The translations under genes were made by a program, and so were the position numbers. Of a stretch of DNA of 34,260 bases, positions 1-34,260 are shown in pieces (position 1 is the first letter of the stretch; each line of letters starts with the position of its first letter). Under the pieces are notes generated by a model, which saw only the letters and a program-made list of their open reading frames with translations, was not told the DNA's origin and ran no database searches. Source of the DNA: Fulvivirga kasyanovii (GTDB lineage Bacteria; Bacteroidota; Bacteroidia; Cytophagales; Cyclobacteriaceae); the NCBI RefSeq assembly GCF_009711405.1, contig NZ_SMLW01000653.1, forward strand, positions 2,341 to 36,600. Direction: 5' to 3'.

Positions 1-50
1 GGCGGAATTTGATGATTAATTTGGTCTGCCGGCACGCTTTATATGCGAAC

Positions 51-59
51 GTTGTAGGG
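51..59 (+). repeat. Left boundary box of cassette 1 (attC-like)
   Basis: GTTGTAGGG lies here, and its exact reverse complement CCCTACAAC lies at 677-685, just after the first ORF. In integron cassettes the R' box at the start of a cassette is complementary to the R'' box after its own gene, with only GTT/AAC strictly conserved; this pair fits that rule. That it is a recombination site is inference. The array probably continues to the left of the window. Confidence 0.5.
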
Positions 60-82
60 CATTATCAACACAAATCTCACAA

Positions 83-670
83 ATGAACATAGATAAATAT
101 ATTTTTATTGCCGGTCCGACTGAAGAGCAATTGAACTCTGGATTACAAGAACTGGCTGAGTTATATTCTGATACAGGATTTACCGAGGGTATGTCAGTAC
201 ATAAATCATTGAAGTCCGACAATCAGTACATTGTTAATTTTAGTAATATGCCGGATTTTGAGCGATTTAAATACTTTGTGAACTTTCTGCATTATCCAAT
301 AGAAACTCAATACACAGCAAAAGTCATGGGATTCTGGACTATTGGACAGTTGGACAAGATCCCTGAGCAATTTAGCGGAAAGAGATTGCTGCTTTATGTT
401 TCTGAGAATGACACTGAAGGAGATAGTGTTTTTGCTATTTACCCTGGTGCTAAATCAACGGTCAAACTTGGATTTGCTATGGGGGAAGAATATCAAGAAC
501 TTGAATCAAAGGAATTCGAATTTGTAGAACCGCAACTGAATAATGAGGATTATAGATTGGTAAGTACAATTAGTCCTGATCCAAATGCAAAGAAAAAGTC
601 CGCCAGTGGGTGTGCTCCTGTTCTTATTTTATTTGGACTTTTATCGGTCGGACTTTACTTATTGAACTAA
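83..670 (+). CDS. Hypothetical protein with C-terminal membrane anchor
   Basis: This 195-residue protein has no family I recognise. Residues 1-170 look soluble and mixed alpha/beta. A short basic linker (AKKKSAS, about 169-175) leads to a single hydrophobic segment (about 177-194) that ends the protein, as in tail-anchored proteins, so the body probably faces the cytoplasm. There is no signal peptide. The ORF starts with ATG 23 nt after a GTTGTAGGG box and ends 6 nt before the complementary CCCTACAAC box, so it fills one cassette-like unit. It is AT-rich compared with the genes after 3750, which suggests acquisition by transfer. The function is unknown. Confidence 0.75.
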   Translation: MNIDKYIFIAGPTEEQLNSGLQELAELYSDTGFTEGMSVHKSLKSDNQYIVNFSNMPDFERFKYFVNFLHYPIETQYTAKVMGFWTIGQLDKIPEQFSGKRLLLYVSENDTEGDSVFAIYPGAKSTVKLGFAMGEEYQELESKEFEFVEPQLNNEDYRLVSTISPDPNAKKKSASGCAPVLILFGLLSVGLYLLN

Positions 671-676
671 AAAATA

Positions 677-914
677 CCCTACAACATGGTGTAGAAAAAC
701 ATATGCTAAAGTATCATGTCGCTTCAGGCGGTGCGGCTCGCTCCGCATTTCTGCTTGCATTCCATAGTGGGATGACAACTATAGCGTAGTAGGAACTTGG
801 AAATAGCATAGCTTTTATTGGAGCAGGTAGGTTGAGAAAGTTAGCAGAAAATGCTACGTTTAGTTTTTTTATAGCCTCGTGTGGCATACGTTTTCTACAC
901 AGGCGTTACATGGC
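677..914. repeat. attC-like imperfect palindrome B
   Basis: This is the whole gap between the first two ORFs. Its ends pair with each other: GTGTAGAAAAACATATGC at 689-706 is nearly complementary to GCATACGTTTTCTACAC at 884-900 (one mismatch, one bulge). A short hairpin, TGCGG-CTCGCT-CCGCA, lies at 732-747. The left edge is CCCTACAAC (677-685) and the right edge CGTTACATGGC (904-914), each complementary to a box on the far side of a neighbouring ORF. Long imperfect palindromes ending in AAC and GTT are the architecture of integron attC sites. The identity is inferred; no integrase is present in the window. Confidence 0.55.
832..862 (+). promoter_or_regulatory. Putative promoter for the 927-1808 gene
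   Basis: TTG at 832-834 is followed, after 20 nt, by TACGTTTA at 855-862, a 7/8 match to the Bacteroidota -7 consensus TAnnTTTG. It points at the ORF starting 65 nt downstream and lies inside the attC-like palindrome. Confidence 0.4.
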
Positions 915-926
915 ATAATCGGCTAA

Positions 927-1808
927 ATGAAAGACTTACTTTTAATCACTTTTATATCTCTTCTCTTTGCTTGTCAGAGTCAACCCTTTGATCATCCTGC
1001 ATCAACTCTTGATGATTTCAATACTGAACAAATCTTCTCTAACAACTTGAAATCAATAAAACAATATTCCAGAGTCCCAAGTACTAATCCAGATTCATTA
1101 ATAGAGCCTATTGGGTTGATGCTCCGACAAGAATTCTCATTCAATAGAGCAGGTAAGCTTATTGATACAAGATGTATATCGTGTGGTGTGCAATTTCATG
1201 CTGAACCACACCATGTCGATCTCATTAAACAAATTGAATATGAAAACGGTCTAATCAATGGATACACTGAATTCGGATTTGACACTACATTATTTGAGGT
1301 CAAATACTTTGATAGAGTTTCATTAACCAGAGGGTTCAAAGATCAAGAGCAAGGTTTTACTTCAATTGAACATTACGATTCGATTGGCCGACTAACTGAA
1401 CAACTGAAATTTGAATTCTTTAGCTCATATGCGTACGAACAAAGTGTTCAACAAGTGTTTTTCAGAAAAGTAGCCTATGAGTATGATCCCGAAACAACTT
1501 ATAAGCAAAGTTTTAAACAAACGGGTCAAGTTAACATGGTTACGTTGACTCCTGAACAATTTGCCCTCCTTAAAACGGATAATATTGAAAAAATTGAAGA
1601 ACTGACCAACCTCTATGAACTTGAATCTATTGGAACAGAAGTGATTAAGTACTCCAAGTCAGGGAATGTTATCCTCAGACGAATGCACAATACAACTTAT
1701 CCTGATGAGACGTTATATGAGTACGATGAAGAAGGTCTGTTAAAGATGAAAAACAACAAATACAACGGGCATGAATTCGTCTCAGAATATCGATATGAAA
1801 AATGGTAA
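927..1808 (+). CDS. Lipoprotein with YD/RHS-like motifs
   Basis: This 293-residue protein starts with a lipoprotein signal peptide: MKDLLL, a hydrophobic core, then the lipobox LFAC with Cys16 as the lipidated residue. The mature part contains scattered motifs such as 'EYDSIGRLTEQ'-like, 'YEYDPE' and 'YEYDEEGLLKM' strings, typical of YD-repeat or RHS-like beta-strand repeats. It is therefore probably a beta-rich protein anchored in the cell envelope. It is bracketed by the inverted boxes GTTACATGGC (905-914) and GCCATGTAAC (1811-1820), so it makes up the second cassette. Partner and function are unknown. Confidence 0.75.
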   Translation: MKDLLLITFISLLFACQSQPFDHPASTLDDFNTEQIFSNNLKSIKQYSRVPSTNPDSLIEPIGLMLRQEFSFNRAGKLIDTRCISCGVQFHAEPHHVDLIKQIEYENGLINGYTEFGFDTTLFEVKYFDRVSLTRGFKDQEQGFTSIEHYDSIGRLTEQLKFEFFSSYAYEQSVQQVFFRKVAYEYDPETTYKQSFKQTGQVNMVTLTPEQFALLKTDNIEKIEELTNLYELESIGTEVIKYSKSGNVILRRMHNTTYPDETLYEYDEEGLLKMKNNKYNGHEFVSEYRYEKW

Positions 1809-1810
1809 AC

Positions 1811-2026
1811 GCCATGTAACAAACGCTATGAATGGGGTTTTATCGGTCAGAATATTTTCGTGGGGATTTGAAAGTCTGCCATAAGTTTTAAATTTGAATC
1901 AAGGTGTGGCTACTGCGCTTTCGCGAAGCTTCAGCGGAGCAAAGTGTGCGAGAAGAAAGGTTAGTACATTCTAATCCCACTCATCATAGCTGGTCGTCAT
2001 GGGCACTATCTGCTAGTCGAGTTAAC
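1811..2026. repeat. attC-like imperfect palindrome C
   Basis: This gap begins GCCATGTAACAAACGC and ends GTTAAC at 2021-2026. GCTATGA at 1825-1831 is exactly complementary to TCATAGC at 1984-1990, and the flanking TGGGG and CCCA stretches extend the pairing imperfectly. An internal palindromic core (GCTT-TCGCG-AAGC, 1917-1929, then GCT-TCAGCGG-AGC) forms the tip. The left-end string TAACAAACGC resembles the start of Vibrio VCR-type attC sites as I remember them. Start and end therefore fold on each other as in attC; recombination activity is inferred. Confidence 0.5.
1867..1896 (+). promoter_or_regulatory. Putative promoter for the 2031-3224 gene
   Basis: TTTG at 1867-1870, an 18-nt spacer and TAAATTTG at 1889-1896 (full TAnnTTTG match) form a near-consensus Bacteroidota housekeeping promoter. 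It reads toward the ORF at 2031 and lies inside the attC-like palindrome. Confidence 0.5.
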
Positions 2027-2030
2027 AAAT

Positions 2031-3224
2031 ATGAAACAAACTGCTTACGGCAAACCACTTTTTCTGAATGATACTGATCAAGTGACACATTTGAATAAAA
2101 TTGAAGTTCTTGATGAGCTTTCAATTCAATATTTAATCTTCAAAAACCCTGAGTGTCTGCCGATAAGCGATATAGATGAATCCTATAATCCTGTAATACC
2201 TGTCTGCACTGAACTAAATACTACAGTTGGGCCACTTGATATTCTGATGGTTTCTCCGAACGGGGAACTAACAATTATTGAGACCAAACTTTGGCGAAAT
2301 CCTGAGGCAAGAAGAAAGGTAGTTGCCCAAATTCTAGATTATGCCAGGGAATTGTCTAATTGGACTTATGAAGATCTTCAACGAGAGATAAACCGAAGGC
2401 TTGGTAAGAAAGGAAACACTCTCTACAATTTGGTGAAGGCATTTAATCCCAATTCAGCACTTCCTGAATCTGATTTTGTGGATTCTGTCAGTCGAAACCT
2501 GGAAAGAGGAAGATTTCTTCTTTTGATTGCAGGAGATGGTATTCGAGAAGGAGCGAGCGGGATTGCTGAATTTTTATCTAATGCCGGTCACCTGAACTTC
2601 ACATTCGCTATGGTTGAACTGACCCTTTATCAAGCTGAAGGGTTAGGCAAATTGATTGTGCCGAAAACATTGGTGAAAACAACCGAAATATCGAAAATGA
2701 CTGTTGAGATTCCTGTAGGTTTTATATTAACTAAGGATGATGATTTTGAAGTGACCAAGGCCACCCCAGTTCAATCACCTGAAAAAGAAAGAGAGAGGAA
2801 TTTTTACATTAGGTTTTGGAATGAACTGATTGCTGAATTATCGTTTGACGACCCTGGACAACCTATACCAAAACCAGCAGTAGCTCAAAACCTATATGTT
2901 TATCCCGGAAACACAAAAAAGGCATGGATAAGTGCCTATTTTATGAAAAGTCAAAAACGGGTTGGGGTTTATTTCCGTGTTCAAAATGATCAAGAGGGGA
3001 ATGAGATTTTGAAGGCTCTTAGTGAGGATAGAGATTCAATTAGACAAGAACTTGGTAATGAGGTGATGTGGAGTTGGGATGATTCGGGAGACGTTGGAGT
3101 AAGATTGCTGTGTGATGATGTTTTTGCAGAAGAGAACCGGGAAGACATTAAAGAATTCTTCAAAACTTGGCTGAACACTTTTGTGAACGTAATAAGACCA
3201 AGAATCAAGAAAATTTCAGTCTAA
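2031..3224 (+). CDS. PD-(D/E)XK nuclease-like protein with DUF4268-type C-terminus
   Basis: This 397-residue protein has an N-terminal domain (about 1-200) with a restriction-endonuclease-like core: Asp70 in 'GPLDIL', then Glu84-Thr-Lys86 in 'IIETKLW', then Gln100 and Tyr104 in 'QILDYA'. That layout (D ... ExK ... QxxxY) is typical of PD-(D/E)XK nucleases, including RecB-like ones. The C-terminal part (about 255-390, 'RNFYIRFWNELI' onward) resembles DUF4268, which is often joined to such domains. It probably acts on DNA or RNA in the cytoplasm, perhaps in defence or repair, but no partner methylase or helicase is next to it. It is the cargo of the third cassette-like unit and has its own promoter candidate. 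The family call is moderately sure; the substrate is unknown. Confidence 0.75.
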   Translation: MKQTAYGKPLFLNDTDQVTHLNKIEVLDELSIQYLIFKNPECLPISDIDESYNPVIPVCTELNTTVGPLDILMVSPNGELTIIETKLWRNPEARRKVVAQILDYARELSNWTYEDLQREINRRLGKKGNTLYNLVKAFNPNSALPESDFVDSVSRNLERGRFLLLIAGDGIREGASGIAEFLSNAGHLNFTFAMVELTLYQAEGLGKLIVPKTLVKTTEISKMTVEIPVGFILTKDDDFEVTKATPVQSPEKERERNFYIRFWNELIAELSFDDPGQPIPKPAVAQNLYVYPGNTKKAWISAYFMKSQKRVGVYFRVQNDQEGNEILKALSEDRDSIRQELGNEVMWSWDDSGDVGVRLLCDDVFAEENREDIKEFFKTWLNTFVNVIRPRIKKISV

Positions 3225-3237
3225 CTGAAGAAGTAAA

Positions 3238-3400
3238 GCCATAACATTCGCTATCAAGTCATGGGGTTTCGGTGGGTAAAGAAAGTATTTGGATATTGCA
3301 AAGTTCAGTGCAACCTTTAACTTTGGTAGATAAAAATCCTTATCTAGCGCAAGCGTCCGCTTGTGCTTTTTCTTTCCAATCACCTCCCATGCCAACTGTT
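3238..3400. repeat. attC-like palindrome D, right end of the array
   Basis: GCCATAAC (3238-3245) starts a palindromic stretch homologous to palindrome C: GCCATaACATTCGCTAT here against GCCATgTAACAAACGCTAT there, followed by ATGGGGTTT in both. CATGGG (3260-3265) pairs with CCCATG (3386-3391), and GTT closes at 3398-3400. Inside are two hairpins: TAGATAA/TTATCTA (3327-3346) and a 10-bp stem with a 2-nt loop at 3346-3367, followed by T5. No cassette follows, so this looks like the junction with the chromosome. Confidence 0.5.
3296..3325 (+). promoter_or_regulatory. Putative promoter inside palindrome D
   Basis: TTG at 3296-3298, 19 nt, TAACTTTG at 3318-3325 (full TAnnTTTG match). No ORF follows before the terminator-like hairpin at 3468, so it may be an idle cassette promoter or may drive a short RNA. 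Confidence 0.45.
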
Positions 3401-3749
3401 CAAACCCTCAATTGCTGCTAAATCAGCCAGTAAAAAGTTCGAGAATTCACTCCTTCCCGCTACTACGAAGCCGATTACGACAGTGATCGGCTTTTTTATT
3501 TTAGATAGATTTAGTTAACGCAGAGCTTTTAAGAGGTTCTGCGGGGAAGTGTGTTATCTATAATGAAATTTCAATCAGCTATATTTCAGGCATTAACAGG
3601 CTGGTTACTGAAAGTAATTGGCTTTTTGTTTTGAATAGATTTAGGTTTGTGGCCACAGAGATGTGAGGAGGATATTTTCATCCAGCTCTGTCGGCAATAA
3701 TTATAAATTAAATTTCAGTCTAAGTTGCTAAACGATTTAAAGAAGGACT
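3401..3749. other. Non-coding stretch with two related hairpin repeats
   Basis: No convincing gene is present. It holds two diverged copies of a terminator-like unit (3466-3514 and 3595-3644), each a hairpin plus T-run followed by 'aatagatttag' or 'gatagatttag'. A nested hairpin in the leader of the next gene lies at 3655-3691 (ACAGAG...CTCTGT outside, GGAT...ATCC inside). Confidence 0.5.
3468..3497 (+). terminator. Rho-independent terminator-like hairpin
   Basis: AAGCCGAT (3468-3475) pairs with ATCGGCTT (3486-3493), with a 10-nt loop and a T-run running to 3497. The string just upstream (TTCCCGCTAC) resembles the 3' end of a glycine tRNA, whose terminators often look like this, but no intact tRNA is present. 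Confidence 0.6.
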
Positions 3750-5594
3750 ATGAAAGAGAATAAAGTGCTAAATTATATTGAAGAAGTATTGGATAACGTG
3801 CCAAATGACTGGTTGAGGCTAACCACCCATAGACTGGATATTTATAACGAAGCATTGGCCAAAACCCAGTTTTTAGAACAGTTTGAAGGCTTGTTTAATG
3901 AAAATAACGCTGCAACATCATCGCTCAGCGAACTACCTACTGCTTTCGACTATATTCGATTAGGTCATCCACTATCTTGTGTGCTGGAATGGGCAGTTTC
4001 CAAATTAAATGATCTGAAGTCAGATAACGTAATCAGTTTTTCATCAAAGACGGCTCCGGTTTTAGCAGTCCTTAGAAAAAACTTATTAGCCAATAAGGAC
4101 ACCCAAATTATTTATGCCGGTGAAGTACCTGAGTATTTTGATGCGGAAACTGTGAAGCGTGTATACGGATATAAATTTGATTTAAAACAGGTTAAGGATA
4201 TAGCGAATATTGCTGCGTTTGACGGCAGCACCGTGTTCATTTCGCAACAAGGGGAAATTGGTAAGGCAGCTCTCTCTCCAGATATTGACTTTTTTATAAG
4301 TGTTTATGCTGACCTCGGCAGTATGATATTGGTCAATGGTGAGAAAAATGAAAATTACATCTCAGAAATTCAGCATGTCAGAAGAAGAGAGACCATTGCG
4401 ATGACGCCAGCCGATTGTTTTTCAGCCTTGCAGCGGCTGATAGGGAAAGCCTCTCCGGCAGATAAGAAAAGTGATGTGGAAGCCGACAAAGCAAGTGTAT
4501 TAGCTTCTATTAAAGCGATCACAGGTGCACCTGCAAAGGCGCTAATTGGTTCCAGCGGACTATCTATTCAGTATGCCATTATGATGGGGCTTGTTCACGA
4601 TGCCCTGGACAGGCACAAAGGAAAGGCCATCAAATTTATAGTTCCTCCCAATTGTTACGGTGGCACCAACGACCAGGCAAGACGAGTAGCTGCCTGTATT
4701 GATCATGTTGAGGTATTGGACCTGCTCGTTGACCGTGATAATAACATGGTTCAAAGTATTGACAGCGTTTTAGATAAAGTTGCTAAAGAAGATGCTGTCC
4801 CTTACATCATAGCTGAAATTCCAACGAACCCAAGAGTTGAAGTTCCGGACCTGAAAAAGCTGAGAGAAGTTTTAAGTAAAAAGCGTAAAACACCGTCTGG
4901 TGAAGTGGCTATTGATCCGGTGTTTATACTGGACCAGACCTTTTGCCCTAACGTGCAATTCGTAAGCGAAGATGGCATACTTTCTAAGATCAGGACTATT
5001 TCTTATGTGAGCGGATCTAAATTTCCAAGTGGAGGGAAATGTACCGCAGGTTACAGTGTGGCAAATAAAGAAGCCGAAGCTTTATTGGAAAAAATAGAGA
5101 AACACCTAAGGCTTTGCGATAATGAGGCTACAGACCTTCAGGTGAAGATATTAGCAGAGCAATTGCCGTCAATGAATCAGAGAATTGAAGAAGCTTATAA
5201 GAATACGCGTGAGTTTGTAAACTTTATAAAGGAAGCTTTACCCGCGGCCAAAATTAATTTTGTCTCAGAAGAGTTGGCAAAAGAAGGCTTTACGCCTTCG
5301 GTATTTTCATTAGACCTTCCTACCAAAGGTAACACAGATGAGGAAAAGGAGACTTATAAAAGAGCGTTGAATAATGAACTCATCAATATGATGATTAAGG
5401 AAATTCCCAACGAGAGCAAGTACTGCGTCAGTTATGGACAACTGAAAGGGTGTTATTGGACCATACCGGCAACTTCCACTCAAGGGACGACCAAGGAAGG
5501 CGACAAGGATTATATTGCCCGGGTTGCACTTTCTCCTGACCTTGACCTGGAGCGTCATAAAGAAGTCTTTTTGGATTTTGTGAGAAAAATTTGA
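3750..5594 (+). CDS. Cys/Met-metabolism-type PLP-dependent enzyme with N-terminal extension
   Basis: This 614-residue protein has a C-terminal part (about 225-614) that looks like the cystathionine gamma-synthase fold. 'AEIPTNPRVEVPDL' (about 355) matches the conserved ESPTNP segment, 'FILDQTFCPNVQF' the VDNTF segment with the PLP-ring Asp, and 'VSGSKFPSGGK' the SATK segment, making Lys424 the likely Schiff-base lysine. Typical family members are about 400 residues; the extra N-terminal 200 residues have no motif I know. Substrate and reaction cannot be read from the sequence; a sulfur-amino-acid lyase or transferase is the default guess. It is monocistronic: AAGAAGG lies just before ATG, a nested hairpin lies in the leader, and a strong terminator follows. 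Confidence 0.8.
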   Translation: MKENKVLNYIEEVLDNVPNDWLRLTTHRLDIYNEALAKTQFLEQFEGLFNENNAATSSLSELPTAFDYIRLGHPLSCVLEWAVSKLNDLKSDNVISFSSKTAPVLAVLRKNLLANKDTQIIYAGEVPEYFDAETVKRVYGYKFDLKQVKDIANIAAFDGSTVFISQQGEIGKAALSPDIDFFISVYADLGSMILVNGEKNENYISEIQHVRRRETIAMTPADCFSALQRLIGKASPADKKSDVEADKASVLASIKAITGAPAKALIGSSGLSIQYAIMMGLVHDALDRHKGKAIKFIVPPNCYGGTNDQARRVAACIDHVEVLDLLVDRDNNMVQSIDSVLDKVAKEDAVPYIIAEIPTNPRVEVPDLKKLREVLSKKRKTPSGEVAIDPVFILDQTFCPNVQFVSEDGILSKIRTISYVSGSKFPSGGKCTAGYSVANKEAEALLEKIEKHLRLCDNEATDLQVKILAEQLPSMNQRIEEAYKNTREFVNFIKEALPAAKINFVSEELAKEGFTPSVFSLDLPTKGNTDEEKETYKRALNNELINMMIKEIPNESKYCVSYGQLKGCYWTIPATSTQGTTKEGDKDYIARVALSPDLDLERHKEVFLDFVRKI

Positions 5595-5598
5595 TTCA

Positions 5599-5626
5599 AA
5601 GCCGGTCAGTAATGATCGGCTTTTTT
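5599..5626 (+). terminator. Rho-independent terminator of the PLP-enzyme gene
   Basis: AAGCCGGTCA (5599-5608), loop GTAA, TGATCGGCTT (5613-5622): 10 pairs including one G-U, followed by T's to 5626. It starts 4 nt after the stop codon. Confidence 0.85.
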
Positions 5627-5645
5627 GATTTTCAGTGTGTCATGT

Positions 5646-5870
5646 TTATGTGGAGGGGGAGGTGTTTATTCTCAAATCATCAACTTTTCTTTTAGAAACC
5701 AACTCATAAACACAAGGTATCACCACTAGGTCAGTGTGTTTTGGTTTTAATATGTCAGGAAACAAATTTGCTGGTCTCATATCCAAAATCCCTATCCCTT
5801 TGTGCAATGCAAGGTTGAAAAAGTTGCCATCATTTGGACGGTTGACATTTCTAATTTCATTTCTGAACAT
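5646..5870 (-). CDS. Small hypothetical ORF, possibly a gene remnant
   Basis: This 74-codon ORF has an ATG start one codon after an in-frame stop. The product is soluble and basic, with no recognised family. Upstream, on the same strand but in another frame, positions 5990 to about 5866 are also open without a start codon and read through 'FYEIDNAGAG' and 'CLRPEQVNIRLTRR', which look protein-like. Together this could be the tail of a decayed gene broken by a frameshift. It could equally be chance, as no promoter or conserved motif supports it. Confidence 0.3.
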   Translation of the reverse strand: MFRNEIRNVNRPNDGNFFNLALHKGIGILDMRPANLFPDILKPKHTDLVVIPCVYELVSKRKVDDLRINTSPST

Positions 5871-6053
5871 GATTTAAGCGCCTGGTCAGTCGTATATTGA
5901 CTTGCTCAGGCCGCAAACAGGCCAACAGACCTGCACCAGCATTGTCAATTTCATAAAAACACGCCTGCTCAAGATGCTGATATTGTATATTTATTATTAA
6001 ATTCTCTATTTTGATAAAAAATATCTAAATAATCGATCAAATGTTTGCTAAAA

Positions 6054-6084
6054 TTTGAATTAAACAACCATTTAGCTACCTTTG
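6054..6084 (+). promoter_or_regulatory. Consensus Bacteroidota promoter of the tRNA-like RNA
   Basis: TTTG at 6054-6057, exactly 19 nt, then TACCTTTG at 6077-6084: a full match to the Bacteroidota sigma-A consensus. Transcription should begin near 6090, about 20 nt before the tRNA-like fold. Confidence 0.8.
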
Positions 6085-6109
6085 AATTGTCGATAACGAT
6101 CGATTACAA

Positions 6110-6240
6110 TGTAGGGTGATGAAATTGGCAGACATGCCCTCCGGTCTCGGGGGTGGAGGTCACGGGATAAATTCTTTGAAGTATCCAATAACACTTTGAG
6201 TACTAACCGCTCCGTGGAGGTTCGAATCCTCCCTCTACAG
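6110..6240 (+). ncRNA. Leucine-tRNA-like RNA without a normal anticodon loop
   Basis: The ends form a tRNA frame: acceptor TGTAGGG (6110-6116) with CTCTACA (6233-6239), TG at positions 8-9, D-arm ATG-AAATTGGCAGA-CAT (6119-6135), and T-arm GGAGG-TTCGAAT-CCTCC (6216-6232). The D-arm and long variable region are leucine-type. The middle is abnormal. The anticodon region CCTCCG-GTCT-CGGGGG (6138-6153) folds as a tight 6-bp hairpin, and the 7-nt-loop alternative lacks U33. The variable region is expanded to about 60 nt with nested stems CACGG/CCGTG (6161-6165, 6212-6216) and GGATA/TATCC (6165-6169, 6182-6186). The total is 131 nt against about 85-90 for tRNA-Leu. CCA is not encoded. It has its own promoter and terminator. 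It may be a non-decoding tRNA-like RNA, a decayed tRNA, or a tRNA with an unrecognised insertion. Confidence 0.7.
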
Positions 6241-6244
6241 CAAC

Positions 6245-6273
6245 AAAAAAGCAGCCTTTGAGCTGCTTTTTTT
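6245..6273 (+). terminator. Terminator of the tRNA-like RNA
   Basis: AGCAGC-CTTTGA-GCTGCT (6250-6267), flanked by A's on the left and T7 on the right (67-73 of 6200s). It begins within 5 nt of the tRNA-like 3' end. Confidence 0.85.
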
Positions 6274-6504
6274 ATGCCCTTAGGCCTGTGTGAACAATAT
6301 TGGATCAAGCGTAAAACCTGTGGAGTAAATAGATTGGAAAGTAAAATAAGTAATGTGAAACTTACCACTGAAAATCAATAAACCACCCTTATTGTTATAT
6401 TATACGAGTTTGCCAACTGCTTTTGCCGACTGCTATTAACAACTGTCTGTCAGCAAAGAGGTAAAAATTTAGGGGCTCCCCAGAAATTCCACTTGATCCC
6501 CTTA
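6274..6504. other. AT-rich gap, no gene seen
   Basis: No supported ORF or RNA was found. Near the left gene's stop there is a small GGGG-CT-CCCC dyad (6472-6481) with A/T-rich flanks that could help end minus-strand transcription, but its 2-nt loop makes this weak. Confidence 0.4.
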
Positions 6505-7026
6505 CTACTCTTTTACGGGGAAGATCACTTTTAGCTCCCGCTCGGAAATATAGGTTTCCCACGTGGCAGAGTCTATTTCAACCCCCTTGCCTTTGGCAAA
6601 TTCTAAAGCTTCAGCTCTTACCTCTTCGGGGGTAGGCATTACAAAGTTATGAGAATTGATCGTGGTGAAGATTATCTGCTGGGAGGGTACCCGCCTTACT
6701 TCTACTTGTTCTGTTAACGTATCGGGTTTTTGAGGCATGGCAGCCCCGATAAATTGTTTAATAACCTTACCCTTCTCTTCCGAAGGGTAATTGATGATCA
6801 TAAGCGTTGCATCCTTGCTTCTTTCGGCACGTGCTTTAGCATCAAAAAAGAGTTTTTCGGCTTTGGGGTCATTATACCGGCCTTTAAAGTATTCACCTGC
6901 TATGTAGAACTCGGGGTGTGTAGCCATCCTGAATTCCAGCGGTTGATTGCCTCCCAGCTTATAGTAAAAAATGAATGTCACAATTGAAAGCAGAACCACC
7001 AGGCCGATTAATACTCTTTTTATCAT
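6505..7026 (-). CDS. Membrane-anchored protein with GyrI/SOUL-like domain
   Basis: This 173-residue protein has an N-terminal transmembrane anchor (about 4-23, preceded by MIKR). The rest, with 'YIAGEYFKGRYND' (about 42-54), 'IGAAMP' (about 93) and 'ISERELKVIFPVK' at the end, resembles the small-ligand-binding GyrI-like/AraC effector-binding fold, which ends in a similar 'tel.fPv' strand. That match is from memory and moderate at best. The orientation suggests the domain faces the periplasm. The gene lies 1 nt after the 7028-7627 stop and is the last gene of a three-gene minus-strand operon. Confidence 0.65.
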   Translation of the reverse strand: MIKRVLIGLVVLLSIVTFIFYYKLGGNQPLEFRMATHPEFYIAGEYFKGRYNDPKAEKLFFDAKARAERSKDATLMIINYPSEEKGKVIKQFIGAAMPQKPDTLTEQVEVRRVPSQQIIFTTINSHNFVMPTPEEVRAEALEFAKGKGVEIDSATWETYISERELKVIFPVKE

Positions 7027-7027
7027 C

Positions 7028-7627
7028 TTACAGTGAATTAAAGGCGTATCTGACGCCTACCGCAGCAAAGAAACGAAATCTAAGCGGTTTATCCACAATT
7101 TCGCCCAGCAGGCTTACCTCACTAAAGCCTACAATCGGGTAGTCCTTAAATTCGTACTCCACACCCAGAATACCTTCCGGGCCGAGATCGATATTCGTTT
7201 TGGTGTCGTTGGCAAACAGGGTGCTTTCGCTAAAGTAGGTGTATTCGACCTTTGAGAGTCGGAACTGTCCACCCAAACCCCAGTACCAGTCCAGCCGGCC
7301 TTCGACATTGGCGGGGAAGGGATTATGAAGCAGGTAGCGGCCTTGTAGTGCAAGGGTGTATTTTACATCATGATCGGAATAGCGAAGCCCGTCATACCGA
7401 TCCAGGGCGTTGAAGGTGTCTTTGTAGTAAGCCGAATGACGGTTTCTGGAAGTAGTGCCCAATGTAAACTCAACGGCAGTGCTTCCGGGGAGATAAGCTT
7501 TGTACGAGATGCCTACCGGGTCCCCTATCCGCAGGCCAAGGCCCTGGTTAAGCTTTTGCGCGTAGGTAAATTGAAAGATTAAAGATAAGCCAACTATAAA
7601 GCCTGATGCTTTATAGATCGTTTTCAT
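7028..7627 (-). CDS. Outer-membrane beta-barrel-type protein
   Basis: This 199-residue protein has a Sec signal peptide (residues 1-23, ending FTYA-Q). The mature part is rich in alternating hydrophobic strands and aromatic residues, and it ends 'FAAVGVRYAF', as small outer-membrane beta-barrels do. 'GLGLRIGDPVGISYKAYLP' after the signal peptide is nearly the same as 'GIGIKLGDPFAITYKFYAT' in the neighbouring 7657-8379 product, so the two are tandem paralogs. ATG start. The gap to the upstream gene is 29 nt and to the downstream gene 1 nt, implying one transcript. The function is unknown; structural or porin-like roles are possible. Confidence 0.75.
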   Translation of the reverse strand: MKTIYKASGFIVGLSLIFQFTYAQKLNQGLGLRIGDPVGISYKAYLPGSTAVEFTLGTTSRNRHSAYYKDTFNALDRYDGLRYSDHDVKYTLALQGRYLLHNPFPANVEGRLDWYWGLGGQFRLSKVEYTYFSESTLFANDTKTNIDLGPEGILGVEYEFKDYPIVGFSEVSLLGEIVDKPLRFRFFAAVGVRYAFNSL

Positions 7628-7656
7628 AGACTGTGATAAGGTTACGTTTTAAAATT

Positions 7657-8379
7657 TTAAAACACATAACGGATACCAACACCGCCCTGAAACCTTATCC
7701 ATCCCGGATCTTCCAAAACATCTGAGAACATTTCTATTTCCAGGAAGGCAGAAACCGGTAGCTCGAAATAGGCATACTCAAGGCCAAGGGCACCTGTTGG
7801 ACCCATTGTAAACCTATTAACGTCAAACTTGCCAATTTCATTTTCATTAACATTGATTTCTAAAAAATACTCGTATTCAATGTTGAGCTGACGTACCTGC
7901 CACCCGGCGCCTATGTACCATTGCAAGCCACTCAAAAGCTTGGATGCATCATGGTGATAAAGCAGTTTTCCTTCTGCTACCCACTCCGATTTGACTTTGT
8001 GACCAAGATAGCTGATAGATGCACTGCCCAATAAAGAGTCAGAAATAGAATAATTCACGAAATTATCGCGGTGATATTTGTTGTAAAGCCCACTTGCTGC
8101 TGATCCTACATCGATGGCTACAGCGAAGTTTTTTGTGGCGTAAAATTTATAGGTTATGGCGAAGGGATCGCCAAGCTTAATTCCTATTCCCTGGTATGGA
8201 TATTTGCTATGCTCAAAAATGGGGCATACTACTTTGGCCTTTGCTTTGGAAACCTTTACAGATTTGTAGCGACCTTTATAAAAAGAGCTGTTCTTATGCC
8301 TTTTTTGAGCAGGACTTTGCCCCGCAAGTAAAATGCAAAACAGCAATGGGATGATATACCTGAAAAGTGCAAAGGACAT
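7657..8379 (-). CDS. Outer-membrane beta-barrel-type protein, paralog of 7028-7627
   Basis: This protein has 240 residues from the ATG at 8379; a TTG at 8388 is possible but would precede a better signal peptide by three residues. The signal peptide (MSFALFRYIIPLLF...) ends near SPAQ. It is followed by a basic stretch (KRHKN...KVSKAKAK) and then a barrel-like domain starting 'GIGIKLGDPFAITYK' and ending 'GGVGIRYVF', the same architecture as its downstream neighbour plus about 40 extra N-terminal residues. A TATATTTG -7 box (8393-8386, minus strand) abuts the ATG, so the message may be leaderless. First gene of the 8379-6505 operon. Confidence 0.75.
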   Translation of the reverse strand: MSFALFRYIIPLLFCILLAGQSPAQKRHKNSSFYKGRYKSVKVSKAKAKVVCPIFEHSKYPYQGIGIKLGDPFAITYKFYATKNFAVAIDVGSAASGLYNKYHRDNFVNYSISDSLLGSASISYLGHKVKSEWVAEGKLLYHHDASKLLSGLQWYIGAGWQVRQLNIEYEYFLEINVNENEIGKFDVNRFTMGPTGALGLEYAYFELPVSAFLEIEMFSDVLEDPGWIRFQGGVGIRYVF

Positions 8380-8385
8380 TAACCG

Positions 8386-8393
8386 CAAATATA
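8386..8393 (-). promoter_or_regulatory. -7 promoter box of the 8379-6505 operon
   Basis: The minus strand reads TATATTTG, a full TAnnTTTG match, ending 7 nt before the chosen ATG. No clear TTTG lies 19-21 nt upstream (TTTTTAGG is the nearest), so only the -7 box is called. Confidence 0.45.
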
Positions 8394-8504
8394 GACTAAT
8401 TAAATATTAACCTAAAAAGATTATATAACTCCTGGTACAACCAGACCAATCAAGAATTTTGGCCACGTAATATTGCAGGAGTTAATGATCCTATATTTAA
8501 ACCT

Positions 8505-8528
8505 TAAAAAATGCACACGAAGATGCAT
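8505..8528 (-). terminator. Putative terminator of the ABC-exporter operon
   Basis: On the minus strand ATGCA-TCTTCGTG-TGCAT is followed by T6. It lies 18 nt past the stop of the ABC transporter gene. The stem is only 5 bp, so it may be weak. Confidence 0.5.
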
Positions 8529-8545
8529 AAGTCCCTGCAAAATAG

Positions 8546-10318
8546 TTAAATAATTTCTTTGTACTGCATTTTATGAAGTTGAGTGTAGTAACCGTTTTTA
8601 GAAAGCAATTCTTCGTGGTTCCCAACTTCTTTTATTTCACCCTTGTCAAGTACAATTATCTTGTCAGCTTTTTGAATGGTCGAAAGCCTGTGAGCAATTA
8701 CAATGGATGTCCGGCCCTTCATCATTTTATCAATAGCCTGCTGTATCAGCTCTTCTGTTTCTGTATCAACTGATGAAGTGGCTTCATCGAGTACTAATAT
8801 TTTAGGGTCGTACACCATGGCCCTTACGAACGAAATAAGCTGCCTCTGCCCCACGGACAGTGTAGAGCCTCTCTCCATGACGTTGTAATCCAGGCCTCCC
8901 GGCAGACGCTCGATGAATTTTCTGGCACCAACCAGGTCTGCGGCATGTAGCACTTCCTCTTTCGTTATGTTGTCGTTGCCCAGTGTGATGTTTTTAAGAA
9001 TGGTATCGCTGAAAAGGAATACATCCTGAAGCACAACGCCTATTTTTGATCTTAGCGCACCAAGTTCATAGTTGCTTATACTTTCCCCATCTACCTTTAT
9101 AGTACCCCGGTTGATGTCATAGAAGCGGTTAAGGAGGTTTATGATGGAGGATTTTCCTGCTCCCGTGGCCCCTACCAGGGCCAGGGTTTCTCCCGGTTTG
9201 ACATTAAAGGAAATATTCTTGAGAACATACTCATTTTCATTGTAGGCAAACCACACCTTATCAAACTCCACCGCACCATCAATATGATCAGGCGCATGGT
9301 TTCCATTGTTAGGGATGTGTTCATCGTTGTCCAGAAGTTTTAAAATTCGTGATGAACTTACAATGCCTAACTGCAGCGTGTTGAACCTGTCAGCAATCAT
9401 TCGTATCGGACGGAAGAACATTTGAATGTACATAATAAAGGCAATGAGCTTACCCATGGTAATGCCCGTTACAGCCTCATGAAGCACCCCTTTGGCGCCA
9501 TACCATACCAAAAGGCCTATACCGGCTGCACTGATAATTTCTGCCACGGGAAAATATACCGAGTAGTATAAAACCGATTTGAGGTTTGATTTCTTATGCT
9601 CCCGGTTGATCTCTTTAAATTTTTCATACTCTCTGTGTTCGCTTCCAAAGATCTGTACGATGCTCATTCCGGTGATGTGCTCCTGAACGAAAGAGTTTAG
9701 ATTGGAAACGGCATTTCTTACTTCATTGAAGGCAACTTTGATCTTCTCTTTGAAGATGTAGGTACTGAGTAACAGGATCGGCAGGGTTGACAAGCTTATC
9801 AATGCCAGCCTCCAGTCGCTGTAAAACATAACACCAAGAATAAAAAGCAATTGAAGCAGATCGCCCATCATAGCAGCGAGACCCTGGCTGAATACATCTG
9901 CAAGGGTTTCGATATCGGAGATCGTTCTGGTAACCAGACGGCCAATAGGCGTATTGTCGAAAAACTTAAGCCTTAAATTGACCAGGTGCTTATAAAGCTG
10001 GATGCGAATATCCCGGATCACATATTGGCCCAACCAACCTGAGAGATAGGTGTGTAAATACTGAACAATGGCCTGCAGAACGAGCAGTCCGGTAAGTATG
10101 GCAATCATCATCACCATACCGCTATAGTCACCGAATGCCACGAAGTTGTCCAGCGTGATCTGGATAAGGAGTGGCCTCGCTGGGGCCAGTATGCCTAAAG
10201 CTACTGTGAGAAATATAAGAAAGTAGAACTTGCCTTTATAAGGACTTACAAACTTCATAAGCCTTTTCAGGACCTGCATGTCTACGATATTGCCGCTGTT
10301 AACTTTTTCTTTTTCCAA
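8546..10318 (-). CDS. ABC exporter, fused permease and ATPase (MsbA/MdlB-like half-transporter)
   Basis: This 590-residue protein has a transmembrane region (about 30-315) with six predicted helices, then a nucleotide-binding domain (about 348-585). The NBD shows Walker A GATGAGKS (383-390), the Q-loop Gln431, signature LSVGQ (487-491), Walker B ILVLDE (507-512) and H-loop His543. All catalytic residues are present, so it should work as a homodimer pumping a lipid, drug or peptide out through the inner membrane; the substrate cannot be told. The start is TTG, 4 nt after the truA stop; the first ATG (residue 14) would cut into a conserved 'SGNIVD' segment. Last gene of the 12909-8546 operon. 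Confidence 0.9.
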   Translation of the reverse strand: MEKEKVNSGNIVDMQVLKRLMKFVSPYKGKFYFLIFLTVALGILAPARPLLIQITLDNFVAFGDYSGMVMMIAILTGLLVLQAIVQYLHTYLSGWLGQYVIRDIRIQLYKHLVNLRLKFFDNTPIGRLVTRTISDIETLADVFSQGLAAMMGDLLQLLFILGVMFYSDWRLALISLSTLPILLLSTYIFKEKIKVAFNEVRNAVSNLNSFVQEHITGMSIVQIFGSEHREYEKFKEINREHKKSNLKSVLYYSVYFPVAEIISAAGIGLLVWYGAKGVLHEAVTGITMGKLIAFIMYIQMFFRPIRMIADRFNTLQLGIVSSSRILKLLDNDEHIPNNGNHAPDHIDGAVEFDKVWFAYNENEYVLKNISFNVKPGETLALVGATGAGKSSIINLLNRFYDINRGTIKVDGESISNYELGALRSKIGVVLQDVFLFSDTILKNITLGNDNITKEEVLHAADLVGARKFIERLPGGLDYNVMERGSTLSVGQRQLISFVRAMVYDPKILVLDEATSSVDTETEELIQQAIDKMMKGRTSIVIAHRLSTIQKADKIIVLDKGEIKEVGNHEELLSKNGYYTQLHKMQYKEII

Positions 10319-10322
10319 AATT

Positions 10323-11069
10323 CTATTCAGGGAAAATCTCCCGGGGATATTTTACTGCTGTCAAAAATAAACCAGCAGCAGGAGCTGACGCACCTGCTTT
10401 TTTCCGGTCTTTACTTTCTATGATTTTTTTAAAAGCTTCTGTTCGAAGCTTTCCTTTACCGACATTTAATAAGGTGCCCACTATGGCTCTTACCATGCCT
10501 CGCAGAAATCGATTCGCGGTAATATGGAATATTAGCATATCACCCTCCACAACCCATTGTGCCTCCGTAATGTCACACACAAAGTTATTAACATCAGTCT
10601 TAACTTTGCTAAAACACTCGAAATCCTGCTTCCCGATTAATAACGAGGCAGCTTCATTCATAGTTGTGATATCCAGTGATTTTGGGTGGAAATAGCTCAT
10701 ATTTTGCAGGAACGGGTTCTTCCTCAGGGTTATCCGGTATTCATAACTTCTCGAAAGTGCTGAAAACCTGGCGTGTGCATCTTCCGAAACATGCAGAATA
10801 GCATTGATGCTGATGTCCGGAGGCAGATAGCTGTTAAGCTTATACTGCAGGTTATTCACCGGGATATCTTCCGGCAGATCAGCATGGAAATATTGCTGTG
10901 AACAATGCACACCCGTATCTGTACGGCCGCTACCCATTATGGGTATTTCTGCCCTTAATATTACGGCAAAGGCTTCTTCTATCAATTGTTGAACGGTAGT
11001 AGCATTTTGCTGTATTTGCCAGCCGTGGTAGTTTGTGCCATTATAGGCCACCTCAAAAAAGTATCTCAT
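10323..11069 (-). CDS. truA: tRNA pseudouridine(38-40) synthase TruA
   Basis: This 248-residue protein is of normal family length. TruA converts uridines 38-40 in the anticodon stem-loop of many tRNAs to pseudouridine in the cytoplasm. The catalytic motif GRTDTGVH is present with the nucleophile Asp51, and the C-terminal 'FLRGMVRAIVGTLL' helix is typical. ATG start overlaps the upstream CAT-like gene's stop by 4 nt (ATGA), implying translational coupling; the ABC exporter start is 4 nt after its stop. Confidence 0.95.
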   Translation of the reverse strand: MRYFFEVAYNGTNYHGWQIQQNATTVQQLIEEAFAVILRAEIPIMGSGRTDTGVHCSQQYFHADLPEDIPVNNLQYKLNSYLPPDISINAILHVSEDAHARFSALSRSYEYRITLRKNPFLQNMSYFHPKSLDITTMNEAASLLIGKQDFECFSKVKTDVNNFVCDITEAQWVVEGDMLIFHITANRFLRGMVRAIVGTLLNVGKGKLRTEAFKKIIESKDRKKAGASAPAAGLFLTAVKYPREIFPE

Positions 11070-11695
11070 GAGGCCTCCTTCATCAGGTTCTGGAACACGT
11101 CTACATACCTTCCTACATCATAGCCATCCATGAGGGCATGGTTAACGTGGATCGAAAGGGGCATTAGCTTAATTCCGTTATTTTCATACACCTTGCCGAA
11201 GCTTATTTTTGGAATGGAGTCAGACATGGCATAGTGTCTGGCGTGAGATACAGCGGTAAATTTGATCCAGGGTAGCGCAGAAAAATGGATCACATTTTCG
11301 CTGCTCGTGGCAGGCACCAGGGTAGTCTCTTGGCTTACACGTTCTATTTCCTGTGCGGCAGCGGTGTAGAAGTCGTCAAAAGAGGGTATATACTCCATAT
11401 ATGAAAAGCCAAAAGTGCCGTTTGGACGCGGTACAGTAGGCGAGGCATTGACTGTTTCATACCGGGCAACTTTATCGCCCTCTATTCGGTACTTAAATGC
11501 TTCTATTTGATTTGCTGCTGTTAAGGCTTTATGCAAATAATAAAGAAAGAAAGAAACACCTTTCCTTTTTGCTTCGGCGTATGCCATGGAGCAGTCTATT
11601 TCTACCGTGACTCCGAAAAAAGGTTCGTCAAAACCTTTGAAAAAGGAAAAGTGATCCTTTCGTTCCCACTGGTCAATGTCAAGGTAAGTTTTCAA
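11066..11695 (-). CDS. Chloramphenicol acetyltransferase-like (type A CAT family) enzyme
   Basis: This 209-residue protein is close to the 210-220 usual for CatA-type enzymes. The N-terminus 'WERKDHFSFFKGFDEPFF' is the family signature. The active-site motif is NHALMDG, keeping the general-base His186 and the structural Asp190 of the HHxxxDG motif, although the first His is Asn. The family transfers acetyl from acetyl-CoA to chloramphenicol, but many chromosomal homologs have other acceptors. The start is TTG, supported by alignment of the conserved N-terminus. It is coupled to truA (4-nt overlap) and follows the thiolase gene by 14 nt, so it is chromosomal-operon resident and not obviously mobile. 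Confidence 0.85.
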   Translation of the reverse strand: MKTYLDIDQWERKDHFSFFKGFDEPFFGVTVEIDCSMAYAEAKRKGVSFFLYYLHKALTAANQIEAFKYRIEGDKVARYETVNASPTVPRPNGTFGFSYMEYIPSFDDFYTAAAQEIERVSQETTLVPATSSENVIHFSALPWIKFTAVSHARHYAMSDSIPKISFGKVYENNGIKLMPLSIHVNHALMDGYDVGRYVDVFQNLMKEAS

Positions 11696-11709
11696 TAAAC
11701 TATTTGGGG

Positions 11710-12909
11710 TTACAGTTTTTCATAAATTACGGCAGCTCCCTGGCCTACTCCGATGCACATGGTAGCGAGACCGTATTTGGCCTGCTCCCGCTTTTGCATC
11801 TCGTGAAGTAAGGTAGCGCTTATTCTGGTTCCGCTTGCCCCCAGCGGGTGGCCTATGGCAATAGAGCCTCCGTTGACATTTACTATCTCCGGGTTTAGGT
11901 CAAGATCACGCATACATGCTATGGATTGTGATGCGAAGGCTTCATTAAGCTCTATCAGGTCTAGGTCTTTTGCCTGGAGACCTGCTCTTTTCAATGCTTT
12001 TTGCGTAGCAGGTACCGGGCCTACGCCCATGCAATCAGGGCTTACACCGGCAACGGCCATGGAAACTACCCGGGCCATAGGTTTTAGGTTATATTTTTTG
12101 AGCACATCTTCATCCACTATCAGTGAAGTCGCGGCACCATCGTTGATTCCGGACGAATTTCCTGCTGTTACAGTCCCTCCGTCTTTAAAGGCAGGCTTTA
12201 AAGAAGCCAGTTTTTCAAGGGGAGAAAAGCGGGGGTGTTCATCGGTGTCAAAGTGAATAGCGTCGGCTTTGCGTTGAGGGATCTCTACCGGTACTATTTC
12301 ATTTTTAAACCTGCCGGCTTCATGTGCATTTTTATATTTTAACTGTGAGTTATAGGCAAATTCATCCTGCTCCTCTCTGGATACTCCCCATTTCTCTGCT
12401 ACATTTTCTGCTGTTTCACCCATGGCAAAAGGGTAGTGAAGTTTGGATAGCTTTGGATTTGGGAACCTCCATCCGATGGTGGTATCGTAAGTTTCAACCG
12501 CACGGCTGTAAGCGCTTTCCGGTTTGGCCGTCACGAAAGGTGCACGCGTCATACTCTCAGTGCCTCCTGCAATGTATACCTGGCCTTCTCCCAGCATCAA
12601 CGCGCGTGAAGCATCCATGATGGATTGTAAGCCCGAGGCACACAGGCGGTTAACGGTAACACCACCGGTTTCAATTGGCAGTCCGGCCATTAGAAGGGCC
12701 ATCCGGGCCACGTTCCGGTTATCTTCCCCGGCCTGATTGGCAGCTCCGAAAATTACGTCTTCTACCAGGCTTACATCCAGGCCCGGATTTCTGCTGATCA
12801 GGGATTTAATAACATGGGCTGCCAGGTCATCGGGGCGTACTGAGGCCAGTGTGCCTCCAAATTTGCCGATCGGTGTCCTTAATATATCTACAATATATGC
12901 TGTTTTCAT
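11710..12909 (-). CDS. Acetyl-CoA C-acyltransferase (thiolase)
   Basis: This 399-residue protein is of standard thiolase length. The catalytic set is complete: Cys90 in 'NRLCASGLQS', His354 in 'GHPLGASG' and Cys385 in 'CIGVGQG' (the common form is CIGGGQG). It forms or cleaves 3-ketoacyl-CoA with CoA in the cytoplasm, either in fatty-acid beta-oxidation (FadA/PcaF type) or as acetoacetyl-CoA thiolase. No other beta-oxidation gene is adjacent, so the pathway is open. First gene of the minus-strand operon thiolase, CAT-like, truA, ABC exporter, and divergent from the DUF4293 gene. Confidence 0.93.
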   Translation of the reverse strand: MKTAYIVDILRTPIGKFGGTLASVRPDDLAAHVIKSLISRNPGLDVSLVEDVIFGAANQAGEDNRNVARMALLMAGLPIETGGVTVNRLCASGLQSIMDASRALMLGEGQVYIAGGTESMTRAPFVTAKPESAYSRAVETYDTTIGWRFPNPKLSKLHYPFAMGETAENVAEKWGVSREEQDEFAYNSQLKYKNAHEAGRFKNEIVPVEIPQRKADAIHFDTDEHPRFSPLEKLASLKPAFKDGGTVTAGNSSGINDGAATSLIVDEDVLKKYNLKPMARVVSMAVAGVSPDCMGVGPVPATQKALKRAGLQAKDLDLIELNEAFASQSIACMRDLDLNPEIVNVNGGSIAIGHPLGASGTRISATLLHEMQKREQAKYGLATMCIGVGQGAAVIYEKL

Positions 12910-12920
12910 TTCAAATACAG

Positions 12921-12951
12921 TTTGTAAACCGTGAGGTTTGATTTAAATTTG
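12921..12951 (+). promoter_or_regulatory. Consensus promoter of the DUF4293 gene
   Basis: TTTG at 12921-12924, 19 nt, TAAATTTG at 12944-12951: an exact Bacteroidota-type promoter, 26 nt before the ATG at 12978. Confidence 0.75.
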
Positions 12952-12977
12952 CACTCGCAATTTAAGCCAATAGCCAT

Positions 12978-13460
12978 ATGTTACAAAGGATTCAAACCGT
13001 ATTTCTGTTACTTGTAGTAGTGTTAATGCTCCTTATGTTATTATTTCCTTTATGGACATATCAGGCCGAGGATGGCAGCGTAACTTATGTGCTTACCTCA
13101 TTCTATCTTGATGTGCAGGAAGGCGCAGGCGCAGAGGCTTCCAAAGTTTACTCCCCTTATGTATTTGTGGCGGTGCTGGCTATTTCAGCCGCTATTGTTG
13201 GGATCATTGAGATTACCAGATTCAAAAACCGCTTGCTTCAAATGAAGCTTGGAGCTTTAAATTCGCTGTTTATGGCCGGGGCTATGGGTTTAGGCTTATA
13301 CCTTGCCAGCAATCTCATGGAAGAAAAGCAGCTTCAATACGGCTGGAGCTATGGAATGGCAGTATTCTTTCCTGCTGCGGCTATGATCTGCAATGTGATT
13401 GCCAACCGTTTTATTAGAAAAGACGAGCGTCTTGTTCGTTCTGTTGACCGCATCCGATAA
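12978..13460 (+). CDS. DUF4293 family four-helix membrane protein
   Basis: This 160-residue protein begins MLQRIQTVFLLL, the hallmark start of DUF4293 proteins, which I know only from Bacteroidota. Four transmembrane helices are visible at about 5-27, 55-75, 92-112 and 118-142, with a short periplasmic loop after the first and a basic cytoplasmic tail (RFIRKDERLVRSVDR). The family function is unknown. It is preceded by a consensus promoter and is divergent from the thiolase operon; the next gene (htpG) is 287 nt away, so it is probably transcribed alone. Confidence 0.85.
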   Translation: MLQRIQTVFLLLVVVLMLLMLLFPLWTYQAEDGSVTYVLTSFYLDVQEGAGAEASKVYSPYVFVAVLAISAAIVGIIEITRFKNRLLQMKLGALNSLFMAGAMGLGLYLASNLMEEKQLQYGWSYGMAVFFPAAAMICNVIANRFIRKDERLVRSVDRIR

Positions 13461-13747
13461 GTTAAAATTTTTTCTTTTTCAAACCTCTATTGTGAGCCGG
13501 ACCCGGTAAAAGCCCGCTTTCGGTTCTTCAATTAACGGTAAAGGGCCATGTTGTATTTTGGTTTCGGCCATTATTGCATTGCCTTATTATGTATACCTTT
13601 TCTTATCTCTTCCTGCACATTGCTGACTGCTCTTGCCTACAGCCTACTACCACGGGTCTGTCATTATGTCACTTTTTATCTGCTGGAATGGTATTTGGAA
13701 ATGCACAAGGGTAAACCAGAAAATTAGATTTAAAATAAAGAATAAAA
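13461..13747. other. Leader region of htpG, no gene seen
   Basis: No ORF with coding character was found. No consensus TTTG/TAnnTTTG pair could be found; TATTTTG at about 13553 is a partial -7 box. A heat-shock-type control element may be expected upstream of htpG but I cannot identify one. Confidence 0.4.
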
Positions 13748-15640
13748 ATGGCTGAAAAAGGTACTATTTCGATTCACACGGAAAATATTTTTCCGATTAT
13801 CAAGAAGTTTCTGTACTCTGATCATGAGATCTTTTTAAGAGAGTTGGTTTCTAATGCAGTAGATGCTACCCAGAAACTGAAAAGGTTGTCATCTCTTGGC
13901 GAGCTGAAAGAAGATATTGGTGATACTACAGTAGAAGTAAGCTTTGATAAAGAGAAAAAAACGATAACTGTAAGCGATAGAGGTATCGGTATGACTGCCG
14001 AGGAGATTAAGAAGTACATCAACCAGATTGCTTTCTCAGGCGCCACCGAGTTTGTAGAGAAGTTTAAAGACAAAGGTGATGCAAAAGACATCATCGGTAA
14101 ATTCGGTCTTGGCTTCTACTCAGCTTTTATGGTAGCCAAAAAGGTGGAGTTGATCTCCAAATCATACCAGGACGGCACAGAAGCTGCCAAATGGACATGC
14201 GATGGCTCGACAGAGTTTGAAATTTCCGAAGCGGAAAAAACTGACAGGGGTACGGACGTTATTCTGCATATTGCTGACGACTCGGAAGAATTCCTTGACG
14301 AATGGAGACTGAAGTCAATCCTTGAAAAATACTGTAAATTCCTGCCTGTACCCGTAAAATTCGGAACAGAAGAAAAAAGGGAAGAGGATGGCAAGGACGA
14401 CGAAGGGAAGCCGAAATATAAAACTATAACACAAGACCGCATCATCAATGATACGGAGCCGTTGTGGACTAAAACCCCTGCTGACCTGAAAGATGAGGAT
14501 TACCTGAAATTCTACAGGGATCTTTACCCTATGTCAGAAGACCCGCTTTTCTGGATTCACCTGAACGTAGACTATCCTTTCAATCTGACAGGTATTTTGT
14601 ATTTCCCTAAAGCTAAAAATGACTTTGAAGTACAAAAGAATAAAATCCAACTATACTCGAGACAGGTATTCATCACTGATGAGGTGAAGGACGTTGTGCC
14701 TGAGTTCCTCATGTTGCTGCATGGTGTTATCGATTCGCCTGATATTCCGCTTAACGTATCAAGAAGCTACCTGCAGTCAGACAGCAGTGTTAAGAAAATC
14801 AATAACCACATTACCAAAAAGGTTGCGGATAAGCTTACAGAGTTATTTAAGAATGACAGAAAGGCTTATGAAAGCAAGTGGGACGATATTGGCATTTTTG
14901 TGAAGTATGGTATGCTCAGTGAGGATAAGTTCTATGAGAAAGCCAAAGATTTTGCTTTACTTAAAAACACCGAAGGAGCTTTTGCTACCCTTGATGAGTA
15001 CAAGGAAAAGGTAAAGTCTAGCCAGGAAGATAAAGACGGAAACCTCATTTACCTGTATACCTCAGATGCAGCGAAGCAAGATACCTACATACAAGCTGCT
15101 AAAGCAAAATCTTACGACATCCTTTTGATGGATGGTATCATAGACAGTCATTTTGTGAACTTCCTGGAGCAAAAGCTGGAGAAAACCCAGCTTAAGCGTG
15201 TGGATGCTGAGACTGTGGATAAGCTCATTGATAAAGACGAGAAAATTGAAAGTGTGCTTAGCAAGGACGAGGAGGAGAAGGTAAAAGCTATTTTTGAAAA
15301 AGCGGTCAACAACAAGAGCATGAATATCTCTGTTGAGTCTCAATCGCCTGATGAAATGCCTGTTACTATCACCATGTCAGAGTTCATGCGCAGGATGAAA
15401 GACATGGCCAAAATGGGCGGTGGCGGCTATGCTATGATGGGTAACATGCCCGATCAGTTTAACCTGACGGTTAATGGCAACCACGCAATAATCGGGAAGA
15501 TCCTGAGGGCTAAAAAAGAGGAGAAAAAAGAGCAATTGGCCAAGCAGGCATATGATTTGGCTATGCTTTCCCAAAATATGCTTTCAGGCGCTGATTTGAC
15601 TAATTTTATAAAAAGAAGCATAGAGCTTGCAGGGGAATAA
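13748..15640 (+). CDS. htpG: Molecular chaperone HtpG (Hsp90)
   Basis: This 630-residue protein is full length for bacterial Hsp90. The N-terminal GHKL ATPase domain shows 'EIFLRELVSNAVDA' (Glu32, Asn36), 'DRGIGMT' (Asp77) and 'GKFGLGFYSAFMVA'. The middle domain (about 240-480) includes 'NVSRSYLQSD' (about 338), with the arginine that contacts ATP gamma-phosphate. The C-terminal dimerisation domain has the Met/Gly-rich stretch 'MRRMKDMAKMGGGGYAMMG' (about 540-560), typical of Bacteroidota HtpG. It is a cytoplasmic dimer helping fold clients under stress. ATG start; monocistronic with a strong terminator. Confidence 0.97.
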   Translation: MAEKGTISIHTENIFPIIKKFLYSDHEIFLRELVSNAVDATQKLKRLSSLGELKEDIGDTTVEVSFDKEKKTITVSDRGIGMTAEEIKKYINQIAFSGATEFVEKFKDKGDAKDIIGKFGLGFYSAFMVAKKVELISKSYQDGTEAAKWTCDGSTEFEISEAEKTDRGTDVILHIADDSEEFLDEWRLKSILEKYCKFLPVPVKFGTEEKREEDGKDDEGKPKYKTITQDRIINDTEPLWTKTPADLKDEDYLKFYRDLYPMSEDPLFWIHLNVDYPFNLTGILYFPKAKNDFEVQKNKIQLYSRQVFITDEVKDVVPEFLMLLHGVIDSPDIPLNVSRSYLQSDSSVKKINNHITKKVADKLTELFKNDRKAYESKWDDIGIFVKYGMLSEDKFYEKAKDFALLKNTEGAFATLDEYKEKVKSSQEDKDGNLIYLYTSDAAKQDTYIQAAKAKSYDILLMDGIIDSHFVNFLEQKLEKTQLKRVDAETVDKLIDKDEKIESVLSKDEEEKVKAIFEKAVNNKSMNISVESQSPDEMPVTITMSEFMRRMKDMAKMGGGGYAMMGNMPDQFNLTVNGNHAIIGKILRAKKEEKKEQLAKQAYDLAMLSQNMLSGADLTNFIKRSIELAGE

Positions 15641-15662
15641 CCTGTAAACATGACTGAACCAG

Positions 15663-15694
15663 GCCACCCGGAACTTTTCGGGTGGCTTTTTTAT
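15663..15694 (+). terminator. Rho-independent terminator of htpG
   Basis: GCCACCCG (15663-15670), loop 15671-15678, CGGGTGGC (15679-15686), then T6. Perfect 8-bp GC-rich stem, 22 nt after the stop codon. Confidence 0.93.
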
Positions 15695-15750
15695 TTTTGA
15701 GATGAAAATAAAAAATGGTTATTTACGTTGCCAAATAATAAACGAGCTCA

Positions 15751-16569
15751 ATGTTTCTGAAATATTTAGTTTTACTATCCACTACATTTTTGCTGGTTAC
15801 ATCGCTGCATGCCCAGGAAGCCGATCCTGAGAGCACGGACAAGATGTTTACTATTGATACCCCCATTACCATTGATCTGGAGGAGGATGAAAAGGAAGAA
15901 GAGTATGTAGAGCCGAAAAAGAAGAAACGCAAGAAGAATGTTTTTTACGGCCTTAAAACCAAAAAGCGCTACACTCAAAAAGGGAGCGGAGATGGAAAGA
16001 CTTATGAGCTTTTCTATGTGCTGAAAGAATATGTAGAACCAGATCCCTACGTCAGGGATGTTTACTGGATAGATTACCGTCGTGGAAAAATCAGAAGTGA
16101 AGGAGAGGTGGACAAGGAGTATGGAGCAATTCTTCATGGCCCTTATAAAAAAATGCAGGGAGACCAGGTACTGGAAGAGGGCATATTTTACAAAGGAATG
16201 AAGCATGGGCGCTGGGTAAGGTATGATAAGAATGATATTCTCATTGATAAGGAAAAATATTACAAAGGATGGCCTAAAGAGTCACTCGTAAGCTACTATG
16301 ATCAAAAAAGGGAGAAAATGAAAGAAATTATCCCTATTGAATACGGAGAAAAAGAAGGGAACTACTATTACTTTCACAATAATGGTAAGGTAGCAGTGAA
16401 GGGTGAATATAAATGGGACAATAAAGTGGGAGACTGGGTGGAGTACTATCCTACCGGTCGCAGAAAGAAAATAATCCGGTATTCTAAAGACCCTTTCGAT
16501 AAACAAAGCAAGCCCTATATCTACAAAGAATGGAATAAACGAGGCAAACTCGTTTATGAAAGAAGATAA
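15751..16569 (+). CDS. Secreted YwqK-type (MORN-like) repeat protein
   Basis: This 272-residue protein has a Sec signal peptide (1-21, ending LHAQ) and an acidic then very basic stretch (EEDEKEEEYVEPKKKKRKK, about 46-65). From about residue 80 come repeated units of the type 'G...HGPYKK', 'YKGMKHGRWVRYD', 'YGEKEGNYYYFHNNGKVAVKGEY' (split over 205-227), 'GDWVEYYPTGRRKK'. These are the GxxxGxWxxYYxxG repeats of the YwqK antitoxin/MORN-variant family, common in secreted Bacteroidota proteins. The repeat probably forms a beta-hairpin ladder. No toxin partner is adjacent, so the antitoxin name should not be transferred. Confidence 0.8.
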   Translation: MFLKYLVLLSTTFLLVTSLHAQEADPESTDKMFTIDTPITIDLEEDEKEEEYVEPKKKKRKKNVFYGLKTKKRYTQKGSGDGKTYELFYVLKEYVEPDPYVRDVYWIDYRRGKIRSEGEVDKEYGAILHGPYKKMQGDQVLEEGIFYKGMKHGRWVRYDKNDILIDKEKYYKGWPKESLVSYYDQKREKMKEIIPIEYGEKEGNYYYFHNNGKVAVKGEYKWDNKVGDWVEYYPTGRRKKIIRYSKDPFDKQSKPYIYKEWNKRGKLVYERR

Positions 16570-16595
16570 GCCCTCTGTAACATATTGTATTAATG

Positions 16596-16620
16596 CTTGT
16601 AAAATATTACAAGTGTAATA
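16596..16620. promoter_or_regulatory. Overlapping dyad operator candidate 1
   Basis: CTTGTAA-AATA-TTACAAG (16596-16613) is an inverted repeat with 7-bp arms; it overlaps a second dyad, TATTACA-AG-TGTAATA (16605-16620). It lies 186 nt upstream of the ethylene-receptor-like kinase and 26 nt after the previous gene. The symmetry suits a dimeric regulator. A weak terminator of the upstream gene is the alternative, but no clean T-run follows. Confidence 0.45.
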
Positions 16621-16705
16621 ATTTTAATTCAACACCCGTTCTTGTTTTTGTTACATACTAGATTGCTTTTATACATCAATAATTTGTTGTAACTATTATT
16701 TCGCC

Positions 16706-16719
16706 TGTAAAATCTTACA
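16706..16719. promoter_or_regulatory. Operator candidate 2
   Basis: TGTAA-AATC-TTACA repeats 13 of 14 bases of the core of candidate 1 (TGTAA-AATA-TTACA at 16598-16611). Its distance to the kinase start is 86 nt, a normal place for a regulator-binding site. Confidence 0.45.
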
Positions 16720-16805
16720 TGCGCCAATTTTGCCTATTTCCGTAAGTGTGAACATTTTGTTAGATTACTTTATTACTAGTTTTCTGATACGGCAATAACA
16801 ATACG

Positions 16806-19340
16806 ATGATGAGAGGTTTTCGGAGGCATTTTTTTGTTTGTTGCGTTCTGTTAATATTGTTGGTATTCAATGTTTTAGCTTATGCTAAGTCAGATGAAAA
16901 ACCAATTACTTGTCAGGTTTCCAATGAGGTTGTTGATGTAAAGGTTCAGTCAGAATTTTTCTCGGGACTTTTGAGTACTGATAGTTGGCCTGCGAGATGG
17001 AATTGCGGCATTTGGACACCCTTTCATGGGTGGTTGTACATTGTTTCTGATTTCCTGATCTGGCTGGCTTACTTTATGATTCCTTTAATTCTTGGGTATT
17101 ATTTGTATAAAAAGCAGGATGGGATTCCTTTCAAGTTCATTTTTCTGCTGTTTATAGCCTTTATCCTATTTTGCGGACTGACCCATCTTATTGATGCGAT
17201 TATATTTTGGTTTCCCGTCTACAGGCTCAGCGCTTTCGTCCGGTTTCTTACGGCCATGGTTTCAATGGGTACTGTGTTGGCCCTGGTAAAAGTCACCCCG
17301 GAAGTATTAAAATATAAAAGTCCCGAAGCTCTTGAAAAGCTGGTGTCTGAGCTCACCGCCCTTAATCGAAGGTTAAAGGATGAAATACTGCAGCGTGAAA
17401 GGGCAGAAAATGAGCTGAAGCGGCTTAATGAAGACCTGGAGCGCAAAGTTGATGAACGCACTGAGGACCTGAAGGCTTCAAACAGCATTTTAAAACGGAC
17501 AAATGAGCTTTTTCAATCAGCCCAGGAAGCCGGTAAAATAGGTGTGTGGCAAATGAATGTGAAGGAAAGCTCCATATTTTGCTCTGAAGAAGTATATCGC
17601 ATTTTGGAGTTAACCAGCATAACAGACTTCAACTTTGAAAAAGCCCTCGGCTTTGTGCATAAAGACCATCGCAACAAGGTCAGAGAGGCAATAGCCCGGG
17701 CCGAAAGAACCTGTGAGAGCTATGATCTGGAAGTGAAATTAATAACGGCCAAAGAGAATAACATTTGGGTCAGAATAGTTGGTCTGCCCGTAGTTAAAGA
17801 TGGTAAAATGGTTTCATTGAGAGGCCTGCTAATGGATATAGACCTGGCCAAAACTTCCCAGGAGAAAATGGAAGCGAGCAAAAGGGTGCTCTCACTGGCT
17901 TTGGAAGCTGGCGAGATTGGTGCCTGGAACTGGAATATCAAAACCGGTTCGCTGCAATGGGATGCTTATATGCACAATTTGATGGACCACCCGAAAGAGA
18001 ATTTCAAGGGCATAATACAGGACTTTACTGAACGCATACACCCTGATGATATGGATTTGGTAAGCGATGCGGTAGGTGATACTATAAGGAAGGATGTTAA
18101 GTATGATATTGTTTACAGAATACTTTCCCGTGATGGGCAGACAAGGATCTTGCACTCCAAAGGTGAAGTTACAAAAGATGAGAACGGCGAACCGGTGTCC
18201 ATGATAGGCATTTGTATGAACATAACTGCCCAAAAGCTTTATGAACAAAACCTTAAGGAGAGCGAACAACGGTTTAAAGCCACTATTGATTACAGTCCGA
18301 TAGGGGTGGCTCTCTTGGGAACTGATGGCGCGCTGATCAAAGTAAATAAGGCATTGACACATATGCTTGGCTATAGTGAAGCTGAGCTGTTAAAGCTAGG
18401 CCTCCATAAAATAACCTACACTGAGGACCGCAACCTTGACCTGGAGCAAAGGAAAAATTTACAGCAGGGCAACATTCATACTTACCAGTTAGACAAGAGG
18501 TACTTAAACGTTGATGGCTTGCCTATCTGGGTTCAGCAGAATGTTTCTGCGGTGCGGGATGAAGCTGGTGACATAAAATATTTTATTGCTCAGATCATGG
18601 ACATTACCGAAAGAAAAATGGCAGAGAAGCGTATTCAGGAGGTAGTTAGGCAGCGCACGGCGCAACTGGAAGCCACCAATCACGAACTGGAAGCTTTTAG
18701 CTATTCTGTTTCTCATGATCTGCGCTCTCCGCTTCGAAGCATCCACGGTTTCAGCCAGGCGTTGATGGAAGACTATGCAGATCAGCTTGATGATATAGGT
18801 AAAGATTATTTGAAAAGGGTGTCATCGGCCAGCGTGAGGATGGGAAGGTTGATAGATGATCTGCTTGCCCTCTCAAGGATATCCCGGCAGGAGATAAGTT
18901 TTGAGCCTGTTGATGTGTCAGCCCTTGCCTCGCATGTGGCTGAGCATTTAAACAATGACCAGTACACCCATACCGAATTTACCGTGACCCCGGGCTTAAA
19001 GGCTTCTGCCGATAAAGGTTTGCTAAATGTGGCGCTGGAGAATTTATTTGAAAATGCCGCCAAATACTCCAGAAAGGTGCCAAATCCAAAGGTAGAATTA
19101 GGAGTTGAAACAATTAATGACCGTCAGGTATTTTATATAAAAGACAACGGAGTAGGATTTGACATGAAATATTCCGATAAGCTTTTTGGCGCTTTTCAGA
19201 GACTGCACGGAGACAATGAATTTGAAGGGACAGGAATAGGCTTGGCCACGGTTAAGCGTATTATTCACCGGCATGGCGGAGAGATATGGGCTGAAAGTGC
19301 CGTAGACAGGGGATCAACGTTTTATTTTACCTTAAATTGA
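16806..19340 (+). CDS. Histidine kinase with ETR1-type ethylene-binding domain and three PAS domains
   Basis: This 844-residue protein starts with an N-terminal hydrophobic signal/anchor (about 9-26). Then comes a three-helix membrane domain (about 78-165) that matches the plant ethylene receptor domain. ETR1 residues Asp25, Tyr32, Ile35, Pro36, Ile62, Cys65 and His69 correspond to Asp82, Tyr89, Ile92, Pro93, Ile120, Cys123 and His127, with the key strings SDFLIWLAYFMIP and FCGLTHLID. In ETR1, Cys65 and His69 hold the Cu(I) that binds ethylene. A coiled coil (172-230), PAS domains (about 232-345, 358-475, 485-602), HisKA with His637 (SVSHDLRSP) and HATPase (N-box ENLFENAAKY, DNGVGF, GTGIGLA) follow. 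It should autophosphorylate and pass phosphate to the next genes' receivers. There is no attached receiver or GAF domain, unlike ETR1. First gene of a tight operon. Confidence 0.9.
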   Translation: MMRGFRRHFFVCCVLLILLVFNVLAYAKSDEKPITCQVSNEVVDVKVQSEFFSGLLSTDSWPARWNCGIWTPFHGWLYIVSDFLIWLAYFMIPLILGYYLYKKQDGIPFKFIFLLFIAFILFCGLTHLIDAIIFWFPVYRLSAFVRFLTAMVSMGTVLALVKVTPEVLKYKSPEALEKLVSELTALNRRLKDEILQRERAENELKRLNEDLERKVDERTEDLKASNSILKRTNELFQSAQEAGKIGVWQMNVKESSIFCSEEVYRILELTSITDFNFEKALGFVHKDHRNKVREAIARAERTCESYDLEVKLITAKENNIWVRIVGLPVVKDGKMVSLRGLLMDIDLAKTSQEKMEASKRVLSLALEAGEIGAWNWNIKTGSLQWDAYMHNLMDHPKENFKGIIQDFTERIHPDDMDLVSDAVGDTIRKDVKYDIVYRILSRDGQTRILHSKGEVTKDENGEPVSMIGICMNITAQKLYEQNLKESEQRFKATIDYSPIGVALLGTDGALIKVNKALTHMLGYSEAELLKLGLHKITYTEDRNLDLEQRKNLQQGNIHTYQLDKRYLNVDGLPIWVQQNVSAVRDEAGDIKYFIAQIMDITERKMAEKRIQEVVRQRTAQLEATNHELEAFSYSVSHDLRSPLRSIHGFSQALMEDYADQLDDIGKDYLKRVSSASVRMGRLIDDLLALSRISRQEISFEPVDVSALASHVAEHLNNDQYTHTEFTVTPGLKASADKGLLNVALENLFENAAKYSRKVPNPKVELGVETINDRQVFYIKDNGVGFDMKYSDKLFGAFQRLHGDNEFEGTGIGLATVKRIIHRHGGEIWAESAVDRGSTFYFTLN

Positions 19341-19350
19341 ATAACCAGAT

Positions 19351-19782
19351 ATGTCAGGAAGAATATTATTAGTCGAGGATAACGAAGATGATATTACGCT
19401 TACGTTAAGAGCTTTAAAAAAGAAAAATATTGCTAACGAAGTCACTCTTGCCCGTGATGGTGTAGAGGCTTTGGATATTCTTTTTGGGCGTAATGGCAAA
19501 GAGCGGATTAAACCTGCTTTGATTCTTCTCGACCTTAAATTGCCGAAGCTTGACGGGTTGGAAGTTTTAAAAGAAATAAGGCAGCACGAAAGTACAAAAG
19601 GGCTGTCGGTGGTAGTATTAACCACATCAAATCAGGAAGAAGATATCATCAAAAGCTACTCACTGGGAGCTAATAGCTATATCAGAAAGCCTGTGGATTT
19701 TGTCCAGTTCACGGAAGCAGTAGGTCAACTTGGTCTTTATTGGCTTGTGTTAAATGAACCTAACCCACAGATAAATGAATGA
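19351..19782 (+). CDS. Single-domain response regulator, Rcp1 type
   Basis: This 143-residue protein is a lone receiver domain with no output domain. Acidic pocket Asp10/Asp13, phospho-acceptor Asp61 (ILLDLKLPKLDG), Thr91 and Lys113 (IRKPVDF) are all present. The sequence style (LVEDNEDD at the start, 'KPVDFVQFTEAV' near the end) is that of Rcp1-like regulators paired with phytochromes and other PAS/GAF kinases. It starts 10 nt after the ethylene-receptor-like kinase and overlaps the next gene by 8 nt, so it is probably the direct phosphate acceptor of that kinase, acting as a shuttle in the cytoplasm. Confidence 0.92.
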   Translation: MSGRILLVEDNEDDITLTLRALKKKNIANEVTLARDGVEALDILFGRNGKERIKPALILLDLKLPKLDGLEVLKEIRQHESTKGLSVVVLTTSNQEEDIIKSYSLGANSYIRKPVDFVQFTEAVGQLGLYWLVLNEPNPQINE

Positions 19783-21238
19783 TTCGTTAAGGATATTGGT
19801 CATAGAAGACTCGGAAGATGATTATGAATTGTTATTAAGGGAAATCAAAAAGGGTGGTTTCCTTACAGAGGCTGAGCGCGTAGAAACCGTTGAAGACCTG
19901 GAAAGATGTTTGTCTGAGCAATGGGATATTGTAATAAGCGATAATCGGTTACCGCGTTTGAATGCCCCAACAGCGCTGAGCGTGACACGATCCAGAAATA
20001 AAAACGTTCCTTTTTTTATTGTTTCCGGTACCATCGGAGAGGAAGCCGCAGTGGAAGCCATGCGGGCTGGGGCCAATGATTATATATTAAAAGGCAACCT
20101 CAAGCGGTTAATACCTGCAATAGAAAGGGAGCTTAAAGAGGCAAACAACAGGTTGAAGCGGCAAGCAATAGAGCAAAAGCTGGCAAAAAGCCAGAAGATG
20201 TATCAGTTTCTCTCTGGTAGCATTGAGGATGCCTTCCTGGCGCTGGATAAAGACCTGAAAGTGATCCACTGGAATGGAGCAGCAAAAAAGGAATTTAATA
20301 TCAGGGATAAAAATATATTGGGAGCACATATATTTTCCATGTTTCCCGAATGGCTGGACTCGAAGATTGAAAGAAAAATTAAAAATGTTCAGCAAAAGAC
20401 TAAGTCTGAACACCTGGCTTTTCAGTTCGGGCGAGACTATTTCGACGGGAGCATTTATCCGTCTGAAGGAGGGATATCTATTATAGTAAGAAAGGTAACG
20501 GAAAAGAAACAGGCGGAAGAAAATTTAAAAAAGATCAATAATGAACTGGAAACCCTGATGTATCGTATTTCCCATGATCTTAAAGGACCGGTAGCCTCAA
20601 TAATGGGCTTGATCAACATCGGAAAAATGGACTTTTCCAACGATGCATTCCAACAATATTTAGGAATGCTGGACAAAAGCACGGTACAACTAAAAAATAC
20701 GCTGGACGAACTCCTGAATTTATCAAGGATCAAACAAGGTCAGATAATGCCAGAGGAAGTAGTTCTGGAAGAGGTCATTAAGGATATAATGGATGGACTG
20801 AAATACAATGAGGGGTTTGGTGAAGTGGAACTGCAACTCCGTCTGAACAGTTCTCATACAGTATATAATGACAGAAGGCTGCTCACGTCAATTTTTCAAA
20901 ACCTGCTTGAGAATGCCATCAAATACAGGAGAAAGTCGCGTAATCATAAATCCTGGATAGTGGTCGCTGCCAACAAGGAAGAAGGAGAACTTTTCGTGCA
21001 GGTAATTGACAATGGGCAGGGCATATCAGAAAAGCTTCAGGATAAAGTTTTTGATATGTTTTACAGGGCACATGAGTTTTCTTCCGGCTCCGGCCTGGGT
21101 TTATATATAGTTAAAAATGCCATTGAAAAGATCAATGGCTCAATAATGCTCGAGAGCAGGAAAGATGAGGGATGTAAGTTTGATGTTATAGTTCCTGACT
21201 GGAAACAACCACCAGCAACCAATTATAATGAAAATTAA
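19775..21238 (+). CDS. Receiver-PAS-histidine kinase hybrid
   Basis: This 487-residue protein has no membrane segment. The receiver domain (about 5-122) has phospho-acceptor Asp56 (VISDNRLP) and Lys106. A PAS-like domain (about 138-245) comes next, then HisKA with His267 (YRISHDLKGPVAS) and HATPase (ENAIKY, DNGQGI, GSGLGLYIV). With the receiver in front of the kinase, input is probably by phosphorylation from another kinase, so this looks like a relay protein. Its receiver is closely related to that of the next gene (shared 'EEAAVEAMR.GANDY' and 'PAIERE'), suggesting tandem duplication. Its kinase core resembles the small kinase at 25591. It overlaps both neighbours (8 and 11 nt). Confidence 0.9.
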   Translation: MNDSLRILVIEDSEDDYELLLREIKKGGFLTEAERVETVEDLERCLSEQWDIVISDNRLPRLNAPTALSVTRSRNKNVPFFIVSGTIGEEAAVEAMRAGANDYILKGNLKRLIPAIERELKEANNRLKRQAIEQKLAKSQKMYQFLSGSIEDAFLALDKDLKVIHWNGAAKKEFNIRDKNILGAHIFSMFPEWLDSKIERKIKNVQQKTKSEHLAFQFGRDYFDGSIYPSEGGISIIVRKVTEKKQAEENLKKINNELETLMYRISHDLKGPVASIMGLINIGKMDFSNDAFQQYLGMLDKSTVQLKNTLDELLNLSRIKQGQIMPEEVVLEEVIKDIMDGLKYNEGFGEVELQLRLNSSHTVYNDRRLLTSIFQNLLENAIKYRRKSRNHKSWIVVAANKEEGELFVQVIDNGQGISEKLQDKVFDMFYRAHEFSSGSGLGLYIVKNAIEKINGSIMLESRKDEGCKFDVIVPDWKQPPATNYNEN

Positions 21239-23597
21239 AGGAGAAGAGGAGTTTGTCGAAATGCAGATAAATAGATGGAAACCTATCAATATATTGATTA
21301 TTGAGGATTCCGAGGATGACTATGAGCTTATTAAAAGAAGGATTCGCCGCGAAGGATATAATTTAAACACCATGCGGGTAGAAACTGCCGAAGAATATGA
21401 AGCAGCCCTTGTTGATGAAGACTGGGACGTAGTGATCAGTGATAACTCTTTGCCCCAGTTCAATGCCAGATCGGCATTGGAGATCACCAGAAAAAAATAT
21501 CCTTTTTTGCCATTCATCATTGTATCTGGCACCATAGGTGAGGAGGCTGCCGTGGAAGCCATGAGGCTGGGTGCTAATGATTATTTATTAAAAAATGACC
21601 TGGCCAGGCTTACACCTGCTATAGAGCGGGAAATAAGAGATGCAAGGACTATTAAGGCAAAAAATGCCGCTGACCGCGCTTTAAAGGAGAGCCAGGAGCG
21701 CTACAGATTGCTTGCGGAGAACATACAGGACCTGGTTTGCCTGCATAGTCCGGACTCTACCTACCTATGGGTAGGGCCGTCTACAGATCGCATTTTAGGG
21801 TATCATGCCGAAGAGCTGATTGGCCTGAAACACCTGGACCTGATCCATCCTGATGACCTTAAAGATCAGGAAATCAACCTTTTTGAGCAGAAAGGGGAGA
21901 ATAATGGGAAGCCCTTTTCATACCGTATGAGGCGCAAAGACGGTGTATATATCTATCTTGAAACGATGTTACAGCATGTTTATGAGGGGGGCCAGTTGAT
22001 CAGAATTGTGAGCACATCCCGTGACATCACCGAGCAGAAGCTTGCGCACAACCTGCTTACAGAAAGCGAGGCCAAATACCAGGGAGTGATAGAATCGATT
22101 GCCGAAGGTCTTATTTTATATGATGACCGTGGGCATATCGTGACATTCAATAAAAGCGCCTCAAGAATATTAAGAACAAAAACCACAAGCGTCCGAAAAT
22201 TTGAGAAGGAGCTGACGGAAAGGTATCGTTTTTTTAAACCGACTATGGAAGTGTTTCCATTAGATAATTTACCCTCTAAAGTTACACTGCGCACGGGTAA
22301 ACCATGCTCCCAGGTTATTATGGGTGTAAAAGACCGGGGTGATTTGATCTGGTTATCGGTCAATTCAGAGCCCTTTTTGCAGCCTAATGATCGTATAGGT
22401 GTGGTTGTTTCTTTTTCTGATATTACAGAGCAAAAGGTTTATGAAGACCGTGTTACAGCCGTAGCCAGAGAACTGACAACATTGATCGATACGGCCAATG
22501 CCCCGATTTTTGGGATTGACTGGAACGGGCGAATCAACGAATGGAACCAGGTGACGGCAAAAATTACCGGCTACTCCAAAACCGAAGTGCTGGGCAAAAA
22601 GCTAATCGATGAATTTATCCTTGACGGATACAAAGTGGCAGTCACTGATTTGCTTAAAAATGCATTGAGAGGCAAAGAGGTGACAAACTACGAGTTGCCT
22701 ATCTATACCAGAACAGGCAAGGTGGTTACCATCCTCTTTAACGCTGCTCCCCGCAGAAACCTCGACTCAGAGATTATTGGTGTTATAGGTGTGGGGCAGA
22801 ATATAACAGAGCTGATTGAGTACCGCGAGAGGTTGGAAATGAAAGTCGCTGAGCGCACCAAGGAACTGAATGAGGCCTTACAAAAAGAAAAGGAGCTGGT
22901 GGCTCTCAAGTCAAAGTTCGTTTCCATGGCCTCGCACGAATTCAGGACTCCACTGTCCACAATTACCTTTGCTACCAACTTCATTAAGCGGTATAAATCC
23001 AAACTTGGATTTGATGAAATAGAACGGAAGCTGGACAAAATAGAGGAGCAGGTAGGCCATATGACGTATTTGCTGGACGATGTACTTCTCATTGGCAAAA
23101 GCGAATCCGGGAAGATCAAGCTGCACCGCGTAGTCATCAATATCAAAGATTTCTGCAAAAAAATTATAGAGGAAGTTACACACAGCACCAAGCAGAGCCA
23201 TAAGGTTTTGTTTTCTATTGTAACTGAGAAGAAAGAAATTGCCGTAGATGAAAAACTTTTGCGCAATATATTGATTAACCTTTTAACCAATGCCATTAAG
23301 TTTTCTCCGGGAAAAGATAAGGTCCTTCTGGATGTTATATGTGCACATGGGTTGCTGAATATGCAGGTAAAAGACTGGGGGATGGGTATAGAAAAAGAGG
23401 ACCAGGAAAAGATATTTGAACCGTTCCACCGTACAAATAGTGCAGGTGCTATTCAGGGCACCGGGTTAGGGCTTTCCATAGTTAAGAAAGCCGTGGAGCT
23501 ACAGCAAGGGTCAGTGGAAGTTGACAGTGAGGTAGGGAAAGGAACCAAAATAAAGATTCAGATTCCATTAGTCGATGAAAAAGATATTAGTAATTGA
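21228..23597 (+). CDS. Receiver-triple-PAS-histidine kinase hybrid
   Basis: This 789-residue cytoplasmic protein has a receiver (about 20-135) with acceptor Asp72 (VISDNSLP), then PAS1 (about 155-272), PAS2 (about 280-403) and PAS3 (about 412-532). A short coiled coil (KVAERTKELNEALQKEKE) leads to HisKA with His570 (SMASHEFRTP) and HATPase (NLLTNAIKFS, DWGMGI, GTGLGLS). The HisKA type (SHEFRTP) differs from the SHDLKGP type of the previous gene. None of the PAS domains has the LOV cysteine motif; bound ligands cannot be predicted. A second ATG at 21261 is an alternative start. It overlaps the previous gene by 11 nt and the next by 23 nt. Confidence 0.9.
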   Translation: MKIKGEEEFVEMQINRWKPINILIIEDSEDDYELIKRRIRREGYNLNTMRVETAEEYEAALVDEDWDVVISDNSLPQFNARSALEITRKKYPFLPFIIVSGTIGEEAAVEAMRLGANDYLLKNDLARLTPAIEREIRDARTIKAKNAADRALKESQERYRLLAENIQDLVCLHSPDSTYLWVGPSTDRILGYHAEELIGLKHLDLIHPDDLKDQEINLFEQKGENNGKPFSYRMRRKDGVYIYLETMLQHVYEGGQLIRIVSTSRDITEQKLAHNLLTESEAKYQGVIESIAEGLILYDDRGHIVTFNKSASRILRTKTTSVRKFEKELTERYRFFKPTMEVFPLDNLPSKVTLRTGKPCSQVIMGVKDRGDLIWLSVNSEPFLQPNDRIGVVVSFSDITEQKVYEDRVTAVARELTTLIDTANAPIFGIDWNGRINEWNQVTAKITGYSKTEVLGKKLIDEFILDGYKVAVTDLLKNALRGKEVTNYELPIYTRTGKVVTILFNAAPRRNLDSEIIGVIGVGQNITELIEYRERLEMKVAERTKELNEALQKEKELVALKSKFVSMASHEFRTPLSTITFATNFIKRYKSKLGFDEIERKLDKIEEQVGHMTYLLDDVLLIGKSESGKIKLHRVVINIKDFCKKIIEEVTHSTKQSHKVLFSIVTEKKEIAVDEKLLRNILINLLTNAIKFSPGKDKVLLDVICAHGLLNMQVKDWGMGIEKEDQEKIFEPFHRTNSAGAIQGTGLGLSIVKKAVELQQGSVEVDSEVGKGTKIKIQIPLVDEKDISN

Positions 23598-23937
23598 TGA
23601 CACGCTGCACCTTCTGGAAGAGATAAGGGATTTACTGCAAATGGAAGGATATGATGTAATAACGGCATATGATGCTTTTGATGGGATGCGCAAAATAAGT
23701 ACTACCAACCCGGACCTGATCATAACAGATCTGCTGATGCCGGAGATGAATGGCTTTGAGTTGATCACTAAGATCAGGTCAATAGACAAACATCAGCTTA
23801 CACCGATCATTGTGCTTTCTGCCCAGGCCACCAAAGAAACTGAGCAAAAGGCCAGAGAGTACAGTGCCGATGCTTACATTAGAAAACCTTGCAGTGCTGA
23901 CCAGCTTATTTCATCGATAGAAAAACTGCTTAAATAA
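23575..23937 (+). CDS. Single-domain response regulator (CheY-like)
   Basis: This 120-residue protein is a lone receiver with acidic residues Asp8/Asp9, phospho-acceptor Asp52 (IITDLLMPEMNG), Ser82 and Lys104 (YIRKPCS). There is no output domain. It starts inside the end of the preceding kinase gene (23-nt overlap), so translation is coupled, and it is the natural partner of that kinase. It may act on a downstream kinase or as a phosphate sink. Confidence 0.92.
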   Translation: MKKILVIDDTLHLLEEIRDLLQMEGYDVITAYDAFDGMRKISTTNPDLIITDLLMPEMNGFELITKIRSIDKHQLTPIIVLSAQATKETEQKAREYSADAYIRKPCSADQLISSIEKLLK

Positions 23938-23945
23938 AAATTAAA

Positions 23946-24602
23946 ATGGGACATATTCGCGTACTACTGGTAGATGACCACGCCCTGATGAGAGAAGGTG
24001 TTGCATCTATGCTTAAAAATGTAGAATTCATTGATGTTGTAGGCAAAGTGGAAAGTGGAGAGGAGGCCATAAACGCTGCGCAGGAGCTTTACCCGGATAT
24101 CATACTCATGGACATCATGATGAAGGGGATGACCGGCATAGAGGCGGCGCGCTGGATAAAAGAGCAAAACAGCAATATCAGGATCATATTATTGTCAGGG
24201 GAAGTAAACCAGGACTATATATCCTTAAGTGCAAAAGTCGGCGTCAATGGGTATTTACCCAAAGACGTAAGCAAAGAGGCACTGGTCGATGCCATAAAAA
24301 AAGTATATGCCGGCGAAAAGTACTTTAGCCCCTCGATTATGAATATTGTCTTTGAGCAGTTTTATAACCAGGAGGCAGATGAAAAGAAACCTGCTCAGAA
24401 GAGCAAAGAGCTTACCACAAGGGAATTTGAGGTACTGGAGCAGGTAGCTATGGGTAAATCAAACCAGGAAGTAGCAGATGCCTTGTTTATAAGTATAAAA
24501 ACAGTGGAAACACACAAAACAAATATACTCTCCAAACTCGGACTTAAGAATACTGCAGAACTCGTTAAGTACGCGATCAAAAACAACATCATTGAGCTTT
24601 AA
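23946..24602 (+). CDS. NarL/FixJ-type response regulator (receiver + LuxR HTH)
   Basis: This 218-residue protein has a receiver (1-125) with Asp10/Asp11, phospho-acceptor Asp56 (ILMDIMMKGMTG), and a conserved Lys (YLPKDVSKE, about 105). A linker leads to a LuxR-type helix-turn-helix (about 152-216, 'LTTREFEVLEQVAMGKSNQE' then 'ISIKTVETHKTNI'). It binds DNA as a dimer when phosphorylated. It is the only DNA-binding output in the cluster, so it is likely the end point of the phosphorelay. The TGTAA-N4-TTACA dyads upstream of 16806 are possible targets, by inference only. It starts 8 nt after the preceding receiver gene. Confidence 0.93.
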   Translation: MGHIRVLLVDDHALMREGVASMLKNVEFIDVVGKVESGEEAINAAQELYPDIILMDIMMKGMTGIEAARWIKEQNSNIRIILLSGEVNQDYISLSAKVGVNGYLPKDVSKEALVDAIKKVYAGEKYFSPSIMNIVFEQFYNQEADEKKPAQKSKELTTREFEVLEQVAMGKSNQEVADALFISIKTVETHKTNILSKLGLKNTAELVKYAIKNNIIEL

Positions 24603-24674
24603 CCTCTGAGAATGTAGAGGTTATGCGGGTTTACCCCGATAAAACCCTCGGGGGAACTCACCAGCCCCCTGAGA
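24601..24674 (+). other. Cluster of strong hairpins after the regulator gene
   Basis: AACCTCT/AGAGGTT (24601-24622) overlaps the stop codon, followed by CCCCGA/TCGGGG and then CTC-GGGGG...CCCC-GAG at about 24648-24674. There is no T-run, so this is not a classic terminator. It may be an mRNA-stability or processing element between the regulator and the outer-membrane gene. Confidence 0.4.
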
Positions 24675-24838
24675 ATTCCCCTAGCCCACGCTGACAAAAA
24701 CCTGATCGTAACCCGTATAACATTTCAAAAAGTGCCTTATCTCTGCTTTTAAGCCTAATTTCATAAGTGTACTTCTGATTTTTCCTTTTCAGGAATTCCC
24801 TCATAAAAACGGTCATGGTTATCATCAAATTTGCATAG

Positions 24839-25573
24839 ATGATTTTAGTAGCCATGACAATTTTTTGTATTTCATTTAAGCATTTTTTAAGAGCATTGGT
24901 CATTTTTTTTGTAATGGCTTTTCCATTTTTTGAGGCCAGCGCTCAATTTGAACCGGAAGAGGTGGTAGAGGAGGAGAGTAATTCCATTTTTAGTCATAGG
25001 GGTATGGAGGCGTCCTTCGGCATGAAAACTTTTGTTATAGAAAGTGACGTGCCGGAGTTGGATGCCCTCCAGGTTTATGAAGAAGGTGGAAGCGCCGCCT
25101 TTATCTTCGGTAATTCTTACAGTCGCATTGTTGCCAGAGCTGTAGGGCTTTATTATTCCAACGCTGCCACAAAGCGAACAATTGATCTGTTTGAAGTTGA
25201 GATCAATAGTAATATCTACCTGCTAAAGGCAATGCAGTTGCCTTCCCGGAAAGCAGATGCCTATGTGCTGGCGGGGCTTAACAATCAAAGCATAAAATTT
25301 TACGGACATTATATAGATGCTGCCGAGCGGGCGAAGCAAGGGAAAAGCCCGGGCAGGGAGCCATTTTTAGGCAGTATTAACACCACCAATGTTAATCTGG
25401 GCCTGGGCGTGGAGTATCGCATTCAGGCTGAGAATGACTTTGTCCATTTTTTTGTGGAGGCAAAAACCAGCCTTCAACTGGGGGAGTCTGCTAATGTCAA
25501 AAGCCTGGAAAACACCAGCATTAAAGACCCTTATGCGATCAATGTAGGAGTGAGATTCGGCCGAAGAAAATAA
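24839..25573 (+). CDS. Outer-membrane beta-barrel-type protein
   Basis: This protein has up to 244 residues; ATG at 24854 (residue 6) is an equally good start. A signal peptide with basic start (FKHFLRA), a hydrophobic core and an EASA-Q cleavage site ends near residue 35. An acidic stretch (EPEEVVEEES) follows, then alternating strand-like segments ending 'DPYAINVGVRFGRRK', typical of small outer-membrane barrels. No family is recognised. It lies after the phosphorelay genes with a 236-nt gap and 17 nt before a small kinase, so it may be a target or sensor component of the same system. Confidence 0.7.
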   Translation: MILVAMTIFCISFKHFLRALVIFFVMAFPFFEASAQFEPEEVVEEESNSIFSHRGMEASFGMKTFVIESDVPELDALQVYEEGGSAAFIFGNSYSRIVARAVGLYYSNAATKRTIDLFEVEINSNIYLLKAMQLPSRKADAYVLAGLNNQSIKFYGHYIDAAERAKQGKSPGREPFLGSINTTNVNLGLGVEYRIQAENDFVHFFVEAKTSLQLGESANVKSLENTSIKDPYAINVGVRFGRRK

Positions 25574-25590
25574 CCTAACCTATTAAAATA

Positions 25591-26322
25591 ATGAGAACCA
25601 CACTTAAAATTAAAGAGATGAATAACCTGCTCAACCAAGAGCTTTCTGAGGCAAACTCAGTACTCGATAAGTTTGTCTATAGTTGTTCTCATGACCTTAA
25701 GGGACCTTTGGCTTCCATAAAGGGGTTGATCCGCCTGGCGGAAAAATCAACCAGGGACGATATCACAGATGAATGCCTGCACCTGATCAACGAGAGTGTG
25801 GTGCGAATGGATAACTTCCTGAAATCCCTGGAGTCTTTCGTAGGCAACGCCCGGGGCCCGATCGTGAACACTACAATCTACTTTAATGAGAGCATTGCCA
25901 AAGTGCTGGATCATTACCTGGACTACGCAAGGGCAAATAAAATAAAGTTCCGCGTACGTGTGAAACAAGACCAGAAGTTTGTATCGGACCAGTTGCGTAT
26001 CACTCTTATACTGGAGCACCTCATTCAAAATGCCGTGGTTTTCCAGGATTTGAAAAAGACGGAAAAGTTTGTGGATATAGATGTGAAAGTTACTCCCAAG
26101 CATGCCACAATAGAAGTATGCGACAATGGAGAAGGCATTTCAAAAGAAAACATCAATGACATATTTCAGATGTTTTACCGGTCATCCGAGTCTTCCAAGG
26201 GTTCAGGCCTTGGTCTGTACATTGTTCAGGAGGCGGTAAGCAAACTGGGAGGTGAAGTTTCAGTAGCCTCTTCCAAAGGAGTAGGAAGCAATTTTATAGT
26301 TAAAATACCAAACAATTTATAA
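25591..26322 (+). CDS. Small histidine kinase without sensor domain
   Basis: This 243-residue protein is only a kinase core: a short coiled coil (1-25), HisKA with His34 (YSCSHDLKGPLAS), and HATPase (about 130-243; N-box EHLIQNAVVF, DNGEGI, GSGLGLYIV). There is no membrane segment, PAS or receiver. Its core resembles that of the 19775-21238 product, so the two are probably paralogs. Without a sensor it should take cues through a partner, such as one of the single receivers. It lies 17 nt after the outer-membrane gene and 12 nt before a lipoprotein gene, suggesting co-transcription. Confidence 0.9.
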   Translation: MRTTLKIKEMNNLLNQELSEANSVLDKFVYSCSHDLKGPLASIKGLIRLAEKSTRDDITDECLHLINESVVRMDNFLKSLESFVGNARGPIVNTTIYFNESIAKVLDHYLDYARANKIKFRVRVKQDQKFVSDQLRITLILEHLIQNAVVFQDLKKTEKFVDIDVKVTPKHATIEVCDNGEGISKENINDIFQMFYRSSESSKGSGLGLYIVQEAVSKLGGEVSVASSKGVGSNFIVKIPNNL

Positions 26323-26334
26323 ATACTTTTTTAG

Positions 26335-26910
26335 ATGAAAAACGCGATACCACTATTCGGGCTGTTATTATTTTTTACAGCATGCAATGTCGAGATTGAC
26401 TCCCCTTTTGCAGGTGATGATCAGAAAGTTTACATCATTAAGCAAGGCCAGCACGAGTCTAACAGAACCATTAAATCTTTTAAGGGAGACGTACTGGGCT
26501 TTAAAGCCAGCTTTGACGAGTCTGCCATTTATGAAACAAAAAGGGAGGAGAACCAGGCCGATATCAACAAGCTCATGGGCTTTTCTGATTGTAACAGTCA
26601 TCACCATGAAAATAGCGCACGCTTTGGCTGGAGATGGTATAATGACAAGCTTGAAGTACACGCCTATTGCTATGTGAATGGAGACAGAAAAATAGAATAT
26701 GTAACTACAGTTGCACTTAATGAAATGAATGATTACCAGATTAGTATCATTGATAACAAATATGTGTTTACCGTAAACGGGGCTTCCAGGGTAGAAATTA
26801 ACAAAAACCCGAATTGCTCAGGTGATGTAAACTATATGCTATTTCCATATTTTGGAGGTGATGAGCCCGCACCGCACGACATTAGTGTAGCAGTGCATAC
26901 CGATCAGTAG
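26335..26910 (+). CDS. Hypothetical lipoprotein
   Basis: This 191-residue protein has a lipoprotein signal peptide (MKNAIPLFGLLLFFTAC) with lipidated Cys17. The mature part has 'HHHENSARFGWRW' (about 88-100), 'YCYVNGDRK' and 'YQISIIDNKYVFTVNG', giving the feel of a beta-sandwich like the concanavalin/laminin-G fold; this is an impression from strand pattern only. Two Cys pairs could form disulfides in the envelope. Last gene of the plus-strand cluster; its stop overlaps the end of the convergent yraN gene by 7 nt. Confidence 0.7.
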   Translation: MKNAIPLFGLLLFFTACNVEIDSPFAGDDQKVYIIKQGQHESNRTIKSFKGDVLGFKASFDESAIYETKREENQADINKLMGFSDCNSHHHENSARFGWRWYNDKLEVHAYCYVNGDRKIEYVTTVALNEMNDYQISIIDNKYVFTVNGASRVEINKNPNCSGDVNYMLFPYFGGDEPAPHDISVAVHTDQ

Positions 26911-27251
26911 AAAGCATCTTCAAAATGCACAATTTCCTGGGTAGAGCAGTCTATGGAGATTACATCAAACCGGATATCATGACACCAATTTTTTTCATGA
27001 ACGTATTGATCAGCTCCTTCAATCACTTTTTTAATCTTGATGCCATTGACTGCATCTTCCGGATATCCAAAAGAACTATAGCTCCTGGTTTTCACTTCCA
27101 CAAAAACCAGGAGCTGTTCTTTTTTTACAATAATATCGATCTCTGACCGCTTATACCGGTAGTTTCTTTCTACTAGCTTATACCCTTTGCCCATAAGGTA
27201 CTCCGCAGCCCTCTGCTCTCCGTCTTTACCCGTTTGCGCGTTATTGTTCAT
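26904..27251 (-). CDS. YraN family (UPF0102) nuclease-like protein
   Basis: This 115-residue protein is of standard family length. The endonuclease-like core is complete: 'TGKDGEQRAAEYL' near the N-terminus, Asp39 in 'EIDIIV' and Glu52-Val-Lys54 in 'FVEVKTR', the D...ExK layout of archaeal Holliday-junction resolvase relatives. Its cellular role is not established. It is convergent with the lipoprotein gene (7-nt overlap) and divergent from lipB; a TATATTTG -7 box on the minus strand (27282-27275) lies 23 nt before the ATG. Confidence 0.92.
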   Translation of the reverse strand: MNNNAQTGKDGEQRAAEYLMGKGYKLVERNYRYKRSEIDIIVKKEQLLVFVEVKTRSYSSFGYPEDAVNGIKIKKVIEGADQYVHEKNWCHDIRFDVISIDCSTQEIVHFEDAFY

Positions 27252-27259
27252 AATTTCAT

Positions 27260-27267
27260 TACCTTTG
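27260..27267 (+). promoter_or_regulatory. -7 promoter box for lipB
   Basis: TACCTTTG, a full TAnnTTTG match, 34 nt before the GTG start of lipB. A TTTG at 27233-27236 is 23 nt upstream, at the long end of allowed spacing. Confidence 0.5.
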
Positions 27268-27301
27268 CAGAGTTCAAATATAAGCCTGTTTTAGTTCGGC
27301 A

Positions 27302-28018
27302 GTGAATTCTATAATCAATAAAAAAGTACAATTCATCGACCTGGGTACCATTGACTATAAAGAAGCCTGGGATTATCAGACAAAACTGTTTGACGATACT
27401 GTTAATTTAAAGATTAGCAACAGGAAAGTGTCTGAAGATCAACATGTAGTGACGCCTAACTACCTGATCTTTTGCGAACACCCACATGTATACACATTAG
27501 GTAAAAGTGGCTCGGAAGACCACCTGCTTATAGACAGTGATGGGCTTAAGGCCAGGCAGGCTACATATTACAGGATTAACAGAGGGGGCGATATAACTTA
27601 TCATGGTCCGGGACAGATAGTGGGGTATCCTATACTTGATCTTGATAATTTCTTTACGGATATTCATAAATACCTGAGGCTACTGGAAGAGGGTATCATC
27701 GAAACCCTGGCGGAGTACGGTATAGCTGCAGGGCGTATAGATGGCCTTACAGGCGTATGGCTGGATCATGAAGCGCAGGTGAACCCCAGAAAAATATGTG
27801 CTATGGGGGTTAAGTCCAGCAGATGGGTGACCATGCACGGATTTGCTTTTAATATAAATACAGACCTCGATTATTTTGGCAATATAGTGCCATGCGGAAT
27901 TGACGACAAAGCTGTAACTTCACTGGCAAAGGAACTGGGAAAACCAGTGGATATAGAAGAGGTAAAAACCGTCTTAAAGACGAAGTTGGCAGGACTGTTT
28001 GAAATGAGCCTGTTTTAG
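27302..28018 (+). CDS. lipB: Octanoyl-[acyl-carrier-protein]:protein N-octanoyltransferase LipB
   Basis: This 238-residue cytoplasmic enzyme moves octanoyl from ACP to the lipoyl domains of dehydrogenase complexes, the first step of lipoate synthesis. The motifs 'RGGDITYHGPGQ' (about 94-105), catalytic Lys171 (MGVKSSRW) and acyl-carrying Cys198 (IVPCGI) are all present. The start is GTG; it fits the usual N-terminal length. First gene of an operon with the 28020 and 28426 genes (gaps of 1 nt each). Confidence 0.95.
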   Translation: MNSIINKKVQFIDLGTIDYKEAWDYQTKLFDDTVNLKISNRKVSEDQHVVTPNYLIFCEHPHVYTLGKSGSEDHLLIDSDGLKARQATYYRINRGGDITYHGPGQIVGYPILDLDNFFTDIHKYLRLLEEGIIETLAEYGIAAGRIDGLTGVWLDHEAQVNPRKICAMGVKSSRWVTMHGFAFNINTDLDYFGNIVPCGIDDKAVTSLAKELGKPVDIEEVKTVLKTKLAGLFEMSLF

Positions 28019-28019
28019 A

Positions 28020-28424
28020 ATGAGAAAAGATATAAAAGTACCGGAAGTTAAAAATGTAACCCTGGCCATCACCAGGGAAGTGAATACCCATAATGAAGCG
28101 GAGTGGAATGTTCACCTTATTAACAGAAATAACCACGACATTGAAAATACGCTGGTGGCTTCTACAGGTTATGGCGAATTAAATGGTGAGCACCAGAAAA
28201 CTTCTACCTTAAGGCACTTTTTGGAAACTGTGCCTGCCAGGGGCACTGCACTTATAGAGCCAATAAATGCCGAGATCTTCCATCTCAATAATGAGTTCTG
28301 GGTGAGCTACTATATCGACGGGAAAATCTATGATAAGAAGTTCATCTTTTTACCGGACACCATCAAGGAAGAGAACCTGATTTATATTAAAGAACTGGAT
28401 ATGGAAGGAGTTCTTCATTCCTGA
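28020..28424 (+). CDS. Conserved small Bacteroidota protein of unknown function
   Basis: This 134-residue soluble protein has the style '...VNTHNEAEWNVHLIN', 'KTSTLRHFLETVPA' and 'LNNEFWVSYYIDGKIYDKKF'. I recognise this as a small family widespread in Bacteroidota that databases often call 'phenylalanyl-tRNA synthetase subunit alpha'. Nothing here supports that name: it is far too short and has no class II synthetase motif. It is predicted to be beta-rich. It lies 1 nt after lipB and 1 nt before the exonuclease gene. Confidence 0.8.
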   Translation: MRKDIKVPEVKNVTLAITREVNTHNEAEWNVHLINRNNHDIENTLVASTGYGELNGEHQKTSTLRHFLETVPARGTALIEPINAEIFHLNNEFWVSYYIDGKIYDKKFIFLPDTIKEENLIYIKELDMEGVLHS

Positions 28425-28425
28425 T

Positions 28426-29142
28426 ATGAAAGAACTTAGGGATATTCTCTTTCTGGATATTGAAACCGTAAGCTCATCCGAAACGTATGAAGGACTTAAT
28501 GAGCGCATGAAAACCTTGTGGAGCCGCAAAGCTTCATTTTTGAAGAGAGAAGAAGGCCTTACTGATGACGCATTCTATTTTCAACGAGCCGGGATCTATG
28601 CAGAATTTGGTAAAGTAGTAAGTATTGGCATCGGCCTCTTCCATATGGAGGAAGACAAACTGATATTGAGACTAAAAGCGCTGTATGATGAAGATGAGAA
28701 GGCACTCCTCGAACAGTTCAATGCCATCCTGGGTAAGATGAGGTCAGATAGCCTGAAGCTATGTGCGCATAATGGAAGAGAGTTTGATTTTCCTTATCTT
28801 AGCAGGAGGATGCTCATTAACAGTATCTCACTGCCATCGGTTCTGGATCTTTCTGGCAAAAAGCCCTGGGAGATCAACCATATTGATACCATGGACATGT
28901 GGAAATTTGGTGACTGGAAACACTACACATCCCTTGATCTTTTGGCCGCAATTTTTAATATTGAATCCAGTAAAACCGACATGAGTGGCAGCGATGTGAA
29001 TCGTGTCTATTATAAAGATCAAAACCTGGAGAAAATAGCTGATTACTGCCTTCAGGATGTGGCAGTAACAGCACAATTATATTTAAAACTTAAGAACATC
29101 ACCGCAGAACCGTTCGAGGTCACCGTCACACCAGCCAATTAA
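28426..29142 (+). CDS. DEDDy-type 3'-5' exonuclease
   Basis: This 238-residue protein has an RNase H-like exonuclease fold with Exo I 'FLDIET' (Asp11, Glu13), Exo II 'CAHNGREFDFPYL' (Asp121) and Exo III 'YCLQD' (Tyr207, Asp211), the four acidic residues plus Tyr of the DEDDy class. It resembles the stand-alone predicted PolB-like exonucleases of Bacteroidota. It should remove nucleotides from the 3' end of DNA or RNA with two metal ions; which nucleic acid is unknown. Last gene of the lipB operon. Confidence 0.9.
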   Translation: MKELRDILFLDIETVSSSETYEGLNERMKTLWSRKASFLKREEGLTDDAFYFQRAGIYAEFGKVVSIGIGLFHMEEDKLILRLKALYDEDEKALLEQFNAILGKMRSDSLKLCAHNGREFDFPYLSRRMLINSISLPSVLDLSGKKPWEINHIDTMDMWKFGDWKHYTSLDLLAAIFNIESSKTDMSGSDVNRVYYKDQNLEKIADYCLQDVAVTAQLYLKLKNITAEPFEVTVTPAN

Positions 29143-29259
29143 CCTTAGAGGTTAACTAATAGTCCCCGGACTTGTTTTAATTTTAAACATTTAGTAATAC
29201 TGGGGCGTAATAAGCAATAATATTAATCGCATATTTTTAGATGCATGACACAATAATTT

Positions 29260-31419
29260 ATGAGTCAAAAGAAGAAAAAGAAGAAGTATGGAAAATCCGG
29301 AAATATTAAAGAAAAATTGAAAGCCCGGATACTTTCACTTCTCAACAATAATTATAATAAAGTATATACAGCCAGCCAGGTAGCCAAAAAGCTTGGTTAC
29401 AGGAGAAAAGACTATAACAGGGAGATTCCCTATGTGCTCTCCGACCTGCACAGAAATGGCAACATCATACAACTTACCAACGGAAGCTATAAAAGCATGA
29501 GTGAAGCCGAGTTCCTAACCGGAAAACTTGACCATGTCAACGCGCGCTTTGCTTACCTTTTAACCCCGGATGATAAAGAAGATATCTACATCAAAGCACA
29601 GGACATCAATTTCGCTATGGATGGCGATACCGTTAAAGTACAGCTCAAAGGAGCCGCTCACGGAAGAAAGCCTGAGGGCAAAGTGGTAGAGATCATAGAG
29701 CGGGCAAGGGAGCAGTTTGTTGGTCGCATAGAGTTTTCACCACGCTTTGCTTTTGTAATCGCGGATAATAAGAAGATCCACCAGGATATATTTGTAAAGC
29801 TTGATGCCACAAATGGAGCCAAGCATAACGATAAAGTAATCGTAAAAATTACCCAATGGCCTGCGCAGGACAAAAGCCCCGAAGGCGAAATTGTAAATGT
29901 GCTGGGACCTGCCGGAGACAATGAAGCTGAAATACATTCAATCATGGCAGAGTTTGACCTGCCATTCGAATTTCCTGAGCATGTTGAAAAAGAGGCTGAA
30001 AAGATACCGGATAAGATCACTAAAAAGGAAATCGAAAAAAGAAAGGATTTCAGGGATGTACTGACCTTTACCATAGACCCGGAAGATGCCAAGGATTTTG
30101 ATGATGCGCTTTCTTTTCAGGTATTGGATAACGGCAATTATGAGGTAGGAATACATATTGCCGACGTTACCCACTATGTACAGCCCAATACCGTGCTTGA
30201 AAAAGAAGCTTTTGACAGGGCCACATCTGTTTATCTTGTAGACCGGACAGTGCCCATGTTGCCGGAGCGGCTTTCTAATGGATTGTGCTCGCTGAGGCCC
30301 AGGGAGGATAAGCTGACCTTTGCCGCAGTGTTTGAAATGGACGACAAAGGTAATGTGTTGAAAGAATGGTTTGGCAGGACAGTAATACACTCCGACCGCA
30401 GGTTTAGCTATGAAGAAGCCCAGGCCTGCATAGAAACAGGCATGGGGGATTTGGTGCAGGAGCTTCAAAAGCTCAATGATCTGGCCAAAAAGCTTAGGAG
30501 AGAACGTTTCAATAAAGGTGCAGTTAACTTTGAAACCACTGAGGTTAAGTTTAAGCTCGATGAAAAAGGCAAACCCCTGGGCATTATCCCTAAAGTGAGA
30601 AAAGATGCGCACAAGCTCATTGAAGAGTTTATGCTACTGGCCAACAAGAAAGTTGCGGTGTATGTGTATGAAATGAAAAAGGGTGAAGACAAAAATACCT
30701 TTGTATATCGTACACACGACTATCCTGACCCTGAAAAGGTTGATTCATTTGCCCAGTTTGCAAGAAAGTTTGGTCACAGCCTTAAAACAGATCAGGGTTC
30801 TATTTCACAGTCTCTGAATAGCCTGATGACAACTATAGAAGGTAAGCCGGAGGAGAATGTACTGCAGCAATTAGCCATACGATCAATGGCCAAGGCAAAG
30901 TATACAACTGAGGCTATGGGTCATTTCGGTCTGGCATTTAAACATTATACCCATTTCACATCTCCGATCAGGAGGTATCCTGATATGATGGTACACCGCC
31001 TTTTACAGCACTACCTGGACAAAGGGAAGTCTGTAAACAAAAAAGATTACGAAGAGAAATGCATCCACTCTTCCGAGAGGGAAAAGCGGGCTGCAGATGC
31101 CGAGCGGGCGTCCATCAAGTATAAGCAGGTGGAATTTATGCAAAGTGTTGAAGACCGCGTTTTCGATGGTATTATTTCCGGAGTTACCGAGTGGGGTATT
31201 TTTGTAGAGATCGTTGAGACCAAATGTGAAGGCATGGTGCGCATGGTGGATATGAAGGACGACTACTACGAGTTCGATGAAAAGAACTACCGGGTTTTTG
31301 GCAGAAGAAACAAAAAAATGTATACCCTGGGAGACAAGGTGCACGTAACCGTAAAAAGTACCGACATAGACCGCAGGACTATCGATCTTGAATTTGTTGA
31401 TAAGAAGGATATGGTTTAG
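29260..31419 (+). CDS. rnr: Ribonuclease R
   Basis: This 719-residue protein is a 3'-5' exoribonuclease that degrades structured RNA and takes part in rRNA and tmRNA-linked quality control. A very basic N-terminus (SQKKKKKKYGK) precedes a winged-helix-like RNase R N-domain (about 18-85). Cold-shock/OB domains (about 86-235), the RNB catalytic domain (about 262-590) with 'IDPEDAKDFDDAL' (about 273-285) and 'HFTSPIRRYPD', and a C-terminal S1 domain (about 635-715) follow. All catalytic Asp residues are visible. ATG start. It opens a three-gene plus-strand run with the polyprenyl synthase and PhoD-like genes (gaps of about 20 nt). Confidence 0.95.
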   Translation: MSQKKKKKKYGKSGNIKEKLKARILSLLNNNYNKVYTASQVAKKLGYRRKDYNREIPYVLSDLHRNGNIIQLTNGSYKSMSEAEFLTGKLDHVNARFAYLLTPDDKEDIYIKAQDINFAMDGDTVKVQLKGAAHGRKPEGKVVEIIERAREQFVGRIEFSPRFAFVIADNKKIHQDIFVKLDATNGAKHNDKVIVKITQWPAQDKSPEGEIVNVLGPAGDNEAEIHSIMAEFDLPFEFPEHVEKEAEKIPDKITKKEIEKRKDFRDVLTFTIDPEDAKDFDDALSFQVLDNGNYEVGIHIADVTHYVQPNTVLEKEAFDRATSVYLVDRTVPMLPERLSNGLCSLRPREDKLTFAAVFEMDDKGNVLKEWFGRTVIHSDRRFSYEEAQACIETGMGDLVQELQKLNDLAKKLRRERFNKGAVNFETTEVKFKLDEKGKPLGIIPKVRKDAHKLIEEFMLLANKKVAVYVYEMKKGEDKNTFVYRTHDYPDPEKVDSFAQFARKFGHSLKTDQGSISQSLNSLMTTIEGKPEENVLQQLAIRSMAKAKYTTEAMGHFGLAFKHYTHFTSPIRRYPDMMVHRLLQHYLDKGKSVNKKDYEEKCIHSSEREKRAADAERASIKYKQVEFMQSVEDRVFDGIISGVTEWGIFVEIVETKCEGMVRMVDMKDDYYEFDEKNYRVFGRRNKKMYTLGDKVHVTVKSTDIDRRTIDLEFVDKKDMV

Positions 31420-31438
31420 TTTCGCCACCACATAATCC

Positions 31439-32413
31439 ATGAAAAACATAAAACAACTGCAGGCGCTGATTTCAAAAGAAATTGAGCGCACCGAATATGG
31501 ACAGGCACCCATCGAGTTGTATGAGCCTATCGAATATATTATGTCACTGGGAGGCAAGAGGCTGAGGCCTTTGCTCACCCTTTTGGCCTACTCCCTTTAC
31601 AAAGATGATGTGGAATCAGTGCTGAAACAGGCGATCGCCGTGGAGGTGTTTCATAATTTCACCTTGATGCATGACGATATTATGGATGAAGCGCCTTTAA
31701 GAAGGGGCAAAAACACCGTTCATGAAGAGTGGAACCACAACACCGCCATACTTTCCGGCGATGTAATGCTGGTAAAAGCCTACGAAATGTTGATCATGGA
31801 TCAGGCAACATTAACGGTTGATATTTTGAAGGCCTTTAATCAGTGTGCCCGTGAGGTATGCCAGGGTCAGCAACTGGATATGCTTTTTGAAAATCGCAAG
31901 GAAGTGACAGAGGAGGAGTACCTAGACATGATCAGGCAGAAAACAGCCGTATTGCTTGGCTTCAGCCTCGAACTTGGAGGGCTGCTCGCAGGTGTAAGCA
32001 AAGAGAGTTGTGAAGCACTGAGAAAGTTCGGGATCAATATAGGTATTGGTTTCCAACTGATGGATGACCTGCTGGATGTGTATGCTGATAAAGACAAGTT
32101 CGGCAAGCAGGTTGGTGGAGACATTCTGTCCAATAAAAAAACATTTCTGCTGATAAAAGCATTAGATAATGCAGAGGGCAAGCAAAAGAAGGAGCTCGAG
32201 GGCTGGATTGCAAAAAAGCAGTTTGACCCGGAGGAGAAAGTAAAAGCCGTTACCCAAATCTATAATGATCTGGGCATAAAGGAGCTTACAGAGGATACCA
32301 TGAACAAGTATTTTGAACAGGGTTTCCATTCTTTGAAGCAGATTAATGCGCCACTTCATCGCAAAGCGGTGATAAAAAGATTTGCAGAGAATCTGGCTGC
32401 CCGCGAGAAGTAG
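31439..32413 (+). CDS. Polyprenyl diphosphate synthase (short-chain trans-type)
   Basis: This 324-residue enzyme condenses isopentenyl diphosphate with allylic diphosphates. First Asp-rich motif DDIMD (Asp79, Asp80, Asp83) and second DDLLD (Asp209, Asp210, Asp213) are intact, with Lys40/Arg43 of 'GGKRLRP' for IPP binding. The fifth residue before the first motif is Phe74. Aromatic residues there limit chain length, so farnesyl or geranylgeranyl diphosphate is more likely than the C35-C40 quinone tail; this product call is inference. It lies 19 nt after rnr. Confidence 0.9.
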   Translation: MKNIKQLQALISKEIERTEYGQAPIELYEPIEYIMSLGGKRLRPLLTLLAYSLYKDDVESVLKQAIAVEVFHNFTLMHDDIMDEAPLRRGKNTVHEEWNHNTAILSGDVMLVKAYEMLIMDQATLTVDILKAFNQCAREVCQGQQLDMLFENRKEVTEEEYLDMIRQKTAVLLGFSLELGGLLAGVSKESCEALRKFGINIGIGFQLMDDLLDVYADKDKFGKQVGGDILSNKKTFLLIKALDNAEGKQKKELEGWIAKKQFDPEEKVKAVTQIYNDLGIKELTEDTMNKYFEQGFHSLKQINAPLHRKAVIKRFAENLAAREK

Positions 32414-32431
32414 TAATGAAAAAACCACAAT

Positions 32432-33787
32432 TTGATTTACCTGCGTTCAGCAATCACTGTTTGTCTTTTGGTCAGCTTATTTTCCTGTGGTTCTCCACCG
32501 GAAAATCCGGATAAATTCCTGGAATATGTCTGGGCAGGTTCCGTTACAGACAGTTCGGCTGTAGTAGCATTCAAAGTAAACAGAGAGTCTGTAGTAAGGG
32601 TGGCCTATTCTACCGATGAAAATTTCTCAAAAGGCACACGTTACTCTGAGTCCGTTGAAGTGAAGGAAGGAGAGTTTCTGACGGCTAAAGTTCGTTTAGG
32701 TGATCTTGACAGTGCAACAGGCTACTACTACAAACTTGAAATGGACGGAGAGCTTATGGCAGATAAAGATCTCAGAGGCTACTTTGAAACATTTCCCAAT
32801 GGAGCTTTTTCCTATAAAGTAGCTTTTGCTTCATGCGCCAGAACCGGTTCCAGAAGCAGGATCTTCCGAACCATACAGCAGCAAGACCCCTTGTTTTATA
32901 TGAACACGGGTGACTTGCACTATGAAAACATCAGGAATAATTGCGAATATGCCTTCGCCAAAGCTTTTTTTGATATACAACGATCACCATCACAAGCTTA
33001 CCTTTATCATCATTTGCCCTTTGTGTACATATGGGATGATCATGACTACGGCCCCAACAACAGCGCAGAAAATGCAAATTGTCAAAAGGAAGCCATTGAA
33101 GCCTACAAGCGGTTTGTGCCACACTACCCACTGGCTTTCGAGGGAAACAAGGAGCCGATATCCCAGACCTTTGACGTAGGCCGGGTGAAATACGTGCTTA
33201 CAGATTTGCGCTCTCAAAAGAAACGGCCGCAGTATTCGGGATGTGAAAAAGTAGAGAAAGGCACAAATTTTGGCAGCGAAGAACACCTCAACTGGTTTAA
33301 GGAACAATTGCTAAAAGCCAAAGCCGACTCAATGATCGTGGCCTGGGTTTCTGGTATACCCTGGATCAGCGATAAGCGGAGCCGGAAGTATGAGTGCGAT
33401 GAAAACGATGACTGGGGAGGTTTTGAAGAAGAGCGGCGAGCCATTGCAAACTTTATCAAGGAGTATGAAATCCCGCTTTTTATCCTTTCAGGAGATGCCC
33501 ATATCGTAGCTATAGACGATGGCAGTAACAGTGATTATGCTACTGCAGGAGAAACTGAGATTCCTGTATTTCATGCAGCCCCGCTTGATAACTTTGGCAT
33601 TTACAAAGGCGGGCCTTATAGCCACGGTTACAGCGCGAGAAACGGCCAGTTTGGCCTTATGGAGATTATTGACAACGGTGGAAATGAGATATGTATCCAA
33701 TGGACTGCACTGGATAAATATGGCAGGACAATAAACAGTAGCCTTGGAAAACCTTTGAAATACAGGTTTTGTCGAAGGATTTATTAA
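32432..33787 (+). CDS. PhoD-like metallophosphatase lipoprotein
   Basis: This 451-residue protein (from TTG) has an N-terminal beta-sandwich (about 28-125, 'YVWAGSVTDSSAVV') typical of PhoD, then a metallophosphatase domain: 'FASCARTGSRS', 'NTGDLHYENI', 'WDDHDYGPN', 'VSGIPWI', 'LSGDAHI'. These carry the expected metal ligands. It should hydrolyse phosphodiesters or monoesters in the envelope. The signal peptide reaches a lipobox 'LFSC'. The only in-frame start is TTG at 32432. An ATG at 32416 is out of frame by one base behind an A6 run; with five A's it would give a perfect MKN...lipoprotein start, so an indel is suspected. Confidence 0.88.
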   Translation: MIYLRSAITVCLLVSLFSCGSPPENPDKFLEYVWAGSVTDSSAVVAFKVNRESVVRVAYSTDENFSKGTRYSESVEVKEGEFLTAKVRLGDLDSATGYYYKLEMDGELMADKDLRGYFETFPNGAFSYKVAFASCARTGSRSRIFRTIQQQDPLFYMNTGDLHYENIRNNCEYAFAKAFFDIQRSPSQAYLYHHLPFVYIWDDHDYGPNNSAENANCQKEAIEAYKRFVPHYPLAFEGNKEPISQTFDVGRVKYVLTDLRSQKKRPQYSGCEKVEKGTNFGSEEHLNWFKEQLLKAKADSMIVAWVSGIPWISDKRSRKYECDENDDWGGFEEERRAIANFIKEYEIPLFILSGDAHIVAIDDGSNSDYATAGETEIPVFHAAPLDNFGIYKGGPYSHGYSARNGQFGLMEIIDNGGNEICIQWTALDKYGRTINSSLGKPLKYRFCRRIY

Positions 33788-33831
33788 TGAAATTGATAAT
33801 TCAGCAACACTTGCAATATGTAAATGAACAG

Positions 33832-34056
33832 CTAGTCTATCTCAGAATCTTTGCCATCCATAAACCTATAGCTTTGGATGGACCGGTCAAATATGATGGA
33901 CTGTTCAGATTCATTTTTTAAAGCAATAATATAATTTAGCAACTGCCTTTTGGAGACACCCAATGTTTCAGCAAGATCTTCCGGGCTGCCGGTGTTTTCC
34001 TGCTCTATCAATTCCTGAAGCCTATTAAATCTGGATAATATTTCCTGTAGTCCCAT
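33832..34056 (-). CDS. Small helix-turn-helix protein
   Basis: This 74-residue protein has an N-terminal helix (ILSRFNRLQELIEQENTG), then 'SPEDLAETLGVSKRQLLNYI', a winged-HTH of the HTH_11/DeoR-like type, and a short C-terminal strand pair ('IIFDRSIQSYRF'). It is small enough to be only a DNA-binding domain, similar to orphan HTH proteins of Bacteroidota. Its ATG overlaps the stop of the upstream partial gene (TAATG), implying translational coupling. Target unknown. Confidence 0.75.
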   Translation of the reverse strand: MGLQEILSRFNRLQELIEQENTGSPEDLAETLGVSKRQLLNYIIALKNESEQSIIFDRSIQSYRFMDGKDSEID

Positions 34057-34260
34057 TAAAGTGGTGTATACCTGATCTGTGCTACATTGCTTTTAGTCTT
34101 GGCTTCCAATATTTCTATCTTATTGCCATTGCGTCTGTACCTCAACTCCTTATTGATAACGTGGTTTGGATACCTGTGCTCAAGTTCTTCCTCGGCCAGC
34201 CAGCACAGGGAAAACTCCTTGATCTCGTCAAAAAAAAGCTGAATAGTAAAACTGTGCTTG
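34056..34260 (-). CDS. Partial hypothetical protein (C-terminal end only)
   Basis: An open frame of 67 codons enters from the right edge and ends with TAA at 34058-34056. The visible end reads 'FTIQLFFDEIKEFSLCWLAE', then 'RYPNHVINKELRYRRNG', and is charged and soluble. No family is recognised from this piece. The TAATG overlap with the HTH gene suggests one transcript and possibly a shared function. Confidence 0.6.
   Translation of the reverse strand, partial: KHSFTIQLFFDEIKEFSLCWLAEEELEHRYPNHVINKELRYRRNGNKIEILEAKTKSNVAQIRYTPL

Follow-up and report, generated by a model that had tools for sequence, protein, structure and literature searches.

A candidate ETR1-type ethylene receptor kinase heading a six-gene signalling cluster in Fulvivirga kasyanovii, and its split and pump-fused relatives in Bacteroidota

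Ethylene Receptors Described in Plants and Bacteria

Plant ETR1 carries a GAF domain, a kinase and a receiver on one chain, and its ethylene site can also be occupied by other olefins. Its ethylene-binding residues, reportedly found by alanine scanning and named in an initial annotation of the DNA described here, are the seven positions Asp82, Tyr89, Ile92, Pro93, Ile120, Cys123 and His127. It has been reported that RAN1, the plant copper ATPase, binds ETR1 directly, with a KD of 33 nM in vitro for ETR1 1–157 (PMC6656775), while the accessible part of a review states that the idea that ethylene perception grew from copper transport has received no further support so far (PMC10452086).

According to the accessible text of PMC11819568, bacterial ethylene binding by an identified receptor with a physiological effect is reported only for Synechocystis and Azospirillum; the carriers of candidate receptors named there are cyanobacteria and proteobacteria, and putative receptors in other bacterial phyla are already stated in print. 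SynEtr1 (slr1212) of Synechocystis, a histidine kinase that binds ethylene and has a response regulator encoded downstream, possesses a chromophore-binding GAF domain and also senses light (PMC11819568, PMC7700396). AzoEtr1 of Azospirillum brasilense is a 525-aa protein of ETBD-PAS-kinase arrangement with D35, C75, H79 and K98, whose residues 1–130 show saturable ethylene binding in Pichia (yeast) and whose D35A and C75A variants do not rescue biofilm formation (PMC11819568). In the genome sequence of A. brasilense Sp7 we read the corresponding 525-aa ORF and found D35, Y42, I45, P46, I72, C75, H79 and K98, so that our comparison of ligand residues is independent of the plant sequence. Since AzoEtr1 is described with PAS alone, GAF is not a defining part of bacterial receptors.

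As for Bacteroidota, the accessible part of the review on ethylene mentions Bacteroidetes for ACC deaminase (PMC10452086), and a literature search, outside which most subscription papers lay, gave no paper on ethylene receptors in Bacteroidota or Fulvivirga. The six-gene relay, the exported cysteines and the split and pump-fused forms described below were not met in the literature searched, in which the split form was not sought by name, and among the matches listed, judged by title or the start of the abstract, there was no receptor-ATPase fusion. These features are thus likely to be new in print.

The Candidate Receptor Kinase of Fulvivirga kasyanovii

The window, i.e., the whole 34,260-nt stretch of F. 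kasyanovii DNA that was analysed (contig NZ_SMLW01000653.1), encodes a protein that we read, from sequence comparison and with a probability of roughly 0.6, as an ETR1-type ethylene receptor in the membrane that depends on Cu(I) and feeds a branched phosphorelay. Its features are as follows.

16806–19340, forward strand: ETR1_N-PAS-PAS-PAS-HisKA-HATPase_c sensor histidine kinase, 844 aa, ATG start (ORF calling, Pfam)
16806–16886, forward strand: signal-peptide-like segment, residues 1–27, with a charged start, a hydrophobic core and A-x-A before K28 (by eye)
16911–16913, forward strand: Cys36 in the N-terminal extension, presumably extramembrane (sequence survey)
17004–17006, forward strand: Cys67 (W-x-C-G), directly before helix 1 (sequence survey)
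17025–17312, forward strand: ETR1_N domain with three predicted helices, residues 74–169, with D82, Y89, I92, P93, I120, C123 and H127 (Pfam, alignment)
17322–17510, forward strand: signalling-helix or coiled-coil-like stretch, about residues 173–235 (structure model; coiled coil by eye)
17511–18641, forward strand: three PAS domains, limits approximate (Pfam)
18690–19334, forward strand: HisKA (phospho-acceptor His637) and HATPase_c, with H, N and G boxes (Pfam, alignment)

The initial annotation had proposed an ORF with three PAS domains and a kinase, and a profile search as one check on its N-terminal domain. Pfam returned the same domain set, with PAS_3 in three stretches, PAS_9, HisKA at residues 629–693 and HATPase_c at 739–843; neither GAF nor receiver was listed anywhere in the 844 residues, so that PAS stands where plants and SynEtr1 have GAF. 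Residues 74–169 were assigned to ETR1_N (PF25487, E 6e-32, 110.2 bits against a cut-off of 27), which was the only family listed there and which supports the ethylene-receptor reading. The kinase core is intact, HisKA and HATPase_c both having their motifs, the H, N and G boxes among them. Over the whole chain, residues 1–844 align with the protein of Fulvivirga marina (best segment 80% identical) and residues 2–844 with that of F. imtechensis (58%); the protein of another genus mate, L185, is likewise similar throughout. A structure model of low confidence (mean pLDDT 66.6, pTM 0.38) places helices at 72–101, 109–133 and 137–168, where receptors of the ETR1 type have three transmembrane helices ahead of the signalling part, followed by a helix at 173–224 that belongs, from residue 181 onward, to a block with pLDDT 84–94. 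A search of solved structures with the ETR1_N domain gave no match at E 1.

Compared with the known systems, the window protein shares with plant ETR1 the seven ligand residues and, as predicted, a domain of three helices, and with SynEtr1 the character of a bacterial sensor kinase followed by a response regulator. It also resembles the pair AzoEtr1 and AzoRRetr1, in which ETR1_N, PAS and kinase are likewise combined without GAF, the seven residues are present and a single-domain receiver gene adjoins; AzoEtr1 differs in having one PAS domain rather than three, no signal-like extension and one receiver gene named downstream (PMC11819568, accessible text). The wiring, first described as new compared with ETR1, is so only in part: PAS in place of GAF was already known from AzoEtr1, and the new elements are the six-gene relay and the exported cysteines, which the initial annotation had not noted.

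In the proposed mechanism, the signal-like segment would place the N terminus outside the cytoplasmic membrane, and Cu(I) would be held within the membrane by Cys123 and His127. Ethylene binding could then shift helix 3 and the coiled coil, and the change, passing through the three PAS domains, would alter the phosphorylation of His637, from which phosphate might reach the neighbouring receiver (Asp61), two REC-PAS kinases, or both. Each of these two kinases would add input from signals that it senses itself, and the combined input would set a LuxR-type regulator. Cys36 and Cys67 on the exported side would probably aid the delivery of copper to its site or, joined as a disulfide, hold the dimer together.

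Survey, Distribution and Phylogeny

Relatives were collected in a survey of 89 genes, consisting of the ETR1_N loci from a contig scan with the whole kinase, from searches of the phylum, family and genus, and from six of 19 plasmid records. Short or duplicate loci (L001, L002, L045–L064, L085–L113, L174–L184) were left out, as were L188, L193 and L144, which are the same as L003, L004 and L005; the weakest match of the family search (G424:C64) has no ETR1_N match in the survey. Ten loci retrieved by the order search were examined apart from it, and loci from a search of 164 genomes in the order of the pump fusions lie outside it. The whole-kinase scan gave 42 loci, of which L003, L004 and L005 alone contain ETR1_N; the others were rejected as receptor relatives, their likeness being confined to the PAS and kinase parts.

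At E 0.001, the genus has ETR1_N matches in 8 of its 15 genomes, the family in 48 of 196 (47 above the cut-off), the order in 58 of 291 (57 above the cut-off) and the sampled Bacteroidota in 21 of 395, these samples overlapping one another. The domain thus occurs in a phylum outside the cyanobacteria and proteobacteria named as carriers. The seven genus genomes without a match are counted against the ethylene-receptor reading. A second ETR1_N match in the F. kasyanovii genome is cut, lying at the end of a 5.5-kb contig.

In a domain tree of 83 sequences, which rests on 111 columns and has many weak forks, the window lies in an all-Bacteroidota branch of 46 rows (support 100/98), its nearest rows being the genus mate L185, F. 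marina (L003) and F. imtechensis (L004). The remainder consists of a plant row and 36 others, i.e., six proteobacterial or cyanobacterial ones and other Bacteroidota. The diverged copies L172, L159, L158, L081 and L156 and the cut copies L069 and L082 were left out of the tree. In L153 and L155, ETR1_N is joined to a kinase of the HisKA_2/HWE class, not HisKA.

Ligand Residues and Their Conservation

All seven ETR1 residues are in place, as first proposed. Their spacing, 7-3-1, 27, 3-4 in the window and 7-3-1, 26, 3-4 in ETR1, confirms the single additional residue that had been noted between the first two helices. The domain is about 36% identical to that of plant ETR1, and tblastn aligns it with 102 residues of AzoEtr1 at 43% identity (40% in the alignment); an identity of about 40% to a tested ethylene binder favours the ethylene-receptor reading. 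Among 83 Bacteroidota sequences, the seven ligand columns rank 2, 4, 7, 8, 9, 10 and 20 of 111 by entropy (Mann–Whitney p 3e-5), so that six of them belong to the ten most conserved, and Ile92, Pro93 and Ile120 are conserved as strongly as Cys123 and His127. Such conservation again supports the reading. On the other side stand Asp82, the weakest ligand column, with 67 Asp and 9 Asn in 81 Bacteroidota rows, and the loss of one or both of the Cys/His pair in 7 of the 89 surveyed copies.

Alternatively, the same Cu(I) site might serve to sense a different small molecule, unsaturated or gaseous, such as acetylene, CO or propene. The acceptance of other olefins by the plant site is in keeping with this, as is the marine habit of Fulvivirga, which is not known to have a plant link. 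However, the seven residues match those of both ETR1 and AzoEtr1, which are tested ethylene binders, and nothing in the results points to a different ligand, so that we regard this alternative as quite improbable.

Whether the domain is better kept than its neighbours depends on the comparison. Against F. imtechensis, identity is 76% for the ETR domain and 37, 50 and 61% for the PAS domains, which argues for the ethylene-receptor reading; against F. marina it is 80% identical with PAS domains at 78–82%, i.e., not better kept, and against L185 it is 92% with PAS domains at 75–86%, i.e., little better kept, and the latter two comparisons count against it. This bears on the idea that the three helices are a relic, a mere anchor and dimer module, with sensing left to the PAS domains. 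L190, L172 and L159, without an intact Cys/His pair, do retain the kinase and neighbouring relay genes, but the rank of six ligand columns within the ten most conserved and the better-kept domain in F. imtechensis, though not in F. marina, make a relic very improbable.

L190 (genome G586; receptor at 6192–7973) has degenerate ligand residues, DCIPICY, in which His127 is replaced by Tyr and Tyr89 by Cys; both Cys67 and the extension Cys are gone, though its cluster of six genes is kept. The cluster can therefore persist without the ligand site, which also counts against the ethylene-receptor reading. With the window's cluster, a degenerate site and the exported cysteines lost, L190 forms a natural control.

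The N Terminus and the Presumably Exported Cysteines

The additional hydrophobic segment that had been noticed ahead of the domain is present, and its appearance is that of a signal peptide. Its mean hydropathy is 3.16 over the best 15 residues, and it is kept yet drifting, with identities of 78, 48 and 30% to L185, L003 and L004; owing to this look and this drift, a fourth functional helix was rejected. Between the segment and helix 1 lie about 30 residues with one cysteine, Cys36, and then W-x-C-G with Cys67.

Of the 79 copies that have the Cys/His pair, 73 also have Cys67, which is absent from all seven copies in which one or both are lost, some of the latter being close kin; the count leaves out L124, L069 and L082, whose ends are cut, and thus covers 86 of the 89 genes. 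The six pair-bearing copies without Cys67 are four from one hybrid-kinase branch and two pump fusions, and a third pump fusion, outside the count, lacks it too. Likewise, among the 25 copies with at least 40 residues before the domain, pump fusions excluded, a cysteine beyond residue 20 of the extension occurs in 21 of 22 with an intact pair and in none of three with a lost pair; L165, scored as without it, has a Cys at residue 18. The Fisher p values of 3e-7 (Cys67) and 0.002 (extension Cys) are inflated, since related sequences were taken as independent.

We read this as a link between the exported thiols and the copper site, in which copper relay and disulfide are indistinguishable by such counts. 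That Cys67 tracks the Cys/His pair supports the ethylene-receptor reading, against which are set the kinship behind the p values and the gap at the Cys67 column in the ETR1 sequence; by that gap, plants do without Cys67.

The Six-Gene Cluster and Its Surroundings

The receptor kinase heads six genes in the same direction, separated by 10, −8, −11, −23 and 8 nt, and a response regulator gene adjoins it. The genes that follow are listed below.

19351–19782, forward strand: 143-aa single-domain response regulator, 10 nt downstream of the kinase gene, with Asp61 as its likely phospho-acceptor (Pfam, alignment)
19775–21238, forward strand: REC-PAS-HisKA-HATPase_c, 487 aa, 8-nt overlap with the preceding gene (Pfam)
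21228–23597, forward strand: REC-PASx3-HisKA-HATPase_c, 789 aa, 11-nt overlap (Pfam)
23575–23937, forward strand: single-domain response regulator, 120 aa, 23-nt overlap (Pfam)
23946–24602, forward strand: 218-aa DNA-binding response regulator of REC-GerE (LuxR/NarL) type, the likely output (Pfam)

From the gene spacing, we infer that the cluster is transcribed as a single unit. Promoter-like sites in 15600–26400 are at chance level (24 against 23.8 in shuffles), terminator-like sites number 16 against 9.8 (sd 2.6), and neither was taken as evidence.

The same six-gene order is common to six genomes of the genus: the window, L185, L004, L003, L136 and L190. In L185 and L004 the cluster is whole; in L136 and L190 the receptor has one PAS domain and the last gene runs off the end of the stretch, with 190 and 91 residues visible. 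The LuxR-type regulator is 97% identical in L185, 94% in L003, 91% in L004, 57% in L136 (190 aa) and 68% in L190 (91 aa). The sharing of the cluster, with its genes overlapping or nearly so, and the presence of a receiver gene also after AzoEtr1 favour the ethylene-receptor reading. In F. marina (L003), the third gene of the cluster is reduced to pieces of 174 and 60 aa; its kinase is therefore dispensable, which is counted against the reading. Shorter related sets, with receptor, receiver and REC-PAS protein and in some cases a further receiver protein, occur in L138, L148, L162, L143, L166 and L169.

Pfam named no ethylene-making enzyme among the 29 window genes compared with it, which is also counted against the reading. 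A strong terminator-like hairpin lies at 15661–15688, 3′ of an HSP90 gene and upstream of a 272-aa gene. On the 3′ side of the cluster, 24839–26322 encodes a protein of 244 aa that belongs to no Pfam family and a kinase of 243 aa that lacks a sensor domain; relatives of both also lie 3′ of the cluster in F. marina and F. imtechensis. A protein of the chloramphenicol acetyltransferase family (PF00302) is encoded at 11066–11695, between thiolase and pseudouridine synthase genes.

Putative Split Receptors

The split and pump-fused relatives are a more surprising part of the results than the window protein itself. In 14 genomes, ETR1_N forms a stand-alone protein of 143–193 aa, the kinase being encoded by a gene of its own. 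Eleven of these genomes belong to the family (L120–L130), one more to the genus (L187) and two to other families of the order (L247, L249); the 143-aa protein of L124 is cut by the contig end. In every one of the 14 the kinase gene follows at a distance of no more than 8 nt or with an overlap, and in all but L123, L124 and L249, i.e., in 11, it is followed in turn by a single receiver gene. By eye, the ETR1_N proteins end in a coiled-coil-like tail, and the kinases begin with a related region of four hydrophobic stretches (alignment of 13, together with the L187 sequence). The seven ligand residues are kept in 13 of the 14 copies, L130 having Leu for one Ile, and the 12 split copies in the tree form one clade (support 99/95). 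With sensor and kinase as separate proteins, each could be assayed alone or in combination with the other.

L248 was left out of this count, since it runs into the edge of its contig. L246 (G722) was rejected as a split receptor, no kinase gene being found beside its ETR1_N gene, which at 6261–6929 encodes an N terminus resembling a signal peptide, then ETR1_N, in which none of the seven residues is missing, and a coiled-coil-like tail.

Putative Pump-Fused Receptors and the Probable Role of Copper

In two genomes, a copper-type P-ATPase is fused in frame to ETR1_N-PAS-PAS-kinase in a single ORF of 1532 aa, as established by ORF and sequence comparison.

L068 (G184), 5440–10038: pump fusion ORF
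L070 (G373), 6389–10987: pump fusion ORF

The two are identical at 1434 of 1532 positions. For the L068 protein, the one compared with Pfam, the domains are HMA, E1-E2 ATPase, HAD hydrolase, ETR1_N (residues 868–963), PAS, HisKA and HATPase_c. The ATPase motifs are CTNC, TGES, CPC, DKTGT, HP and GDGIND, which we take to be the marks of a copper P1B pump. In G656 (L197), of the same genus, the fusion is 62.8% identical over 1029 aa and the contig ends before the kinase. The pump fusion thus occurs in three of four genomes of that genus and, at the level of the family, in three of 80; elsewhere in the order (164 genomes), the frames with ETR1_N have 556–615 aa. All three fusions have Asn at the Asp82 position and keep the Cys/His pair. 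RAN1 and ETR1 are two proteins in plants, whereas here pump and receptor are one protein in two Bacteroidota genomes and are fused in the visible part in the third; the window protein is not fused.

The fusion of a pump to the same domain in three relatives ties copper supply to ETR1_N and, as far as sequence can tell, supports copper as its cofactor, which favours the ethylene-receptor reading; just as well, however, the fused protein may combine a pump with a sensor of copper. In the latter sense, the window protein itself might be a copper or redox sensor, whose domain binds Cu(I) and whose kinase signals how far copper is loaded or how the exported thiols stand in redox terms, not ethylene. 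The fusions in G184, G373 and G656 and the conserved exported cysteines would suit such a sensor, but no P-type ATPase adjoins the window's receptor or others (the fusion ATPase, compared with the ORFs of the surveyed loci, matched only the two full fusions), and residues counted as ethylene-binding, Ile92, Pro93 and Ile120, are conserved like Cys123 and His127. We therefore consider a copper or redox sensor unlikely.

With an ethylene receptor as the preferred reading of the window protein, the three forms together could tentatively be seen as modular copper-fed sensing of the ethylene type in Bacteroidota, an idea that we consider less likely than not. In it, the domain would dock on a dedicated membrane kinase as a separate subunit, or be fused to a pump, or have exported cysteines in place of a pump, which in the lineage of the window would hand copper to the site from outside. 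Such modularity predicts that pump fusions keep the pair and lack Cys67, as all three do; four unfused copies of one hybrid-kinase branch, however, show the same pattern. A natural pump-receptor fusion would support a copper-transport origin of ethylene perception, and it can be expressed and tested. Both full fusions lie downstream of two genes that by eye resemble those of cytochrome bd oxidase subunits.
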